DNA from: Brevundimonas sp. M20
GTDB lineage: Bacteria; Pseudomonadota; Alphaproteobacteria; Caulobacterales; Caulobacteraceae
Direction: 5' to 3'
Assembly: GCF_006547065.1 (NCBI RefSeq)
Contig: NZ_CP041243.1
Coordinates: 2,557,001-2,621,000, forward strand
Length of the DNA stretch: 64,000 nt
Both the position numbers and the translations under genes were made by a program. The notes under the pieces are model-generated. The model had not been told where the DNA came from, ran no database searches, and worked only from the letters and a program-made list of their open reading frames with translations. Shown here in pieces: positions 1 to 64,000 of the stretch (position 1 is its first letter; every line of letters starts with the position of its first letter).

Positions 1-483
1 CCTCTGGCCGATCTGGGCCACGAGACCTTCATCGACACCTTCGTGACCGGCTTCGGCATCCCCTATCCCGAGGCGGACCTGACGGCGTTTCTGGACGCCA
101 GCTTCAATGCGGAGACGATCCGGACGAAGCTGGCTGAGCCGGGCGCGGCCTGGTGGGTGGCGGAAAGGGAGGGCGAACTGCTGGCCTTCGCCAACACGGG
201 ACCGAACACCCTGCCCCACCCCGATGGCCGCGCCAGCCATGCCGAACTGCGGCGGCTGTACGTGTCGAAGGCCGCGCAGGGGCTGGGCCTCGGGACGAAA
301 CTGCTGGCCGTCTCGCTGGAGTGGATGGAAGCCAACACCGACGGCCCGCTCTGGATTGGTGTCTGGAGCGGCAATCTGAAGGCCCAGAAACTGTACGCCG
401 CCTACGGGTTCGAGAAGGCGGGCGAGTACCAGTATCCGGTGGGGTCATGGCTGGATGACGAGTTCATCCTGCGGCGCGGATAG
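1..483 (+). CDS. GNAT N-acetyltransferase (5' end outside window)
   Basis: The reading frame is open from the first base, and the residues before the first internal GTG (position 43) already look like the family's LGxETFxDTF start, so the gene begins upstream. The 160 visible residues are the body of a GNAT fold acetyltransferase. Motif A, which binds the acetyl-CoA pyrophosphate, is seen as RRLYVSKAAQGLGLG (Q-G-L-G-L-G), and motif B is the later GVWSGNLKAQKLYAAYGF stretch, close to that of RimI/PA4794-like enzymes. The protein should transfer an acetyl group from acetyl-CoA to an amine; the substrate cannot be read from sequence. It ends 51 bp before the next gene on the same strand. Confidence 0.85.
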   Translation, partial: PLADLGHETFIDTFVTGFGIPYPEADLTAFLDASFNAETIRTKLAEPGAAWWVAEREGELLAFANTGPNTLPHPDGRASHAELRRLYVSKAAQGLGLGTKLLAVSLEWMEANTDGPLWIGVWSGNLKAQKLYAAYGFEKAGEYQYPVGSWLDDEFILRRG

Positions 484-534
484 ACGCGGACGTTACGGCA
501 TGGCTTGATCGTCTCCTGTTTTCCGGGGGACGCC

Positions 535-1185
535 ATGCTGGCTCGTTTGACCTTTATCGCCGCGCTGGCCTTCGCGCCGGTGGCGATGGCGCAGGATGCC
601 CCGACAGAGGGTGGAGCTCAGGTCCGTCGCTCGACGACCCGGACGCAGGCGCAGGCCCTGATTGATCGTACAGGCTATCCCGATCTGTTCGAGAACCAGA
701 GCAGCGACACGCGACTGATCATTCGCCACAAGGCCAGCGGCCTGATCTGCGACTATTCGCCGGAAGAGAAGAACAACAGCCTCATGCTGTTTCCCGGCCT
801 TCCCGCCGGAGATGATGTCGGCTGCAACGCCGACGCCGGCAATATCTACATGACCTATTATGCGACCCGTTACGGCCCGGGTGTTTCGGTACAGCAGGCC
901 GCCACGGACACTGCCGCGGGAATCCGGAACCGCTTCTCGGACGCCCGCCCCTATGAAGGTCCGGTGGTGCAGGTCACCGCGCCCGAAGGCGTCGGCGAAC
1001 AAATCTATCTCGCCTACATTGTCGGACAGGGCGACCGGGCGCTGCACGCCCAGGCCCGGCTGGCGAAGGTCGGCGAATGGATTTTCAAGCAGCGCATGAC
1101 CACGCCCGAGAGCCTCGCTCTCGGCGCCGAAGTGATGCTCACCACCGGTCGCTGGACCACCGTACTCGAGGCCGCGACCGACTGA
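535..1185 (+). CDS. Secreted or periplasmic hypothetical protein
   Basis: I start it at the ATG at 535 rather than the upstream TTG at 505, because the ATG gives a clean signal peptide (MLARLTFIAALAFAPVAMA followed by QDAP) and has GGGGGA 6-11 bases upstream. The mature protein is about 197 residues, with no membrane segment after the signal and two cysteines near the middle (LICDYS and GCNADAG) that could pair. I do not recognise the family. It is convergent with the beta-hydroxylase gene, with only 3 bp between the stop codons. A periplasmic location is inferred from the signal peptide alone. Confidence 0.7.
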   Translation: MLARLTFIAALAFAPVAMAQDAPTEGGAQVRRSTTRTQAQALIDRTGYPDLFENQSSDTRLIIRHKASGLICDYSPEEKNNSLMLFPGLPAGDDVGCNADAGNIYMTYYATRYGPGVSVQQAATDTAAGIRNRFSDARPYEGPVVQVTAPEGVGEQIYLAYIVGQGDRALHAQARLAKVGEWIFKQRMTTPESLALGAEVMLTTGRWTTVLEAATD

Positions 1186-1188
1186 CCT

Positions 1189-2373
1189 CTACTCCCAGGT
1201 CGAAACCGTCGGGGAGTAGGCGTCCAGCGCCTCAAGGGTCGTGGAGACGAGGACGCGTTCTTCCTCGGTCAGCTCCGGTCGCCAGATGTCGAAGATGAGC
1301 ACCACGCGGGTACGGTCGCTGGTGTTGAGCGCTTCGTGTTCGATGGTGTCGTCGAAGGCCCAGCCCTGGCCGCGCCGCCACTCACGCACCTCGTTGCCGA
1401 CACGGAATTTGCAGCCTTCGGGCACGATCAGCGGCAGGTGGCAGGTCAGGCGGGTGTTCACGAAGCCGGTATGGGGCAGGATGTGGGCCCCGGCCTTCAG
1501 CTGCGAGAACATGACCTGCGGCGATCGCGCGGCGACCCGGCAAAGGGGCGCGTCAGACAGGGCCGCCATGGTCAGGGGACAGCGCGCCGCGTTCGGCGTC
1601 TCGGCTCCGTCGCGCCAAAGGAAGCAGGCGCTCCAGTCCATGCTGTCGACCAGCGGATAGTCGGTGCGCGAGGGCAGGTCGGACACCGTCTGCAGATAGG
1701 GCGAGAAGGCCGCATCCTCGGCCAGCACCGTCTCCAGCTCGCGGGTCATGTCGTCCGTGGCCGCCTCGACCCGATCCATCCAGGGGAACATGTCGCGGGG
1801 ATAGAACTGGGTGTTGGGCAGCTCGGGGAAGAAGAAGGCCTGCGGCTGCTGGAAATAGGGCTGGCGACGTCCGGTCACGATATCGAGCGCATGGGTGAAG
1901 CGGGCGCTGGAGCGGCCTTCGACATAGCCGGACTGCCGCAGCTCCTCCCGCAGGTGATCCGCCATGCCGGCGACGAGACGCCTCTGAATCGCCTTCGCCC
2001 GGGCCACGCTCTCGATCAGGTCCTGCGGAAGGCCGGCGGCGGTCTCGCCGCGCGCGATCACCGCCCGGTAATAGAGGTTGGCCTCGCGCTTTGCTCCGCG
2101 AGCGGTCAGCAGATCGGCGCGGATGATGAGGACACGCAGATCGCCTCCGTCCAACGCGAGCGCCTGACGGCTGAAGGCGTCGGCCCCTTCGTCGTCGCCG
2201 AGCCTGTGGCAGGCCCACGCGAGCATGGCGACCCCCGCCGCGTCCAACCGGCCCTCGATCGCCGCAGCCTCGAACGCGGACCGGACGCCGGGCCAGTCGC
2301 CACCGAAGAAGGCGCGCCTTCCCGCTGCGGGATCGAAGAATGAGACGGAGCAGGCAGAGACAGGATCGGACAT
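1189..2373 (-). CDS. Aspartyl/asparaginyl beta-hydroxylase family protein with TPR-like N-terminus
   Basis: This is a 394-aa protein. The C-terminal half carries the Fe(II)/2-oxoglutarate dioxygenase fold of the Asp/Asn beta-hydroxylase family (the same fold as LpxO). Candidate iron-ligand histidines lie in AHILPHTG (about residues 297-301) and in DDTIEHEALN (about 346), and the 2-oxoglutarate-binding arginine is probably in the NTRLTCHLPL stretch or in DRTRVVLIFD. The first 150 residues are alanine-rich helical pairs (AGVAMLAWACHRLGDDEGA) typical of tetratricopeptide repeats. The family hydroxylates Asp/Asn in proteins or acyl chains of lipid A; the extra helical repeats favour a protein substrate, which is inference. 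It diverges from the VWA gene across 118 bp. Confidence 0.85.
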   Translation of the reverse strand: MSDPVSACSVSFFDPAAGRRAFFGGDWPGVRSAFEAAAIEGRLDAAGVAMLAWACHRLGDDEGADAFSRQALALDGGDLRVLIIRADLLTARGAKREANLYYRAVIARGETAAGLPQDLIESVARAKAIQRRLVAGMADHLREELRQSGYVEGRSSARFTHALDIVTGRRQPYFQQPQAFFFPELPNTQFYPRDMFPWMDRVEAATDDMTRELETVLAEDAAFSPYLQTVSDLPSRTDYPLVDSMDWSACFLWRDGAETPNAARCPLTMAALSDAPLCRVAARSPQVMFSQLKAGAHILPHTGFVNTRLTCHLPLIVPEGCKFRVGNEVREWRRGQGWAFDDTIEHEALNTSDRTRVVLIFDIWRPELTEEERVLVSTTLEALDAYSPTVSTWE

Positions 2374-2491
2374 GATGACGCTTCCGGGAACTGTGTCGCC
2401 AATCCCGTCACGCCGTGTCGAAAAGGGGGCGGCCTCATTAAGTCGTCGTCATGATTGGGCGCGCGCCCGGAGCCTGCTAAAGCATGAGCCC

Positions 2492-3670
2492 ATGCTCCTG
2501 CCCTTCTTCACAGCCCTGCGCGACGCCAAGGTTCCGGTCTCGATGAAGGAATGGCTCCATCTGATGGAGGCCATGGACAAGGGCGTGGCGGGGGGACGCG
2601 TCGATGATTTCTACCATCTGTCGCGTGCGGTGCTGGTCAAGGACGAGAAACACTACGACCGCTTCGATCAGGTGTTCGGCAAGGTGTTCGCGGGCGTCGA
2701 AACGGTGGGGGCGGGCGAGGACCTGACCACCGACCTGCCGGAAGACTGGCTGCGGCTGCTGAACGAGAAATTCCTCACCGACGAGGAGAAGGCCCAGATC
2801 GAGGCCATGGGCGGTTTCGAGAAGCTGATGGAGACGCTGAAGGAGCGGCTCGAGGAACAGAAGGGCCGTCACGAGGGCGGCAACAAATGGGTCGGCACGG
2901 GCGGGACCAGCCCGTTCGGCCACGGCGGCTACAATCCCGAAGGCGTGCGTATCGGCGGTCCCGGCAAGCACGGACGGGCCGTGAAGGTGTGGGAGAAGCG
3001 CGAGTACAAAAACCTGGACGATCAGGTCGAACTGGGCACCCGCAACATCAAGGTCGCCCTGCGCCGCCTGCGCCGGTTCGCCCGGCAGGGGGCGGCGGAC
3101 GAACTGGACATGGACGCCACTATCGACGGCACCGCGCGTCAGGGCTGGCTGGACATCCAGATGCGGCCCGAGCGGCGCAATACGATCAAGGTGCTGCTGT
3201 TCCTCGATATCGGCGGGTCGATGGATGCCCATGTGAAGATGTGCGAGGAGCTGTTCTCGGCGGCGAAGACCGAGTTCAAGCACCTGGAATTCTTCTACTT
3301 CCACAACTGCCTCTATGAGGGGGTGTGGAAGGACAACCGGCGTCGGCACACCGAGAAGATCGACACCTGGGACGTGCTGAACAAATACCCCGCCGACTGG
3401 CGCGCCATCTTCGTCGGCGACGCCACCATGAGCCCCTATGAGATCACCATGCCCGGCGGCTCGGTCGAGCACTGGAACGAGGAAGCGGGGGCCGTCTGGC
3501 TGAAGCGGGCCACTCAGCAGTGGGACAAGGTGGCGTGGCTGAACCCTTCACCGGAGCGGTACTGGAACTATTCCGCGTCAGTCGGCCTGATCCGCGAGGT
3601 CATCGACGAGCGGATGTATCCGCTGACGCTGGAAGGGCTGGAGAAAGCGATGCGGGCGCTGGCGAAATAG
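2492..3670 (+). CDS. VWA (CoxE-like) domain protein
   Basis: The open frame starts far upstream inside the neighbouring gene, but the ATG at 2492 (MLLPFFTALRDAKVPVSM) is where family similarity begins, giving 392 aa. The N-terminal part is helical (RVDDFYHLSRAVLVKDEKHYDRF). The second half is a von Willebrand factor A domain with the metal site written as LFLDIGGSMDAH, that is DxGGS in place of the classical DxSxS, which I recall as usual for this CoxE-like family. A glycine-rich linker (GTGGTSPFGHGGYN) joins the two parts. Proteins of this type often work with a MoxR AAA ATPase, but none is next to it here. No signal peptide is seen, so it is probably cytoplasmic. Confidence 0.85.
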   Translation: MLLPFFTALRDAKVPVSMKEWLHLMEAMDKGVAGGRVDDFYHLSRAVLVKDEKHYDRFDQVFGKVFAGVETVGAGEDLTTDLPEDWLRLLNEKFLTDEEKAQIEAMGGFEKLMETLKERLEEQKGRHEGGNKWVGTGGTSPFGHGGYNPEGVRIGGPGKHGRAVKVWEKREYKNLDDQVELGTRNIKVALRRLRRFARQGAADELDMDATIDGTARQGWLDIQMRPERRNTIKVLLFLDIGGSMDAHVKMCEELFSAAKTEFKHLEFFYFHNCLYEGVWKDNRRRHTEKIDTWDVLNKYPADWRAIFVGDATMSPYEITMPGGSVEHWNEEAGAVWLKRATQQWDKVAWLNPSPERYWNYSASVGLIREVIDERMYPLTLEGLEKAMRALAK

Positions 3671-3707
3671 GCTAGCGTCGCCGCGACACATCCGGAGGCT
3701 TTTCCCC

Positions 3708-4217
3708 ATGCTGACCGCCGCCGTGCTTTCCGCCCTGATGCTGCAACAGGCCGCCGCCGGCCAGGTGGTGTGGTCCACGCCCGTCGAGCCCGCGCCGGTG
3801 GCCGCGCCCGCCTCCGCGCCGACCCTGCCCGACTGGGCGCGGGCTGATCCTTTCGGCTATGAACGCTCCGAATGCAGCCCCCTGATCCGGTCCTCGTCAG
3901 AGACCATGGAAGCCTGTCAGGGACGCGTCCGCGCCGCGCTGGCCGCCCATATGGGCGATGATCTGCCCGCCGCGCTGCGCGCTGGGAGCCGGGCCGACCA
4001 CTGTCGTCAGGAAGCCGCCGGGGACCGCTACGCCCTGCAGTGCGGTGCGCCTGCCCGCGCGAGTGCGCCGAGCGGGCCCGATCTGGCGGACCGCAACTGC
4101 ACCACCCGTCCGGGCGTGACCGGCCGGGGCGCGGTGGCCTTCAGCGAGACCTGCGACCGCGGCGGTCAGGTGTCCCGTGAAGACGGCCTGAAGGTCACCT
4201 TCGGCGGCAGCGATTGA
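3708..4217 (+). CDS. Secreted cysteine-rich hypothetical protein
   Basis: A 169-aa protein starting at an ATG with CCGGAGG about 10 bases upstream. The N-terminus (MLTAAVLSALMLQQAAAGQ) looks like a short signal peptide and is followed by a proline/alanine linker. The mature part has six cysteines (in ECSPL, EACQG, DHCRQ, LQCGA, RNCTT and ETCDR), an even number that suggests three disulfides in the periplasm. The family is not recognised. It follows the VWA gene by 37 bp on the same strand and ends at a strong bipartite hairpin. Confidence 0.65.
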   Translation: MLTAAVLSALMLQQAAAGQVVWSTPVEPAPVAAPASAPTLPDWARADPFGYERSECSPLIRSSSETMEACQGRVRAALAAHMGDDLPAALRAGSRADHCRQEAAGDRYALQCGAPARASAPSGPDLADRNCTTRPGVTGRGAVAFSETCDRGGQVSREDGLKVTFGGSD

Positions 4218-4218
4218 G

Positions 4219-4269
4219 CGGACAGACGAACGCCGCGCCCCTTTCGGGACGCGGCGTTGAGTCTGTCCG
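4219..4269. terminator. Bipartite bidirectional hairpin terminator
   Basis: Two nested perfect arms: CGGACAGAC (4219-4227) pairs with GTCTGTCCG (4261-4269), and AACGCCGCG (4229-4237) pairs with CGCGGCGTT (4250-4258). It lies between the stop codons of two convergent genes, and no long T-run follows, as is common in high-GC alphaproteobacteria. Confidence 0.75.
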
Positions 4270-4279
4270 GGGCGACGGA

Positions 4280-4465
4280 TCAGTTGCGCTTGTCGCCGCG
4301 AAGGGTGTCCTTGACGCCGCCGACGGCGTTCTGGACCTTGCCTTCAACCTGATCGGCCTTGCCTTCGGCCTTCAGCTTCTCGTCGCCGGTGACCTTGCCG
4401 GCGAATTCCTTGGCCTTGCCACCGAGATTCTTGGCGGCGCCTTCGATGCGATCGTGATCGGGCAT
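4280..4465 (-). CDS. CsbD family stress protein
   Basis: A 61-aa, strongly hydrophilic, charged protein with the CsbD signature: DRIEGAAKNLGGKAKEF at the N-terminus, then GKVTGDEKLKAEGKADQ and VQNAVGGVKDTLRG. Family members are small general-stress proteins, first described in Bacillus subtilis as sigma-B controlled, with no known enzymatic function. The length is normal for the family. It is convergent with the cysteine-rich secreted protein and shares its terminator. Confidence 0.9.
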   Translation of the reverse strand: MPDHDRIEGAAKNLGGKAKEFAGKVTGDEKLKAEGKADQVEGKVQNAVGGVKDTLRGDKRN

Positions 4466-4546
4466 TGGGAGCTCCCTGTTCTGACGCCGCCGGAAGAGCG
4501 ACGCTTCGGCAAGGACAACCGTGGGGCGGCGGGGGAGTTCCCGATC

Positions 4547-4999
4547 TCAGGTCTTTCGCCGCAGCCAGGTCGCGACCGCCCAGGCGTGGGCGTCGTGACG
4601 GAGTTCGTTCAGGGCTGTGTGGGGATGCAGCCAGACCAGTTCATGATCCGCCTCGACCTTGGCCGCCGGGTCCAGAGACAGCTGCTGGGCGATCCAGAAG
4701 CCGCCGATGTTGTTCAGCGGCGCACCGGTGGATTTGCGGAAGAACTGGGCCGCCTCGGCGATGCGGGCGAAGGGGCGGACGGTCATGCCCGTCTCCTCGA
4801 TGAACTCGCGGACCAGCGCCTGTTCCTCGCTCTCTTCCCCGTCCACGGCGCCGCCGGGCAGGTCGTAATAGCTGCCCTCCCCGCGATCCACGCGAACGCA
4901 GGCCAGCTTGCCGTCATGGAAGACGAGGCCGAAGGCGGTGGGGCGAAGCGTGTAGTCCAGCCCCGCCTCCGCCACGCCGAACTGCAGGGCGGCGATCAT
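4547..4999 (-). CDS. NUDIX hydrolase
   Basis: A 150-aa protein that I start at the ATG at 4999 (MIAALQFGVAEAG). That is one base after the stop of the kinase gene, so the two are probably translated together; the longer open frame upstream is antisense reading of the kinase. The Nudix box is perfect: G-x5-E-x7-RE-x2-EE-x-G, seen as GAVDGEE then REFIEETGM. It should hydrolyse a nucleoside diphosphate linked to another moiety with Mg2+. The segment RPTAFGLVFHDGKLACVRV is the usual first strand of small housecleaning Nudix enzymes. The substrate is unknown. Confidence 0.88.
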   Translation of the reverse strand: MIAALQFGVAEAGLDYTLRPTAFGLVFHDGKLACVRVDRGEGSYYDLPGGAVDGEESEEQALVREFIEETGMTVRPFARIAEAAQFFRKSTGAPLNNIGGFWIAQQLSLDPAAKVEADHELVWLHPHTALNELRHDAHAWAVATWLRRKT

Positions 5000-5000
5000 G

Positions 5001-6047
5001 TCAGAGATCAAAGGCCAGTCGGGCGCGGACCCCGCTGTGCGCCTGATCGAACTCGACCACCGAGCGCAGGCCGGACGCCATGGCGGAAATGATCTTGCCG
5101 CCCAGACCGGTGCCCTTGGGCGTGCCGTCGCCCATGCCCGGACCATCATCCTCGACCGTCAGCAGGGCGCGACCGTCGGCGCCGGCGCGCAGGATGACGC
5201 GGATCTCGCCGCCCTGACCGGGGGCGTAGGCGTACTTGACGGCATTGGTGACCAATTCGGTGACCACCACGCCCAGCGACACGGCCTGATCGGTCGACAC
5301 CCGCATGGGTTCGACCTCCAGCGTCAGGGTCGGCGAGCCGGAGTCAGGGCCGACGGACTTGGCCAGCTCATCAATCAGACCGCGCAGATACTCGTCCATC
5401 TCCACCGAGGACATATCGCCGGAGGTGTAGAGGCGGCGGTGCACATGGGCGACGGCCTCGATCCGCGCCTGCGACTCGCGCAGGGCGGCGCGGGCGCCGT
5501 CGTCGGCCAGGTGCCGCATCTGCAACGACATGAAGCTGGACACCAGTTGCAGCGAGTTGCCGACGCGGTGGTTCACCTCGCGCAACATCGCCTCGGCGCG
5601 GTCGCGCGCGAGACGGACCTGCTCCTGCGCCTCGTCATGCTCACGCTGGAGGCGGCGGCGCTGGATGGCGTCCTCGATCGCGTTGCGCAGCAGGGCGGTG
5701 AAGTCCTCGGACACGTCCTTGATGACGTAGTCGGCGGCGCCGGCGCGCAGGGCGGCCACGGCGATGCGGCCTTCCTGGGCCCCGGTCACATAGACGACCG
5801 GCGGCGGGTCGTTCAGGGCGACGATGTCGGGCAGAACGTCCAGCCCGTCGCGACCCGGCATGTAGTGATCCAGCGCGATGGCGTCGAAAGCGTCCGGACG
5901 CGCGGCGAGCACATCCAGCCCCGCGTCCCCGTCGGAGGCGCAGGTCACGGCGTAGCCGTGACGCCCCAGCTCCTTCTCGACCAGCCGCGACAGGCCGCGG
6001 TCATCGTCGATGTAGAGCAGACGGATGACTTCGCCCTCGCCCTTCAC
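5001..6047 (-). CDS. Response regulator-histidine kinase hybrid (HisKA_2 type)
   Basis: A 348-aa cytoplasmic protein with a receiver domain at residues 8-125 (phospho-acceptor D60 in IALDHYMPG), a short coiled coil (RRRLQREHDEAQEQ), then a HisKA_2 dimerisation/phospho-acceptor domain with H160 in REVNHRVGNSLQ, and a HATPase domain with the N-box (VVTELVTNAVKYA) and a G-box (DDGPGMG). The HRxxNSLQ form is the LovK/PhyR-type family common in alphaproteobacteria. The receiver at the N-terminus suggests that a partner kinase drives this one. It overlaps the preceding regulator by 4 nt (ATGA), completing a three-gene phosphorelay. What it senses and its output are unknown. Confidence 0.9.
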   Translation of the reverse strand: MKGEGEVIRLLYIDDDRGLSRLVEKELGRHGYAVTCASDGDAGLDVLAARPDAFDAIALDHYMPGRDGLDVLPDIVALNDPPPVVYVTGAQEGRIAVAALRAGAADYVIKDVSEDFTALLRNAIEDAIQRRRLQREHDEAQEQVRLARDRAEAMLREVNHRVGNSLQLVSSFMSLQMRHLADDGARAALRESQARIEAVAHVHRRLYTSGDMSSVEMDEYLRGLIDELAKSVGPDSGSPTLTLEVEPMRVSTDQAVSLGVVVTELVTNAVKYAYAPGQGGEIRVILRAGADGRALLTVEDDGPGMGDGTPKGTGLGGKIISAMASGLRSVVEFDQAHSGVRARLAFDL

Positions 6048-6469
6048 TCGATCTCCGGGGCCTGCATCACGGACAGGAACAGCCCGAGCTGACGGATCGC
6101 GTCCGCGAAGCTCTCGTAATCAACCGGCTTGGTGATGTAGACGTTACAGCCCAGATCGTAGCAGCGCTGGATCTCAACCCTGTCGTCGGTTGTGGTCAGC
6201 ACCACGACGGGGGCGCGGCGCAGGCGCTCGTCGCCCTTCACCTTCTCCAGAATGTCCGTGCCCGACATGTCCGGCAGGTTGAGGTCCAGCAGGATCAACA
6301 GCGGGCCGTTGGCCCTGACCGTATCACTGAACAGATAGTCGAGGGCCGAGCTGCCGTCCTCGAAATGCTCGATATCGTTCGCGATATTGGCGCGGCGGAT
6401 GTTCTTTTCGATCAGTTTGGCGTGGCCGAGGTCATCCTCGACCATCACGATCTTGACGGACGTGCTCAT
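6044..6469 (-). CDS. Single-domain response regulator (Rcp1-like)
   Basis: A 141-aa stand-alone receiver: acidic pair E11-D12-D13, phospho-acceptor D62 in LLDLNLPDMSG, the conserved Thr in VVLTTTDD and the Lys in VYITKPVDYE. The extended loop (HFEDGSSALDYLF) is typical of Rcp1-type regulators paired with phytochrome or PAS kinases. It lies between the CHASE3 kinase and the hybrid kinase, sharing an end base with the first gene and overlapping the second by 4 nt. It probably shuttles phosphate between them or to a protein target, since it has no DNA-binding domain. Confidence 0.92.
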   Translation of the reverse strand: MSTSVKIVMVEDDLGHAKLIEKNIRRANIANDIEHFEDGSSALDYLFSDTVRANGPLLILLDLNLPDMSGTDILEKVKGDERLRRAPVVVLTTTDDRVEIQRCYDLGCNVYITKPVDYESFADAIRQLGLFLSVMQAPEIE

Positions 6470-7989
6470 CAGTAATCTCCGGCCTCAGCGAGGATGAGGC
6501 GTGTGGGGAATTTGAGGATGAATGTCGAGCCCTTTCCGAGCTCTGAATCCACCGTGATGTCTCCGCCGAGACGGCGAACGCTGTTCCGGACGAAGGCCAG
6601 CCCCAGTCCCTCCCCCTTGCGGTCCTGACGGCCCGAGCGGCGGAACAGTTCAAAAATACGCTCGTGGTCACGCGGCGCGATGCCGCGTCCGTTGTCCGCG
6701 ATCCGGTAGGTGACCCAGCCGTTGGCCTCTTCCCCCGACACCACGATCCGGCCCGGTCGGTCGTGATCGAGATATTTCACGGCGTTGTCGATCAGGTTGC
6801 CGAAGATCTGTTCGACCGACAGACGGTCACTGTCGAGACGCGGCAGGGGCTCGACCACGATCTCGGCGCCGGCCGCGCCGGTCTGGTGGTGCACGCTGTC
6901 GGCGATGCCCCGAACCATCACCGACATATCCAGCACCTCCGGGACCAGAGACCGCCGCCCTTCGCGGGACAGCCGGAGAATGGCGTTGATCAGCCGGTCC
7001 ATCTTCTCGGTCGAGGCGCGGATGAAGCCGATGGCCTCCGGCATGTCCTCGCGGACGGCGGCGATGACTTCCGGATCGACCTTGCGCCTGCTCTCGGCCT
7101 CGATGATCGCCTTGTCGACCACCTTGCCCGCCTGTTCGAGTTCGGAGGTGTAGCCCATGACATTGACCAATGGCGCGCGCAGGTCGTGGCTGACGATGTA
7201 GGCGAAGCGCTGGATTTCCTCGTTTGCCCGGGTCAGATCGGCCGTCCGCTCGCGCACCTGACTTTCAAGCCCGGCGTTCATGCGGGCGACCGCGTCACGG
7301 GCCTGCTGGATTTCCATGACATAGCGGCGGATCAGCCAGGCGCTGACGCCCGCCAGGGCGATGATCAGGGCGGCCCCAACGGCGTTGGCGGCCACGGTGA
7401 CACCACCGGACCACTCTGACTGCCGGGTCCGGAAGTCCAGTCGGGTCTGGGTGATCTCGTCCACCGCCGCCGCCTCGTTGCGGAAGGCGTCCATCGCCGC
7501 CTTGCCCTCGTTGCTGCGGACGATGCTGAGCGCAGGCCCCAGACGGCCCGTGCGCGCCATGCCGACCGTCCGGTCCAGTTCGGCCAGCTTGGCCTCAGCC
7601 AGTTCCCGCAGGTGGGCGACCCGGGGCTCGATGTCCGGGTCGCCGGCGGCCAGTCGGGTCAGCTCCTCAAGCTGGTGCGGCAACTCCCGCGATGCTTCGC
7701 CGTGGACTTCCAGATACTCAGCGTTGCCGGTCAGCAGGAAGCCCCGCTGTCCGGTCTCGGCATCGATCAGATTGATCAGCACCGTCCGCGCGTGACGTCG
7801 CAATTGCTGGGCTCTCTCGACGTCGTCGTTGAAGCGGGCGGTCCGCTGGATCATCACGAAGGTCGCGATATTGCTCGCCAGCAGGAGCACGATGGCGAGC
7901 GTCAACAGCCCCGCGACCCGTCGTCCCAGAGTCGGGGTGCGGAGGAACTGCCGCAGGGCCTGCAGGGTATCGCGCCACGCCGTACTCAT
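6469..7989 (-). CDS. CHASE3-domain sensor histidine kinase
   Basis: A 506-aa membrane kinase. TM1 is at about residues 26-47, the periplasmic CHASE3 helical bundle at 50-195 with its signature AETGQRGFLLTGN (77-89), TM2 at about 199-222, then a coiled coil (LESQVRERTADLTRANEEIQ). HisKA follows with H268 in IVSHDLRAPLVN, and a HATPase domain with N-box (IDNAVKYLDH), G1 (DNGRGI) and G2 (GEGLGLAFVR). The C-terminal organisation matches bacteriophytochrome-like kinases that pair with Rcp1-type regulators, which agrees with the next gene. It diverges from the membrane protein gene at 8109 across 119 bp with no obvious operator. Confidence 0.92.
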   Translation of the reverse strand: MSTAWRDTLQALRQFLRTPTLGRRVAGLLTLAIVLLLASNIATFVMIQRTARFNDDVERAQQLRRHARTVLINLIDAETGQRGFLLTGNAEYLEVHGEASRELPHQLEELTRLAAGDPDIEPRVAHLRELAEAKLAELDRTVGMARTGRLGPALSIVRSNEGKAAMDAFRNEAAAVDEITQTRLDFRTRQSEWSGGVTVAANAVGAALIIALAGVSAWLIRRYVMEIQQARDAVARMNAGLESQVRERTADLTRANEEIQRFAYIVSHDLRAPLVNVMGYTSELEQAGKVVDKAIIEAESRRKVDPEVIAAVREDMPEAIGFIRASTEKMDRLINAILRLSREGRRSLVPEVLDMSVMVRGIADSVHHQTGAAGAEIVVEPLPRLDSDRLSVEQIFGNLIDNAVKYLDHDRPGRIVVSGEEANGWVTYRIADNGRGIAPRDHERIFELFRRSGRQDRKGEGLGLAFVRNSVRRLGGDITVDSELGKGSTFILKFPTRLILAEAGDY

Positions 7990-8108
7990 CGAATACGAGC
8001 ATTAGCGATGGGTTTTTTCCTGTCCAGTCGCGTCTTTGGAGAAACCCTCGCCACTCGACGGATTTAAGGTAAAGATTGTCCCGTCTTGATCGGGGGAAAG
8101 GGGCGCAA

Positions 8109-8816
8109 ATGGTCTGGTGGTGGTGGGTTGTTCCGGCGGTGGTGGCGCTGCTGGGGCTGATGCTTCTGATAAAGGGGCTGGGCGCCCTGTTCCGGGGCAA
8201 GGTGATCGGCGGACTGCTGGGCAGCGTCGGCGGCGCGGGTTTCATGGCCGCCGCGACCATCGCTGCCCTGCTTGCGCTGGACATCCAGACCTATTCGCGC
8301 CTGACCTATGAACGGCCGGTCGCCACCATCATGACCCGCCAGCTGGGACCGCAGTATTTCGAGGCCACGGTGATCCAGACCGCCAACGGCGAGAACATGC
8401 CCGCCGCGACCAACCTCTATCCCCTGCACGGGGACGAGTGGCGGATCGAGGCGCAGGTGCTGAAGTGGAAGCCGTGGGCGAATGTGCTGGGCCTGAACAC
8501 CCAGTACCGGCTGGATCGCCTGTCGGGTCGCTATCAGCGCATTGATCAGGAGCTGAACGCGGAGCGCAGCGTGCACCCCCTGTCCATCACCGAGAACGAC
8601 AACGGCCTGCCATGGAAGATCAGCACCTGGGATACGGCGCGGAAATACCGCAAGCACATCGACGCCGTGGACACCCTGTATGGCGGCGCCGCCTACATGC
8701 CGATGGCCGACGGCGCCCGTCACGAGGTCTGGATCACCCAGTCAGGCCTGATCGCCCGCCCCGTCAATGACGCGGCCCGCAACGCTTCGGCGGGCGGATG
8801 GACGACGGTGAACTGA
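8109..8816 (+). CDS. Membrane-anchored hypothetical protein
   Basis: I start at the ATG at 8109 because GGGGGAAAGGGG lies directly upstream and the protein opens with a membrane segment (MVWWWWVVPAVVALLGLMLL). A second hydrophobic stretch (LLGSVGGAGFMAAATIAALLAL) follows, and the remaining roughly 175 residues are soluble, with WRIEAQVLKWKPW and LSGRYQRI near the middle. The family resembles multidrug-transport-adjacent or cation/multidrug pump leader proteins annotated as hypothetical in Caulobacterales, but I cannot name it. 235 aa. A good terminator hairpin follows at 8848. Confidence 0.7.
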   Translation: MVWWWWVVPAVVALLGLMLLIKGLGALFRGKVIGGLLGSVGGAGFMAAATIAALLALDIQTYSRLTYERPVATIMTRQLGPQYFEATVIQTANGENMPAATNLYPLHGDEWRIEAQVLKWKPWANVLGLNTQYRLDRLSGRYQRIDQELNAERSVHPLSITENDNGLPWKISTWDTARKYRKHIDAVDTLYGGAAYMPMADGARHEVWITQSGLIARPVNDAARNASAGGWTTVN

Positions 8817-8847
8817 GCAAAAGCCTGATCGGCTGAAGCGGAAGTCA

Positions 8848-8876
8848 GGCCGGGTTGGACAGGGTCCGACCCGGCC
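8848..8876 (+). terminator. Intrinsic terminator between convergent genes
   Basis: A 13-bp stem, GGCCGGGTTGGAC (8848-8860) with GTCCGACCCGGCC (8864-8876), containing one G-T wobble and an AGG loop, followed by GCTTTCGTTCT. It lies between the membrane protein and the 3' end of flhA and may serve both strands. Confidence 0.75.
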
Positions 8877-8885
8877 GCTTTCGTT

Positions 8886-10997
8886 CTAGACCGAACCGAT
8901 GGTCCGCAGGCGCGCCTTGGGATGCACCTCGTTCTGGCTCATCACCACCGTCTGGCCGCGGAAGCGTTCAATGATCGAGCGCACGTAGGGCCGGACCTGC
9001 GGGCCGGTCAGCAACACCGCCGTCTCGCCCGACATCGCCGCGCGCTCGAATACGTCGCGGACGGCGCGGATGAAGTCCTGCAGCCGCGACGGCGCCATGG
9101 CCAGTTGCTTGTCCTCGCCGGGGCCGATCAGGCTCTCGGCGAAGGCCTGTTCCCACTCGGGCGACAGCGTGACGATGGGGAGGGCGCCGTCATCGCCCTT
9201 GTGCTGCCAACACAGCTGCCGGGCCAGACGGGCGCGGACGTGCTCGACCAGGGTGGTGACCGAGGTGCTGTGCGGCGCGGCCTCCGCCAGACCTTCCAGA
9301 ATGGCGCCCAGATCGCGGATGGAGACCTTCTCGCGCAGCAGGGACTGCAGGACGCGTTGCAGGGTCGTGACGGTGACGACCGTGGGGATCAGCTCCTCGA
9401 CCAGCTTCTTCTCTTCGGTCCCCAGTTCCTTCAGCAGCTTCTGCACCTCGGCGTAGGAGAGCAGGTCCGCCATGTTCTCCTTGAGGATTTCGGTCAGGTG
9501 GGTGGTCAGCACCGTCGACGGGTCGACGATGGTGTAGCCGCGGAAGGTCGCTTCCTCGCGCAGGCTTTCATCGATCCAGGTGGCGGGCAGGCCGAAGGCG
9601 GGTTCGCGTGTGTGTTCGCCCGGCAGCTCGACCTGACGACCGGCGGGGTCCATCGCCATCAGCGAGCCCAGACGCACCTCGCCACTGCCGGCCTCCATCT
9701 CCTTGATGCGAATGGCATAGCCCTGCGTGCCCAGACGCATGTTGTCGAGGATGCGCACCGACGGCATGACGAAGCCGTACTCCTGGGCCAGCGAACGACG
9801 CAGGGCCCGGACCTGATCGGTCAGGCGGCGGCCCTCCAGATCGTTGATCAGCGACAGCAGGGAATACCCCAGCTCGATCTTGACCTCGTCGATGGTCAGG
9901 GCCGTGCCGATGGGTTCTTCCACATCCTCGGCCGGACCGGAGGCGGTCTGGGCCAGTTCGGCCTCGGTCGGTTGGGGCTTGAGACGGTCGCGACCCAGTC
10001 GCCAGGCCAGGAAGCCAGCGCCGGCGGCCAGCGCCATGAAGGGGATGATCGGCATGCCCGGGATCAGGCCAATCAGGGCCGACGAACCGGCGACCACGCC
10101 CAGCGAAACCGGGTTGGTGGCCAGCTGGCTGACGAAAGCCTTGTCCGCCGTGCCCTCGACGCCCGCCTTCGACACCAGGAAGCCGGCGGCGATCGAGATG
10201 ATGATGGCCGGAACCTGGGTCACCAGACCGTCGCCGATGGTCAGCTGGACATAGGTATTGGCCGCGTCGCCGACCGGCATGCCGTGCGAGACCACGCCGA
10301 TCAGGATACCGCCGATGGCGTTGATGAAGGTGATGATCAGGCCCGCGACGGCGTCGCCGCGCACGAATTTGGACGCACCGTCCATGGCCCCGAAGAAGGT
10401 CGATTCCTGCTCCAGCTCCTTGCGGCGCAGCTTGGCCTGGTCCTCGGTGATCAAGCCCGACGACAGGTCGGCGTCGATGGCCATCTGCTTGCCCGGCATG
10501 GAGTCCAGGGTGAAGCGGGCGGACACTTCTGCGATCCGGGTCGAACCCTTGGTGATGACGACGAAGTTCACCACCAGAATGATCGCGAAGATGATCACCC
10601 CGATGATGAAGTTGCCGCCCATCATCAGCTCGCCGAAGGCGGCGATGACCTGACCGGCGGAGGCGTGACCCTCCTGACCATGGGTCAGGATCAGACGGGT
10701 CGAGGCCAGGTTCAGGCCCAGACGGAACAGGGTCGAGACCAGCAGCACCGTCGGGAAGATGGCGAAGTCGAGCGGCCGCTTCATCATCACGGCCGTCATC
10801 AGGATCAGCACCGACGACACCAGCGAGAAGGCCAGCAGCAGATCCAGCAGGAATTTCGGGATCGGCAGGATCAGCAGCAGGATGACGCCGATCACGCCGA
10901 CGGCCATCAGCACTTCGCCGCGCATCAGCCAGCCGCGCATGTCGCCGGCGGTCGGACGGGCGAAGCCGTCCTTCATCAGGATGGGGGCGTCAGTCAT
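8886..10997 (-). CDS. flhA: Flagellar export gate protein FlhA
   Basis: A 703-aa protein of normal FlhA length. Eight N-terminal membrane segments (residues about 25-330, starting VLMAVGVIGVILLLILP) include the FHIPEP-family signature region between TM4 and TM5, seen as TKGSTRIAEVSARFTLDSMPGKQMAIDADL. The C-terminal half is the cytoplasmic export-gate ring that binds chaperone-substrate complexes (ending VVMSQNEVHPKARLRTIGSV). FlhA uses the proton motive force for flagellar type III export. It is the last gene of the fliF-fliG-fliH-fliN-flbD-flhA run and is separated from flbD by 66 bp with a stable hairpin, so read-through may be attenuated or the mRNA processed there. Confidence 0.97.
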   Translation of the reverse strand: MTDAPILMKDGFARPTAGDMRGWLMRGEVLMAVGVIGVILLLILPIPKFLLDLLLAFSLVSSVLILMTAVMMKRPLDFAIFPTVLLVSTLFRLGLNLASTRLILTHGQEGHASAGQVIAAFGELMMGGNFIIGVIIFAIILVVNFVVITKGSTRIAEVSARFTLDSMPGKQMAIDADLSSGLITEDQAKLRRKELEQESTFFGAMDGASKFVRGDAVAGLIITFINAIGGILIGVVSHGMPVGDAANTYVQLTIGDGLVTQVPAIIISIAAGFLVSKAGVEGTADKAFVSQLATNPVSLGVVAGSSALIGLIPGMPIIPFMALAAGAGFLAWRLGRDRLKPQPTEAELAQTASGPAEDVEEPIGTALTIDEVKIELGYSLLSLINDLEGRRLTDQVRALRRSLAQEYGFVMPSVRILDNMRLGTQGYAIRIKEMEAGSGEVRLGSLMAMDPAGRQVELPGEHTREPAFGLPATWIDESLREEATFRGYTIVDPSTVLTTHLTEILKENMADLLSYAEVQKLLKELGTEEKKLVEELIPTVVTVTTLQRVLQSLLREKVSIRDLGAILEGLAEAAPHSTSVTTLVEHVRARLARQLCWQHKGDDGALPIVTLSPEWEQAFAESLIGPGEDKQLAMAPSRLQDFIRAVRDVFERAAMSGETAVLLTGPQVRPYVRSIIERFRGQTVVMSQNEVHPKARLRTIGSV

Positions 10998-11003
10998 GGC
11001 TGA

Positions 11004-11025
11004 ACCCTCCCGCTTCCGGGAGGGT
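11004..11025 (-). terminator. Hairpin between flbD and flhA
   Basis: A perfect 9-bp stem, ACCCTCCCG (11004-11012) with CGGGAGGGT (11017-11025) and a CTTC loop, ending 7 bases upstream of the flhA start. There is no T-run, so it may be a processing or attenuation element rather than a full terminator. Confidence 0.5.
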
Positions 11026-11063
11026 GGTCAGGACGCTTCTGCGGTCCGTCGCCAGTGTCATGA

Positions 11064-12458
11064 TCAGGCCGCGTAACCCGAGGCCGCGACGCCCGACTGG
11101 GGCGCGGGGATCGACGTGCCCTCGTCGGCGTATTCGTTCAGCTTGTTGCGCAGGGTCCGGATCGAGATACCCAGGATGTTCGCCGCATGGGTGCGGTTGC
11201 CCAGGCAGTGCGACAGGGTGTCGAGGATCAGGGTCTTCTCCATCTGCGCGACGGTCTGGCCGACGTGCGAGCGGGTGACGACGTCGGCGGCATGGGCCGC
11301 GCGGGCGGCCGGACCGGCGTCAGCGGGGGATGCGCCGTAGGCTCCGGACGTCAGGGGCTGGCCGTCGGGCAGGCGGATGGCCTCCACGTCGATCTCCGGG
11401 CCCACCGCGAGCAGCACCGCACGGTGCATCGCGTTTTCCAGCTCGCGGACGTTGCCGTTCCAGCGGTGGCTGATCAGGGCGCGCTTGGCGTCGGCGGAGA
11501 TCGGACGCACCGGCACGCCGTTGGCGGCGGCGTATTTCTTGACGAAGTGGTCGGCCAGAACGGCGATGTCGCCCGGACGCTCACGCAGGGCGGGCAGGCG
11601 CAGGTTCACGACGTTCAGGCGGTACAGCAGGTCTTCGCGGAAGCTGCCCTCGGCGACCGACTTGGCCAGATCGCGGTTCGAGGTGGCGATGATGCGGATG
11701 TTGACCGGCACCGGCTTGGCGCCGCCGACACGGTCGATGACCCGCTCCTGAATGGCGCGCAGCAGCTTGGCCTGCAGGCGGACATCCATCTCGGAGATTT
11801 CGTCCAGCAGCAGGGTGCCGCCGTCGGCTTCCTCGAACTTGCCGATGCGGCGGGCCATGGCGCCGGTGAACGCCCCCTTCTCGTGCCCGAACAGTTCGGA
11901 CTCGAGCAGATTGTCCGGGATGGCGGCGCAGTTGACGCTGATGAAGGGACGTTCGGCGCGCCTGGACCCGCTGTGCAGGTAGCGGGCCATGACTTCCTTA
12001 CCGACACCGCTCTCACCGGTGATCAGGATCGAGGCTTCCGAGCGGGCGACCTGATCGGCCAACTGGATGACGTGCTTCATCGACGGGTCGGCCGAAATCA
12101 TCGGACGTTCGTCGTCGGCGACCGCCGACAGCACCGCCGCGATCAGGTCCGCTTCCGGCGGCAGGGGGATGAACTCCTTGGCGCCCGCGCGAATGGCGTT
12201 GGCGGCGTCCACCGCATCGGCATCGACGCCGCAGGCGACGACCGGGACGTGGATGCGCTCGTTCTCGTTGGCCGAGATCAGGGCGGCGATGTCCACGCGA
12301 TAGTCGACCATCAGCAGGTCCGCGCCCTGCCCTCGCCGGAGCTGCTCCGTCGCCTGATCGCCGCGCTCGACGTGCTGGACCTTGGCGCCGTGCGCCATGG
12401 CCATTTTCACCGCCGTCGCCAGCTGTCCGCTGAGCCTGCCAACCACCAGAAGCCGCAT
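11064..12458 (-). CDS. flbD: Sigma-54-dependent flagellar regulator FlbD
   Basis: A 464-aa NtrC-family activator. The N-terminal receiver-like domain (1-120) starts MRLLVVGRLSG, lacking the acidic pair usual near residues 8-10, which fits the FlbD type whose activity is known to depend on FliX. The AAA+ domain has Walker A GESGVGKE, the sigma-54 contact loop GAFTGA, and Walker B GGTLLLDEISEM. The C-terminus carries a Fis-type HTH (NRTHAANILGISIRTLRNKL). In Caulobacter crescentus FlbD activates late (sigma-54) flagellar genes and represses early ones such as fliF by binding ftr sites; candidate ftr-like sites are present in this window. It is encoded downstream of fliN, 68 bp apart. Confidence 0.96.
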   Translation of the reverse strand: MRLLVVGRLSGQLATAVKMAMAHGAKVQHVERGDQATEQLRRGQGADLLMVDYRVDIAALISANENERIHVPVVACGVDADAVDAANAIRAGAKEFIPLPPEADLIAAVLSAVADDERPMISADPSMKHVIQLADQVARSEASILITGESGVGKEVMARYLHSGSRRAERPFISVNCAAIPDNLLESELFGHEKGAFTGAMARRIGKFEEADGGTLLLDEISEMDVRLQAKLLRAIQERVIDRVGGAKPVPVNIRIIATSNRDLAKSVAEGSFREDLLYRLNVVNLRLPALRERPGDIAVLADHFVKKYAAANGVPVRPISADAKRALISHRWNGNVRELENAMHRAVLLAVGPEIDVEAIRLPDGQPLTSGAYGASPADAGPAARAAHAADVVTRSHVGQTVAQMEKTLILDTLSHCLGNRTHAANILGISIRTLRNKLNEYADEGTSIPAPQSGVAASGYAA

Positions 12459-12526
12459 GGGTCTTCTCCTCTAATCTCTACGCCGCGTCGCCGTCACTTT
12501 CCGCGCAATCCGCTGCGCGGCATTGC

Positions 12527-12859
12527 TTAAGCGCCACTGTCTTCCGTCTTGATGATTTCCGTCATGGTCACGCCCAGACGGTCTTCCACGACCACCACCT
12601 CGCCGCGGGCGACCAGACGGTTGTTGACGAAGATGTCGATGGCCTCGCCGACCTTGCGGTCCAGCTCCAGCACGCTGCCGCGGTTCAGCTTGAGCAGCTG
12701 GGCGACGGACATGTGGGCCTTGCCCAGAACGGCGGAGATGTTCACCGGCACGTCGAAGACCGGCGCCAGATCATGCGCCGACTTCTCGGTGACGTCCTCG
12801 TGAGCGGGGAAGCTGTTGTCCGAGGAAAACTCTTCCAGAGCCATGGTGTCGGTGGGCAT
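12527..12859 (-). CDS. fliN: Flagellar motor switch protein FliN
   Basis: A 110-aa protein with the SpoA/FliN C-terminal domain: VNISAVLGKAHMSVAQLL, then LNRGSVLELDRKVGEAIDIF and NNRLVARGEVVVVEDRLGV. These are the classic FliN strands that form the C-ring rim with FliM. The N-terminal roughly 30 residues are acidic and poorly conserved, as is usual. Its start codon shares one base with the stop of fliH, so the two are translationally coupled. Confidence 0.96.
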   Translation of the reverse strand: MPTDTMALEEFSSDNSFPAHEDVTEKSAHDLAPVFDVPVNISAVLGKAHMSVAQLLKLNRGSVLELDRKVGEAIDIFVNNRLVARGEVVVVEDRLGVTMTEIIKTEDSGA

Positions 12860-13512
12860 CAGAACCTCCCGTCGTTCAGGGTTTCAGCGTGCCCGGCCTC
12901 GGCGGCCAAAGCGGAATTCAGGGCCTCGACCATGCGGCCGAAGGCGGCTTCAGGCTCGAAGTCGGCGCGACCGTCGGCCCACTCCAGGCGGAAGGCGGCG
13001 ACAGGCAGACCCGGCTCGTCGCGGAAGGCCAGCACGCCCGAGAAGCCGGCGTCGGCGGCCATCTGTTGCAGGCGTTCGCGGGTCTCGTCGTTCAGGTCGC
13101 CGGTGCGGATGACCAGACGGGGCGAGGCGTCGATCTCCTGCCCCAACGTCTCCAGCGCGGCCTGCAGCGGAGCCTGCGGGAAACGATCCAGAGCCGAGGC
13201 GGCGACGACACGGGCGGCGCTCATGGCCAGCTCGGCGGCCTGTTCGCGGTGGGCCCGGGCGATCTGGGTCAGGGCCGGCGCGGCGGAGGCCAGCGCCTGA
13301 CCGATCGAGGACAGGGCCATGGCCTGGATGCTGGCGACCTCGGCCAGGGCGCTTTCGCGCGCCTCCAGCGCCGCCTGGGCGACCATGGCCTCGACCTCCG
13401 CTTGCGTCCACGCATGCTTGACCGGACGCCAGGCGGAGGCGCGCACGACCTCGCCGCCCGCGTCGAACTCGGTGTCGAAGGAGAAGAGTTTTCTTTCGGC
13501 CTGAACGGTCAT
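12859..13512 (-). CDS. fliH: Flagellar assembly protein FliH (FlbE)
   Basis: A 217-aa protein in the position of Caulobacter flbE, between fliG and fliN. The N-terminal half is alanine-rich helix (QAALEARESALAEVASIQAM) expected to form the FliH stalk, and the C-terminal half resembles the V-ATPase E-subunit-like domain (RLVIRTGDLNDETRERLQQM). FliH regulates the export ATPase FliI and docks it on FliN. FliI is not encoded in this window. The start is 1 bp after the fliG stop. The identification rests on position plus weak sequence similarity. Confidence 0.88.
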   Translation of the reverse strand: MTVQAERKLFSFDTEFDAGGEVVRASAWRPVKHAWTQAEVEAMVAQAALEARESALAEVASIQAMALSSIGQALASAAPALTQIARAHREQAAELAMSAARVVAASALDRFPQAPLQAALETLGQEIDASPRLVIRTGDLNDETRERLQQMAADAGFSGVLAFRDEPGLPVAAFRLEWADGRADFEPEAAFGRMVEALNSALAAEAGHAETLNDGRF

Positions 13513-13513
13513 G

Positions 13514-14554
13514 TCAGTAGATCAACTCGTCATCGCCGCCCTGGCCGACCAGCATGATCTCGCCCTTGGCGGCGAGGTCCTTGGCGACCTGAACCATGGC
13601 CATCTGCGCCTGATCGACGTCTTTCAGACGGACCGGTCCCATCGATTCCATGTCCTCGCGCATGATCTTGGCCGCGCGCTCGGACATGTTGGAGAAGAAC
13701 ATCTCGCGCAGGGTCTCGGAGGCGCCCTTCATGGCCAGCGCCAGCGAGTCCTTCTCGACCGCGCGCAGCAGGGTCTGGACGCCGCCCGGATCAAGCTTGG
13801 ACAGGTCCTCGAACACGAACATCAGGGCGCGGATACGCTCGGCCGCCTCGCGGTTGCGCTCTTCCAGCGCACCGATGAAGCGGGCCTCGGTCTGGCGGTC
13901 GAAGCTGTTGAAGATGTCGGCCATCAGCTCGTGGCTGTCGCGCTTGGACGTGCGGGCCAGGTTCGACATGAACTCGGTGCGCAGGGTCTGCTCGATCTTG
14001 TCGAGGATGTCGCGCTGCACCGGCTCCATGCGCAGCATCCGCTGCACGCACTCCAGGGCGAAGTCCTCGGGCAGGCTGGTGAGGACGCGCGAGGCGTGGT
14101 CCGGTTTGATCTTGGACAGGACCACCGCGACGGTCTGGGGGTATTCGTTCTTCAGATAGTTGGCGAGAACGGCCTCGTTCACATTGCCGAGCTTGTCCCA
14201 CATGGTCCGCCCGGCCGGGCCGCGAATTTCCTCCATCAGGGCGTCGACGCGATCGCCCGGCATGAAGGAGGCCAGCAGTTTCTGGGTCTGCTCATAGCTG
14301 CCCATGACCGCGCCGGAGCCGGTCATGCCCGAGACAAACTCGACCAGCAGCTCCTCGACGACCTGGGCGCTGACCGTGCCGAGCCCGGCCATGGCCTGGG
14401 AGATTTCCTTGATCTCCTCCTCATCCAGACCTTCCCACAGCCGGGTGTGCTCCTCACCGAGCGACAGCAGGATGACGGCCGCCTTCTCGGGGCCGGTCAG
14501 TTTCCGGATGTCATCAACAGCCGGCTTCTTGGTGACCATGCGGGCGCCGGACAT
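13514..14554 (-). CDS. fliG: Flagellar motor switch protein FliG
   Basis: A 346-aa protein of normal FliG length. The N-terminal domain begins [19 protein letters not shown], the middle domain has the EHPQ-type motif as [14 protein letters not shown], and the C-terminal torque domain carries the charged helix with [20 protein letters not shown]. FliG connects the MS ring (FliF) to the C ring and contacts the MotA stator. The ATG overlaps the fliF stop by one base (TGATG), so it is translated with fliF. Confidence 0.97.
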
Positions 14555-16185
14555 CAGCCTTCATGCACCCAGCTACGGATGATCGAGGTCGATTCTTCCG
14601 GATGCTTCTCGACGAACTCGGCGACCTTCTTGACGGAGGAGGCCTTCACCTGTCCCTCGATGCGCGCGATGTCGAGGCGCTGCTCCATGTCGGACGGGCC
14701 GCCCAGTTGCGGCACGGCGCCGCCCGTGGCGCCGACGATCGAGGTCTGCAGCGCCGTCACCGGCATGCCGCCCGCCGCGGCGGCCTGCAACTGCGGCGCG
14801 CCACCGCCCGTCGCGGCCTTCAGCAGCGGACGCAGGACGAAGAAGATCAGCAGCACGCCGGTGACGAGCAGCACCAGCAGCTCGATCCCGCGCATCATGT
14901 CGTCCTTGGTGAAGTTGAACAGCGAGTTGCCCGACTCTTCACCGCCCGCCACCGCATCGCGGTTGAAGCGAACGTTCAGAACCTCGATCTTGTCACCCCG
15001 CGTCTCGTCGATGCCGACAGCGGCCGCGACCAGCGACTTGACCTGCGCGATCTCTTCCGCCGTGCGGGCGGTATAGGTCGGTTCACCGCCGTCAGCGCCG
15101 GGCGTCCACTTGCCGTCCAGCAGAACCGACACGGCCAGCTTCTTGATCTCGCCGGCTTCCTTCACCGTGGTCGTGGTGGTGTTGGAGATTTCGTAGTTGG
15201 TGGTCTCGGTGTTCTGGGTGTCGCGCGAACCCTGCGGGGTGTTGGCCGGAGCCTGACCGCCGGGGATGTTGTTGGTGGCGGTCGCGCCGCCGTCGGGCGC
15301 CCCGGTCGTGTCGGTGCTTTCCGTGCCGTTGGTCGAGGTCGAGCGAACCACCTGACCGTCCGGATCGAAGCGCTGCTCCTGGGTGGTCGAGCGGGCGTGG
15401 TCGATCTCGGCGGTGACCTGCACGCGCGCGCCGCCGACGCCGACGACGCCTTCGACGATGTCCTTGATCCGGGCCTGCAGCTGCGCCTCGGTCTGGCCAC
15501 GCGCTTCTTCGGCTGAGGCCGCGCTGAAGCCGTCAGCGCTGGAACCCGCCGCTAGGGTGCGGTTCGAGGTGTCGGTCAGGGTGACCTTCTCCGGCTTCAT
15601 GTTCGGCACGGACGAGGCGACGACGTTGCGGATGGCCTGGACCTGGGCGCCGCTGAGCTGACCACCGGTCACGCCGACGACCACCGAAGCCGTCGGCTCC
15701 GCCGCCTGAGACTGGAACAGCTGACGCTCCGGCAGGGCGATCATCACCCGCGCCGACTGGATGCCGCGCAGGCCGAGGATGGTCCGCGACAGCTCGCCCT
15801 CAAGCGCGCGCTTGGCGTTCAGGTTCTGCTGGAACTCGGTCTGCCCCAGCACGGACTGGTTGTCGAAGATTTCGTAACCGACGCTGCCCGAGGTCACGAG
15901 CCCCTTGCCCGCGACCAGCATGCGGGCCTCGCCGACCTGATCGCGGTTGACGAAGATGGTCGAGCCGTCGCCCTTGGCGCTGTACTTGATCCCGGCGCTG
16001 TCCAGCGCGGTCGTGACTTCAGAGGCTTCACGCAGGTCGAGGTTGGAATACAGCAGGGCGTCCGGCGCCTGGCCGATGCGCAGCATGACGGCGATCAGCA
16101 CCGCCGCGACGCCGGCGGCGATGCCGAGCACCACGGCCAGCCGGCCGATCCCGAATTTCTGCAACGCCGCCGTGAAGCCGCCCAC
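14554..16185 (-). CDS. fliF: Flagellar MS-ring protein FliF
   Basis: A 543-aa protein starting at a GTG ([15 protein letters not shown]). TM1 is at about residues 18-37. The YscJ/FliF ring-building domain follows ([20 protein letters not shown]), then the RBM3 region, a threonine/glycine-rich linker ([20 protein letters not shown]), and TM2 near residue 450 ([19 protein letters not shown]). The C-terminal FliG-binding tail ends RSWVHEG. FliF forms the inner-membrane ring on which export and switch are built. It is the first gene of its operon; the promoter region upstream carries a CtrA-like box and an ftr-like element. Confidence 0.97.
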
Positions 16186-16228
16186 GCGCCCTAGCCCCGA
16201 TACTCACGGGACCTTCAATCGACCCGCT

Positions 16229-16245
16229 GGGCAGAAAATGCCGGG
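16229..16245 (-). promoter_or_regulatory. ftr-like (FlbD-type) element at fliF
   Basis: On the gene strand it reads CCCGGCATTTTCTGCCC, a GGCA-N5-TGCC palindrome core. The same 17-bp element occurs at fliQ and flgB, each 5 bp downstream of the CtrA-like box. It resembles the C. crescentus ftr element bound by FlbD as I recall it. It could also overlap the -10 region. Confidence 0.6.
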
Positions 16246-16250
16246 CACGT

Positions 16251-16267
16251 GGTAAACGACCCGTTAA
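16251..16267 (-). promoter_or_regulatory. CtrA-like box at fliF
   Basis: On the gene strand it reads TTAA-CGGGTCG-TTTACC, one mismatch from TTAA-N7-TTAACC. A further TTAA lies 8 bp upstream. CtrA controls fliF in C. crescentus, so the assignment agrees with known biology. Confidence 0.65.
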
Positions 16268-16292
16268 GAGAGCCGTTAACACCCGTGAACAG

Positions 16293-17369
16293 TCACCGTT
16301 TGCGACGCTGGCCCATGACGAAGCCGATGATCTTCGCGGCCGCTTCGAAGTGTTCGCGCGGGATGGTCTCATCGACATCGACCGCGGCGTAAAGGGCGCG
16401 GGCCAGCGGAACGTTCTCGACGATCGGCACATCATGTTCGCGCGCCACTTCCCGGATGCGCATGGCGAGGGCGTCAACGCCCTTGGCCACGCAAACCGGC
16501 GCGGCGTCGCCCTGATCGGGTTCGTAGCGCAGGGCGACCGAGTAGTGGGTCGGGTTGGTGACAATCACCGTGGCCTTGGGCACATTGGCCATCATCCGCT
16601 GACGGCTGCGCTGCATGCGGATCTGCTTCAGCTTCGCCTTGACGTGCGGATCGCCTTCCGCCTGCTTGTAGTCTTCCTTCAGCTCTTCCTTCGACATCCG
16701 CATGCGCTTGGCGAAGCGGAAGCGCTGCCACACGTAGTCAGCGCCTGCGGTGAAGCCCAGGAAGATGATCGCCGCCGCCATCAGGACGATGGCCATGTCC
16801 CGCGCCAGCGGCAGGATGGCGGCGGGCGGCATGCCCGCCAGGTTCTCGAACTCCCGCACATGCGGCTTCATCACCATCCAGCAGATGAAGCTGACGACGA
16901 GCAGTTTCAGGAAGGTCTTGCCGAACTGGAACAGGCCGTCCGGCCCGAAGATGCGCTTGAAACCCTCCAGCGGATTGATGCGGTTCCACTGGGGCTTGAG
17001 CTTGTCGGCGGTGAACAGAAGGCCGGACTGGGCGACGTTGCCGCCGACGCCGCCGATGATGGTCGCCAGCATCACCGCGCCGAGGAAGGGCGTCACCGCC
17101 CACAGGGCGTGCATGCCTATCTCGATGCCCGCGCCCGCCTCCAGCCCGCCGAGCATGGCGTGGGGCGAGGCGATGAACGGCAGCAACTGTTCCGCCATCG
17201 AGGTGGCGAAATAGCCGCCGGCGCCCAGCAACACCGCCGCCGCCCCCAGCAGGGACGCCGCCGCGCCGACGTCCATGGACTTGGCGACATCCCCCTTCTT
17301 CCGCGCATCGGCTAGTTTTCGTGGGGTTGCCTCTTCTGTTTTCGACTCGGGATCGGCGCCTTCAGCCAC
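16293..17369 (-). CDS. flhB: Flagellar export switch protein FlhB
   Basis: A 358-aa protein with four membrane segments and the cytoplasmic autocleavage motif NPTH (in VIVTNPTHYSVALRYE), where the protein cuts itself to switch export specificity from rod/hook to filament. The N-terminal tail (DPESKTEEATPRKLADARKKG) is the conserved cytoplasmic start of the family. It overlaps the end of fliR by 8 nt, giving a fliQ-fliR-flhB operon, and is followed 107 bp later by the fliF promoter on the same strand. Confidence 0.97.
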   Translation of the reverse strand: MAEGADPESKTEEATPRKLADARKKGDVAKSMDVGAAASLLGAAAVLLGAGGYFATSMAEQLLPFIASPHAMLGGLEAGAGIEIGMHALWAVTPFLGAVMLATIIGGVGGNVAQSGLLFTADKLKPQWNRINPLEGFKRIFGPDGLFQFGKTFLKLLVVSFICWMVMKPHVREFENLAGMPPAAILPLARDMAIVLMAAAIIFLGFTAGADYVWQRFRFAKRMRMSKEELKEDYKQAEGDPHVKAKLKQIRMQRSRQRMMANVPKATVIVTNPTHYSVALRYEPDQGDAAPVCVAKGVDALAMRIREVAREHDVPIVENVPLARALYAAVDVDETIPREHFEAAAKIIGFVMGQRRKR

Positions 17370-18132
17370 CGGCGCCTCCCGCGAAGATCTGGGCGAACGC
17401 GCGGTAGCGGTCGATGAAGACCGTGCCGAGCACGCCGAGACTTAGAGCAAAAATGGACAGCCCCAGGATCACGCTGAGCGGGGCGGCCGCGAAGAAGATC
17501 TGGAACGCCGGCATCACACGGCCGACCAGTCCCGAGGCCAGGTTGAAGATCAGGGCGAAGACCAGCAGCGGCGCCGAAAGCTGAACCCCTAGGGCGAAAC
17601 TGTCGCCCAGGGTGCGGATCGCCAGCGTCGCAAAGTCGCCGGTCATCAGGGGACGCGCGGGCGCGATCAGGTCATAGGATCCCACCAGCCCGGCGATGAA
17701 CAGGTGGTGGGTGTCGGTGGCGAAGATCAGGGTCGTGCCCAGCAGCATCAGGAAGGCCGAGATGGTCGTGCCCGGCGCGGCCTGCAGGGGGTTGGCGGTC
17801 TGGGCGAAGCTGAGCGTGGTCTGCAGCGAGACGATCTCGCCCGCGGTCGACAGGGCGGTGAGGAAGCTGCGTAGAAGGGCGCCGATCATCAGGCCGACGA
17901 CGACCTCCCGGATGACCCAGCCCGCCATGCCGCCCAGCGTCGCCGGAAGGGCCGGAAGCGCGCCCGCCACGACAGGCCAGAGCGCGAGCGTCACCACCAA
18001 TGCAAAAGACAGGCGGATGCGCGGCGGCACATAGCTTTCGCCGACGCCGGGCAGCATCAGCAGCACCGCGCCGATGCGGGCGAAGATCAGCGCGCCCTGC
18101 CAGACCTGTTCAGATGTGGCGTAAGGCTCCAC
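17362..18132 (-). CDS. fliR: Flagellar export gate protein FliR
   Basis: A 256-aa, very hydrophobic protein with the FliR pattern: VWQGALIFARIGAVLLMLPG at the N-terminus, VVVGLMIGALLRSFLTALS in the middle, and a final stretch NLASGLVGRVMPAFQIFFAA then PLSVILGLSIFALSL. With FliP and FliQ it forms the export channel helix in the inner membrane. It lies 7 bp downstream of fliQ. Confidence 0.96.
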   Translation of the reverse strand: MEPYATSEQVWQGALIFARIGAVLLMLPGVGESYVPPRIRLSFALVVTLALWPVVAGALPALPATLGGMAGWVIREVVVGLMIGALLRSFLTALSTAGEIVSLQTTLSFAQTANPLQAAPGTTISAFLMLLGTTLIFATDTHHLFIAGLVGSYDLIAPARPLMTGDFATLAIRTLGDSFALGVQLSAPLLVFALIFNLASGLVGRVMPAFQIFFAAAPLSVILGLSIFALSLGVLGTVFIDRYRAFAQIFAGGAGG

Positions 18133-18139
18133 GCGCCGA

Positions 18140-18403
18140 TCACATGCCCGCGATGCGCGCGGCGATGGTCCGCATGAAACCGCCCAGCAGGGCGCCCATC
18201 AGCGGCAGGAACAGCAGAAGCGAAACGAAGATGGCGATGATCTTGGGGGCATAGATCAGGGTCTGTTCCTGGATCTGGGTCAGGGCCTGCACCAGACCGA
18301 TGACCACGCCGACGACCAGACCGACCAGCAGGATCGGGGCGCACAGCTGGATCGTCAGCCACAGGGCGTCGCGACCCACATCCAGAACTTCCGCGCCGTT
18401 CAT
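18140..18403 (-). CDS. fliQ: Flagellar export gate protein FliQ
   Basis: An 87-aa protein with two membrane helices and the family motif LVVGVVIGLVQALTQIQEQT, then YAPKIIAIFVSLLLFLPLMG. Length and hairpin topology match FliQ, which packs around FliP-FliR in the export gate. It is the first gene of fliQ-fliR-flhB; its 106-bp upstream region holds the same CtrA-box plus ftr-like arrangement found at fliF and flgB. Confidence 0.97.
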   Translation of the reverse strand: MNGAEVLDVGRDALWLTIQLCAPILLVGLVVGVVIGLVQALTQIQEQTLIYAPKIIAIFVSLLLFLPLMGALLGGFMRTIAARIAGM

Positions 18404-18440
18404 GCCACGCTCCAGCGGCCGCAGAACGCGCGGCCGAACC

Positions 18441-18457
18441 GGGCAAGAAATGCCGGG
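18441..18457 (-). promoter_or_regulatory. ftr-like (FlbD-type) element at fliQ
   Basis: On the gene strand it reads CCCGGCATTTCTTGCCC, identical to the fliF element except for a swap of two central bases. It sits 5 bp downstream of the CtrA-like box. Confidence 0.6.
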
Positions 18458-18462
18458 CGTGT

Positions 18463-18479
18463 GGTTAACGAGACCCTAA
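18463..18479 (-). promoter_or_regulatory. CtrA-like box at fliQ
   Basis: On the gene strand it reads TTAG-GGTCTCG-TTAACC, one mismatch from the CtrA consensus. The downstream half site TTAACC is perfect. Confidence 0.68.
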
Positions 18480-18509
18480 CCGGACGCGGGCCGCCCCAAA
18501 CTTTCCCGT

Positions 18510-18980
18510 TCAGGCCGCCTTGTTGTCAGGATGGTCGGCGACGAATTGCGCGACGGAATCCCGGAACGCCTGAACCTCCGCATTCAGCCGCACCAGCCGC
18601 TCGACGCTCATGCCCGCCGCGCTGAACAGGGTCTGGCCCAGACAGGCGCTGCGGGCCTGCATGCCCCGCCCGGCGTCGGTGAGATGCACCAGCACCTGAC
18701 GCTCATCATGCGGATTGCGCAGGCGGGACACCAGCCCCGCCGCCTCCATCCGCTTCACCAGCGGGGTGACGTTGCTGGAATCCAGCCCCAGCCGTTCGGC
18801 CACAGCGCCGATGGTCTGGCCGTCACCTTCCCACAGGGCGCTCAGCACCAGGTATTGGGGGTAGGTGATCTCCAGCGCGTCGAGCACCGGCTTGTAGGCA
18901 CGATTAATCGCCATGCTGGCCCCGTAGAGCGAGAAGCACAGCTGTTCATCCAGCGTGACGGTTCGACCGGAAGCGGACAC
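18510..18980 (-). CDS. OhrR-like MarR family redox regulator
   Basis: I start at the GTG at 18980, which has GAGGAAAA about 8 bases upstream; the TTG at 19046 would add a poorly conserved tail that includes operator sequence. The 156-aa product is a MarR winged-helix repressor: KPVLDALEITYPQYLVLSAL, then the recognition helix LGLDSSNVTPLVKRMEAAGL and the wing RNPHDERQVLVHLT. The N-terminal motif LDEQLCFSLYGAS places a cysteine at residue 15, as in the peroxide-sensing OhrR proteins, where its oxidation releases DNA. Ohr itself is not adjacent; the divergent gene is a DUF308 membrane protein. An inverted repeat between them is a likely operator. Confidence 0.85.
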   Translation of the reverse strand: MSASGRTVTLDEQLCFSLYGASMAINRAYKPVLDALEITYPQYLVLSALWEGDGQTIGAVAERLGLDSSNVTPLVKRMEAAGLVSRLRNPHDERQVLVHLTDAGRGMQARSACLGQTLFSAAGMSVERLVRLNAEVQAFRDSVAQFVADHPDNKAA

Positions 18981-19009
18981 GGGCTTTTCCTCAAACGACG
19001 ACAGTGTCG

Positions 19010-19107
19010 TTAAATTACATATCGCGACACATATTCCTATGGACAAGCCGACGGCGCGGGCCTAACCAGATATATGTCACGGCATATAATGTCGCAGCAT
19101 AATTTAA
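19010..19107. promoter_or_regulatory. Divergent operator with AT-rich inverted repeats
   Basis: The arm at 19010-19029 (TTAAATTACATATCGCGACA) is matched by the reverse complement of 19090-19107 (TTAAATTATGCTGCGACA), sharing TTAAATTA and CGACA. Between them lie further alternating ATAT tracts (TATATGTCACGGCATATA). The region is strikingly AT-rich for this genome and lies between the OhrR-like regulator and the gene it probably controls. Confidence 0.55.
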
Positions 19108-19124
19108 TCACTCACGGAGCCCTT

Positions 19125-19691
19125 ATGGCCGCGACCACCCCCGCCCCGCATGAAAGCGCGACCGCGCTGAGGAACTACTATCTGCTTCGAACCGGCGTCT
19201 CGATCATCTGGGTGCTGGCCGCCTTCACCATCGGCAACGGAAGTCCGGTGATCAGCGGGACACTGCTGGTGCTCTATCCGGCGTGGGACGCGCTCGCGAA
19301 CGCCCGGGACGCACAGGCCAACGGCGGCTTCCGGGCGAATGCGCCACAGGCCCTGAACGTCTGGGTCAGCAGCATCGTCACCGTCGCGGTGGCGGCGGCC
19401 CTGTTGATCAACGTGCATCTGGTGCTCGGCGTCTTCGGCGCCTGGGCCATTCTGTCGGGCCTGCTCCAGCTGGTCGCGGGCCTCCGGCGCTGGCGGGAGT
19501 ATGGCGCGCAGTGGGCCATGGCGCTGAGCGGCGCCCAGTCGATGCTGGCGGGCGGCTTCTTCATCTACGGCGCGACCGGCCCAATGACCCCCACGGCGGC
19601 CACCGTCGCGCCCTATGCAGCCTTCGGCGCCTTCTACTTCCTGCTGTCGGCCATCGCCCTGACCCTGAAGGGCCGCCGCAAGCGCGGTTGA
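19125..19691 (+). CDS. DUF308 (HdeD-like) membrane protein
   Basis: I start at the ATG at 19125, preceded by GGAG at 19116-19119; the upstream in-frame ATG at 19074 would translate the operator region. The 188-aa product has about six membrane segments (RTGVSIIWVLAAFTI, ALLINVHLVLGVFGAWAILS, APYAAFGAFYFLLSAIALTL) in the repeated DUF308 pattern of HdeD-type proteins, some of which contribute to acid or stress resistance. It is divergent from the OhrR-like gene and so probably induced by oxidants; both points are inference. Confidence 0.78.
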   Translation: MAATTPAPHESATALRNYYLLRTGVSIIWVLAAFTIGNGSPVISGTLLVLYPAWDALANARDAQANGGFRANAPQALNVWVSSIVTVAVAAALLINVHLVLGVFGAWAILSGLLQLVAGLRRWREYGAQWAMALSGAQSMLAGGFFIYGATGPMTPTAATVAPYAAFGAFYFLLSAIALTLKGRRKRG

Positions 19692-19767
19692 TTGGACAGG
19701 GTTATGAAGGGGGAGAGCGGTTCGATCAGCCCTCCCCTTTCAGGCCGAGCCCCTCTATGAAGCGGCA

Positions 19768-20343
19768 ATGACCAAGCCGAGCATCACCCAGGCCGACGCC
19801 GAAGCCGCTGTCCGCACCCTGATCGAATGGGCCGGAGACAATCCCGACCGCGAAGGGTTGCTGGAGACGCCGGCGCGGGTGGCGCGCAGCTATCGTGAGC
19901 TCTACGAGGGCTATGAGGTCGATCCGCGCCAGTATCTGGAAAAGACCTTCGAGGAGGTCGGCGGCTACAACCAGATGGTCGTGCTGAAGGACATCCGCTT
20001 CGTCAGCGCCTGTGAGCATCACATGCTGCCGGTCGTCGGCGTGGCCCACGTCGGCTACCTGCCCACCGACCGCGTGGTTGGCATCTCCAAGCTGGCCCGG
20101 GTGGTGCGCGGCTTCGCCCGTCGCCTGCAGATTCAGGAGAAGATGACCTCCGAGATCGCGCTGGCCATCGAGGAAGTGCTGCGTCCGCAGGGCGTGGGCG
20201 TGGTCATCGAGGCCGAGCACAGCTGCATGACCCTGCGCGGCGTCAACGCGCCGGGCGCCAGCCTGACCACCAGCCACCTGAGCGGCGTGATGCGCGACGA
20301 CCCGCGCACCCGCGAAGAATTCCTCCGCCTGACGCGGAAGTAG
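19768..20343 (+). CDS. folE: GTP cyclohydrolase I
   Basis: A 191-aa enzyme converting GTP to 7,8-dihydroneopterin triphosphate, the first step of folate synthesis. Signatures are clear: GDNPDREGLLETPARVARSY near the N-terminus, the zinc-binding SACEHHMLP with Cys and His ligands, GVAHVGYLPTDRVVGISKLAR, and the second zinc cysteine in EAEHSCMTLRGV. This is type IA (zinc), of normal length. It stands alone between the DUF308 gene and an acyltransferase, with about 75 bp upstream. Confidence 0.97.
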   Translation: MTKPSITQADAEAAVRTLIEWAGDNPDREGLLETPARVARSYRELYEGYEVDPRQYLEKTFEEVGGYNQMVVLKDIRFVSACEHHMLPVVGVAHVGYLPTDRVVGISKLARVVRGFARRLQIQEKMTSEIALAIEEVLRPQGVGVVIEAEHSCMTLRGVNAPGASLTTSHLSGVMRDDPRTREEFLRLTRK

Positions 20344-20397
20344 AGTCGGCGGAACGGCGCGGTCCTTGCGGGTTTTGACCCGAAGGAGGCCTGTTCG

Positions 20398-21546
20398 ATG
20401 CCCTGGACAGCGATTTCGACCCGAAATGAGACAGCGCCCATCGTTCGCGGCGGGTGGCTGGATGCGCTGCGTTTCATTGTGGCCAGCCTCATCATCCTGC
20501 ATCACTTCCAGATGTCGGCGCCGATTCCGCTGGCCGAAGGCGTACACCCGGTGTTCGAGCGGGGCGGCTTCCTGCTGACCAACTTCTTCCTGATCGACAG
20601 CGGCTATGTGCTGATGCGGGTCTATGGCGCGGCGGTATCGCGCGGGTCGATGTCGGCGGGCGACTTCTTCCTGAAGCGCTACCTGCGCGTCGTGCCCGCT
20701 CACCTGATCATGGCGCTGGGTCTGGTTTCGCTGGTCGTGTTCGGCGGAATGATGGGCTTCGCGCCCCGTGCGCCGGAGTGGTTCCGATGGGACCAGCTGC
20801 CCGCGCAGGTCACCCTGACTCAGGCGTTCGGCGTGTACGGCGGTCTGGGCTGGAACGCTCCGAGCTGGTCGATCTCGGCCCTGATCGGCTGCTATCTGGC
20901 CTTCCCCTGGATCCTGCGCGGCCTGGTCAGACTGGGGCCGTGGAGCGTTCTGGCGCTGGGGATCGGCCTGTATCTGATGGCGAACCAGCTCACCTGGGCC
21001 CTGCTGGGCTATCCGGTCTACCAGATGCCGATGGGCTTCGGCTTCTTCCGGGCCCTGCCGCTGTTCTTGCTGGGCATGTCGCTGGCCTGGTTCGCCCAGA
21101 AGGTCTGGATCGCGCCGAAACTGGCGGGCTGGGCGGGGATCGGCGCGGCCCTGCTGCTGGCCTTCGTCCAGTATTTCGACAAGCACGCCCTGATCTCGCT
21201 GGCCTGTATCTCGACGATCATTCTGGCCGCCGGCGCCACGCCGACGCCGCGCCCGTCGAAGCTGGTCGAAAAGGCCGCGCAGGTCTCGTTCTCGATGTTC
21301 ATCACCAATGAGGTCGTGCGCATCGCCTGGTTCGGCGTCGCCAACGTTCTGACCGCGAAATACGCCCTGTCGGCGCCGGTTCAGTGGGGAATGTGGTTCG
21401 CGGGCGTGGCGGCGGCTTTCGTCTTCGCCTTCCTGTTCCACACCGTCATCGACACCCCGATCCAGAACCGCATACGCGGCTGGCTGAAGTCGCGGCGCAA
21501 GCGCAAGGGCCCGGCCCTGCAGCCGGTCGTGTCAATCGAAGGCTGA
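20398..21546 (+). CDS. Acyltransferase 3 family membrane protein
   Basis: A 382-aa integral membrane protein with AAGGAGGCC upstream of the ATG. The family hallmark is the first segment GGWLDALRFIVASLIILHH, in which R and the final H are the conserved catalytic-region residues. About ten membrane helices follow, including ALIGCYLAFPWILRGL and FRALPLFLLGMSLAWFAQK. Family members move acyl groups onto extracellular sugars, peptidoglycan or antibiotics at the inner membrane. The substrate is not apparent, and no polysaccharide cluster is adjacent. The tail (KSRRKRKG) is basic and cytoplasmic. Confidence 0.85.
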   Translation: MPWTAISTRNETAPIVRGGWLDALRFIVASLIILHHFQMSAPIPLAEGVHPVFERGGFLLTNFFLIDSGYVLMRVYGAAVSRGSMSAGDFFLKRYLRVVPAHLIMALGLVSLVVFGGMMGFAPRAPEWFRWDQLPAQVTLTQAFGVYGGLGWNAPSWSISALIGCYLAFPWILRGLVRLGPWSVLALGIGLYLMANQLTWALLGYPVYQMPMGFGFFRALPLFLLGMSLAWFAQKVWIAPKLAGWAGIGAALLLAFVQYFDKHALISLACISTIILAAGATPTPRPSKLVEKAAQVSFSMFITNEVVRIAWFGVANVLTAKYALSAPVQWGMWFAGVAAAFVFAFLFHTVIDTPIQNRIRGWLKSRRKRKGPALQPVVSIEG

Positions 21547-21561
21547 CCTCGGGCAAAGTCG

Positions 21562-21861
21562 TCAGATCGGCATCCGCATGATTTCCTGATAGGCCGAGAT
21601 GACCTGATCGCGGACGGCCATGACCGTTTCCAGCGACGCCTCGGCCGAGCTGACGGCGGTGACCACGTCGATCAGGCTGCCCTGCCCCTGAACCGAAGCG
21701 GCCATCTGGCTTTCGGCGCCGCGCGTGGCCTGGGTCATGTCGCCCATGACATTGGTCAGCATCTCGGCGAAGCCGGACTGCTGCGGACCCGCCGTCGGCG
21801 CGACCGGCATGGCGCCGCCCTGGATCGCGGAATAGGCCTTGGCCGCCATCATGGGATTCAT
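21562..21861 (-). CDS. fliE: Flagellar hook-basal body protein FliE
   Basis: A 99-aa protein ending with the conserved FliE C-terminus (ETVMAVRDQVISAYQEIMRMPI), preceded by VTAVSSAEASLETV. FliE is the junction between the MS ring/export gate and the proximal rod. It lies 9 bp downstream of flgC in a flgB-flgC-fliE operon. Confidence 0.96.
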   Translation of the reverse strand: MNPMMAAKAYSAIQGGAMPVAPTAGPQQSGFAEMLTNVMGDMTQATRGAESQMAASVQGQGSLIDVVTAVSSAEASLETVMAVRDQVISAYQEIMRMPI

Positions 21862-21870
21862 GGCTCAGTC

Positions 21871-22290
21871 CTATCTCTTGATCAGGTCGAGGGTGCGGGT
21901 CTCCATCGACCGCGCCGTCTCGATGACGTTCAGGTTCGCCTCATAGGCGCGCTGCGCCTCGCGCATGTCCATGGCCTCGACCAGGGTGTCGACGTTGGGC
22001 CGCAGCACATAGCCCTCGGCGTTGGCCGCCGGGTGCGAGGGATCGTACTCGGAGCGGAAGTCGCCCTGATCGGGACGAACCTCGGCCAGGGTCACGCCGG
22101 TCGCGCCGTCGATCTCGCGCGCCTGGAAGACGGGGATCTGGCGGCGATAGGGCTCGCCGCCCGCGGTCAGGGCCGTCGATTGGGCGTTGGCGATGTTCTC
22201 GGCGATGACCCGCATGCGCGACTGCTGCGCCTTCAGGGCGCTGGCCGCGACGGCCATGGCGTTGTTCCGGGGCGGGACGGGATCCGGCAT
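21871..22290 (-). CDS. flgC: Flagellar proximal rod protein FlgC
   Basis: A 139-aa rod protein with the N-terminal signature MAVAASALKAQQSRMRVIAE then NIANAQST, and the C-terminal coiled coil MREAQRAYEANLNVIETARS. FlgC polymerises with FlgB and FlgF in the proximal rod after secretion by the flagellar export apparatus. It follows flgB by 16 bp. Confidence 0.96.
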   Translation of the reverse strand: MPDPVPPRNNAMAVAASALKAQQSRMRVIAENIANAQSTALTAGGEPYRRQIPVFQAREIDGATGVTLAEVRPDQGDFRSEYDPSHPAANAEGYVLRPNVDTLVEAMDMREAQRAYEANLNVIETARSMETRTLDLIKR

Positions 22291-22306
22291 CGACTATCTC
22301 CCTCGA

Positions 22307-22714
22307 TCAGCCGCGACCGGGCGGACGGGCCGCCGCGCGCAGCATCTGCATGGATTTCTGGTAGAACCCGATGGCCGCGTCATAGGCCATGCGGCTCTCG
22401 GCCATCTTGAGCATCTGCTCCTCGACCACGACCGCATTGCCGTCGAGCGTTGTTTCAGAGTCCGGCGAACTGACCGTATCGAACCGGGTCGACTGACCGG
22501 CGGGCGCGATGTGCATGGCGCTGGTGCGGGTCATCTGGACGCCCCCGCCGTTGCGCATGGCCGCGGCGAAGTCCGTCGGCTGGTTCAGATCACGGCCGAC
22601 GTAGCCGGGTGTGTCGGAGTTGGCGACGTTCTCGGCGATGACGCGCTGGCGCTGGTCCAGCCAGTTCAGGCGGCCCTTGATCTGGCCCAGCAGCGGAAGA
22701 TCGGTGAAGCCCAC
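22307..22714 (-). CDS. flgB: Flagellar proximal rod protein FlgB
   Basis: A 135-aa protein starting at GTG (MGFTDLPLLGQIKGRLNWLD), with the rod signature QRQRVIAENVANSDTPGYVG and a C-terminal helix EEQMLKMAESRMAYDAAIGF. It is the first gene of flgB-flgC-fliE and diverges from fliO-fliP. The 149-bp region between them carries one CtrA-like box for each direction plus an ftr-like element on the flgB side. Confidence 0.96.
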   Translation of the reverse strand: MGFTDLPLLGQIKGRLNWLDQRQRVIAENVANSDTPGYVGRDLNQPTDFAAAMRNGGGVQMTRTSAMHIAPAGQSTRFDTVSSPDSETTLDGNAVVVEEQMLKMAESRMAYDAAIGFYQKSMQMLRAAARPPGRG

Positions 22715-22754
22715 GGGCGGCGCATCTCCGGGCGAGGATCGCCCACGGTTCGAT

Positions 22755-22771
22755 GGGCAGAAAATGCCGCC
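22755..22771 (-). promoter_or_regulatory. ftr-like (FlbD-type) element at flgB
   Basis: On the gene strand it reads GGCGGCATTTTCTGCCC and shares the 14-bp GGCATTTTCTGCCC core with the fliF element. It is again exactly 5 bp downstream of the CtrA-like box. Confidence 0.6.
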
Positions 22772-22776
22772 TGCAT

Positions 22777-22793
22777 GGTTAATGAGAGGTTAT
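22777..22793 (-). promoter_or_regulatory. CtrA-like box at flgB
   Basis: On the gene strand it reads ATAA-CCTCTCA-TTAACC, one mismatch from TTAA-N7-TTAACC. Confidence 0.68.
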
Positions 22794-22794
22794 C

Positions 22795-22811
22795 TCAACG
22801 CGACGTTAACC
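22795..22811 (+). promoter_or_regulatory. CtrA-like box at fliO-fliP
   Basis: TCAA-CGCGACG-TTAACC, one mismatch from the CtrA consensus, 52 bp before the fliO start. It lies back to back with the flgB box, one base apart, and unlike the three minus-strand promoters it has no GGCA-N5-TGCC element downstream. Confidence 0.65.
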
Positions 22812-22863
22812 ATGATCGCCGAAATCTGCCCTGCCGGAATCAGTCTCCGGCGGGGCCCGTCGC

Positions 22864-23139
22864 ATGAATTTTCTCGATCTGCTCAGGGCCGTTTTCGCCC
22901 TCGCCTTCGTCCTCGGCATTATCGGCCTGGCGGCCTGGGCGGCGCGTCGCTACGCGCCCCAGCTGCTGGCGCGCCTCAGCGCCGAGCGGGGAGAGCGCCG
23001 GATGCAGGTGGTCGAGACGCTGGTGCTCGATCCCGCCCGCCGGCTGGTGCTGGTCAAGATCGACAGCGAGGAACGCCTGATCCTGCTGGGCGAGGGCCGC
23101 GAACTGATCGAGCCGCGCGGACAGGAGCTGGGCAAGTGA
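22864..23139 (+). CDS. fliO: Flagellar biosynthesis protein FliO
   Basis: A 91-aa protein with one N-terminal membrane helix (LLRAVFALAFVLGIIGLAAW), then a small cytoplasmic domain with the FliO pattern ERRMQVVETLVLDPARRLVL and RLILLGEGRELIE. FliO stabilises FliP while the export gate assembles. Its stop overlaps the GTG start of fliP (GTGA). Confidence 0.9.
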   Translation: MNFLDLLRAVFALAFVLGIIGLAAWAARRYAPQLLARLSAERGERRMQVVETLVLDPARRLVLVKIDSEERLILLGEGRELIEPRGQELGK

Positions 23140-23954
23140 GGGGCCTGAAGGGCGTGTTCGGCATGCCGACGCGCGCCGAGCTGAAGCGTGCGGCCCTGCT
23201 GTCGCTGCTGACCACCCTGCTCTGCCTGTGCTGGCCGCTGGCCGCGCTGGCGCAGGAGGTCGCTTCTGGTGGAGCGGCGATCAATGTCGATCTGGGCACC
23301 GGCGCGGGCCTGACCGAGCGGGTCGTCCAGTTGGTCGGTCTGATGACCGTGCTGTCGCTGGCGCCGTCCATCGTGATCATGACGACCAGCTTCGTGCGGA
23401 TCGTGGTCGTGCTGTCCCTGCTGCGGACGGCGCTGGGCATGCAGCAGTCGCCGCCCAACGCGGTTCTGGTGTCCCTGGCCCTGTTTCTGAGCGCCATCGT
23501 CATGGCTCCGACGTGGCAGGACGCCTATGATTCGGGCATCCGCCCCCTGCTGGACCAGCAGATGGAGCTGCCTCAGGCCTTCGATGCGGCATCAGAACCT
23601 GTGAAGACTTTCATGCTGTCGCAGGTCGATCAGGACGACCTCGCCCTGTTCACCCGGCTGTCCAACATCGAGGCCCCGCAGCAGGCGGTGGACCTGCCCC
23701 TGCGCGTGGTCACGCCGGCCTTCATGATCAGCGAGCTGAAGCGGGCCTTTGAAATCGGATTTCTCCTTTTCGTTCCGTTCCTTGTGATCGATCTGGTGGT
23801 CGCCAGCGTGCTGATGTCCATGGGCATGATGATGCTTCCGCCGGTGGTGATTTCCCTGCCGTTCAAGCTGATCTTTTTCGTGCTCGTGGACGGCTGGAGA
23901 CTGGTCGCCGGGAGCCTCGTGGAGAGCTTCCAGCGCGCGTCCGGCGGAGGGTAA
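23136..23954 (+). CDS. fliP: Flagellar export gate protein FliP
   Basis: FliP with a signal peptide (RAALLSLLTTLLCLCWPLAALAQ when read from the start) and the family signatures SFVRIVVVLSLLRTALGMQQ, SPPNAVLVSLALFLS and AFMISELKRAFEIGFLLFVP. The last helices read SMGMMMLPPVVISLPFKLIF. FliP pentamers form the core of the export channel. I chose the GTG at 23136 (272 aa) because it overlaps the fliO stop; the ATG at 23163 is a possible alternative. The longer open frame upstream is out-of-frame fliO. Confidence 0.95.
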   Translation: MRGLKGVFGMPTRAELKRAALLSLLTTLLCLCWPLAALAQEVASGGAAINVDLGTGAGLTERVVQLVGLMTVLSLAPSIVIMTTSFVRIVVVLSLLRTALGMQQSPPNAVLVSLALFLSAIVMAPTWQDAYDSGIRPLLDQQMELPQAFDAASEPVKTFMLSQVDQDDLALFTRLSNIEAPQQAVDLPLRVVTPAFMISELKRAFEIGFLLFVPFLVIDLVVASVLMSMGMMMLPPVVISLPFKLIFFVLVDGWRLVAGSLVESFQRASGGG

Positions 23955-23976
23955 ATCCCCAGCCTGCGGGGCTTAG

Positions 23977-23991
23977 AGCGGCAATGCCGCT
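23977..23991. terminator. Small hairpin after fliP
   Basis: AGCGGC-AAT-GCCGCT, a 6-bp stem 22 bp past the fliP stop. There is no T-run, so this is a weak terminator at best. Confidence 0.35.
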
Positions 23992-24074
23992 TGCCATGCG
24001 GATAAAAAGCGGCGTTGATCCGTCCGTCATCGCCCCTGAATCGCGGGGCGAACTTAATCGGGAAACGACCCACA

Positions 24075-24353
24075 ATGACTACTCAAGCCGAACTCATCGC
24101 CGCCGTCGCCAAGGACGCGGGCGTCAGCCAAGCCGACGCCGGCCGCGTCCTGACCGCGATCGTCGAGAACATCCAGAAGTCGCTGGTCGCCGGCGGCGAC
24201 GTGCGCATCTCGAACCTCGGCGTGTTCGACACCGCCGCCCGCGCTGCCCGTGAAGGCCGCAACCCGGCCACCGGCGGCACGATCCAGATCGCCGCTTCGA
24301 AGGCTGTGCGCTTCCGCGTGTCGAAGCCGCTCAAGGATGCGGTGAACAAGTAA
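24075..24353 (+). CDS. hup: HU family nucleoid protein
   Basis: A 92-aa DNA-binding protein started at the ATG at 24075 (MTTQAELIAAVAKDAGVSQA). It has the HU/IHF fold: helical dimer part, then the beta-arm with ISNLGVFDTAARAAREGRNP (R-x-G-R-N-P) and the AASKAVRFRVSKPLKDAVN tail. The RNPATGG tip, with proline intercalating into DNA, is intact. Its own 120-bp upstream region contains a CGCCCC/GGGGCG hairpin at 24031-24050, and a strong terminator follows. It acts as a general nucleoid architecture protein. Confidence 0.95.
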   Translation: MTTQAELIAAVAKDAGVSQADAGRVLTAIVENIQKSLVAGGDVRISNLGVFDTAARAAREGRNPATGGTIQIAASKAVRFRVSKPLKDAVNK

Positions 24354-24362
24354 GCGGATTAC

Positions 24363-24388
24363 GACGGCGCGCCTTCGGGCGCGCCGTC
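24363..24388. terminator. Bidirectional terminator after HU gene
   Basis: A perfect 11-bp stem, GACGGCGCGCC (24363-24373) with GGCGCGCCGTC (24378-24388) and a stable TTCG tetraloop, between the convergent HU and TPR genes. There is no poly-T on either strand. Confidence 0.8.
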
Positions 24389-24398
24389 ATCGCTGAAA

Positions 24399-27257
24399 TC
24401 AGGGACGGGCGGGGGTTGCTGGGCGATTCCCGCCCGTTCTCTGTCTGAGGTCCGCCTTCATCTCGGACACCCAACCGGCGAAAGTGTCCGCCGAGGCGCT
24501 GAGCGTGGCGAAGTCGCCGGCCGAGACAGTCCCCTCCATACCGCCCATGCCGTCCAGCGCGATCGACAGTGCCACCTTCGAGCGGGCTCCGGCCACGAAC
24601 GGACGATAGTTGCGCGACAGCCGGCCCAGCCCCGCCGCATCACGCGCCAGCGAATAGCCGACGCCGGCGCGGATCAGCCGGGCTTCCTCATCTAGGGTCA
24701 GGGGCGCGGGGTTGCTGTAGCGGTCGGCGAGCGCCCCTTCATACAGGCTCGCGGCGCCGCCCCAGTTTTCCTGCTTCCAGAAAATCTCGGCCTTCACCGC
24801 CTTGGCCTCTGGCGAGGCATCGGTTCCCAGCACTTCCAGCGCGTGATCATAACGGCCCAGGCTCATCAGCGCCCGCGCCTCCAACGCCCGACGCTCGCTG
24901 TTCAAGGCCGTCGGCAGCAGGGTCGTGCGGGAACTCCAGATCGCCTGCAGCGCCTTCTCCGGCTGGCGATCCATCAGATAGATGGTGGCCAGATCGGTCG
25001 CGACCTGGGCCTTCGCGACACCTTCCAGACGCTCATCCACCTGATGCTTCAGAAGCTCGGCGGCCTGATCCAGCAAATCGACATCGACCAGACGCCGCGA
25101 CAGGCGGCGCACCATCTCGTCGCCGTCGGCGCCGACCGGGGTCAGCTCACGGAAGTCATAGAACAGACCCAGCGCCTGCACGGGCTGCAACCCATCGGCG
25201 CCGCCTTCCAGGAACAGCATGCGGAAGGCATTGGACAGGTCCATCGACAGGTCCGCCGCGCCGGGGAGGCGCTGCATCTGACCGTTGACGCCCTTCAGCG
25301 CGGTCAGGGCCTCACGATACAGGCCCTGCGACAGGTACAGCTTGCCCAACTCGCGGATGACGGCCAGTTCGGTCGCGTCGCCCCGCCAGCGCCAACGCAA
25401 CGCCTCAAGTTCCTTGGCCGCGACGTCCGGCTTCATCGTGCCGCGTTCCAGCGACAGACGGATCAGCCCCAGCTTGGCGGGGACTGCGACCTTGTCGAGC
25501 CGCGCGCGGCTGACGGCCTGATAGACGGCCAGCGCCCGGTCGCCCATGCCGTCCTGCTCAAATAGCCGAGCCTGCACATTGCGGGCGACCAGTTGATCCG
25601 CAGCCGGTGCGTTCTGGCTGAACACATAGGCCAGCAGGGCGCGCGCCGCCTCGGGGTCGCCGGTCTCCAGCGCCGCCTCGGCGTGGGCCGCGCCGAAACG
25701 GGCGCGCCAGATCGGCGGGAAGTCATCCACCGCTCCGGCCCCGGCCGAGAAGGCCTGACGCGCGGCCACCCAGTCGCCCTGTTTGGCCGCGATGTAACCG
25801 CGCCAGACAGCCGAGGCCGGATCGCCCGCGACGGCGGCGGAAGCGAAATCGCCCTGCGCCTCTTCCAGACGGCCGATAGAGGCCCGGGCCGCGCCGCGCA
25901 GACCGCGCAGTTCCGGCTCGCCCTGCATGTTCGGCGTCTGGGCGACGATGGCGTTCAGCACGCCGATGGCCTCGAACGACAGGCCCGAGCCGACCAAAAA
26001 CCGGGCCAGCGCCATCCGCGCCTCGATGGGCGCGCGCGGATCATCGCCCGCGGCGGCGGTCTCGAGGGCCGCGGCGTCCTGAAGCTCGCGATAGCGGGCG
26101 GAGAAGCCCGCATGGCCGGTGTTTTCCCAGCCCTCGACGATCTGGCCGGGGTACTGGCCCTTGCGCGGCGCGCCCGGCTCGGTGCTGGCCTCTTCCAGCC
26201 CCTCGGACGGCGCCGACAGGGTCAGGCCGCCGGGACGGCTCAGGGTGACCAGATCCCCGTCCGCCTTGACCGACAGGTCAGACACCATCGTCTCGACCGC
26301 CAGACCATGCGCGGTCGGCAACAGGGTCATGTCGATGGTCTGACGGCTGTCGGCGTAACCCTTGCCCGGCGCGCGGGCGGTGACGGCGGCGAAGCGGTCG
26401 CCCGCCATAGGGTCGGTCAGCCAGATGGCCCGGGTCGCCCCGGCCATGCGGGCGACCAGCGTCGGCTCACCGGTGTCATCGCGATCGACAGTAACGCCCC
26501 CTGCCGACCAGGCGGGCCCGCCGACGGTCACGCTCCAGGTCGCGCCGTTGGAGACGGCCGAGACCCGCAGGCCACGCGGCGCGGCGATCCGGACGGCGAC
26601 GTGATCGGGCGCGGCGGTCCAGTGGGCCCCGGTCGCCGGTCCCAGATCCTTGGCGCCGTCCATGTTGAGGCGGCCCGGCGCGTCGAACACCACCCAGACC
26701 GCATCGCCCCGCCGGAAGATCGCGGCGGGAACCGGCTGATCCCACTTGAAGTCCAGCGTCACCTTGTCGGGGCCGACGTGCGAGACCACCGGCACCGTGA
26801 CCGCCTGCGCGGGCGCCAACGGGGTCGAGGGCGCTTCGGGCGCCGTAGGATACAGGTTGACGAAGACCGCGCCGTCCGACGACCCGGTGCGGATGTCCGC
26901 GCCCTCGGCCAGCGTCAGAACCAGTTCGGTGCCGCCGCGCACCGCGCGGGTCTCGACCTTCTCCACACCGCGCGGAGGATCGACCCGGAGACGCGATACA
27001 TCCGGCGCGGCGGTCGAGCCGATGCGGACAATGACGGCGCTCCCCTCACGCCGGACCTGCGAGCGGGCGCCGATGACGCCGGCGAACTCCACGCGCGTGA
27101 AGGTGTCGTTGGCTCCGATCCGGATGGTGATCGGGTCGAGTGCGCCGCCGCCTTCCTGGGCGTAAAGGGGCGCCAGCGGGGCGAGCGCGACCGTACCGGC
27201 CGCGGCGACGGCCACGGTCGACTTCAGGATGCGCTTGGTGGTGCGGGCCGCGGACAT
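24399..27257 (-). CDS. Large exported TPR-repeat protein
   Basis: A 952-aa protein from the ATG at 27257 (a GTG four codons upstream is possible). The N-terminus MSAARTTKRILKSTVAVAAA then TVALAPLAPLYAQ is a signal peptide. Residues about 30-330 are beta-rich (ITIRIGANDTFTRVEFAG, VWVVFDAPGRL), reminiscent of AMIN-like domains. The rest is alanine-rich helical repeats of TPR type (DFASAAVAGDPASAVWRGYI, LGKLYLSQGLYREALTALKG, YEGALADRYSN). A periplasmic scaffold role is likely. Its place beside flagellar genes suggests but does not prove a link to motility or cell-pole assembly. I do not recognise a named orthologue. Confidence 0.75.
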   Translation of the reverse strand: MSAARTTKRILKSTVAVAAAGTVALAPLAPLYAQEGGGALDPITIRIGANDTFTRVEFAGVIGARSQVRREGSAVIVRIGSTAAPDVSRLRVDPPRGVEKVETRAVRGGTELVLTLAEGADIRTGSSDGAVFVNLYPTAPEAPSTPLAPAQAVTVPVVSHVGPDKVTLDFKWDQPVPAAIFRRGDAVWVVFDAPGRLNMDGAKDLGPATGAHWTAAPDHVAVRIAAPRGLRVSAVSNGATWSVTVGGPAWSAGGVTVDRDDTGEPTLVARMAGATRAIWLTDPMAGDRFAAVTARAPGKGYADSRQTIDMTLLPTAHGLAVETMVSDLSVKADGDLVTLSRPGGLTLSAPSEGLEEASTEPGAPRKGQYPGQIVEGWENTGHAGFSARYRELQDAAALETAAAGDDPRAPIEARMALARFLVGSGLSFEAIGVLNAIVAQTPNMQGEPELRGLRGAARASIGRLEEAQGDFASAAVAGDPASAVWRGYIAAKQGDWVAARQAFSAGAGAVDDFPPIWRARFGAAHAEAALETGDPEAARALLAYVFSQNAPAADQLVARNVQARLFEQDGMGDRALAVYQAVSRARLDKVAVPAKLGLIRLSLERGTMKPDVAAKELEALRWRWRGDATELAVIRELGKLYLSQGLYREALTALKGVNGQMQRLPGAADLSMDLSNAFRMLFLEGGADGLQPVQALGLFYDFRELTPVGADGDEMVRRLSRRLVDVDLLDQAAELLKHQVDERLEGVAKAQVATDLATIYLMDRQPEKALQAIWSSRTTLLPTALNSERRALEARALMSLGRYDHALEVLGTDASPEAKAVKAEIFWKQENWGGAASLYEGALADRYSNPAPLTLDEEARLIRAGVGYSLARDAAGLGRLSRNYRPFVAGARSKVALSIALDGMGGMEGTVSAGDFATLSASADTFAGWVSEMKADLRQRTGGNRPATPARP

Positions 27258-27411
27258 ACGCGCGCACACTCGCGCGACTGCCCTTTAAGCAGGGTTAACG
27301 GATGGTGACTCCCGAGCCGCTGTTCGGCCCGTTCCCCGCGACAAACAGCCCCGGTTGCGCTACCGACCGCAGAGGCCGACATCGTCAGCCAGCAAGAGCA
27401 TTGGACCCGCC

Positions 27412-27819
27412 ATGAGCGACCCCGAGTATCCGCGTCTCAGCACCCTGAAAACCGGCCTGCGTTGCCGCTGCCCCCGTTGCGGCGAAGGCCCGCTGCTGCG
27501 CGGCTTCCTCAAGATTCGCGACAACTGCCCGAAATGCGGCCTGGACTACAGCTTCGCCGACCCGGCGGACGGCCCGGCCTTCTTCGGGATGAGCGTTGTC
27601 GGCGTGATCGGCATGGCCCTGTTCATGTGGTTCGAGTTCACCGTCCACCCGCCGGTCTGGGTGCATTTCGCGGTCACCATGCCCCTGCTGACACTCGGCT
27701 GTCTCGCCGTCCTGCGCCCGCTGAAGGGTTGGCTGGTGTCCGAGCAGTTCATCCACAAGGCCGCTCCGCCCGAATGGGAGAGCATCGGCGGGCACGGCGA
27801 AGGATCTCGCTGGAAGTAA
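27412..27819 (+). CDS. DUF983 zinc-ribbon membrane protein
   Basis: A 135-aa protein started at the ATG at 27412 because family similarity begins just after it (RLSTLKTGLRCRCPRCGEGP). A zinc ribbon is formed by CRCPRCG and NCPKCGLDY, followed by the conserved FADPADGPAFFGMSVVG and two membrane segments (MALFMWFEFTVHPPVWVHF and TMPLLTLGCLAVLRPLKGWL). The function of DUF983 is unknown. It is convergent with the kinase gene, 5 bp apart, and divergent from the TPR gene. Confidence 0.88.
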   Translation: MSDPEYPRLSTLKTGLRCRCPRCGEGPLLRGFLKIRDNCPKCGLDYSFADPADGPAFFGMSVVGVIGMALFMWFEFTVHPPVWVHFAVTMPLLTLGCLAVLRPLKGWLVSEQFIHKAAPPEWESIGGHGEGSRWK

Positions 27820-27824
27820 CCGCT

Positions 27825-29411
27825 TCAGCGTCCAGCCGCCGGTAATCCGATCTCGAACACAGCGCCACCCTCCGAGGGCACGAGGTCCAGCGTCGCCTGA
27901 TTGGCGGCCAGAAGGGCGCGGGCGATGGACAAGCCCAGCCCGGCTCCGCCCTCGCTGCGGCGGGTGGTGAAGAAGGGCTCGAAGATGCGCTGACGATCCG
28001 CCGGCGTCACCCCCGGTCCGTCGTCCGTGATCGACAGGATCACCGTCTCCCCGGCGACTCGCGCCGCGATCCGCACTGACGTCGCCCCGGCCTGACGGCT
28101 GTTCTCGAGCATCGTCGCCACGACCACTTCCAGCGTCGCCTCGGGCGCGGCGACGGGCGGCAGATCGTCGGGCAGATCCAGTTCGACCTTCAGCTCCGGC
28201 GAGGCGGCGTCAACGGCCTTCAGCAGCGGCGGTTTGAGCGCCACCGACAACCCCGCCTCGGGCCGCGCCATGTCCGCCCGCGCGAGGTCCATCAAGCGCG
28301 TGACGAGCGCCGACAACCTGCGTCCGTCGCCGGCGATGTTGTCGAGGAACCGACGTCGCTCCTCAGGCGACATGTCCTCATGGTCCTGCAGCAGTTCGAC
28401 CGCGCCGTTGATCCCGGCCAGCGGCGTCTTGAACTCGTGGCTCACCGCGGCGGCGAAGTCGCGCAGATAGCGGGAGCGGCGCTCGATGGCCTCGGCCATA
28501 AAGCCGAAATCCTCGTACAGGGTGCGGATTTCGATGGCCGCGGTGGCGGGCGGCGGCGGGACCTCCCCGCCCCCGGCGGCGACCTCGCGCGTGACCCGGC
28601 TGAGCCGCTCGATGGGCTTGGCGATGCCGCGCGAGACCAGCACCGCCAGGAAGGCGATGAAACCCAGCACCCCCACAATGCCCAGGGCGATCTTGATGCG
28701 GTCCTGATAGATGCCCCGGAACAGGGCGCGTGGTGAGCGGGAGACAAGGATCACTCCCTCCACCTGCCCGTTCACCACCACGGGGCGGGCGTGGTGGATG
28801 CGCAGGGCCGAGGCCCGGCTGAGCCACTCCATCGAATAGCGCGGCTGGTAGCCGGCGTTGCGCCTGAGCACGGTCGCCGGACGCCCCGCCAGAGCGGATC
28901 GAACCTCCGGGATCGCCTTCCAGCTTCCGCCCTGACCAAAACCGCGCACCGCCGTCCCGTCGCGGTCCAGCAGGATGATCGAGGCCAGGGTCGTTCGGCT
29001 GGTTTCTTCCATGATCGGGTCCAGCCGTTCGCCGACGGCGACCGCATCGGTTCGTGGCGGACTGGCCGGGCTCGCTCGGGGGCGGGGTGGCAGAACCGGG
29101 GTGGAGCCCAGGTCGATGGTCGCGCCCTCCGGTCGATACCAGTCGGGCGCCCGTCGCTGGGCCTCGGTCGGCGTGGTCAGCCGGGACCCGGGCCACAGAG
29201 CCTCCGCCGTCGCCGAAAGGACTGCCGTCTGGGCGACGAGCTCCGCCTCGGTCTGACGCACAAGCGTGTTCTCATAGACCCGCAGGAAGATGCCCGCGAA
29301 CCCCGGCAACAGGGCCGCGAACAGCAGCACCGCCAGCAGGATCGTTCTCAGTCGCAGGGCGGGCCAGTGCCGCCGCACGAACAGGCGGAAACGGCCCGGT
29401 TCGCCGCTCAC
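27825..29411 (-). CDS. Sensor histidine kinase (CreC-like layout)
   Basis: A 528-aa membrane kinase started at a GTG that overlaps the regulator stop by 4 nt. TM1 is at about 22-45 (TILLAVLLFAALLPGFAGIF), followed by a large periplasmic sensor of about 200 residues, then TM2 (ALGIVGVLGFIAFLAVLVSR), a HAMP-like linker, HisKA with the phospho-acceptor His in AAVSHEFKTPLAGINGA, and a HATPase domain (LENSRQAGATSVR, DDGPGVTP, GGAGLGLSIARALL). The sensor contains TTLASIILLDRDGTAVRGFG, typical of a CACHE-like fold. The signal is unknown. Confidence 0.9.
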   Translation of the reverse strand: MSGEPGRFRLFVRRHWPALRLRTILLAVLLFAALLPGFAGIFLRVYENTLVRQTEAELVAQTAVLSATAEALWPGSRLTTPTEAQRRAPDWYRPEGATIDLGSTPVLPPRPRASPASPPRTDAVAVGERLDPIMEETSRTTLASIILLDRDGTAVRGFGQGGSWKAIPEVRSALAGRPATVLRRNAGYQPRYSMEWLSRASALRIHHARPVVVNGQVEGVILVSRSPRALFRGIYQDRIKIALGIVGVLGFIAFLAVLVSRGIAKPIERLSRVTREVAAGGGEVPPPPATAAIEIRTLYEDFGFMAEAIERRSRYLRDFAAAVSHEFKTPLAGINGAVELLQDHEDMSPEERRRFLDNIAGDGRRLSALVTRLMDLARADMARPEAGLSVALKPPLLKAVDAASPELKVELDLPDDLPPVAAPEATLEVVVATMLENSRQAGATSVRIAARVAGETVILSITDDGPGVTPADRQRIFEPFFTTRRSEGGAGLGLSIARALLAANQATLDLVPSEGGAVFEIGLPAAGR

Positions 29412-30118
29412 GCCGCCGCGCCGACGCAGGGCCCCAACTGGTACCCCAGCCCGGCCCGGGTCTCGATCACATCGCCGCCGCCGACCGCCGCGAACTTGCC
29501 GCGCAGATTGCGGACATGGCTGTCGATGGTCCGGTCGGTCATGGCGAAGCCGGGGCCGTGCACCCGGTCGATGATGGCGTCACGGGTGAAGACCATGCGC
29601 GGCTGGGCGGCCAGCACCCGCACGATGGCGAACTCGGTCACCGTCAGCGGCACCTCCGCGCCCGCCCAGGCGGCGCGCCAACCCTCGGCGTCGAGCGACA
29701 GCTTGCCGTGGACCACCGCGCCCGAGGGCAGGGGCGCGGGCGTCCGCGCCGTCCGCCGCAGGATCGCCGCGACGCGCGCCACCACCTCACGCGGGCTGAA
29801 GGGCTTGGTCACATAGTCGTCGGCGCCCAGTTCGATGCCCAGAATACGGTCGAACTCGTCATCCCGGGATGAGAGGAACAGCACGGGCGTATCGCCCTTC
29901 GCCCGCATCCGGCGACAGGTCTCGATCCCGTCCATGCGCGGCATGTTGATGTCCAGCACGACCAGATCGGACGGATGCGCTTCCAGATCGGTCAGGGCCG
30001 CCTCCCCGTCCCCCGCCTCACGCGTGGCCAATCCTGCCTTGCGCAGGGCGAAGGTCAGAAGATCGCGGATGTGGGGGTCGTCATCGACCACCAGAACGGT
30101 GCGCTGCATGATCGCCAT
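29408..30118 (-). CDS. OmpR-family response regulator
   Basis: A 236-aa regulator; I start at the ATG at 30118 (MAIMQRTVLVVDDDPHIRDL). The receiver domain has DDD, the phospho-acceptor Asp in LVVLDINMPRMDG and the Lys in YVTKPFSPREV. The C-terminal winged helix includes LTVTEFAIVRVLAAQPRMVF, DRTIDSHVRNLRGKF and TRAGLGYQL. It forms an operon with the kinase downstream (4-nt overlap) and diverges from the lectin/RHS genes over about 294 bp, so it might control them, but no repeat pair typical of OmpR sites was found there. Confidence 0.93.
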   Translation of the reverse strand: MAIMQRTVLVVDDDPHIRDLLTFALRKAGLATREAGDGEAALTDLEAHPSDLVVLDINMPRMDGIETCRRMRAKGDTPVLFLSSRDDEFDRILGIELGADDYVTKPFSPREVVARVAAILRRTARTPAPLPSGAVVHGKLSLDAEGWRAAWAGAEVPLTVTEFAIVRVLAAQPRMVFTRDAIIDRVHGPGFAMTDRTIDSHVRNLRGKFAAVGGGDVIETRAGLGYQLGPCVGAAA

Positions 30119-30371
30119 GTTCAGACTCCGGGAGCAGAGGTCAACGGGGTGAGGGATCTTCTCAGGCGTCAAGGTCCAGCCTTCCGGGAGGCCTCAAGAA
30201 GCGTCGGCCGACACGGCGTGCAAATCCGGTGCAGATGCGAGCATCGCCATGCCCGGGCCCGCATCATTCCCCCCTCGGAAAGATATCGCGCTCCACCCGT
30301 CGCGATTGAGGATCAGAATATTTTCCTACCATACGACCAAATTTGACGCACCCGTCCTGTAGGATTGTTTT

Positions 30372-30393
30372 CCTGTCGATGCAGATCGACAGG
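30372..30393 (+). promoter_or_regulatory. Hairpin in the 5' leader of the lectin-RHS operon
   Basis: A perfect 9-bp stem, CCTGTCGAT (30372-30380) with ATCGACAGG (30385-30393) and a GCAG loop, ends 10 bp before the GGAGGG ribosome site at 30403. It is placed to act on the leader RNA, or as a protein-bound palindrome in DNA. The rest of the 294-bp gap (30119-30412) shows nothing else I can name. Confidence 0.45.
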
Positions 30394-30412
30394 CATATCC
30401 ACGGAGGGAATT

Positions 30413-30967
30413 TTGAAAACACCAATCCCCATTCTCGTCGGGCTGGGCGCGCTCCTGCTCGCGGGATCAGCAGAGGCCCAGACGGCCCAGACATACCGCT
30501 ATGACGCCCACGGGCGGCTGACCGCGGCGACCACCGCGCGTCCGTCGTCGGGCGCATTCGCCAGCTATACGCTGGACGATGCCAACAACCGAACAGCGCG
30601 CAGCAACGTCGCCCCACCCTCGCCCTCGGTCTCCTGGCGGCTGGCCAGTGGCGAAACGCTGGTCGTCGGTCGTCAACTAACGTCCCAGGACGGCCGCTTC
30701 ACGCTGAAGGTCGAACCGTCGGGTCAGGTGGTTCTGCGCTTCGGTGCGACGGTCCTGTGGTCCGCCGGAACGGCCAACGGCCAGTCCATGTACTTCCGGC
30801 TCCAGACCTCGGGCGCGGCGGCCCTGTTCGACGTCCCGCAGAACGTCCTGTGGGCCACGCCCGCCGCCGGCCCCGACGCCACCCTCACCCTGCAAGACAA
30901 TGGAAACCTGGTGCTGAAGAACAGCGGCGGGTCGGTCGTCTGGCAATCCAACACCTGCTGCCACTGA
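30413..30967 (+). CDS. Secreted B-lectin domain protein
   Basis: A 184-aa protein starting at a TTG at 30413, chosen because GGAGGG lies 5 bases upstream and it gives a clean signal peptide (MKTPIPILVGLGALLLAGSA then EAQ). After the signal comes one YD/RHS-like repeat (YRYDAHGRLTAATT). The C-terminal 110 residues form a bulb-type mannose-binding lectin domain, with WRLASGETLVVGRQLTSQDG, LTLQDNGNLVLKNSGGSVVW and a CC pair near the end. It lies 14 bp before the RHS gene and probably works with it outside the cell, for example in sugar or surface binding. That partnership is inferred from position and the shared repeat type. Confidence 0.75.
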   Translation: MKTPIPILVGLGALLLAGSAEAQTAQTYRYDAHGRLTAATTARPSSGAFASYTLDDANNRTARSNVAPPSPSVSWRLASGETLVVGRQLTSQDGRFTLKVEPSGQVVLRFGATVLWSAGTANGQSMYFRLQTSGAAALFDVPQNVLWATPAAGPDATLTLQDNGNLVLKNSGGSVVWQSNTCCH

Positions 30968-30981
30968 GAGGCGCGACACAC

Positions 30982-33900
30982 ATGAAAACCAGACACAAAA
31001 CATGGCTGCTCGCAGCCACATCGGCGCTCGCCTTGGCCACAGCCGGGGTCGCCGAAGCCCAGACTTTGCCGCCCGAGCGCTACACCCTCGACGCCAGAGG
31101 TGTCGATCTGATCCGGAAGGAATGGACCCCGACCGGCGCCAACCTGTCTGTGGGTGGAACGACAGGCCTTTCCTATGGGTGGGTGCTGCTGGGAAATCAG
31201 TGGTGGGACTCCGCGATCAGCGGGATGAATAACTCCGGCACGCAGGCGACGGTGACCGCGGACGGCGTGACCGAGATTTTCGACACCACCGTCACTGGAT
31301 GGGCTCCTCGCGAGAAGCTTGGCTCCACGTTGACCCGGGTCGGCACAACCAACGTCTATCTCTATCAACGGGGTGGGACGGTCTGGCGCTTTGAGACACT
31401 CGGCTTCGTCGCGATTCCGCCAGGTCCCTTCGAATACTTCGCCAGCAGCAGGGAAGAACCGAACGGCCTGAAGACTGACTTCACCTATGTCGTGGACTCC
31501 TACTTCGATCCGGAAGAAGGGATCGAAACAAGGGTCGGCCGCCTGCAATCCTACCAGAACAATGCGGGCTATCAGATCCACTACGAGTACAAAACTGACA
31601 CCCTGACCCCTGAAAGCGCGGGTGAATGGCTGTCCGTTCAGAAGGTGATGGGCCTGAACCTCGCGGTCGATTTCTGTGACAAGGCCGCCTTCACCTGCAC
31701 CGGCCTGACCCGGACCTGGCCCAGCGTCACCTTCTCGGCCGAAAATCCTGGACCGACCATCCAGGACCTTATCTTCACTGACCAGTCCGGCATCGAGACC
31801 CGTTACAGGACCAGAGGGACTGAAGATGGCGGCATCCGGGAGTTGCTCGTCGGCTCCAACCCCGTGCCCGTCGTCTCGGTCCTTCATCAATGGTCCGGCG
31901 AGGTCCGCAGCATCACCGATGCGTCCGGAACCTGGGACTACACGTTCTTTGACCGCACCGCGGTTCGACTGGAGACAACTATTGAAGGCCCATCGGGGCA
32001 GAAGTTGTTCGTCGTCTCCGACCCGTCGATCGGTCTGGTCACCTCGGCGACCGAAAGCACCTCGGCCAGCCCGGCGACAAGCCGGACCTGGAGCTGGACC
32101 TATGACGACGGCTATCGCGTCGAAACGGCCACCGGCCCGGAAGGTGAGACCGCCGAGTATGAGTACGATGATCGCGGCAACATCACCCAGGCCACCCTGT
32201 CGCCCAAGACCGGCGGGACCGAAGCCGACATCGTCACCAGCGCGGTCTATCCGGCGTCCTGCGCCAACCCCGTGACCTGCAACCTGCCGACCTCGACCAC
32301 CGATGCGGCGGGCCGGGTCACCGACTATGCGTGGGACAGCACCCACGGCGGGATCACCAGCGTGACCCTGCCGGCGCCGTCCACCGGCGCGGCGCGGCCC
32401 CAGACCCGCTACGCCTATGCGGCGCAGACGGCGCAGTTCAAGAACAGCTCCGGCGTCATCGTCGCGGCCCCGACCGCGATCACCCTGCCGGTCGAGGTCT
32501 CGGCCTGCGTCACCGGCGCCAGTTGTGACGCCACGGCGAACGAGGTGCTGACCACCCTGAACTACGGCGTCACCACGGGCGTGGCGAACAATCTGAACGT
32601 CGCCTCCGTCAGCCGGGGTTCGGGTGTTGATCCGGCCATGTCGGTGACGGCCTATGGCTGGACCCCGGACGGCGATGTCGCCACCGTCGACGGCCCGCTC
32701 AGCGGCGCCGCCGATACGACGCAGTATCGCTACGACACCTCGCGACGGGTTGTCGGCATGGTCGGCCCCGATCCGGACGGCGCCGGACCGGCCCTGCACC
32801 GGGCGCAACGGGTCACCTACAATGATCGCGGCCAGCCCACCCTGACCGAGGCCGGCACGACCGCCGGCTACAGCGATCCGAACTGGGCCGCCTTCGCACC
32901 CCTGCTCCAGTCCAGCACCACCTACGACGACTTCGGCCGTCCGGTGGAAGCCCGACAGTTGTCGGGCGCGGGCATCGCCTCAGGCGTCCAGCAGGTGACC
33001 TATGACGACTCGGGCCGGGTCTCATGCGTGGCGACGCGCATGAACCCCGCGACCTTCGCAGCCCTGCCGGCCTCGGCCTGCACCGCGGCGACCGAGGGAG
33101 AGTTCGGTCCTGATCGTATCGTGCAGACGACCTATGACATCGCGAACCGCCCGGTCTCGAGCACCTCGGCCTATGGAGCTTCGAACCCCGTCACCGAAAG
33201 CGTGACCTACGGCGTGAATGGTCAGGCCAGCACCCTGACCGACGGCGAGGGAAACGTCTCGGCCATGGAGTACGACGGCTATAACCGTCCGCTGCGGCTG
33301 CGCTATCCCAACGCCACCGGCGGCGGGACCTCTACCACTGACTATGAGCAGATCACCTACGACGCCTACGGACGAATCTCGGGCGTCCGCAACCGCTCAG
33401 GAGACACCACTTACTTCGGCTATGACAACCTGAACCGGACCATCGCCATCAACGCGCCCGGCAGCACGCCGGACATCAGCTCGGCCTATGACAACCTGGG
33501 CCGGATGACCGTGACCGGCAACGGCACGATCACCGTGGTCACCGGCTGGGACGCCCTGTCCCGTCCGGTCAGCGAGGCCTCCAGCGTCATCGGCGCCATG
33601 GAATACCAGTATGACGCCGCGGGCAACCTGACCCGGATCGAGTGGCCCGACGATTTCGGCGCCAACTACACCTACGATCTGTACGGCGGCGTCACGGCCA
33701 TCTCGCAGCAACCGGCAGGCGGCAGCGCCACCCAGGTCGCGGCCTATGGCTGGAACAACCTGGGCCAGCCGGTCAGCACCAGCCGCGCCGGTGGGGCGGG
33801 CGCCTCAACCACCCGCTCCTATGACGCCTGGGGTCGGCTCAGCGGCCTGTCCCATGACGCCACGGGCACGACCAACGATGTGGCTCTGGGCTTCAGCTAC

Positions 33901-35253
33901 AACCCCGCTGGCCAGATCATCGGCCGCACGGTGTCGAATGAGGCCTATGTCTACAGCGCCTCGCCGACCGGCTCGACCACCTATGCGGTGGACGGGCTGA
34001 ACCAGCTGGACAGCATCAACAGCGTCGCGGTCACCCACGACAGCCGGGGCAATGTCACCGGCGCTCTGGGGAATGCCTACGGCTATGACGACCTGAACCG
34101 CCTGACCTCGGCCAATGCGGGCGCGGGCGCGACCAGCTTCACCTTCGACCCGATGAACCGTCTGGCGACCTCGACCGTCGGCGGCGCCTCGATCCGCCGT
34201 CAGTATGTCGGCGATCAGCTGGTGGCCGAATACAATCCGGCCACGGGCGGAATGCTCAAACGCTACATCCCCGGCCTCGGCCTTGACGATGTGGCGGTCG
34301 CCTATGACGGTTCGGGAACCTCGACCCGCAACTGGCAACTGGCCGATGAGCGCGGCTCGGTGATCGCCCTGTCCGGCTCGACCGGCGCGGTATCGAACAT
34401 CAATACCTACGACGAGTACGGCGTCCCCGGTTCGAGCAACACTGGTCGCTTCCAGTACACCGGCCAGCAATGGTTGCCGGAGACGGGCGCTTACCACTAC
34501 CGGGCGCGAGCCTACCTGCCGCAGGTTGGCCGTTTCCTGCAGACGGATCCGGTTGGGTATTCGGCAGGGACGAACCTTTACGGATACGTAGGAGCCGATC
34601 CTATCAATTGGGTGGACCCGTCCGGTTTGCAGGAGGTCACCACTTTACCAGGCACTGAAGTCACTGCACGTTGCCCCATCCTGACACGTTGGAACGAACT
34701 GCTTCATACTTGTACTTCGGTTATCACCAGCCCACCTCAATCATGGGAGTTCAAAATTGGAGAGGTTTCGACCTTTTATGTAGGTTCGGGTGGAGGCACA
34801 TCTGGCAGTGGACCGGAACATGAAGAGTGCAGAGGCTCAAAACGGGATCACGGCATAGGACGATATGAACAATATCCAGACGGATATTATGGAGTAGGAG
34901 CTGGTTTAAGCGTAGTTGGCATCGGAGGTTTTGCCGCCAACGTCATCGATTGGTACAGAGTCGAAAATAACGTAAGAACTGAGTCATTCACCACCTGGAC
35001 GTTCCAAGGTCTGACGGGGGTCGAGCTTTCAGCGGGAGTTCAATTTTTTTATCAGACAACAGAGCCTGTCGGAAACGGTATCGTACTTGGCGGGTCCGCA
35101 TTCTTTGTTGGAGGAGAGTATCAATGGGCGCAAGGCGGCTCTGGCTCACCATCAGGCTCTGCGGGTGCCACCATAGGCTTTAGATATGGCGGGCACTGGG
35201 GCGGAAGCGTGACCAAGCAAATGGGCTGCAGAACAACTTTGTCAGGCGGTTGA
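30982..35253 (+). CDS. Secreted RHS/YD-repeat protein with variable C-terminal tip
   Basis: A 1423-aa protein started at the ATG at 30982, which has GAGAGG upstream and a signal peptide (MKTRHKTWLLAATSALALAT then AGVAEAQ). The body has many YD repeats (YEYDDRGNITQATLS, YQYDAAGNLTRIEWP, YGYDDLNRLTSANAG) that form the RHS shell. The RHS core motif appears near residue 1165 (GQQWLPETGAYHYRARAYLP then GRFLQTDPVGYSAGTNLYGY and INWVDPSG). After this point (nt 34627 on) about 210 residues are unrelated, glycine-rich and less GC-rich, as expected for a swapped toxin tip. No PAAR or VgrG domain is seen, so export is by signal peptide rather than type VI. Tip activity is unknown. Confidence 0.9.
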   Translation: MKTRHKTWLLAATSALALATAGVAEAQTLPPERYTLDARGVDLIRKEWTPTGANLSVGGTTGLSYGWVLLGNQWWDSAISGMNNSGTQATVTADGVTEIFDTTVTGWAPREKLGSTLTRVGTTNVYLYQRGGTVWRFETLGFVAIPPGPFEYFASSREEPNGLKTDFTYVVDSYFDPEEGIETRVGRLQSYQNNAGYQIHYEYKTDTLTPESAGEWLSVQKVMGLNLAVDFCDKAAFTCTGLTRTWPSVTFSAENPGPTIQDLIFTDQSGIETRYRTRGTEDGGIRELLVGSNPVPVVSVLHQWSGEVRSITDASGTWDYTFFDRTAVRLETTIEGPSGQKLFVVSDPSIGLVTSATESTSASPATSRTWSWTYDDGYRVETATGPEGETAEYEYDDRGNITQATLSPKTGGTEADIVTSAVYPASCANPVTCNLPTSTTDAAGRVTDYAWDSTHGGITSVTLPAPSTGAARPQTRYAYAAQTAQFKNSSGVIVAAPTAITLPVEVSACVTGASCDATANEVLTTLNYGVTTGVANNLNVASVSRGSGVDPAMSVTAYGWTPDGDVATVDGPLSGAADTTQYRYDTSRRVVGMVGPDPDGAGPALHRAQRVTYNDRGQPTLTEAGTTAGYSDPNWAAFAPLLQSSTTYDDFGRPVEARQLSGAGIASGVQQVTYDDSGRVSCVATRMNPATFAALPASACTAATEGEFGPDRIVQTTYDIANRPVSSTSAYGASNPVTESVTYGVNGQASTLTDGEGNVSAMEYDGYNRPLRLRYPNATGGGTSTTDYEQITYDAYGRISGVRNRSGDTTYFGYDNLNRTIAINAPGSTPDISSAYDNLGRMTVTGNGTITVVTGWDALSRPVSEASSVIGAMEYQYDAAGNLTRIEWPDDFGANYTYDLYGGVTAISQQPAGGSATQVAAYGWNNLGQPVSTSRAGGAGASTTRSYDAWGRLSGLSHDATGTTNDVALGFSYNPAGQIIGRTVSNEAYVYSASPTGSTTYAVDGLNQLDSINSVAVTHDSRGNVTGALGNAYGYDDLNRLTSANAGAGATSFTFDPMNRLATSTVGGASIRRQYVGDQLVAEYNPATGGMLKRYIPGLGLDDVAVAYDGSGTSTRNWQLADERGSVIALSGSTGAVSNINTYDEYGVPGSSNTGRFQYTGQQWLPETGAYHYRARAYLPQVGRFLQTDPVGYSAGTNLYGYVGADPINWVDPSGLQEVTTLPGTEVTARCPILTRWNELLHTCTSVITSPPQSWEFKIGEVSTFYVGSGGGTSGSGPEHEECRGSKRDHGIGRYEQYPDGYYGVGAGLSVVGIGGFAANVIDWYRVENNVRTESFTTWTFQGLTGVELSAGVQFFYQTTEPVGNGIVLGGSAFFVGGEYQWAQGGSGSPSGSAGATIGFRYGGHWGGSVTKQMGCRTTLSGG

Positions 35254-35255
35254 AG

Positions 35256-35528
35256 ATGATTTTAATTACAGGATTTGGATTATTTGGTTCTGGCATCGCG
35301 ACTTTGATTTTCATAGCGATGGTGGATTCTGAGCTAGTGAAATCGGGAGCACCGAAATCACACCGCCTGATGTCAACTAATGGCGCAGAAGTATTCCTAA
35401 GGGTCGCACTCTACAATGGAGACCTCATAAAATACGGAAATGCGCACAAGTACATGATTTGGTCTCGAATTTCGACCATCATATTCTTATGCTTCGCGGT
35501 TATTTTTGCCTTCAGCTTTACTAAGTAA
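35256..35528 (+). CDS. Small membrane protein, candidate immunity to the RHS tip
   Basis: A 90-aa protein (a TTG at 35250 would add two residues) starting 3 bp after the RHS stop. It has two membrane helices, residues about 3-24 and 67-88 (STIIFLCFAVIFAFSFTK), with a charged stretch between. The AT-rich composition matches the RHS tip rather than the rest of the genome, so tip and small gene probably arrived together. Small genes directly after an RHS toxin tip are usually immunity genes; a two-helix membrane protein would fit a membrane-active or periplasmic toxin. The function is inferred from position only. Confidence 0.6.
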   Translation: MILITGFGLFGSGIATLIFIAMVDSELVKSGAPKSHRLMSTNGAEVFLRVALYNGDLIKYGNAHKYMIWSRISTIIFLCFAVIFAFSFTK

Positions 35529-35570
35529 GGAAGCTTAGCAAGCGAACCGCACATCTGCTAGCGTATCCGG

Positions 35571-35686
35571 ACCACTTAAGACCGGCTCAGACAAATCCCG
35601 CGCCTGCTGGATTTGTTAAATCTGACCAGTTGGGCCGACCACTTAAGAGCGGCTCGTTCTGGCGTGAAACCACTTAAGACCGGCTC
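35571..35686. repeat. Three 18-bp direct repeats
   Basis: ACCACTTAAGACCGGCTC at 35571-35588 and 35669-35686, and ACCACTTAAGAGCGGCTC at 35638-35655. The starts are 67 and 31 bp apart. Each is centred on the CTTAAG palindrome. They lie in a gene-free stretch between the RHS module and the recombinase cassette. Multiple repeats at one end are typical of the binding sites of IS21- or Tn7-type transposases, or of a partition or recombinase site. Confidence 0.75.
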
Positions 35687-35719
35687 ACTGCAGGCGGGGA
35701 GCGTCGGCTTCCCGCCTGT

Positions 35720-36039
35720 TCAGTGCAACTCCGGCACCTCGCGCTCCTGCTCAATGAGCGTGAGGAGTTCCCGGATTTGCCTTTCTACCGCATCCAGTTT
35801 GAGCGTTCGAAGATGCGTCTGACGTCCTGCCGCTGAAAGCATGGCGTCGAGCACAGCATCCGAGTGTCGCATTAGCTCAACAGGTTCTCGCCACTTGGTC
35901 CGTTTCGAGCCTCGAACCAGTTCTTCACCGCCCGCTCGTTGGCGTTGGTGATGCGGCTCACGATCTTGCGCGACGATAACGTCGAACCCCATTCGTGATG
36001 CAGGGCGTCGGCGATGAGCTTGGGGAAGGCGTCCATCAT
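35720..36039 (-). pseudogene. Frameshifted small HTH protein next to the recombinase
   Basis: Reading from the ATG at 36039 gives MDAFPKLIADALHHEWGSTL and then TNANERAVKNWFEARNGPSG and ENL, which stops at TAA near 35872. One frame over, the protein continues as VELMRHSDAVLDAMLSAAGR to the stop at 35720. A single missing base near 35885 would join the two into one protein of about 105 aa. The TNANERAVKNW segment is helix-turn-helix-like, followed by a helical tail with LDAVERQIRELLTLIEQERE. The family is one I associate with alphaproteobacterial integrated elements. It is divergent from the recombinase and would have been its regulator; it now looks inactive unless the frameshift is a sequencing error or programmed. 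Confidence 0.7.
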
Positions 36040-36051
36040 ACACCTCACGCG

Positions 36052-36069
36052 CCGGAAACTATTTTCCGG
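36052..36069. promoter_or_regulatory. Palindrome 1 upstream of the recombinase
   Basis: CCGGAAA-CTAT-TTTCCGG, a perfect 7-bp inverted repeat with a 4-bp centre, between the frameshifted HTH gene and the recombinase. It is a likely operator or ParB-type binding site. Confidence 0.6.
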
Positions 36070-36076
36070 TTTTGGA

Positions 36077-36100
36077 CCGAAGTTTTCAGGCCAACTTCGG
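36077..36100. promoter_or_regulatory. Palindrome 2 upstream of the recombinase
   Basis: CCGAAGTT (36077-36084) and AACTTCGG (36093-36100) form a perfect 8-bp inverted repeat around an 8-bp centre. It starts 8 bp after palindrome 1, so the two form a tandem site about 80-120 bp before the recombinase start. Confidence 0.6.
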
Positions 36101-36176
36101 AAAAGACTTTCACCGACGCCCTACTTACGCGGGTTGCCTGACCGCATCATGACTGTGCGGATAGTTGGCGTGACAT

Positions 36177-37736
36177 ATGGAACGAGGACGCGTTCAGCAC
36201 GACGGCGAAAAGAAGCGTGTCATGCGCGCTGCGCAGTACGTGCGCATGTCAACCGAGCACCAGAAATACTCGACCGAGAACCAGGCCGAAGCGATCGCCG
36301 CCTATGCCGCCCGCCGCGGCTTCGAGATTGTCAGGACCTACGAGGACGCCGGCAAAAGCGGCCTGCGGTTGGATGGCAGGGCGGGACTTCAAAAGCTGAT
36401 CGCGGACGTGAAGGATGGAGCGGCCGACTTCGAGGCCATCCTCGTCTACGATATCAGCCGCTGGGGCCGCTTCCAGGACTCGGACGAGAGCGCCTACTAC
36501 GAGTTCATCCGCCGCGAGGCCGGCATTGCGGTCCACTACTGCGCGGAGCAGTTCGAAAACGACGGGAGCCTGAGCGCGACCGTCATCAAGAGCATGAAGC
36601 GCGCGATGGCTGGCGAGTACAGCCGTGAGCTTTCCGCCAAGGTCTTCGCTGGCCAGTGCCGCCTGATCACCCTCGGATACCGTCAAGGCGGACCTGCCGG
36701 GTATGGCCTGCGTCGCCAGTTGGTGGACGAGCACGGCGTGCCGAAGGCAATCCTCTCTCGCGGGGAGCACAAGAGTTTCCAGACAGACCGCGTCGTCCTG
36801 ACACCGGGCCCTCCCGAAGAGGTAGAAGTAGTCCGGCGCCTCTATCGCCTCTTCGTGCTCCAGCAGCGATCGGAGACCGAGATTGCGGCGCAGCTGAATG
36901 CCGAAGGCTTGGTGACTGATCGCGGGCAGCCGTGGACGCGGGCGACGGTCCATCAGGTGCTCACCAACGAGAAGTACATCGGCAATAACGTCTTCAACCG
37001 CTCATCATTCAAACTGAAGACCAAGCGGGTGACCAACACCCCGGATATGTGGGTTCGCAGGAACGGCGCCTTTCCCGGGATCGTCGAGGCCGACTTCTTC
37101 GAAGCCGCCCAGCGGATCATTCGGGCGAGGTCCGCTCGCTTCACCGACGATGAGCTGCTCGCCAAACTGGCCCAAGTCCTCCAGAGCAAAGGCGCGCTGT
37201 CCGGAGTGATCATCGACGAGTTCGAGGACATGCCTTCGAGCTCGGTCTACCGGCATCGGTTCGGCAGCCTGCTGCAAGCCTACCAGTTGATCGGTTACTC
37301 CCCCGATCGGGACTACCGCTACATCGAGGCGAACCGGGCGATCCGGGCGATGCACCCGGACATCATGGCAGCCGTTCTGGCAGGCTTCAGCGACATCGAC
37401 GATGTCGTGGTGTCGGAAGAGGACGGGCTCGTCACCATCAACGACGAGTTCACCGCGTCGATCGTGATCGCTCGCTGTCAAGAAACGCCAGCGGGCGGAC
37501 TGAGGTGGAAGATCCGGCTCGACCAGGGCTTGCGTCCGGACATCACGATCGCAGTGCGCATGCAGCCCGGAAACGCCGACATCCGGGACTACTATCTCCT
37601 GCCGTGGCTCGAGTATGGCGTAGACCCCAGCCTCCGCCTGGCTCCTGAAAACGGCGTCCTACTCGACACCTTCCGGTTCGGCACCCTCGACGCGTTCTAC
37701 GACCTCGCCCGACGCACGGAGCTCGCCGCAGCATGA
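36177..37736 (+). CDS. Large serine recombinase
   Basis: A 519-aa site-specific recombinase. The resolvase catalytic domain has the nucleophile S25 in YVRMSTEHQKYSTENQ, followed by LVYDISRWGRFQD. The recombinase (pfam07508-like) DNA-binding domain includes RLYRLFVLQQRSETEIAAQL and TRATVHQVLTNEKYIGNNVF. Instead of the usual zinc ribbon it continues into a LAKLAQVLQSKGALSGVIID and SVYRHRFGSLLQAYQLIGY domain, a motif seen in a group of alphaproteobacterial recombinases, then a beta-rich tail of about 140 residues. ATG at 36177 (a later ATG at 36222 is possible). The ParB-like gene starts inside its stop codon (ATGA). Confidence 0.92.
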   Translation: MERGRVQHDGEKKRVMRAAQYVRMSTEHQKYSTENQAEAIAAYAARRGFEIVRTYEDAGKSGLRLDGRAGLQKLIADVKDGAADFEAILVYDISRWGRFQDSDESAYYEFIRREAGIAVHYCAEQFENDGSLSATVIKSMKRAMAGEYSRELSAKVFAGQCRLITLGYRQGGPAGYGLRRQLVDEHGVPKAILSRGEHKSFQTDRVVLTPGPPEEVEVVRRLYRLFVLQQRSETEIAAQLNAEGLVTDRGQPWTRATVHQVLTNEKYIGNNVFNRSSFKLKTKRVTNTPDMWVRRNGAFPGIVEADFFEAAQRIIRARSARFTDDELLAKLAQVLQSKGALSGVIIDEFEDMPSSSVYRHRFGSLLQAYQLIGYSPDRDYRYIEANRAIRAMHPDIMAAVLAGFSDIDDVVVSEEDGLVTINDEFTASIVIARCQETPAGGLRWKIRLDQGLRPDITIAVRMQPGNADIRDYYLLPWLEYGVDPSLRLAPENGVLLDTFRFGTLDAFYDLARRTELAAA

Positions 37737-38611
37737 CCGACGTTCCTGAAATCAGAATGATCCCGGTAAACTCGATCACCGTCCTTAACCCTCGAGCCCG
37801 GAACAAGCGGGTGTTCCAGGAGCTGGTCACCAGCATCGAGCGGCTGGGTTTGAAGAAGCCCATCACGGTCAGCCAACGGCCCGGACGCGCCCGTTATGAT
37901 CTGGCCTGCGGGCAAGGACGCCTGGAGGCGTTCATCGCCTTGGGGCAGGAGAACATACCGGCTGTCGTGATCGACGCGTCTGAGGACGAATGTTTCGTCA
38001 TGAGCCTCGTTGAGAACCTGGCTCGTCGGCAGCACACGCCCCTTGAACTCGTGCGCGCGATCGGCGCGCTTCGTGAGCGGGGCTATACGATCCCCGAGGT
38101 CGCGGCGAAGGTCGACTTCAGCCACGAGTACGTCAGCGCCATCTGCTACCTGCTCGAGAACGGCGAAGAGAAGCTCATCTCGGCAGTCGAACGCGGCGTT
38201 ATCCCCCACACCATCGCCATGGAGATCGCTCGGGCGAAGGACGGCGATGTTCAGCAGGCGCTCGCTCAGGCCTACGAGGAGAAGTCGATCCCCGGCAATC
38301 AGGTGCTGGCGATCCGCAAGATTATTGAGCAGCGGAACAGCAGCGGTAAAGGCATCCACCACGCCCGGCATTGGGCGGGCCGTGTGCAAAGGCCTGCCAC
38401 GCCGGACAATCTCATACGGTCTCTCCAGCGCGAGACGGAACGCCAAAGGTCATTCGTCAGGCGCGCCTCCATAACCCAGTCGCGCCTCCGGTTCGTCGTA
38501 AACGCCTTCCGGCACCTTCTGGCCGATGATCGCTTCACCCTACTGATGAAGGCTGAGGGCATTCACAACCTGCCGACGGCGCTGGCCGCACGCATAGGGC
38601 CGGAGACCTGA
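37733..38611 (+). CDS. ParB/RepB-like protein, first of pair
   Basis: A 292-aa protein with a ParB N-terminal nuclease-like domain (LACGQGRLEAFIALGQENIP, SLVENLARRQHTPLELVRAI), a helix-turn-helix (TIPEVAAKVDFSHEYVSAIC), and a C-terminal RepB-type domain (RHLLADDRFTLLMKAEGIHN). The family normally binds centromere-like sites and CTP, but no ParA ATPase is encoded anywhere nearby. Its start overlaps the recombinase stop by 4 nt, so the three proteins are made in fixed proportion. It probably binds the palindromes upstream or the ends of the element and acts with the recombinase; this is inference. Confidence 0.88.
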   Translation: MTDVPEIRMIPVNSITVLNPRARNKRVFQELVTSIERLGLKKPITVSQRPGRARYDLACGQGRLEAFIALGQENIPAVVIDASEDECFVMSLVENLARRQHTPLELVRAIGALRERGYTIPEVAAKVDFSHEYVSAICYLLENGEEKLISAVERGVIPHTIAMEIARAKDGDVQQALAQAYEEKSIPGNQVLAIRKIIEQRNSSGKGIHHARHWAGRVQRPATPDNLIRSLQRETERQRSFVRRASITQSRLRFVVNAFRHLLADDRFTLLMKAEGIHNLPTALAARIGPET

Positions 38612-38612
38612 A

Positions 38613-39503
38613 ATGGACCGGGTAAAGGTCGCCTTCGAACCGACGATCCGGCTTCTCGCGCTGGATCAAATTTTGCCTTCGAAAATGCTTTCGGCGGCTG
38701 TGATCGAGTCCGCCAAGTACAAGCGCATCGCTGCCTCGTTGGCTGAGGTCGGCCTAGTCGAACCGTTGGTGATCGGGCCGATGAAGGTGGGCGACGCCTA
38801 TCCGCTCCTGGACGGCCATGTGCGGCTAAGCATCCTGAAGGAGCAGGGCGTAGAGAATGCACGCTGTCTGGTGTCTTCAGACGACGAAGGCTTCACCTAC
38901 AACAAGCGGGTCAATCGGCTGGCCACGATCCAGGAGCACTACATGATCGTCCGCGCCATCGAGCGCGGAGTGTCCGAGGACAAGCTGGCCAAGGCTCTCA
39001 ACGCGGACATCGCCGCGATCCGGCGTAGGCGTCACCTGCTCAATGGCATCAACGACGACGTCGCTGAACTCCTGAAAGACAAGCCGGTCGGCATCCATGC
39101 CTTCCAGAAGCTACGCCAGATGAAGCCGATCCGGCAGTTGGAGGTCGCGGAGCTGATGGTGTCCGCGAACAACTACAGCGCCAGCTATGCCCGGGCGCTG
39201 CTCATGACCACAAAGCCCGCTGATCTGGTGAAGCCGGAGTCCAAGGTGAAAGCCGGTCTGAATGGCGAGCAGATCGAGAAGCTCGAACGAGAGCTAGCCG
39301 CAGTTTCCCACGATTACCGCGAGCTGGAGACATCCTTTGGCGACGACACCCTCGTGCTGGTCATCGCCGCAGGCTTTCTGGAGCGCATCCTTGGCCGGCC
39401 TGCCATCGAGGCCTATCTGACGGATGCTCACCCCGAGATGCTGCAAACTTTCAGGTCTGTCGTGGCTGCGGCTTCGCTCGACCAGACAGCTCAAGCGGCC
39501 TGA
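38613..39503 (+). CDS. ParB/RepB-like protein, second of pair
   Basis: A 296-aa protein whose start lies one base after the stop of the first ParB-like gene. It has the ParB N-terminal fold in a diverged form (IAASLAEVGLVEPLVIGPMK, YPLLDGHVRLSILKEQGVEN), an HTH region (SEDKLAKALNADIAAIRRRR), and a RepB-type C-terminus with KLRQMKPIRQLEVAELMVSA and a coiled coil (EQIEKLERELAAVSHDYREL). It is a distant relative of the preceding protein rather than a duplicate. The two may form a heteromeric DNA-binding complex. The 280 bp after it (39504-39783) hold no gene I can support. Confidence 0.85.
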   Translation: MDRVKVAFEPTIRLLALDQILPSKMLSAAVIESAKYKRIAASLAEVGLVEPLVIGPMKVGDAYPLLDGHVRLSILKEQGVENARCLVSSDDEGFTYNKRVNRLATIQEHYMIVRAIERGVSEDKLAKALNADIAAIRRRRHLLNGINDDVAELLKDKPVGIHAFQKLRQMKPIRQLEVAELMVSANNYSASYARALLMTTKPADLVKPESKVKAGLNGEQIEKLERELAAVSHDYRELETSFGDDTLVLVIAAGFLERILGRPAIEAYLTDAHPEMLQTFRSVVAAASLDQTAQAA

Positions 39504-39783
39504 CGACGTGCGTTCGGGGACCGGGACCCGATAAGCGCCGGGACCGTCGGAGAAGCCGTCGTGTGGGGCGGATCAAGGACGGTGGCGGGGATGACGGCGA
39601 TCCCGTTCGGAGCCCGCCAGGCTGGCCGACATCTGGTCCGCCGAAGCCGAGGGCCGGAGATCGAGCGCGCGGATCGCTCTCTCCGGCTAGCGGCCAGGGC
39701 TGAAACGCGCCAGCAGCTGACGTTGGCAGGGTGTCGAGCACCTGACATTCGGTCGGCCAGCCTGAGCCGCCTTCCGACTCCGA

Positions 39784-40023
39784 CTAGGACATCGCGCCGG
39801 CAATCTGTTCGAGCTTCCGCGCGAAAGGTGCGAGAAGCTGTAACAGTACGTAGGTTTGCGCCCGATCAGGCGAAGCGCCGAGGGCGTGACCAGCTTCATT
39901 GCGCGAGCTTCGGATGACGGACTGAATAAAGCCGAGCTTCACATCAAGATCCTCGGATGCAGCTCCCAGATCCTTTCGATGAGGTGCTAGCAAAGCTTGA
40001 AACTTACGTTGGCTCGCTTCCAT
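39784..40023 (-). CDS. Small HEPN-like protein overlapping DUF5677 gene
   Basis: A 79-aa protein whose ATG lies inside the last codons of the DUF5677 gene (20-nt overlap). The sequence IQSVIRSSRNEAGHALGASP has the HEPN ribonuclease motif R-x4-H (RNEAGH), followed by a helix YVLLQLLAPFARKLEQIAGA. The phrase SRNEAGH plus a final helix is also found at the C-terminus of longer unnamed proteins, so this could be a short HEPN toxin subunit or a separated C-terminal piece. Tight overlap with the DUF5677 gene suggests one operon. Confidence 0.6.
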   Translation of the reverse strand: MEASQRKFQALLAPHRKDLGAASEDLDVKLGFIQSVIRSSRNEAGHALGASPDRAQTYVLLQLLAPFARKLEQIAGAMS

Positions 40024-41335
40024 CTACTGAATTGGTCGACACGTCTCCAGAACGTTGACGGCGCATTCGACGCAACGCGGCAGACGCAGCCTTTGCGAGG
40101 CGTTCGTTTTGGTATCCGCGCTCATCGTCGCCGAGCTTCTTCGCCGCCTCGGCCAAAGCCGGTCCAACTCGGTCGCGCATGAGCAGGAGTGTTTTGACCT
40201 CAGCGAGACGGTCAAGATTCTTGCTGACATCCCCGATGTACTGGCTGGTTAGCAACAGAAGGGTTTGGGCGGTACGCTCGCCGGGCTCGGTCAACCCTGC
40301 ATTGCTTCGGCCAGACAAGAGGACTTCCCGTTCCCCAATCGAGCTTAGATTGAAAAATAGGCTCCGAGCGGTTGCGTGCACATTGAACGATGCCAGCTTG
40401 TAGAACCCGCTGAAGGCGCTCTGATCTACCGCTTCCTGGAGATCCTTGAACGTGGGCTTTTTCAGCCGGAGCTTCTTGGCGGCCCAGCCATACGGGTAGG
40501 CGAAGGTGGGCCCAAATCTGGCTATGGCGTCATCGTAGCGACGATCGATTTTTGCCCGCTCACGCTTCGCAATCGGCTTGAAGCCCGCAGGCACTTGGAA
40601 CGTGTCGTACTCATCCGCCTGTCGCTTCACCTCGATGGCGTCGTGCAGAATGTACCGCTCTGACAGTTCCTCATCGCCCTCAGAAATCATCAGCGCGACG
40701 ACCGACAGCTCATGTAACGTTCGCCACCTTGCCATCGCACCCTCCGCAAAGCCGTTCTCCAGCAGGCAGATGATTTCGTCGGCGATCTGGCATCCACGGG
40801 TGTGCAGTCTCACCATCACCCAACGACGGAAATGGTGCCGTCGTGATCGCGACTTGTTGTGCCTGGCCATCGCCTCCCTGCCCATTTCCCGACAGCAGGT
40901 GAGCAGCATCCGGAGATAGTCCAGACCTTCGCCCCAACGTTCCTCAAGCCGCTCCTTAAACCCGTCAGTCTCGGCTTTCTGGCGGGCATTTTCATGGGGC
41001 CACTTCGACCGAAGATCGTTGAACACGCTGCGGCTGAAGTCCTCGATCCCCGCATTGAAAATCTCGGGAACCTTGCCAAGGATTTGGTCGATCTCGGCAT
41101 CCAATTCAGCTTCATCCTCGTCGGTGAGATCGAGCTTGGATTCCCATTCATCGTCCCCACTGTCCCAGACGAAGCCACCGTCTTTTCCAGACAAGAGATG
41201 CTTGGCGTAGGCATCGATTGTCTCAGGAGGCATCGCGATGCCTGCCTCGGTTAGTTTGCGCTCCAATAAGGCACGCAATAGCTCGTGCTGCACGTCCGAT
41301 ACCGCGTCTTGGATAGCGTCATCTATGAATGCCAT
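40004..41335 (-). CDS. DUF5677 domain protein
   Basis: A 443-aa soluble protein. The N-terminal part is charged (DLTDEDEAELDAEIDQILGK), and the central DUF5677 region carries RGCQIADEIICLLENGFAEG, then RWRTLHELSVVALMIS and YKLASFNVHATARSLFFNLS. The C-terminus is basic (ASAALRRMRRQRSGD). The histidine-containing helices (LHELS, FNVHATARS) are the conserved part of this family of unknown function, often found in mobile or defence regions. It is divergent from the KAP NTPase (141 bp) and overlaps the HEPN-like gene. Confidence 0.8.
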   Translation of the reverse strand: MAFIDDAIQDAVSDVQHELLRALLERKLTEAGIAMPPETIDAYAKHLLSGKDGGFVWDSGDDEWESKLDLTDEDEAELDAEIDQILGKVPEIFNAGIEDFSRSVFNDLRSKWPHENARQKAETDGFKERLEERWGEGLDYLRMLLTCCREMGREAMARHNKSRSRRHHFRRWVMVRLHTRGCQIADEIICLLENGFAEGAMARWRTLHELSVVALMISEGDEELSERYILHDAIEVKRQADEYDTFQVPAGFKPIAKRERAKIDRRYDDAIARFGPTFAYPYGWAAKKLRLKKPTFKDLQEAVDQSAFSGFYKLASFNVHATARSLFFNLSSIGEREVLLSGRSNAGLTEPGERTAQTLLLLTSQYIGDVSKNLDRLAEVKTLLLMRDRVGPALAEAAKKLGDDERGYQNERLAKAASAALRRMRRQRSGDVSTNSVDGSEPT

Positions 41336-41476
41336 GAGCCTACCCTAGCCCTTAGCAGGGCGTCCGAAAGAAGAACTCGCAGCTTATCCTCAGGACGCTC
41401 AGCCCGCGCAGATGGCGGTTGCGAGCTTCACCATAAGTTGTATGCCGGATTGGGATCGATCTTTCGATGGGAAGTG

Positions 41477-43666
41477 ATGATGAGCGTTTCTAACGACAGC
41501 CCAATAGGCTCCCCGAGTGAGGATCGCTTTGGCTTGGATCCGTTCGCTCGGGCTGTTGCACAAAGCCTGACGACGATGAGCGCCCCGGAGGGAGTCGTTG
41601 TTGCGATCAGCGGCCCTTGGGGGGCAGGCAAAAGCAGCGCCGTCAATCTAGTCAGGCATCACCTCCAACGTTCGGTTGACGACGGCTCGCTTGTGATTGT
41701 GCCGTTTAACCCGTGGTGGTTTCCCGGCTCCGATGCGCTGACGCTATCGTTCTTCCAAGAGCTAAGCGCCGCCATCGGCCCGTCACTTCCATCCAAGCTG
41801 CGCAACTCCTTGGCCGCGCTTGGTCAAGGCGTGTCCGCTGTCGGTGCATTTGCTGGCGCTATCGCCAGCTTGGGCTCACCAGGGATCGGCGATCTGTTTT
41901 CAAAGGGAGCTGCGCTCATTGGGCGAGCCTCAAAACAGGAACGCACGATCGACGAGGAGCATCGCCAGATAGCCAAGGCCTTGAGAGAGCAAAGCAAGCG
42001 TTTCGTCGTCGTTATCGATGATATCGACAGGCTCAGCCCCGACGACGCGCTCACTATCTTTCGCTTAGTCAAATCCGTCGGACGGCTACCGAACGTGATC
42101 TATCTCTTGGCGTTTGATCGTCAGATTGCGGAGCGGATCGTTGCCGAGCGGTTCCCCTCCGAAGGCCCCAGCTATCTGGAAAAGATCATTCAGCGCTTTT
42201 TCCCGCTGCCACCGCCTGTGCAGATGACGCTCAACCAACTGGTCGTCGAGTCGGCTGTGAAAGTGATGGGCGATGTCCCTGAGCGGCAAGTAGTGCGTTT
42301 CTGGAACGTCTTCCACGATGTCATCGCGCCAATTATCCGGACGCCACGCGATGTGGTGCGACTGGTCAATCACATTGCGACAGGCTGGCCTGCCGTCGAG
42401 GGCAATGTCGATAGGGCGGACTTCCTGGCAATCAGTGCGCTCGAGCTTGCAGAGCCGGAAATCTACGCGCGAATTCGTGCAAATCCTGATCGGCTTTGCG
42501 GTGTTCGCCAGCAGAACGACGGAGGCCGCCAAGGCGACATCGGGCACGAGTATGATGAACTGCTCGGCTTGGCGGATCGGCCGGAACGTGACCGCCGTCG
42601 CCTCCGTATCGCCCTTCGCCGTCTGTTTCCCCGCCTCGATGCCGTCTGGAGCAACACTTGGCACGCCGGTGATGAGTGGCGTCGCGACCGTCAGATTGCA
42701 TCCCTGGAACATTTCCGCAGCTACGTTTCGTTCGCGGTCTCTGATGACGTTGCATCCGCGCAAACGATTCAGGGAATCGTTGAGCATGCTGCTGACGGTG
42801 ACTTCATCCGGAATGAGCTGGTTCGCGCGACAGCCGAAGAGCAGCGTGGTGGCGGTACGCAGGCAGCGCTCATCCTTAATGAACTGCGCTATGCCGCTCA
42901 GGACATCGCTGAAGGTGACGTTGCCCCATTCGTAGCGACCCTATTTGAGATCGCGGACACCCTTGATGTCGATGCCGACCGGCAACGAGGGTTTGCCGGT
43001 ATGGGAAACAACCAACTTCGCATCTACTGGCTGCTCAATAGGCTGGTGCAAGACAGATTTGACCAACCCGCTCGCGAGGAAATCTACCGGGCGGCGATGG
43101 AGAATGCGTCGCTAGACTGGGCCTTGGATTTCGCTGAGAGCTGTCTGGCTGAGCACACCCCGCGGGAGGGCCGGCGAGTCAGCGACAATCCTCGTGTCAG
43201 CGAGGCGGTGGCGAGAGAGCTGCGAGATATCGCTCTTCGTAAACTTCGAACGGCGGCGGAGACGGCTGCCTTCTCAACCAGCCCCAAGCTGATCTCGATC
43301 CTGTTTGCTTGGTGGAGATTGAACGGCAATGACGCCGCGGAAATACGCACGTGGACGGATGAGCAGCTTGGCTCCGATGCTTTCGTCATCGCCTTGGCAG
43401 CCGACCTTCCCTCCGAATCTTGGTCATTTGGTGCGGGTTGGGATGGGATGGGGGATCGAGTCCAGCGTCGAACGCTGCGGGTCAATCTCCAACCTTTAGC
43501 GGATATCTTGGATACAGCGCGTTTAGAGGCTCGTGTCGCCGACTTGCTTGAGGGAGACACGCTAGACGAACAGGCACGAGAGAGGCTCGTCCTCTACCGC
43601 GACACGCCCAGAGGGCGTCACGATATTGGGCCTGGCAGAGCCGACGAGGAAGACGATGAGGATTGA
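41477..43666 (+). CDS. KAP family P-loop NTPase
   Basis: A 729-aa protein; I use the ATG at 41477 (GGGAAG upstream; the adjacent ATG at 41480 is equivalent) since similarity begins here and the upstream frame runs through intergenic DNA. The KAP domain has Walker A GPWGAGKSS (46-54), a hydrophobic insert (VGAFAGAIASLGSPGIGDLF) and Walker B in VVVIDDIDRLSPDD, then NVIYLLAFDRQIAER and FPLPPPVQMTLNQL. The rest is helical. KAP NTPases include PifA-like phage exclusion proteins, and the genetic context (HEPN, DUF5677, transposon) supports a defence role, which is inference. Confidence 0.88.
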   Translation: MMSVSNDSPIGSPSEDRFGLDPFARAVAQSLTTMSAPEGVVVAISGPWGAGKSSAVNLVRHHLQRSVDDGSLVIVPFNPWWFPGSDALTLSFFQELSAAIGPSLPSKLRNSLAALGQGVSAVGAFAGAIASLGSPGIGDLFSKGAALIGRASKQERTIDEEHRQIAKALREQSKRFVVVIDDIDRLSPDDALTIFRLVKSVGRLPNVIYLLAFDRQIAERIVAERFPSEGPSYLEKIIQRFFPLPPPVQMTLNQLVVESAVKVMGDVPERQVVRFWNVFHDVIAPIIRTPRDVVRLVNHIATGWPAVEGNVDRADFLAISALELAEPEIYARIRANPDRLCGVRQQNDGGRQGDIGHEYDELLGLADRPERDRRRLRIALRRLFPRLDAVWSNTWHAGDEWRRDRQIASLEHFRSYVSFAVSDDVASAQTIQGIVEHAADGDFIRNELVRATAEEQRGGGTQAALILNELRYAAQDIAEGDVAPFVATLFEIADTLDVDADRQRGFAGMGNNQLRIYWLLNRLVQDRFDQPAREEIYRAAMENASLDWALDFAESCLAEHTPREGRRVSDNPRVSEAVARELRDIALRKLRTAAETAAFSTSPKLISILFAWWRLNGNDAAEIRTWTDEQLGSDAFVIALAADLPSESWSFGAGWDGMGDRVQRRTLRVNLQPLADILDTARLEARVADLLEGDTLDEQARERLVLYRDTPRGRHDIGPGRADEEDDED

Positions 43667-43803
43667 GAGGGAAAGTCTGTCATTGTCATCAGGCGCTTTG
43701 ACCTACCCCCCAACAGGCCTTGCAGCGGATGCAAGTAAAGTCCGCTCTGAGTCAGAGGTGCAATCGACTTCTAGGAATGCCGCTTAGGCGCAAAGCGTCC
43801 TCC

Positions 43804-44169
43804 TCAGCCTTCCTCCCTACGCCCGATCACGAACGTCTTCGGTCTATCCATTTCCAGCCGCCACCGTTTGGTGGCGGCCTGAGAGTGGAGACGCTCCAGC
43901 ACCACGGCATGCCAGATCCTATCGCACCCTGTCGGCGGGTCTGATCCCCGTCGCATATTGCAGGCGAAGTGCTTCAGCAGGCCGTTTATCAGCCCGTGCC
44001 CACCGCCACGGTACTTGGGCACGATGTGGTCGTAGGTGGGATAATCGGGTCGATCCCTCGGCAGACCTCGCTTCAGTCCCATGGGCTTACCGCACCCCGC
44101 ACAACGACCGCCCTGAGCCCAGTGAAGGATTTGACGCTGTCGTACCCGGCGTTTGCGTTCGTTATTCAT
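43804..44169 (-). CDS. HNH endonuclease coupled to the Tn7-like operon
   Basis: A 121-aa protein (ATG at 44169, overlapping the tniQ stop by 4 nt). It has an HNH/treble-clef nuclease core: CAGCG (C23, C26), the catalytic YDHIVPKYRGGG (D47, H48), N62 and the LKHFACNMRRG end (H67, C70). The N-terminus is basic (NNERKRRVRQRQ). It is the fifth translationally linked gene of the tnsA-tnsB-tnsC-tniQ operon. It might cut target or donor DNA or be cargo; the coupling makes a transposition-linked role worth considering. Confidence 0.82.
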   Translation of the reverse strand: MNNERKRRVRQRQILHWAQGGRCAGCGKPMGLKRGLPRDRPDYPTYDHIVPKYRGGGHGLINGLLKHFACNMRRGSDPPTGCDRIWHAVVLERLHSQAATKRWRLEMDRPKTFVIGRREEG

Positions 44170-46049
44170 GCCGGCGCCATCCAAGGCTCGATGAGAGCTC
44201 GTTCGTAGAAGCCTTGCCCCAAGCTCCCTCCGACACTGAAGGCCTGTAGTTCCGGCCAGAGCTTAGCGGGCGGCTTTCCGATACGAGCGGCGATCTCTCG
44301 CGTCGTGATCATCCTTCGCCCCACAGCCTCGACCTCATGCCTGGCGTATTGTGCGACCTCGCCCTTGGCGCTCAGCGACTGGAGATATTTCCGCTGTCGA
44401 AGCCAGCACACGTCTTGGGCCGTGCAGTTCAGGTACTCCTCGACTTCGGACGAGGCCATGTCGAGCCGCTCCCACTGCCCCAGATCGCCAGCCTGAAACT
44501 CGAACGGATGACCGGCATCGACCCCGCCCATGACCAAGTGCCGCGCCGTTACAGGATGAAGGGTCAGATCGGTGATCTTGCTGCCAGGCACACCTCGCAG
44601 TCCGCCCGGCAGTTCGCCATCGAGGGCAGCCCGCAATAGGCGTGCCCAAGGCTTCGGTCGCCCTCCGACCCCGCGCATGACCTCCCAGATCGGCACGCTC
44701 CCTTCACAAGGATCAACTTCGGACGCGACCGCTAGGCCCTCCAAAAGCGCCTCAGCACTTTCCCGTTCGATATGAAGCCCCTGATAAACCAGCTTCGCCG
44801 CCGCACTGGTCGTTTCGGCAAGTAGGCCGAGCCCGAGAAGTTGTTCGACGGCAGATCGGCTCAGGCCCGTGAGGGCCTGAAACTCCCTCAGCGACATTTG
44901 CGCCATCAGCTCGCCTCGGAGCCTATCCACGCTCACCCTGCGGAGCGAACTGTGCAACCGGTACTCGCCGCCTAGCTTGCTATCTTCATGAAGCAGGCCC
45001 GCATCGATGAGTGACCTAACCTTGCGCCGCTCCAGGCGAAGTATAGCCGCCGCCTCCGTCACGCTTACCCATTCGGTTTCCCACACCGGATCGACCTTGC
45101 TCTTCCCAGGCCAACCGTACTGCAGGACGCGGATCAAGTCGGACCTGACTGCGGGGCGCTGTGAAAGCCGAAGCTGCGTTTCCATCCGCGCGCGAAAAGC
45201 CGAAATGACGCCATCGGTCTGCTGATGCAAATCCCAGTGCGACCGAGGATGATCCAGGAGGTAACGACAGGCCCTCGCGACGTCGGGAAGCTCCAGATTT
45301 ACCCGTCCATGTATCGAGAGATCGCGAGCTACGCGAAGCGGACGAGCGATACCCAGCACGAGCTCATAGGCGTCGGTCGGCGTTTCAGCGCCGAACATCG
45401 GCGGCAAAGCCTTCATCGACCGCTCCTGCTCAGCATCATCGCCGAACAGGCCCACTAACCAGCTGAGCGCCGGCCGAAACGCTCTCGGCACTGTGAGCCG
45501 CTTTTGCTCAGACACCGGCGTCCTGCAGTGACCGCAAACGTGCAGGGAGGTCGCGCTCATCCAGGTCAGCAAATTGCAGGTCGGGCGAGGGCAGCGGTCG
45601 ATCAACATCTCCCAGCTGGCCGGGCAGAACCCCAAGTCGCGCACCATCCAGATGGCCTTGTCCGGCGCGCCCGGGACATGGCTTGGCGGTACGCGGCGCC
45701 GACCACTCTCGACCTGATCCGGAGTAAGCCAGACTCCGCCTAGCCGACGGCGACCGCCCCGCTCACTTTCGACGCCCCACAACCCGTTCCAAGCGTCCTC
45801 CGGAACGCCGAAGCTGTCGTATAGGCGCCCGGCCACTCGGCTCAGCTTATCGATACAGTTTCCGGCGAGAGCGACATCAACGCCCGCGACGCTGAGCAAG
45901 GGACGGATGTTGGACAGGAAGTTGGGCTCTACGTTCCGAAGAAGATACCCAGGCAAGGTCTCCCCTGGCGCGGGCATGACGGGGAAGAGAAGCCTCCCCC
46001 CCGTCACCGATCCCGTCGCCGCAGGCAACATGATCGATCCCTCAGCCAT
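44166..46049 (-). CDS. TniQ/TnsD-like target selector
   Basis: A 627-aa protein started at the ATG at 46049, overlapping the tnsC end by 8 nt. The N-terminal TniQ domain (LPGYLLRNVEPNFLSNIRPL) is followed by a zinc-ribbon-like set of cysteines (C142, C153, C158, C172, C175, in RCPRPTC and HVCGHC). The remaining roughly 450 residues contain at least two HTH segments (TEAAAILRLERRKVRSLIDA; LREFQALTGLSRSAVEQLLG) suited to site recognition, as in Tn7 TnsD. It should bind the attachment site and recruit TnsC. Longer than Tn402-type TniQ, nearer to TnsD in size. Confidence 0.88.
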   Translation of the reverse strand: MAEGSIMLPAATGSVTGGRLLFPVMPAPGETLPGYLLRNVEPNFLSNIRPLLSVAGVDVALAGNCIDKLSRVAGRLYDSFGVPEDAWNGLWGVESERGGRRRLGGVWLTPDQVESGRRRVPPSHVPGAPDKAIWMVRDLGFCPASWEMLIDRCPRPTCNLLTWMSATSLHVCGHCRTPVSEQKRLTVPRAFRPALSWLVGLFGDDAEQERSMKALPPMFGAETPTDAYELVLGIARPLRVARDLSIHGRVNLELPDVARACRYLLDHPRSHWDLHQQTDGVISAFRARMETQLRLSQRPAVRSDLIRVLQYGWPGKSKVDPVWETEWVSVTEAAAILRLERRKVRSLIDAGLLHEDSKLGGEYRLHSSLRRVSVDRLRGELMAQMSLREFQALTGLSRSAVEQLLGLGLLAETTSAAAKLVYQGLHIERESAEALLEGLAVASEVDPCEGSVPIWEVMRGVGGRPKPWARLLRAALDGELPGGLRGVPGSKITDLTLHPVTARHLVMGGVDAGHPFEFQAGDLGQWERLDMASSEVEEYLNCTAQDVCWLRQRKYLQSLSAKGEVAQYARHEVEAVGRRMITTREIAARIGKPPAKLWPELQAFSVGGSLGQGFYERALIEPWMAPA

Positions 46050-46968
46050 GTGTCGCCCCAATCAATGGATTGGCTTTGACGAAGGACTGGGGCACTGCCC
46101 AGTGATCGATAGCCCACGAGATGTCCGAACGTTCGAGACACTGCGCATCGCGCCGAAGCGCCGCTTCCAGTGCGACCTGCAGGAGCCGGGAAACCCTGCC
46201 AACAACGCCGTCAGATACTTCGAACAACGCCGGGAGAAGGCCCGCGCTTTCGAAATTCGATAAGTTCGGCAGAATCTCCTGGTCGACGATGACGTGATCC
46301 AGCCGGTCCACGAAACGGGCGAACAAATCACGATCACCAGCTCGCTTGCTATTCAAGGGCGGCAGGTCGCAAGGTGGGAGCAGACGACCGTTAAGCTGAA
46401 GATTGCGCTCAAACAGCACCTTGGCCTTCGGTGTCCCCAAAAATGCAATCGGGACCACTCCACTGTCCAGCAGCACCTTCAGGGCGTCCGTGACGTCGTT
46501 CTTGGGACTGTCACGGTAGTTGAGGTGCTGAACCTCATCGACGATCAGGAGCTCGACACCGAAGCGCTTGAAATACTCCAGCACGCGCAGCTTGAGGGTG
46601 AGTTCATTGCCGTGATGTGAGTAGGGATCGCCTAGCGCATTCAGAATGGACGTCATCAGTTTTTTGGAGGTCGAGTTCCTCTCAAGCTCGATTTTGATGA
46701 CGGGTATGAAGGTCTCGGTTCTAGGGCGCTGACTTTCGACGAACGCGATGTAAGCCAACGCAGCCGTGCTTTTGCCCGAGCCGGTGGGAGCGAGAACACG
46801 GAGCCCCATCTGGGGCTCTCCCCTGCACCGTCGTCCCAAGCGCTGGAGGTAGTCCAAGCGTTCATGGAAGTGCACGTGGGGAGGATAGGGTATGAACGCA
46901 CGCTTGAAGCGGGCCAGCTTCTCGGCGATTGCCTCGTTCAGATCGAGCGGGTTTCGGAAAGTGCTCAT
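46042..46968 (-). CDS. TnsC/TniB-like AAA+ transposition regulator
   Basis: A 308-aa protein starting at the ATG at 46968 (ATGA overlap with the tnsB stop). AAA+ motifs: Walker A in LAPTGSGKSTAALAY (63-68), Walker B in ELLIVDEVQHLNY, and sensor-like GVVPIAFLGTPKAKV. The N-terminal segment PYPPHVHFHERLDYLQRL is characteristic of the TniB family. It links the target-bound TniQ protein to the transposase, using ATP, and confers target immunity in the Tn7/Tn402 families. Confidence 0.93.
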   Translation of the reverse strand: MSTFRNPLDLNEAIAEKLARFKRAFIPYPPHVHFHERLDYLQRLGRRCRGEPQMGLRVLAPTGSGKSTAALAYIAFVESQRPRTETFIPVIKIELERNSTSKKLMTSILNALGDPYSHHGNELTLKLRVLEYFKRFGVELLIVDEVQHLNYRDSPKNDVTDALKVLLDSGVVPIAFLGTPKAKVLFERNLQLNGRLLPPCDLPPLNSKRAGDRDLFARFVDRLDHVIVDQEILPNLSNFESAGLLPALFEVSDGVVGRVSRLLQVALEAALRRDAQCLERSDISWAIDHWAVPQSFVKANPLIGATHG

Positions 46969-49133
46969 TGGAGCCCCTCCCAATCACCCTGCTGGCTGTC
47001 GGCGCGCATCCATTGCACCGCAGGTTCGGACGAGAGCTGAGGGGACGCAGCAGCCTTGGCGGCAGTCTTTCGCCGCCCTCTTGGCGGTCGCGTCGGTTTG
47101 ACGTGATCGTCGGAACGTTCGGGGGCCAGCGGCACAGTAGGGATGATCGGAGCCATCCCATCATGACGCGTTTCGGCGTACTCGATCCTCAGATGCTCCG
47201 ATATCACCTCGTGAACCTTAGGCGAGTTGAGAAGCCGAGCCTCATTTCGCTTGATCCGTTTGTGGGTTGCCGCCGACGTCAGCCCCCTGATCTTCTCGTA
47301 GAGGGCACATCGCAACTCGCGCTCGTGGGCTTTCGTGATGTCCTGTTCTTCCCGCACCCAGCGCCCGACAACGCCGGCCTGCCACTCGCTTACGCCTTCG
47401 ACTTCAGGGGCGGTGCAGGGCAGCGTTTGGAAAACGCCCCTTTTGGGATTCCAGACGTGGATGGACCCGATGTTGGCGGGATTGTACTTCACCTTCACCA
47501 GACAGGTGGCCGATCCCTTTCTGCGGCCGCGTTTCGGCTGACCGGGGGCGAGGTCTTCGAGCAAGGCCTGGGTGATCGCCTCATCGTGGTAGGTGTGGTT
47601 GAAGATCTCGATGCCGGCGCGATCCAGCACCCGCTCAGTTTCCTTTCCGATCATTTTGTCGAGCTGACTGTCATCGCCGATGACCTGAATGCCGCCGGCT
47701 TCACGGACCCCGCGGTTCCAAGCCTTGATCGGAGCTTCACCCAGAGTGCTGTGCAGGCTCTGATGGTAGACCCCGATGGTGAAGTCGAGCAGCTCGGTCA
47801 GTTCGTCCAAGGTCATCACCGCGTCAGCCTGCGGGTTCAGGCCCCAAGCTCTGAGCTTGTCGATCGGGAAACGGCCACCCGGAAGCCGCTTGCAGAGCAG
47901 CTCATTCAGCATCGCGAAAAATCGTTCGACGATAGCCTTATGCTGAGGCGAGGCTATCGGGGCCCATCGGACGCTCGTTCCAACATCGGTCATGCTCGAC
48001 TGGAATCCGCACCCGGCAAGCTCCATCCCGTTATCGACGATGATCTCATCGAACTTGCCGTGGATATCGACCAAGTCCGGCGCATTCTCGTGAAGCTCGG
48101 CCATCCAGAGCTTCGGCCGATTTGCTCGCTTGATGCACTCTGAGACTGAGTAGATCGATGGAGGTTCCCAGCTAAGCACCCAGCCAACGATGCATCTTGA
48201 GTGGACGTCGATCAGCACGGTGAGCCATGCGCACCCGATGTAGCGCAACCCATTGGCATCCATGACCAGATGCACGTCGAGTTCCGTGTGGTCCATGGCT
48301 CCCAGCAAGAGCGGTCGCCTAGCGACCAAGCCTTGGCCAACAGCTTTGAAGCGCTTTCTGGCTTCCGCTACACCCCACTTTGTGGCGACCGTGTCGTAGC
48401 ACTCCAGTGAGTTGACGAGGCGCCGGAATGTCTCGAACACCGGAACCTGAAAGCCCACTCCGCCGCGTGACAGCAGGTACCGGTTCAAGCCATCCAGATA
48501 GACTTTCAGTTCATCGAAGCTCTGCCTCATCGATCGTTTGTGGTCGCTCCAGTAGGCAGTCGCCTCCTCTGCCATCCGCCGACGGACAGAGGGAGCTAGC
48601 CGCTTCGAACGCTGGCAACGCCCGCTCATGGACATCATGGCACGAAGCGGCCTTTCCCCCGTCTGCCCGCGGGCCTTCAGCCAAGAGCGTACCGTTGACG
48701 GGCTAGGAGGCTTCTTCCCTGCGAGGTACCTGGGCTTCGCTTCCCATATGGCGGCGAGCTCACGACGGATCGCTTCATCGCTTTTGGAGAAGCCGTTTTT
48801 TCTATCCAGTGAGTCCAGAACAATCTGCCTGACGAGCGCTTCCGGATCTCGAGCCATGATCGCGTCGTAGTCGTCCTCACGTTCCATCGCCTGCCGTTGC
48901 GCCGATCGGCTGGGCATCGGAGAAAGGCGACGAATCCGTCCAGCGGCGAACTCCTCCCGGAACCAGGTCCAGGTCGGTGTGACGTGTTCACCCGTGTCGA
49001 GCTCGACTTGATAGGGGGCTGAAGTGCGCTCCGACATGAAGGACAGGAAACCGCTTCCCATTTCCCGCTCGAAGATGTGCCGCTCACCGGCGATTTCCCA
49101 AACATCGCCCTTGGTCAGTTGAATGTTGATCAT
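46965..49133 (-). CDS. TnsB-like DDE transposase
   Basis: A 722-aa transposase with an N-terminal DNA-binding region (DEAIRRELAAIWEAKPRYLA, then STVRSWLKARG), an rve/DDE integrase core with D281 in GAMDHTELDVHLV, D367 in IIVDNGMELAG and E403 in HKAIVERFFAML, and a Mu-type C-terminal beta-barrel (GEAPIKAWNRGVREAGG) plus a TnsC-interacting tail. It cuts and joins the 3' ends of the element. It overlaps tnsA by 4 nt (49130-49133) and tnsC by 4 nt. Confidence 0.94.
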   Translation of the reverse strand: MINIQLTKGDVWEIAGERHIFEREMGSGFLSFMSERTSAPYQVELDTGEHVTPTWTWFREEFAAGRIRRLSPMPSRSAQRQAMEREDDYDAIMARDPEALVRQIVLDSLDRKNGFSKSDEAIRRELAAIWEAKPRYLAGKKPPSPSTVRSWLKARGQTGERPLRAMMSMSGRCQRSKRLAPSVRRRMAEEATAYWSDHKRSMRQSFDELKVYLDGLNRYLLSRGGVGFQVPVFETFRRLVNSLECYDTVATKWGVAEARKRFKAVGQGLVARRPLLLGAMDHTELDVHLVMDANGLRYIGCAWLTVLIDVHSRCIVGWVLSWEPPSIYSVSECIKRANRPKLWMAELHENAPDLVDIHGKFDEIIVDNGMELAGCGFQSSMTDVGTSVRWAPIASPQHKAIVERFFAMLNELLCKRLPGGRFPIDKLRAWGLNPQADAVMTLDELTELLDFTIGVYHQSLHSTLGEAPIKAWNRGVREAGGIQVIGDDSQLDKMIGKETERVLDRAGIEIFNHTYHDEAITQALLEDLAPGQPKRGRRKGSATCLVKVKYNPANIGSIHVWNPKRGVFQTLPCTAPEVEGVSEWQAGVVGRWVREEQDITKAHERELRCALYEKIRGLTSAATHKRIKRNEARLLNSPKVHEVISEHLRIEYAETRHDGMAPIIPTVPLAPERSDDHVKPTRPPRGRRKTAAKAAASPQLSSEPAVQWMRADSQQGDWEGLQ

Positions 49134-49954
49134 TGCAGAAGCTCCGCTTGGTCGGCGACCAGCGCGACCTTCGTTTGAGACGAAAGAGGTTTGGAGAGAT
49201 CGAAACGGACGATGCGTTTGACGACCATGGCCTTCAGCTTGGCTGCAGCTAGCGCCCGCCCTTGAGCGCCAGAAGATGGAATTAGGGTGCCCAAGACACC
49301 CGCCAGCTCGCCAAGAGCCAACGCATCGCTGCCCAGCGTTGAGGCGACCCAGTACACGTCGCCCTTGCTAAATTTCGTGAACCGCCAAGACTGGATATCA
49401 ATGATGTCGTCGAAGGCCTGTGACGCTCGTAGCGCCTTCTGAAGCACTACGCGGAAACGCCAGCCGACCCGCTCGCAGATCAGCTTTACGGCCTGCAGTT
49501 TGGCCGCATAGTCTGGATCGCGGAGGCCATGCGCATCATGCTTGACCTCGACAATCTCGATCGAACCGTCGCTCAGCAGGCGCACGCAATCGACAATGTA
49601 GACCCGCTTCTGGCCACCTACGACGAACTCAAAGCGGAATGGTTGCGCGCGGTAATCCACGACATCCGTGTCGACTTCGCTCTGCATAAAGAGGGCGCGC
49701 TCCCCCATGCTCTCGTAGGGCAGACCGCGGCCGGCTTTGCGGCTTGCATACGATCCTGTGGTGACACGCCGCCGACCGGTGATGATGGACCGTATCGGCG
49801 AGCCGTCCTTGGTTGCAACGAGGGTCGCTGTCGCTGACAGGCCCTCCCATGAAAGCGCACAGACACTCTCGTGGGCGTAGCTCTCGATGGCATGGTCGAG
49901 CGCTGTCGAACTCTGCCGCTGATGCGCGACAGAGTGAGGATGGATGGGCTCCAT
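49130..49954 (-). CDS. TnsA-like endonuclease
   Basis: A 274-aa protein with a TnsA-type nuclease domain: E81/E85 in PYESMGERALF, D122 in VYIVDCVRLL and E136-V-K138 in EIVEVKHDAHG, the layout of Tn7 TnsA which cuts the 5' ends so that transposition is cut-and-paste. A C-terminal domain with GELAGVLGTLIPSSGAQGRA and RIVRFDLSKPLSSQT would contact TnsC. It is the first gene of the operon; the element end is expected a short way upstream, within 49955-50738. Confidence 0.9.
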   Translation of the reverse strand: MEPIHPHSVAHQRQSSTALDHAIESYAHESVCALSWEGLSATATLVATKDGSPIRSIITGRRRVTTGSYASRKAGRGLPYESMGERALFMQSEVDTDVVDYRAQPFRFEFVVGGQKRVYIVDCVRLLSDGSIEIVEVKHDAHGLRDPDYAAKLQAVKLICERVGWRFRVVLQKALRASQAFDDIIDIQSWRFTKFSKGDVYWVASTLGSDALALGELAGVLGTLIPSSGAQGRALAAAKLKAMVVKRIVRFDLSKPLSSQTKVALVADQAELLQ

Positions 49955-50738
49955 CTGAAACTCCTGATGTTTTGTGGGATGCGATCAAGTCGAGCGCCAT
50001 CGATGCCCGTTTCTTAAGAAACGCGCTTGACCAGGCAACCGATTGGAAGGATGATCTTCAAGTCGGGTCGAAACGACAGGACGATCAGTCCCCAACCGGG
50101 CCTAGGGCATCCGCTCTGGGCTCGAGTTGTTTCCGGGCTAAGCCACGGGCATGATTGATCAATCAGGGCGGACGCAAGGCGACCTCCTCTTCCAAGCGAC
50201 AATCGCAGGCATTTTCTCAGCCTGAAGCGCGGCGAGGATTCGCCAGACGCAACAGGCATGATGTCATCAATGAACGCAGGAGTCCAAGTTCAGAAACAGA
50301 ACTCATCCGAACCGAAACCGACCAGCCAAGTAGATATATAGTATGCTACATATTATAGGACAGTAGCTCTTCGCCGCATTCGCGCATGCTGGCCCAACTA
50401 GGAGCCAGCGCTGGCCGCCCAAAAGCGCAGCTTGCAACGCCCCCCTCAACGCGAGGATTGGCCAAATCCAGACCCGAGGCCGGAACTGCCTCAAAGCGGC
50501 CTTTGACGACGTCCGCATTTGAGCAAGTTGTCGATGATCCTTAGCGAAGTCGCGCCAAACGCTGGCGTCTATGAGCAGATGAAGCATGGGCGAAGCGCAA
50601 TCCGGCAAAACGGAGTGGCTGTGACGGCGATCAACTCTCGCCATGGAGTGACCTCACGCGTTCGCCCGGGCACGGCGGTTCCGGTATTGTTCTCCAACGC
50701 AAATCATCGCATCTTCAGTCCGACCTCAGGAGGCGGGC
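49955..50738. other. Gene-poor region expected to hold the Tn7-like right end
   Basis: 784 bp without an intact gene. It contains an unusual AT-rich imperfect palindrome near 50329-50358 (TAGATATATAGTATGCTACA onward) and the PIN-like remnant described separately. By analogy with Tn7 the transposon end and its TnsB-binding repeats should lie here. I could find partly similar short strings (GCGACAATCGCAGGCAT near 50196 and AGACGCAACAGGCATG near 50245) but no convincing repeat array or TGT...ACA termini. Confidence 0.4.
50303..50587 (-). pseudogene. Remnant with PIN-like N-terminus
   Basis: From the ATG at 50587 the frame begins MLHLLIDASVWRDFAKDHRQ, very like the start of PIN-like (DUF4935-type) ribonuclease toxins where LIDTSVW contains the first catalytic Asp. 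After this the frame has no recognisable PIN sequence and runs to a stop at 50303. It is probably a truncated or frameshifted toxin gene left by rearrangement at the transposon border. Confidence 0.35.
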
Positions 50739-51002
50739 ATGCCTTTGCCAAACTTGGACCGGTCCGTCGGAATGATTTGCTCGACCTGCGCGGGCGACCA
50801 GTTCGAGCATGACTCGGAGAACTTGGACGCGCCGATCCGGTGCGCCGGCTGCGACCGCATCTATACGCGCGAACAGCTGATTGCGGAGAACGGGGAGATG
50901 ATCGAGTCGGCGCTGGAAGACATAAAGGCCGATATGATGGACCACGCCCGCAAGACATTCAGGGATGCGTTCCGGGGATCCAAATACATCAAGGTGCGGT
51001 AG
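50739..51002 (+). CDS. Small zinc-ribbon protein
   Basis: An 87-aa protein with AGGAGGCGGGC upstream of the ATG. A zinc ribbon is suggested by CSTCAGD and RCAGCDRIYT, followed by a helix (NGEMIESALEDIKADMMDHA) and a basic C-terminus ending FRGSKYIKVR. I have seen this short architecture in defence islands but cannot assign a function; the ribbon could bind nucleic acid. Its TAG stop shares a base with the GTG start of the next gene (TAGTG), so the two are coupled. Confidence 0.7.
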   Translation: MPLPNLDRSVGMICSTCAGDQFEHDSENLDAPIRCAGCDRIYTREQLIAENGEMIESALEDIKADMMDHARKTFRDAFRGSKYIKVR

Positions 51003-51475
51003 TGAATCTGACGCCGGACCTCGGTGATCTGCTGGCGCTGGGCGCCTTGGTCGTCTCCGTCTGGGCGGTCGTCACCACGAAGAGATTCAATCAGCGTCAG
51101 CTGAATTTCGAGCGCACGGCCGAGCGGCTCAATCACCTACTGATCGAAAAAGAGGCGATCGAGAACCAGGCCCAGCGTCGGGCCGATCTCGGCGTGGCAA
51201 TCTACAAGGCGGGTCGTTCGGACTATCGCATGAAGGTGTTCAATCGCGGCAAGGCCGCCGCGCGCAAAGTCCGGCTAGAGGAGATCGCCGAGGAAGGGTT
51301 CCTGATCCGAAACGATCTGGCGGAGAAGTTTCCAGCCCCGGTTCTTGAGCCCCATGCCGTCATCGAACTGCACGTCTTCTTCCACCTCAGTTCGGCCAGC
51401 CGCACCCAGATCAGACTGACTTGGGACGACGACTTCGGCGCCGATCAGACCAAGGACTTCTATCCGACGGTCTGA
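51002..51475 (+). CDS. Single-TM hypothetical protein coupled to the zinc-ribbon gene
   Basis: A 157-aa protein starting at GTG. One N-terminal membrane segment (DLGDLLALGALVVSVWAVVT) is followed by a short coiled coil (RTAERLNHLLIEKEAIENQA) and a beta-rich soluble domain (DYRMKVFNRGKAAARKVRLE, HAVIELHVFFHLSSASRTQI). The domain resembles the immunoglobulin-like fold of many small membrane proteins of unknown role. With the zinc-ribbon protein it makes a two-gene unit at the start of the island. Confidence 0.65.
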   Translation: MNLTPDLGDLLALGALVVSVWAVVTTKRFNQRQLNFERTAERLNHLLIEKEAIENQAQRRADLGVAIYKAGRSDYRMKVFNRGKAAARKVRLEEIAEEGFLIRNDLAEKFPAPVLEPHAVIELHVFFHLSSASRTQIRLTWDDDFGADQTKDFYPTV

Positions 51476-51528
51476 CCGGACCGGGCCCAAGACCGTCCTA
51501 CGGATTGGTCGTATGAAAGTCGGTTGCC

Positions 51529-52110
51529 GTGCCCAGGATCATTGAGCGTTCCGGCCTCCCTCCGGCGTTTCCTACCCACAGCCAAGACGCGTCCTTTTGG
51601 GAAGCGTTGGGACGGGCCGTCGCAGCCTTCGGCTTTCTCGAGTGGACGCTGCAGCGCGCGATCTTCGCGCTGACCGGGGATCAGCCGGCGCCGGAGGAAG
51701 AGGCTGAGCGACAGGCGGCCTTGGACGCTTGGCAGAAAGATCTGGAGGGGGCCCTGAAAGCCACGCTCGGACTTCTGGCGGCCGGGTTCGAACGGGCGGT
51801 CGCGAACCATCCCCGAACCGACAAGGATTATGCGGCGGAGGTCGTCACAGATATCCGCGCCACGGCGCCGCTCCGCAATGCGATCTGCCACGCATGCTGG
51901 CAACCGGTGTCGGCCGTCGTCGCCAAGCCGTTCTTCGTATCACGCAACCTCGAAGTCCTAGAGAGCGAGATCGACATCGCCTGGCTCGAGCAATTGCATC
52001 GGCACGTCGCTCAACTAGCTCTGGACGTTATGGACACGGTAACCGCGACCGGCTTGGCTTTCCCCGGAACAACCGACCCTTCGCAGGCGTCCCGAGGGGG
52101 CGAGGGATAG
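51529..52110 (+). CDS. HEPN-like protein (RNxxxH)
   Basis: A 193-aa all-helical protein starting at GTG. The first conserved helix FWEALGRAVAAFGFLEWTLQ and the later LRNAICHACW give the HEPN pair: an acidic/hydrophobic first helix and the R-x4-H motif (RNAICH), the catalytic site of HEPN ribonucleases. Family members are often toxins or RNA-cutting effectors in phage defence. It is followed by the helical protein 4 bp after its stop, on the same strand. Confidence 0.68.
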   Translation: MPRIIERSGLPPAFPTHSQDASFWEALGRAVAAFGFLEWTLQRAIFALTGDQPAPEEEAERQAALDAWQKDLEGALKATLGLLAAGFERAVANHPRTDKDYAAEVVTDIRATAPLRNAICHACWQPVSAVVAKPFFVSRNLEVLESEIDIAWLEQLHRHVAQLALDVMDTVTATGLAFPGTTDPSQASRGGEG

Positions 52111-52114
52111 GGAC

Positions 52115-52786
52115 ATGGTCGCGTTCAACTTCAACGTCTACGGCCACGATTTCGAGCGGGGGCTGATGATCCTGCGGGATAGTCTGACCGCAGCGATGGC
52201 GGCCTTGGATCAGCAGCGCGAGCGCATCAGTGCCGAGTACGACGCCTATAAGGCCGCGCTTGAGCGGGGCGAGCCGCCCGTCGGGGAGCGGGACGAGGAA
52301 TCGGGCGCGTGGGTTTGGGAACAGAGCCAGTTCTTCGACTACGATCTTGAGCTGATCGAGGAAACGAAGAACGCCCTCCGGAAGACCCACGCGACGGCGA
52401 TCTATCATCACTGGGAACGCGTCATACGCTCATGGACCGGCGCCCATGGACGGGAGACCCATGATGAACTTGCCGCCAAGGCCGTTGAGAAGGGGCAGGG
52501 GATCGCGGACCGGCTGAAGGTGATCAGCCATCTCAACAACGCCCTGAAGCACAACAGCCAGCGCTTCGGCCCCCTTCTCCTGGAAGCGTGGCCGGAAGTT
52601 TTTCCGGAAGGCTTCGCCGATCTCGTTGAAAGGCGGCGCGAAGAGGCGGCCCAGCGCCAAGCCAACGGGCTTGGTAGTGGAGAGTTCTGGCCCGACTGGT
52701 TTGATGCGATCACCCTGACGGATGCGCATGTCGACGAGATTTTCGTAGCGACCCGCGCCAGTGGGCCGCGGGCGCATGTGCCGTAA
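52115..52786 (+). CDS. Helical hypothetical protein after HEPN gene
   Basis: A 223-aa soluble, mainly helical protein with AGGGA just upstream of the ATG. Features are GHDFERGLMILRDSLTAAMA, the aromatic DYDLELIEETKNALRKTHAT, and VISHLNNALKHNSQRFG near residue 140, a pattern (NNALKH) like the active helix of some HEPN proteins but lacking the arginine. It may be the partner (antitoxin or second subunit) of the preceding HEPN protein. The 279 bp that follow (52787-53065) contain no supported gene, only a 60-codon protein-like stretch without a start. Confidence 0.6.
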   Translation: MVAFNFNVYGHDFERGLMILRDSLTAAMAALDQQRERISAEYDAYKAALERGEPPVGERDEESGAWVWEQSQFFDYDLELIEETKNALRKTHATAIYHHWERVIRSWTGAHGRETHDELAAKAVEKGQGIADRLKVISHLNNALKHNSQRFGPLLLEAWPEVFPEGFADLVERRREEAAQRQANGLGSGEFWPDWFDAITLTDAHVDEIFVATRASGPRAHVP

Positions 52787-53065
52787 ACGCCGCCCAGTAC
52801 AGTGTCTATCACCACCTGTCGTTCGCGGGCATGCGCGATATCTATATCACCGCAGAAGTGCTTCTGGCTTACATCGGCTTCCGCCCGGCTCCGGTCCACC
52901 GGGAGATCGAAGACGCGTCCTGCACGCCGCCTTATTTCTAAGCCGGGGCAAGCCCTCGATTGTGGCCGCCAAGGGCGGCGTCGACGTCTCCACTCCGGCA
53001 TGCCTACGAAGGAGGAGGCGGCGGTTTCGGCGTCGCGAAGAGCGGAACCGAGGGATTGAAGCGAT

Positions 53066-55321
53066 ATGGAACGAAGACGTCCTCGAAAGAAAACGCAGCG
53101 CGCCCCGTCTCGTGACGAGGGGCCCGGCATTGTGCGCCTTTCTTCCGAGGATTTGATCGCGCTTCGGGAGGCTCGGCTCGCGGTGGCACGCGATCAGGTC
53201 GCGACACTGCCCGCCCTGATCGAAGACCTGCGCACCCTGATGCGCGCAGTCTATCCGCCCCATGTGATCGCGGTTGTCGCGGGATGGGGGCTGCGAACTG
53301 GTGTTGGCCCGGGGGGCGTTTCCTCACGCGGCATGATCGAGGGCGTTGAACAGCATCACGTCGAACTTCTTCAGGCGATCTCGCTGACCATTCCCGCCGG
53401 AGAGTGGGGCCGTGAGCCGGCCGAGCCGCATGAAATGCAGAAGGCGATCAATAGTATTATCGCCATCGCCGATGCCGAGCACGGCCGTCGGCTCCTGGCG
53501 GTGGAAGCGCCGCTTGAACCGGCCGAGGCGGCCGTCTTCGGTCTGCAGGAACGCATCCGCACCCATACCCAAGCAGTGCGCAACTGGGGCTATCCCAGTG
53601 AGGTGATCCGGATCACCCGCGCGCTCTACGGACCACTCGACACGGTATTGCGAGAACGTGTGGGATTCACGGCCACCGAGATGATTGCGGTGATTGCGGC
53701 CGTCGAAGACCTCGTGGACCAACAGGTGGGTGACCGGTTCAGGCTGTTGAAGTCGATTTGGCGCGCTCGGTCGCTTCGTCAGTTCGTACGTCTGTTCTTC
53801 CAGCGCTATCCTGGAGTGGAAGGCGATCCCGAGGCATTCCTCAAAGGTCTTGATCCACGCGAGCCAGAGGAGTCGGTGCGCTTCCGGCTGCTCTTTCACG
53901 CCGATCGACGGTTGGTCACCTGCGCCGTCGTGGCGGCTGCTGCTGTGGCCGAGCGTGCGAACGTGGCGCCCGCTGTAGCGTCTGCGGTCATGGATCGCCT
54001 GAGCTACACACACGGTGCCCTGGTGAAACAGAAGATCGACCGCCTGTTCATGACCAATCCGGTGTGGCTCCGTCCGGGCCTCCGAACCGGAGACGCGTAC
54101 TTCTTCGCATTCCCACAGACCGCCTCCAGCTTCATTCATTCGATTCTGCGCGCCGTATTCGCAGAGGCCGGGCTCGCCGAGAAGCTTGCGGATCGTCGGT
54201 CTGCCTATCTCGAAGAAGAACTCGAACGGCTCATGAGGCTGGCGCTTCCCGGCGCCAGTGTGAAGCCGGGTGCGGAGTGGCAGTGGGAAGGGACGCCATA
54301 CGAGACCGATGTCCTGGCGGTTCTGGACAGGACGGTCGTGATCGCCGAGGCCAAATCTCACACCCTGTCGGCCGAGGGGCTTCGAGGAGCGCCAGACCGT
54401 GTCCGCAAACACATCCAGTCCCTGGTAGTCGATCCTGCCGAGCAATCCGAGCGTCTCGAACAACTGATCCGGGCGGCTGGGGCAGGGGACGCAAGGGCGG
54501 ACGCCGTCGTCTCTGGCCTTGGCATAGACGCGACCAACGTCGATACGGTCCTGCGCCTGTCCGTGACCTTGGACGATTTCTCCGCCCTGTCCTCGGCTGA
54601 AGGAGAGCTCAAGACGGCCGGGTGGGTCCGCGAGGATCTCGACCTTCCCGCGACATTGAATGTCGCTGACCTCGCCTGCATCGTCGATCTGCTCGGGCCG
54701 GCGCATGTGCTGCACTATTTCTCGGAACGCCGGCGTATCCAGAAGCGGGTCAGTTTGATCGGCGACGAGTTGGACCTGATCGGCTTCTATCTGCAGACCG
54801 GCTTCATTCTGAACGGGATGCCGGAGGTCGGCAGTATGGCGATCACCGAGATGTCCGCCGAGCTCGACCGCTATTACTCGAGCAAGGATGCGGGCGTGCT
54901 CCTGAGAAAGCCGGCACCACGGCGCGGCCTCGTAGTCGGACCGATACTCGACGGCCTCCTCGAGCGCCAACCGGAAGGCTGGACGACCGCGGCTATCGGA
55001 CTGCTGAACGGAGCCAGCCACGACGAGCAGAAGGCGATCCGGCGGCAGTTGGACGCGTTGCGTAGGACCGTAGCGAAACACTGGCGTGAAGCGGATCACA
55101 CGCGCGCCTTTCTCTGGGCTCCGCCGGATGCTGATGACCCGCCATGGGTCTTCCACGTCTATCCCAGAGCCTTGGCGTCCGGGCGGCGTGAGGCGGCCAA
55201 CGGGCTGGGAGGCGAAGCGCTGACCACCACTGGACGGCGGCGTTGCATTCTGATCGGGCGAATGGTGGAGGAATGGGACAAGCCGTTCGCCTACATCGGC
55301 GTCGCCTACGCTGACGATTGA
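53066..55321 (+). CDS. Predicted PD-(D/E)XK nuclease (paralogue A)
   Basis: A 751-aa protein, GAGGGA upstream of the ATG. The N-terminal roughly 330 residues are helical (TATEMIAVIAAVEDLVDQQV). A restriction-type nuclease core follows: E413-T-D415 in PYETDVLAVLD and E428-A-K430 in VVIAEAKSHTLS, the D...ExK arrangement of PD-(D/E)XK enzymes. The C-terminal region has VSLIGDELDLIGFYLQTGFI, which also appears as EFIGDELDLLALYLKTGFV in the minus-strand protein at 60963-63140, so the two are homologous. No named family is recognised. It is probably a DNA- or RNA-cutting defence effector; that role is inference. Confidence 0.7.
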   Translation: MERRRPRKKTQRAPSRDEGPGIVRLSSEDLIALREARLAVARDQVATLPALIEDLRTLMRAVYPPHVIAVVAGWGLRTGVGPGGVSSRGMIEGVEQHHVELLQAISLTIPAGEWGREPAEPHEMQKAINSIIAIADAEHGRRLLAVEAPLEPAEAAVFGLQERIRTHTQAVRNWGYPSEVIRITRALYGPLDTVLRERVGFTATEMIAVIAAVEDLVDQQVGDRFRLLKSIWRARSLRQFVRLFFQRYPGVEGDPEAFLKGLDPREPEESVRFRLLFHADRRLVTCAVVAAAAVAERANVAPAVASAVMDRLSYTHGALVKQKIDRLFMTNPVWLRPGLRTGDAYFFAFPQTASSFIHSILRAVFAEAGLAEKLADRRSAYLEEELERLMRLALPGASVKPGAEWQWEGTPYETDVLAVLDRTVVIAEAKSHTLSAEGLRGAPDRVRKHIQSLVVDPAEQSERLEQLIRAAGAGDARADAVVSGLGIDATNVDTVLRLSVTLDDFSALSSAEGELKTAGWVREDLDLPATLNVADLACIVDLLGPAHVLHYFSERRRIQKRVSLIGDELDLIGFYLQTGFILNGMPEVGSMAITEMSAELDRYYSSKDAGVLLRKPAPRRGLVVGPILDGLLERQPEGWTTAAIGLLNGASHDEQKAIRRQLDALRRTVAKHWREADHTRAFLWAPPDADDPPWVFHVYPRALASGRREAANGLGGEALTTTGRRRCILIGRMVEEWDKPFAYIGVAYADD

Positions 55322-55562
55322 ACCTCAGACCATCAGCCCTGCTGAGCCGCGCCATCCTCGCTCAAGCACTGCGTATGTTGTCCTGGAGATACCACCTCGG
55401 CTGTTTCGCGCTTGCGGGCACGGCTCTCGTCGGGAAGATTCGGAAGGTGAAGAAGAATCTCGGCCAACCGTCGCCGCTGAGGCGCCCCGACCCGATGGCG
55501 GTCATCTGTGCGCAGCGCACCGCTGCCCGGCAAGGCGTGGTCTTGGACCGGGAGGGGAACCG

Positions 55563-58500
55563 GTGACAGAGATTCTCCTTCGTCGAACGATGTGGTTCCA
55601 GGACGACCGGGAGCGCAAGACCGTCGATCAGACGTTCCTCAACACAGACCCACGCTCTCTGGTGGTCCTGGGCGAGGCCGGCATGGGCAAGTCGACCCTT
55701 CTGGGGCAGCTCAGGGGTCTGGAGGGATACAGCTTCTGCACGGCGCGTCTACTGATCAACGCGCCGGATACGGCGGCCCGTTTCGGCGGCGCCGAGACCC
55801 TGGTCGTCGATGCGCTGGACGAGATTTCAGCGCAACGCGATGGAGACGCGGTCGATCTCGTCGTGCGTAAGCTCGCCGAGCTCGGCTATCCACGGTTCAT
55901 CCTGTCATGTCGCGTCGCCGACTGGCGAAGCGCCACAGGGATGCAGGGCCTGTCGGACCTGTACGGTCAGGCTCCGCTCGAACTCTATCTCGATCCGTTG
56001 GAGCGAGAGGATGCCGTCGAGGTGTTGAGCGAAGCGCTCGGCGAGACCGAGGCTGAGGAGGCCGCATCCTCGCTTGAGGAACAGGGCCTCGCAGGCCTGT
56101 GGAGCAACCCTCAGACGTTGAACCTGATCCGGGAAGTGATTGGCCGAGGCGCCCTTCCTCGATCGCGGGGCGACTTGTTCGAGACCGCCACCAATCTGAT
56201 GCGGAAAGAGCACCGTGACGTGAAGGTGAGCGCCAGGCTGGTGGCGCAGCCCGAAGAAGCGGTCCTCGATGCGGCAGGCGCGGCGTTCGCGTCGTTGATC
56301 CTGACCGGCAAGGACGCCATCGCCGTCAGGGTAAATCCCGGCGACGACGATCTGCCTTTTGCCGAGATCGCCACGCTTCCTCATGCGGGAGCGATTGCCG
56401 AGGTGCTCGATTCCCGCCTGTTCGCGGCGGTCGAAAGCGACCGGTTCAGCTACGCCCATCGGGCGATCGGCGAGTTTCTAGGCGCGCGTTGGCTCGCGCG
56501 GTGCGCGGACACCGCCCGCAAGCGGCGACGCCTTCTCAGCCTGTTCAATGGCCCAAGCCTGGTCCCGGCGAGCCTTCGCGGCCTCCATGCGTGGTTGGCC
56601 TGGCATAGCCCGGAGCTTGCGGACGACGTCATCGCCGCCGACCCTATGGGCGTCATCCAGTATGGCGACGCCGACGAACTGACGGTCTCCCAGGCGTCAG
56701 CCCTGCTTGACGCGCTCGAGGCCTTGGCGGTGCAGAACCCCCGGTTCCGGGACTGGAGCGAGTATCGTCTGGCCGGCCTGGCCCAGCCGGCTCTCCTGAC
56801 GCGTTTGAGCGCCCTGATCGCGTCGAGCGACGTCGAATTCGGCTTGCGGCTTCTGATCCTGCAGGCGGTCAAGGGATCGGCCCTGGTCCCTGCGCTCGCC
56901 AGCGTCCTGGACGGCTTGATCCGCGATCGCACAGCCGCCTTTGCGCTGCGAAGTGCTTCCATCGACCGCTTGTTCGAAATGGATCAAGCGCGAGACTGGC
57001 AGGGGCTTGTCGAAGAGCTGCTTGGGCAAGGCGACGAAGACGCCGTCCGTCTTGGCGTCGAGATCATCGACACGGTCGGCTACGATATCTTCAACGATGA
57101 TCTGATCGGTCGGGTGGTCACGGCTCAGCTCAACCTCACTCACCGCACCATCGGGATCCTCTATCATCTGCAGAGCAGATTACCTCTGGATCGCATCGCG
57201 GCGCTCCTCGATGCGCTCGCATCGATGGTTCTGCAAGACGATGACGAGGATCCCCACGAGCGCCGCTCCCATCTCTCGGACCTGGCGCAGGCCCTTCTCG
57301 CCCGACTTCTTCCGATGGAGGCGGTGACGCCAGACCGTCTTTGGCGCTGGTTGAGCACGCTGGACGAACATCACGGCTACCAACGCGAGGCGCGAGAGGT
57401 GGTCGCCAGCCATCTCCGTTCCAACGATATCTTGCGCCGGAGTGTCCAGCGTCTCGTGCTGCTCGACCACCCCCCTGAGCGCAACCTCTGGCATGCAGGG
57501 TGGCGTCTGGGGGAGCGGTCTCCAGGGCTCCTTCCCGACGAAGGCGACGTCATCGCGCTTCTCGGCTTGCTAGAGACGACTGACGCCCGGTGGCGAGACG
57601 TTCTCACCATCGCCCGACATGATACCGAACAGGGGGTGGCGGCGCGTATGGCGGCCGAGCGCTTCACGGACGGCGACCCCGAAGCCGAAGCCTGGCTCGC
57701 CAAGCTTGGCAAACCTGAAACGCCGGAATGGGAGATCGACCAGAACCGCCGCAAGCGGGCCCGGGAGACGGAGCGGGTGACGCGATGGAAAAAGCATCGC
57801 GCCGAGTTTGAACGACAGGTGGAGGAGTTGCGGTCCGGAGCCTTCAGGCTCGTCGCCAATCCAGCCAGGGCGTACCTCAAGCTGTTCGCCGACATGGGGG
57901 ACAAGGACTCGGATGGCGCCGGGCGTTTGGAGGAATGGCTGGGCGCCGACCTGCGCGACGCCGCGCTGGCCGGTATCGAGGCCTTTCTGACGGCGGAGCC
58001 GGTCAAGCCGAGCGCGACGGAAATCGCCGAGAGCCACGCCGACGACAAGCACTGGGAGGCCGCCTACATCATCGTCGCCGCCCTGGCCGAACGATACCGC
58101 ACCGGACGGGGCTTCGCGGATCTACCGACGGAACGGATCATGGCCGGCTTTGTCGAGATCCGCTCCAATCGGATCGACGATCACGCCGGCATCCCGAACC
58201 TTGGGAGCGCCCTCGCGGAGGAGCTGCGGAAGCGCGGCGTCTGGGAAGAAGCCCTGCGGCTCTACTTCGAGCCGCAGTTCAGACGCGGACGCGCGCATGT
58301 GGATGGGCTTTACGCCCTGATGCGCGAAGCCGTAGACGCCGAGCTCGCGACCACGCTTGCACTCGAATGGGTGAACCGTTTCGAAACGATGGCGGTTGGG
58401 CCGGAGGCGGAGCTTGTCGACCATCTGCTCGTAGTCCCGGACGCGCTCGCGGCGCTCCGCGACCTCGCGCGACAACGCAGAGCTCTGTCGTCTCTGGAGC

Positions 58501-59504
58501 CGGAGCGCCGCCTGATCTGGGACACGGTTGGCCTCCTCGTCGATTTCGATGCGACCCGCGCAGAGATGGAGGCCGCCGGGTCCGTGCCGGACGACCTGCT
58601 CTGGCATGTTCGATCCCGTCTCGGCAGCCGGCGCGCGGAAGGCGGACGGGTGGATGTCGAGCCGGACCAAGCGCTCTGGATGCTGCGTCAGTTCAGGCCC
58701 CGTTTCCCGATGACCTACCGCCCGAGTGGCGTCACGTCGGGGGATGCAAACGCTTGGGACGCCAGCGATTTCGTGTCGGCTCTCATTCGACGCCTCGGAG
58801 ACAATACGTCGGAGGCGGCGGTTCAGGCGCTCAAGGATCTCCGCGCCGACCCGGCGGACCCCTATTCGGAACTCATCCGGACGGCATTGGCAGAACAGAA
58901 ACGCAAGCGGGTCGAGGCCGACTGGCAGGCCCCGGAGTTCAGTACGGTCAGCGCGACTGTTCAGGACGCGGCGCCTACGACGTCTGCTCAGTTGCAGTCG
59001 GTGCTGCTGGAGGAACTTGTCAAGGTCCAAGCCCTGCTGCGAGGCAGCGACCTCGACTGGTACCGCGACTTCGTGACCGATGGAGTTCCCCATGGGGAGG
59101 AACGTTGTCGCGACAGCCTGCTCAAGATGCTTCGTCCCCTGCCTTTCGGCATTGATGCCATTCCCGAGGCGCATCTGGCGGATGACAAGCGGGCGGACGT
59201 CTTCTGTCAGCTCGGCGATCTGGGCGTACCCATCGAGATCAAGGGGCAATGGCACCGCGAACTATGGTCTGCGGCGGACGACCAGCTTGACCGACTTTAT
59301 GTGAACGACTGGCGGGCCGAAGTCGGAATCTACCTCGTGTTCTGGTTCGGAGCCGCCTCGTCCAAAAAGCTGCAGGCGCCGCCCGCCGGCACGCCGACGC
59401 CGACCAGCGCGCCAGAGCTGCAAGCGGCCCTGATGGAGACGAGCGCTCTCGCGCAGGAAGGCCGGATCGCCGTCGTCGTCCTTGATCTGGAACGGCCGTC
59501 CTGA
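55563..59504 (+). CDS. NACHT/STAND ATPase with C-terminal PD-(D/E)XK nuclease domain
   Basis: A 1313-aa protein starting at GTG with GGAGGGGAACC upstream. The ATPase part begins at once: Walker A GEAGMGKST (37-45), Walker B LVVDALDEIS (80-89), FILSCRVADWRSA and the helical NACHT-type extension (GLWSNPQTLNLIREV, FSYAHRAIGEFLGARWL). About 900 residues of helical repeats follow, a likely sensor or oligomerisation region. The last 110 residues carry D1212 in KRADVFCQLGD and E1225-I-K1227 in VPIEIKGQWHRELW, a second nuclease signature. Known Avs proteins carry an N-terminal effector, so this reversed order differs. The next gene overlaps it by one base (TGATG). Confidence 0.82.
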   Translation: MTEILLRRTMWFQDDRERKTVDQTFLNTDPRSLVVLGEAGMGKSTLLGQLRGLEGYSFCTARLLINAPDTAARFGGAETLVVDALDEISAQRDGDAVDLVVRKLAELGYPRFILSCRVADWRSATGMQGLSDLYGQAPLELYLDPLEREDAVEVLSEALGETEAEEAASSLEEQGLAGLWSNPQTLNLIREVIGRGALPRSRGDLFETATNLMRKEHRDVKVSARLVAQPEEAVLDAAGAAFASLILTGKDAIAVRVNPGDDDLPFAEIATLPHAGAIAEVLDSRLFAAVESDRFSYAHRAIGEFLGARWLARCADTARKRRRLLSLFNGPSLVPASLRGLHAWLAWHSPELADDVIAADPMGVIQYGDADELTVSQASALLDALEALAVQNPRFRDWSEYRLAGLAQPALLTRLSALIASSDVEFGLRLLILQAVKGSALVPALASVLDGLIRDRTAAFALRSASIDRLFEMDQARDWQGLVEELLGQGDEDAVRLGVEIIDTVGYDIFNDDLIGRVVTAQLNLTHRTIGILYHLQSRLPLDRIAALLDALASMVLQDDDEDPHERRSHLSDLAQALLARLLPMEAVTPDRLWRWLSTLDEHHGYQREAREVVASHLRSNDILRRSVQRLVLLDHPPERNLWHAGWRLGERSPGLLPDEGDVIALLGLLETTDARWRDVLTIARHDTEQGVAARMAAERFTDGDPEAEAWLAKLGKPETPEWEIDQNRRKRARETERVTRWKKHRAEFERQVEELRSGAFRLVANPARAYLKLFADMGDKDSDGAGRLEEWLGADLRDAALAGIEAFLTAEPVKPSATEIAESHADDKHWEAAYIIVAALAERYRTGRGFADLPTERIMAGFVEIRSNRIDDHAGIPNLGSALAEELRKRGVWEEALRLYFEPQFRRGRAHVDGLYALMREAVDAELATTLALEWVNRFETMAVGPEAELVDHLLVVPDALAALRDLARQRRALSSLEPERRLIWDTVGLLVDFDATRAEMEAAGSVPDDLLWHVRSRLGSRRAEGGRVDVEPDQALWMLRQFRPRFPMTYRPSGVTSGDANAWDASDFVSALIRRLGDNTSEAAVQALKDLRADPADPYSELIRTALAEQKRKRVEADWQAPEFSTVSATVQDAAPTTSAQLQSVLLEELVKVQALLRGSDLDWYRDFVTDGVPHGEERCRDSLLKMLRPLPFGIDAIPEAHLADDKRADVFCQLGDLGVPIEIKGQWHRELWSAADDQLDRLYVNDWRAEVGIYLVFWFGAASSKKLQAPPAGTPTPTSAPELQAALMETSALAQEGRIAVVVLDLERPS

Positions 59505-60700
59505 TGGACCGCCGCCAGGCGCGGGCGTGGCTAGAGAGCACCGTCGAACAAAGTCGGATCACCATCCTCCACGGCCTGCCGCGCGTCGGTCGAAGCGCGC
59601 TCCTGACGGCGTGGTGCGATGACCAAGTCGGCGTGCAGAGGCTCCGGCCTGCGGAAGTCGCGGCCTGCTCCGCGCCTCTCCAAGTGATCGATCATCTTGG
59701 GGGGACTGAGGTGGACGACTTCATCGGTGCCTTTCGGGAAATCGAGGCGATCCGCCGGTCCAGATATGTGATTGCGCCGCTCGATCTTGCCGCGACCCGT
59801 CAGCTTCAGGAGGCACTGCCTGGAAGCGTGCAGATCGTCGTTCTCGATCCGCTACAGCGTCACGAAGTTCTCGCGGATGAGTTCGAGATCACAGAGCCGT
59901 TCACAGTCGAAGTCGAGCCGGTAGCTTCACCGTTAGCGAGCAACCGCCCGATGTTCGACCTCGATCAACACTGGCTGCGAGGCGGACTGCCCGAAAGCCT
60001 CGAAGCGGAGAGCGACCTCGCCAGCTTGAAGTGGCGACAGCAGATGATCGACGCCTTGCTGCTGCGAGACTACACCCGTTGGGGCCTCTCGCCTGGCCTC
60101 AAGATCAGCGACGTCCTGACCTGGGTGGCAGGCCAGAACGGCGGTGAATTCGACCTGGACAATCCGTCGATAGGAAAGCGAGCGGATGTCCGTTCCGCGC
60201 TCCATGTCCTCGACCGCCTCGGCGTCGTCCGCCAACTCCGAAACTATCCGCTTCGTAGCGAGGCGAGTCTGACTAGAAAGCCGAAGATCCACATTCGGGA
60301 CAGCGGCCTGTTGCATGCCATGCTCGGCATCGAGACGATCGAGCAACTACGTGCACATTCACTCATGGGTGAAAGTTGGGAAGGCTATGCGATCGAGACG
60401 CTGATCCATGCAGCGAACCGTCCCGACACCGCCCAGTTCTATCGCGAGCCCGGACCCGACGGGGCGGATGAGATCGACCTGGTGCTCGACTTCCGTCCAT
60501 GGAACGGGCGTCTCGTAGCAGTCGAATGCAAGGCCGGTCCCGAGACGCCGCCGCGCCCCGGCTTTTATCGTGCGATGAACGCCATCGGTGCGACCGACGG
60601 TTTCGTCGTGCACTCCGGTTCCGGGTCCCAAGCCGAGCTCAAAACCCCGCGACACGACCTCGCGATGGCGAGAGCCCGGATTATCGAACTGGCGTCCTGA
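59504..60700 (+). CDS. DUF4143-type protein with degenerate P-loop
   Basis: A 398-aa protein related to the AAA_14/DUF4143 family (ATP-binding proteins often encoded as stand-alone genes). The Walker A is written GLPRVGRSAL (residues 24-33) with Arg30 in place of the catalytic Lys, and the usual Walker B is not evident, so ATP hydrolysis is doubtful. The C-terminal DUF4143 region is well kept: RSALHVLDRLGVVRQLRNYP, KPKIHIRDSGLLHAML, SLMGESWEGYAIETLI, and a PD-(D/E)XK-like core with D325 in EIDLVLDFRP and E341-C-K343 in VAVECKAG. It overlaps the NACHT gene by one base, so they are made together and probably act as one system. Confidence 0.8.
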   Translation: MDRRQARAWLESTVEQSRITILHGLPRVGRSALLTAWCDDQVGVQRLRPAEVAACSAPLQVIDHLGGTEVDDFIGAFREIEAIRRSRYVIAPLDLAATRQLQEALPGSVQIVVLDPLQRHEVLADEFEITEPFTVEVEPVASPLASNRPMFDLDQHWLRGGLPESLEAESDLASLKWRQQMIDALLLRDYTRWGLSPGLKISDVLTWVAGQNGGEFDLDNPSIGKRADVRSALHVLDRLGVVRQLRNYPLRSEASLTRKPKIHIRDSGLLHAMLGIETIEQLRAHSLMGESWEGYAIETLIHAANRPDTAQFYREPGPDGADEIDLVLDFRPWNGRLVAVECKAGPETPPRPGFYRAMNAIGATDGFVVHSGSGSQAELKTPRHDLAMARARIIELAS

Positions 60701-60962
60701 CCGCGGCGGTGCCACCGGTCTGAGCCGCCCCCTCCCCACGTGGACACCTCCAGCAATGCCGACGGGCGTTTGCCCGTATGCGAGTCTGACCATGCACAAA
60801 TTAATTTCTTGGAAGGTCAGCTTCGGGCACTGAAGCCAATGGCCGCTCTTGGCGCATTGGCGAAGTCACCGCAGGGCCGAGTCTGACTCATCTCGGAGGA
60901 TTGGAAGTCTGCTTTCGGCATCGATGGTCACTACGGGCACGCGAAGACAATGAACCGCGCCC
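60701..60962. other. Gene-free region with two similar short motifs
   Basis: 262 bp between convergent genes. TTGGAAGGTCAGCTTCGGGC near 60812 and TTGGAAGTCTGCTTTCGGC near 60901 are similar, suggesting degenerate repeats or decayed sequence. No coding frame or hairpin terminator is clear. Confidence 0.4.
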
Positions 60963-63140
60963 TTAATCCGGGGCTGGCGGTTTTTTGAAAACGGCCAAGC
61001 CGGAGGTGATAGCGACCCCGACCTCCGGTGTCGCCTTGGCATCCTGTGTCCAAGATACGCCCCGATAATATGGGAGAACTGGATCCTTGAGGTCGCCGCT
61101 GCCGTCCAGATGAAAGACGAACAGGCGCTCATTGGGGTGCTTCTGGTCCTGTTCGGCGAAGATTGATCGCGCGGCCCGGACGCGCTCGACATCCGGCATC
61201 CGGCCTGTCACTACACAGGTGAAATGGGTAGGCCGCAACTGATCGTGGACCTGCATCAAGACGCCGTTGTAGGCGCCTTTTGACGGGCTACGACGAAGCT
61301 TACGTCGAAGAGCGACGATGTCTTTCCAGAATCGTTCCTGCGAGGCCAACGGCACGTTTAACAGATCGTGGATCATATCGCTCCAGCCGTCGGGACGTTT
61401 GAGTTCCCGCTGGACGATGATACGGTCCCACCACGCGCTCGTCAGTTTGGGCAAACGACATTTCGGGTCGTAATGACCACTATGTCGGACGTGGTATCGG
61501 AGCAGGTCCGACAGGCCATAAACGACGAGAGGTCCCATCTTGGCCTCGCGGGCCCATAGTCGGACGAAGCCGGTCTTCAGATAGAGGGCGAGGAGATCGA
61601 GTTCGTCGCCGATGAACTCGCAGTCCCTCTCCAGGTCGGACCGCCGCAGGAGATAATGCAGGCATCGTCCCTCGCTTCCGATCAGTTCCTGCATCAGAAG
61701 AAGGTCTCCGATCGTGAAGATCGGCATCGCCGTACCACCGAGACGCACGATCCGGTCACGTAGCGCGTTATCGACCCCATAGCTCGCCATCGTCACCCGC
61801 TCCAACGATACGCCAAAGCGGGCGATATGGCGGATGTCGGCTTTGATCAGAGTACGGAAGCCTTGATCGGTTCTTAGAGCAAGCGCGGCATCGGCGGGAT
61901 GGCGCAGCGCCGCCTCCAAGCGAGACGTCTGCAGCGCCGCTTCGGCGACGACATCGTCGAACAGCCTGAACCAGTCGGCGCTGCCGCGACGCGCGACGTT
62001 CGAAAGGACATGTCCCTTGGCTTCGAAGATCAGGGCGTGTCCGTCGATGAGGAGCATGACATCCGTCTCGTGTTCCTCGCCGCTCACCGGGTCGGTCCAG
62101 AACACCGACGTCAGGACCTCACCATGGGGGAACACCGCACGAAGAACACCAGCCGCCATGGTTTCAAGCGCCGCCCCCCGAGCCTTTCCGATCACCTCGC
62201 CCGGCGTCTTCGAAATCCCTTCGGCAAGAGTGGAAAGCACGTCGGCGTGTGCAGAGAAGAGGGTGCCAGGAGAAAAGCAGAACCAGCGGTCATCGATTTT
62301 CACCAAAGGCCGCCGCCACATCGGATTGTCGAGCGGGAGATAATCTGGATTCATCGGCGCCAGCGCGCCAGGCTCAAGCGACAACTTGTCGAGGATCACT
62401 GCCACGGCTGAGGTGGACAGGTTCAGAAAGGCTCCAGCTACACGGGCGAGCGGCACTTCGAAAAGCGAACACCAGGTTGGGTCGAACGGCCTGACACCGT
62501 TGAGCCAACTCGTGATCTCCTCGACGACTGGACTCTCGTCGACAAGACGGGCGACCGCCATGGCGGCTACCATCGCCACCTCCGAAGCGTCCTGAAGCGA
62601 CATGCCGAGCACGTGTTTTCCGAACGGCGCGAGCTCATCCCCGATCATCTGAAAAATTTTTCGAGCATGATGCGGATAGAAGGTATGCCGCACTCTCAAT
62701 GTCTGATGGCGGCGGCGGGCTAGGAGCTCTGCAGCCTTATCGGCACCCGGCTTCGACGTCTGATCAATGAAGAGGCGTAGATAGGTGTCCAATGCATCAG
62801 TCAATCGATGGACATCATCTGGCGCTGGAGTCGCCCCATTTGCAGATGTCCTGAGCAGAAGGGTCTGAGCGAACTCAAGGACCGCAATATCCACACGTGA
62901 CCGCGGAGCGTCGACGGCGCTCACCTTTTCCATCACAGCCAGCATGGTCATGATCGCCACGCCGTCGAATTCTTGGAAACCCTTGCAAAGAACGTCAGTG
63001 GCTTCGTGATAGAGTCGGTCCTGATCGGCCTGCGAAAGATCCGGTATGTCCATCCAGCCATATGTTTCGGCCAAAGGCAGACCGGCACCAAATACGAGAT
63101 CGTCGAGCGTCTGAGGCTTGGTCCGGGACTTAGGTTTCAT
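60963..63140 (-). CDS. Predicted PD-(D/E)XK nuclease (paralogue B)
   Basis: A 725-aa protein. The N-terminal half is helical (EVAMVAAMAVARLVDESPVV). The nuclease core has E358-T-D360 in EEHETDVMLLIDG and E373-A-K375 in ALIFEAKGHVLS, followed by PIFTIGDLLLMQELIGSEGR and CEFIGDELDLLALYLKTGFV. These match VADLACIVDLLGPAHVLHYF and LIGDELDLIGFYLQTGFI in the 53066 protein, so this is a distant paralogue on the opposite strand. The C-terminus differs. No named family is recognised; the role in defence is inferred from context. Confidence 0.7.
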   Translation of the reverse strand: MKPKSRTKPQTLDDLVFGAGLPLAETYGWMDIPDLSQADQDRLYHEATDVLCKGFQEFDGVAIMTMLAVMEKVSAVDAPRSRVDIAVLEFAQTLLLRTSANGATPAPDDVHRLTDALDTYLRLFIDQTSKPGADKAAELLARRRHQTLRVRHTFYPHHARKIFQMIGDELAPFGKHVLGMSLQDASEVAMVAAMAVARLVDESPVVEEITSWLNGVRPFDPTWCSLFEVPLARVAGAFLNLSTSAVAVILDKLSLEPGALAPMNPDYLPLDNPMWRRPLVKIDDRWFCFSPGTLFSAHADVLSTLAEGISKTPGEVIGKARGAALETMAAGVLRAVFPHGEVLTSVFWTDPVSGEEHETDVMLLIDGHALIFEAKGHVLSNVARRGSADWFRLFDDVVAEAALQTSRLEAALRHPADAALALRTDQGFRTLIKADIRHIARFGVSLERVTMASYGVDNALRDRIVRLGGTAMPIFTIGDLLLMQELIGSEGRCLHYLLRRSDLERDCEFIGDELDLLALYLKTGFVRLWAREAKMGPLVVYGLSDLLRYHVRHSGHYDPKCRLPKLTSAWWDRIIVQRELKRPDGWSDMIHDLLNVPLASQERFWKDIVALRRKLRRSPSKGAYNGVLMQVHDQLRPTHFTCVVTGRMPDVERVRAARSIFAEQDQKHPNERLFVFHLDGSGDLKDPVLPYYRGVSWTQDAKATPEVGVAITSGLAVFKKPPAPD

Positions 63141-63189
63141 GTGGTTTGAGTAGCAGCCGCCGAGCGGTCGCCCAATCCTCGCCCAGTGC

Positions 63190-63999
63190 TTAGGCCAGTC
63201 GATGGTGAGACTTCACAACGAAGTCCTCGCGTGCTGCGTCGACCTCGTCGAGCAAGGCGTGCAGCTCACTCGCATGCTGCTTGTAGAGCGCCCGATCTTC
63301 CGCTGTCGGATGCCCTCGCTCTGCACGATCTTCATTAAGGTCGGGATAGAGCGCCAGACGCATCCGTTGCCATTTGCCGAAGACAAAGAAGTGCTGCTGG
63401 AGGAAGATGCCCAGCTTCGAAGAAACCTCGGCCAGCTGCTCGGCGGACGCGGCCAGCGACTCGTCTAGGAAGCGATTAGCCGGATCGCGTAGGGCGTGGA
63501 CCAATTCGCCGAGATTGTTCTGGTCTAAGAAATAAGTGTGGTCGGCACCGATGGAGTGGGCGAGGCTCTCAAGATCCGTCAGCGGATAGTCCTTATCCAG
63601 CCGCTCGACGATCGGCTTGTCGTGTTCTCGAACACGGCCCCGCGACAGGCGCTGGTCTAGGGACTGACCGCGCACCATCAGGTAATGATAGACCAGCGCT
63701 ACAACGATCAGCGCCAGGCCCCAGCCGGGACCAGGTAGGTCGTTCACTTCGACGGCCAGATACCTCGAGGCGGCTGCCACGAGGATCGGCTCCCAAAATG
63801 GTTGCACCAAGAGCGCAACGCCGGCGGCGGCGACAAGCCAAGCCAGGCGCGTTGATGCTGCCGGCCGGATCAGCGGCCAAATCTTTTCGAAAAGTGCCAC
63901 GAGCCGGGTCGTGATCGGGTCGATGTGGGTTTTGAGGACCTTTTCCATTTCAGGCTCTTTCGGAAGCGCCGGCCTAATGTCGAGCATTAGCTTGACCAT
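63190..63999 (-). CDS. Membrane protein with cytoplasmic helical domain (start near window edge)
   Basis: At least 269 aa; the ATG at 63999 is one base from the window end, so the true start may lie beyond it. Two membrane helices (STRLAWLVAAAGVALLVQPF and LPGPGWGLALIVVALVYHYL) are followed by a soluble domain with REHDKPIVERLDKDYPLTDL, SIGADHTYFLDQNNLGELVH and a helical end (KQHASELHALLDEVDAARED). I do not recognise it. It lies 49 bp upstream of paralogue B on the same strand and may form an operon with it. Confidence 0.6.
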   Translation of the reverse strand: MVKLMLDIRPALPKEPEMEKVLKTHIDPITTRLVALFEKIWPLIRPAASTRLAWLVAAAGVALLVQPFWEPILVAAASRYLAVEVNDLPGPGWGLALIVVALVYHYLMVRGQSLDQRLSRGRVREHDKPIVERLDKDYPLTDLESLAHSIGADHTYFLDQNNLGELVHALRDPANRFLDESLAASAEQLAEVSSKLGIFLQQHFFVFGKWQRMRLALYPDLNEDRAERGHPTAEDRALYKQHASELHALLDEVDAAREDFVVKSHHRLA

Positions 64000-64000
64000 A

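Follow-up and report, generated by a model that had tools for sequence, protein, structure and literature searches.

A recurring pair of an EruA-type nuclease and a DUF4143 protein with a dead ATPase site suggests a two-protein immune switch

Introduction

Why would an immune ATPase that carries its own nuclease be joined, with an overlap of a single base, by a second protein that has a nuclease-like core and an ATPase site lacking its key residues? This question is raised by two genes, A and B, in a stretch of 64,000 nucleotides from Brevundimonas sp. M20 (henceforth the window), which a preliminary description had read as a sensor-effector pair whose second member, a DUF4143 protein, has become a regulated nuclease. 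The DUF4143 proteins known as PDC-S01 are among the commonest defence candidates and are mostly unvalidated: in one survey, PDC-S01 takes fourth place by frequency among prokaryotic defences and most PDCs await validation (PMC12988326). EruA, to which gene A is assigned here, is a recently named anti-virus family, and its recurring pairing with DUF4143 genes offers a handle on the role of these proteins.

Results

Gene A encodes an EruA-type protein with a C-terminal nuclease fold

Gene A matches the NCBIfam model NF058535 (antiphage_EruA) with 1278.4 bits over residues 8-1309, above the curated cut-off of 1000, and we predict it to be an EruA-type antiphage protein, the antiphage activity of this copy being read from the family name. 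The label NACHT likewise comes with the family model's name; the Pfam profiles NACHT (12.1 bits, cut-off 26.7) and nSTAND_NTPase5 (18.7 bits, cut-off 34) stay under their cut-offs. The sister NACHT family HyoA (NF058534) is matched in part, at 122.8 bits, far below its cut-off of 1200. The closest homologue, P0121, is 92% identical over 100% of the length and also has 1313 residues. When A was aligned with 120 homologues, K43 and the nuclease residues D1212, E1225 and K1227 were each kept in 120/121 rows, and D83, D86 and E87 each in 121/121. The same holds for the EruA copies at the loci described below: the Walker A lysine is present in 47/47 copies covering the site and the nuclease ExK in 44/45, while eight NACHT and nuclease residues are all intact in 41 of the 43 fully covering copies, with or without B (the exceptions are L114 and L151).

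The AlphaFold2 model of the EruA C-terminus has the alpha-beta-beta-beta-alpha-beta order of the PD-(D/E)XK core, and the predicted fold matches the restriction endonucleases BamHI, OkrAI and BglII as well as Can2 and a McrBC chain (mean pLDDT 91.7 and 88.3 for the two models that cover the C-termini). On this model, the EruA C-terminus is a PD-(D/E)XK core fold with D...ExK. Searching the sequences of solved structures with EruA gave only weak matches to P-loops and others at chance level, and the viral contigs searched held no confirmed EruA relatives. The family match, the conserved K43 and ExK and the model together bear out the preliminary description of A as a STAND/NACHT ATPase with a C-terminal nuclease fold, for which it had proposed structure prediction as a check.

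Table 1. Positions of genes A and B and their motifs in the window
Feature	Position	Strand	Remarks
eruA-like gene A	55563..59504	+	GTG start, 1313 aa; NCBIfam NF058535 antiphage_EruA 1278 bits
Walker A GEAGMGKS of EruA, residues 37-44 (K43)	55671..55694	+	
Walker B region DALDE of EruA (within VVDALDE; D83, D86, E87)	55809..55823	+	
C-terminal PD-(D/E)XK nuclease domain of EruA (predicted), residues ~1143-1313	58989..59501	+	
Nuclease motif D1212 ... E1225-I-K1227 of EruA	59196..59243	+	
DUF4143 partner gene B	59504..60700	+	ATG start, 398 aa; one-base overlap with eruA
N-terminal STAND-like P-loop domain of B, ATPase-dead by motif, residues ~1-150	59504..59953	+	
Dead Walker A GLPRVGRS of B, residues 24-31 (R30 replaces lysine)	59573..59596	+	
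Walker B D63-H64 of B, catalytic Glu replaced	59690..59695	+	
DUF4143 Pfam domain of B	60101..60538	+	
PD-(D/E)XK-like core of B, residues ~288-398	60365..60697	+	D325 strand 2; E341, K343 strand 3

A and B form a recurring unit in which B is the accessory part

At the junction, which reads ...CCTGATGG..., the last base of the TGA stop of A is the A of the ATG of B. We examined 49 EruA-like loci, a chosen set composed of the window, 27 of the 29 loci of one search (the short matches L059 and L060 were omitted), 10 further genomes, 4 of 36 genomes with a match and 7 of 28 plasmid records; some of these copies fall under the EruA cut-off, and L034/L149/L154 and L045/L046 are near copies. Five loci run into a contig end, leaving 44 with readable downstream DNA. 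A DUF4143 gene lies directly downstream in 9 of the 44 and is missing there from the other 35; by lineage, it follows EruA at 9/26 alphaproteobacterial loci versus 0/18 gamma- or betaproteobacterial ones. Three further pair members score above the NF058535 cut-off (L032 1219, L056 1252 and L148 1321 bits), as do two copies without a DUF4143 neighbour, one from Pseudomonas (L033, 1425 bits) and a distant one from a plasmid (L153, 1243 bits). Among seven distant matches to the EruA model (L008-L014, about 1450 residues and HyoA-sized), no DUF4143 gene was seen in the short stretches read.

R-type B, with arginine for the Walker A lysine, sits immediately behind EruA at 7/7 loci with a readable neighbourhood, five of which came from EruA-led searches, and was not found alone. 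At five of these loci the two genes share 1 or 4 bases, and at the remaining two B starts 2 or 5 bases past EruA, taking the earliest start codon. Searches led by B yielded the R-type only in the window and on one Paracoccus plasmid, both times adjoining EruA. For 36/91 B-clade proteins (defined below), the longest contig is identical in size to that of one of 120 listed EruA proteins, compared with 0/29 for a canonical DUF4143 set, contigs of at least 5.2 kb carrying 60/91 of the former and 9/29 of the latter. The distances of A and B in size-matched pairs correlate (r 0.88, 37 pairs), a pattern that joint inheritance could produce by itself.

In a tree of 45 of the 49 EruA copies (four under 1100 residues were left out), five changes, not one, are required to account for where a DUF4143 neighbour is present. 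A second EruA tree omits 11 of these 45 rows, excluded by name for long branches or great distance; its 34 rows place the seven R-type copies together with the contig-end rows L035 and L037 on one side of a branch with support 78, not starred. Seen from the DUF4143 side, 57/59 loci from order and class searches had no EruA in the stretch read; the 59 comprise 30 of 45 places in one search and 29 new ones from a longer list, and the places outside them in the order search score at most 164 bits, the window scoring 614.

The unit that the preliminary description proposed thus recurs, and its interpretation is borne out in part. Of the two outcomes it had named as fatal to its model, neither was observed: the EruA C-terminus does have a nuclease fold, and R-type B did not occur alone at the seven loci, subject to the search bias given above. 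Its sensor-effector reading, however, is not borne out in the form given: most EruA-like genes read here occur without B, which makes B an accessory and leaves the sensor-effector logic already complete in A.

The ATPase motifs of B are dead across its clade and its D...ExK motif is general to DUF4143

B matches the Pfam DUF4143 profile (PF13635) at 70.1 bits, above the gathering cut-off of 28.1, and the PADLOC profile PDC-S01 at 103.6 bits (E 2.5e-30, judged by profile score). The AAA_14 profile (PF13173) gave no match to B at E 1, and B, like the DUF4143 genes beside EruA at L032 and L056, matched no NCBIfam model. No relative of its DUF4143 part was found in a sequence search of solved structures, no confirmed relative of B in viral contigs and none in phages. 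A fold search of B, covering mainly residues 1-307, found a STAND-like N-terminal domain. When the profiles of EruA and B were compared, their P-loop regions were all that aligned (59% probability).

We compared this domain across a B clade set by rank, not by tree, that comprises the window and P0001-P0091; its counts include the near-identical P0001, and P0093, which has arginine, is counted as canonical. The Walker A lysine is replaced by arginine in 82/82 B-clade rows with the site, against lysine in 27/28 canonical rows. The Walker B glutamate, present in 27/29 canonical rows, is lost in 86/86 B-clade rows (histidine in 76, glutamine in 5, arginine and asparagine in 2 each, aspartate in 1 and glutamate in none), and the sensor-1 serine is proline in 84/87. 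These three losses are near-uniform, so the dead state is held and not drifting. The arginine in GLPRVGRS, noted in place of GxxxxGKS, is thus a clade-wide trait, and B is P-loop-dead by motif and presumably does not hydrolyse ATP. In a tree, R-type B proteins form one clade with support 100 (starred), made up of 29 arginine rows and one row, P0092, that retains lysine yet falls within it.

The C-terminal part of B retains the D...ExK core attributed to it earlier: D325, E341 (in E341-C-K343) and K343 are each kept in 90/90 B-clade rows with a letter there, and the elements of the AlphaFold2 model (H288-304, E310-317, E320-330, E336-343, H352-361, E365-370) follow the alpha-beta-beta-beta-alpha-beta order of the PD-(D/E)XK core. 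Conservation on this scale shows that the motifs of A and B are not there by chance. The same residues occur in 29 (D), 28 (E) and 29 (K) of the 29 canonical proteins, however, and the motif is therefore general to DUF4143 and does not mark B as a protein that "has become" a nuclease, as had been read from it. In the one pair usable for dN/dS, the ratios are 0.12 for EruA, 0.14 for the C-terminal part of B and 0.41 for its N-terminal part, with B taken from GTG starts. The N-terminal part evolves faster, and its dead P-loop may therefore be a relic, although the arginine is invariant.

Other DUF4143 genes also lie beside EruA

At L116, the position behind EruA is occupied by a DUF4143 gene with an intact P-loop (GVRQTGKT). 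It groups with canonical DUF4143, its long branch making the placement uncertain, so that the link between EruA and DUF4143 probably arose more than once. A further DUF4143 family, tied to EruA by one locus only (L056), has no P-loop, and in 10/10 of its proteins the ExK lysine is serine (ExS); the full ExK site is thus not kept across all EruA partners. An ExS site is not necessarily dead, as some PD-(D/E)XK enzymes employ other residues there. This natural series of partners with an intact, a dead or no P-loop could reveal the roles of the ATPase and of the nuclease-like site.

Discussion

A recurring pair with a dead-ATPase partner suggests a two-protein immune switch. Our preferred explanation, to which we give somewhat less than an even chance, is that B is an accessory, probably complexed with EruA, that gates or aims the EruA nuclease. 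In this model, the N-terminus of EruA would be a NACHT/STAND switch, its long middle part probably the sensor, and its PD-(D/E)XK domain, once activated, would cut phage DNA, host DNA or both. B is a lineage-specific accessory of STAND-like build with its ATPase motifs fixed in a non-hydrolysing form. Its translation right after EruA would mean that both are made together; most likely in complex with EruA, it would hold the nuclease back until a trigger comes or, alternatively, use its nuclease-fold domain to present DNA or phage protein.

The 90/90 retention of D...ExK in B is no less compatible with an active nuclease than with a scaffold. B might then be a second nuclease, switched on by the ATPase of EruA and dependent on it since its own is dead. 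The placement of D325, E341 and K343 in strands 2 and 3 of the modelled core speaks for this, as does a C-terminal part about as constrained as EruA in the single pair compared. Against it, canonical DUF4143 proteins have the same motif, the P-loop-less family lacks the lysine, EruA has a nuclease of its own and is found without B in other lineages, and we know of no DUF4143 protein with demonstrated nuclease activity. Gated nucleases paired with bacterial immune systems, including AVAST, do exist (PMC12799240), and on balance we hold the second-nuclease reading to be possible, if on the unlikely side. The loss of the lysine in the P-loop-less family would instead suit a B that binds DNA or a phage protein without cutting and signals to EruA, as an integrated sensor or decoy. 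The conserved fold with its retained site residues and the dead STAND-like N-terminal domain, comparable to plant sensor partners with a dispensable P-loop, point the same way, but a mere decoy would not call for ExK to be retained as strictly as 90/90, and we consider this quite improbable. Least probable of all, and in our judgement very unlikely, is that B is an independent PDC-S01 defence gene lying beside EruA merely as defence-island cargo. B does match PDC-S01, and the window carries other defence-like and mobile genes; yet R-type B overlaps EruA or lies within 5 bases of it at all seven loci and was not seen apart from it (with the search bias given above), contig sizes match for 36/91 of the B clade and 0/29 of the canonical set, and at L116 a different DUF4143 gene occupies the same position.

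How does the pair compare with known systems? The NF058535 model describes a single protein, whereas here a second gene is present. B shares the DUF4143 domain and the PDC-S01 match with the AAA_14-DUF4143 ATPases, but these keep the lysine, catalytic glutamate and sensor-1 serine, all three of which B has lost, and B adjoins EruA. The clade 6 proteins bNACHT25 and bNACHT32 combine a NACHT module with a PD-(D/E)XK DNase effector on which defence depends (PMC12169576). Their nuclease is N-terminal and their sensor C-terminal, whereas EruA has the NACHT part N-terminal and the nuclease C-terminal; EruA thus departs from the tripartite bNACHT/Avs order of N-terminal effector, central NTPase and C-terminal sensor given there and, unlike these two proteins, also occurs in a variant with a second gene.

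Plant paired NLRs likewise consist of two STAND proteins, the homology being limited to the STAND fold. According to PMC9528088, RGA5/RGA4 and RRS1/RPS4 need the P-loop of the helper and not that of the sensor, but Pik-1 and Pik-2 cooperate with both P-loops required, and not all plant pairs act by repression; repression of EruA by B is a conjecture. One may speculate, and we think it rather doubtful, that the pair is a bacterial counterpart in which EruA is the executor, with its NACHT switch and nuclease in working order, and B a STAND-like repressor and sensor with a permanently dead nucleotide site, with the nuclease-fold domain as bait or DNA gauge; B would have been recruited from PDC-S01, probably more than once, and pared in one lineage to the nuclease-fold part without the catalytic lysine. 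Gating of EruA by B, if real, would mean that the logic of paired NLRs exists in bacteria in two separate proteins. A CARD-NLR-like system of Caulobacter is the subject of PMC13236601.

Among the matches listed in the open literature, which covers few subscription papers and little of bioRxiv, we found no description of EruA or HyoA as antiphage proteins and no fitting bacterial paired NLR or pseudo-ATPase. What the name EruA did bring up was unrelated: a regulator of E. coli, a university alliance and words matching by chance. Nothing there linked DUF4143 with NACHT and phage, DUF4143 itself appearing only as an entry in the gene table of a single paper.

The two flanking ExK-like proteins (53066-55321 and 60963-63140) were considered as further parts of the system and rejected, as the other EruA loci read contain neither. 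The pair was also considered as possible cargo of the neighbouring Tn7-like module; a repeat search gave no clear ends, and the tns genes are directed away from A and B. A conserved 440-residue gene that follows EruA in L045, L046 and L055 resembled a further partner, but it counts about once, as the tree shows L045 and L046 to be near copies and L055 is too short to be included. Finally, L151, to which we give no weight as evidence, matches EruA over model positions 1-1099 and then a TM0106-family RecB-like nuclease, which may reflect either a genuine exchange of nucleases or a fusion that arose by accident.

EruA and its DUF4143 partner

The window (bases 2557001-2621000 of a 3.3-Mb genome in a single contig) encodes EruA, assigned by sequence to a named antiphage family (NF058535), and a DUF4143-family protein, B, whose gene overlaps that of EruA by one base. 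The preliminary description had observed this arrangement correctly, and all the residues it named in the two proteins lie where it had placed them. Both are real genes, since both have many relatives at E 0.001 (at least 923 proteins for EruA and at least 1650 for B, with 8000 candidates scored for each); among homologues with an organism name, Brevundimonas proteins are closest to EruA (65-69% identity). Profiles show the family membership of both proteins, and models predict their folds.

Features at EruA loci (window positions unless a locus is named)
Feature	Position	Strand	Remark
EruA (ORF A)	55563-59504	+	ORF call
B, DUF4143 (ORF B)	59504-60700	+	ORF call
Large ExK-bearing flanking protein 1	53066-55321	+	
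Large ExK-bearing flanking protein 2	60963-63140	-	
TnsA-like endonuclease	49130-49954	-	Tn7-like module
TnsB/Mu transposase	46965-49133	-	Tn7-like module
TnsC/TniB ATPase	46042-46983	-	Tn7-like module
HTH protein	44166-46061	-	Tn7-like module
KAP-family ATPase	41285-43666	+	PADLOC PifA match, strong, 388.6 bits
DUF5677 protein	40004-41335	-	adjoins KAP-family ATPase
Serine recombinase, then two adjacent RepB-like proteins	36177-39503	+	chromosomal
RHS-repeat protein, 1498 aa	30757-35253	+	
P-loop-less DUF4143 protein, 282 aa, Sphingomonas sp. URHD0057	L056:12960-13808		4-base overlap with EruA

B is an accessory of EruA

We read 49 EruA-like loci, a chosen set from genomes and plasmids, of which five end too early downstream. 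A DUF4143 gene directly follows EruA in 9 of the remaining 44 and is absent in 35; all nine are alphaproteobacterial (9/26, against 0/18 gamma- and betaproteobacterial loci). Seven of the nine are R-type, with arginine at the Walker A lysine, and start with a 1- or 4-base overlap with EruA (five) or 2 or 5 bases past it (two); five of these seven loci came from EruA-led searches and cannot prove that B is never solitary.

The longest contig of 36 of the 91 top-ranked B homologues, which form its clade, is exactly as long as that of some EruA among 120 listed, a match found for none of the 29 canonical DUF4143 proteins ranked next; contigs of 5.2 kb or more carry 60/91 and 9/29, respectively. 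We infer that equal sizes denote the same contig. Across size-matched pairs, EruA and B distances correlate (r 0.88). We retrieved 59 of the DUF4143 loci matched when the order (398 genomes) and the class (385 genomes) were searched. Their P-loop has lysine in 54 and arginine in one (the window), and no P-loop was found in four; EruA adjoins two, those of the window and of genome G123. EruA relatives occur in 11 of the 398 genomes, and in the order search the window alone reached an R-type-like B score (614 bits; next place 186). Among the best 20 of 199 plasmid records, the top match to B (Paracoccus) adjoins EruA, and three of the lower-ranked ones that were read are K-type (lysine-bearing) and do not. 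These sequence comparisons indicate that B is an accessory of EruA. The preliminary interpretation was half right: the pair has a nuclease-like domain in each protein and a single working ATPase, but the EruA family occurs without B in most loci read.

The ATPase of B is predicted to be fixed in a dead state

At the Walker A lysine position, the B clade has arginine in all 82 rows having the site, ten rows without the Walker A stretch lying outside this count. The residue after the Walker B aspartate is histidine in 76/86 and glutamate in none, and the sensor-1 serine is replaced by proline in 84/87; the canonical set has K in 27/28, E in 27/29 and S in 27/29 at the equivalent positions. A phylogeny built from 65 DUF4143 proteins gathers the arginine rows into one clade (support 100), which also takes in one lysine row, P0092. 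Four Rhodobacterales members have also lost the first P-loop glycine (ALPRAGRT, against GLPRVGRS in B of the window). In the single closely related pair that gives these figures (L036/L148), EruA has a dN/dS of 0.12; in B the value is 0.14 from residue 150 on and 0.41 over the preceding part. The N-terminal domain of B thus appears looser yet still under constraint, its arginine invariant, and the dead ATPase state appears fixed.

Other partners and the role of B

In G123 (L116), the DUF4143 protein that overlaps the EruA end in the open frame retains its P-loop (GVRQTGKT) along with VIDEIQ and ExK. The 65-protein tree places it among the canonical proteins, where its branch is long, so it was probably recruited separately. 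The P-loop-less partner in Sphingomonas sp. URHD0057 (L056) belongs to a family of ten (P0241-P0250; 258-287 aa) in which ExS replaces ExK throughout and the Asp and Glu of the nuclease motif are retained; the one neighbourhood known for this family is next to EruA. EruA itself keeps all eight checked residues at both loci, and in 41/43 locus copies reaching them.

Given their overlapping genes, EruA and B would be co-translated, and their linkage suggests a complex. Infection would trigger EruA, its NACHT part would assemble and its nuclease would cut DNA, as the family name and bNACHT25 (PMC12169576) suggest. Since partner motifs vary while those of EruA stay constant, we tentatively prefer a role in which B, by its motifs unable to hydrolyse ATP, holds or aims EruA. 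That B is instead a second effector seems less likely, although its ExK, perfectly kept within its own clade, keeps this view alive, and PMC12799240 offers precedent in gated nucleases of other bacterial systems. The suggestion that B has become a nuclease was not borne out, its nuclease motif being inherited from the DUF4143 family. Plant pairs give precedents both ways (PMC9528088): in RGA5/RGA4 the P-loop matters in the helper alone, whereas Pik-1/Pik-2 require both. What is new is a fixed, apparently ATPase-dead partner of EruA, met so far in a single lineage only; on present evidence the pair is a clean, testable variant and not a new kind of system.

Observations at other loci and around the pair

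Two Rhodobacterales plasmids differ in the EruA gene found at a seemingly shared position next to conjugation genes: that of L148 has an R-type partner, whereas that of L153 is distant and lacks a partner. A Sphingobium plasmid gene (L151:4905-9551) matches EruA over model positions 1-1099 of 1318 and continues into a TM0106-family RecB-like nuclease (TIGR03491, 201 bits against a cut-off of 97). It lacks the nuclease typical of EruA, which may have been replaced by this one or be missing through an accidental fusion. In three Burkholderiales loci (L045, L046 and L055), two of them near copies, a conserved 440-aa gene lies about 155 nt behind EruA.

Mobile and defence-like genes abound around the pair (the serine recombinase, the RepB-like proteins, the KAP-family ATPase and the Tns-like proteins); no tie to EruA was found for these or for the flanking ExK proteins, and a repeat search found no ends of the Tn7-like module. 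The flanking proteins matched no Pfam family. They are mutually similar (28%, 436 columns), lie in opposite orientation around the pair and both carry EAKxHxLS motifs after an ETD. The family of flanking protein 2 is rare, occurring in 4/200 genomes of the order, the window's included, and in three plasmid records.
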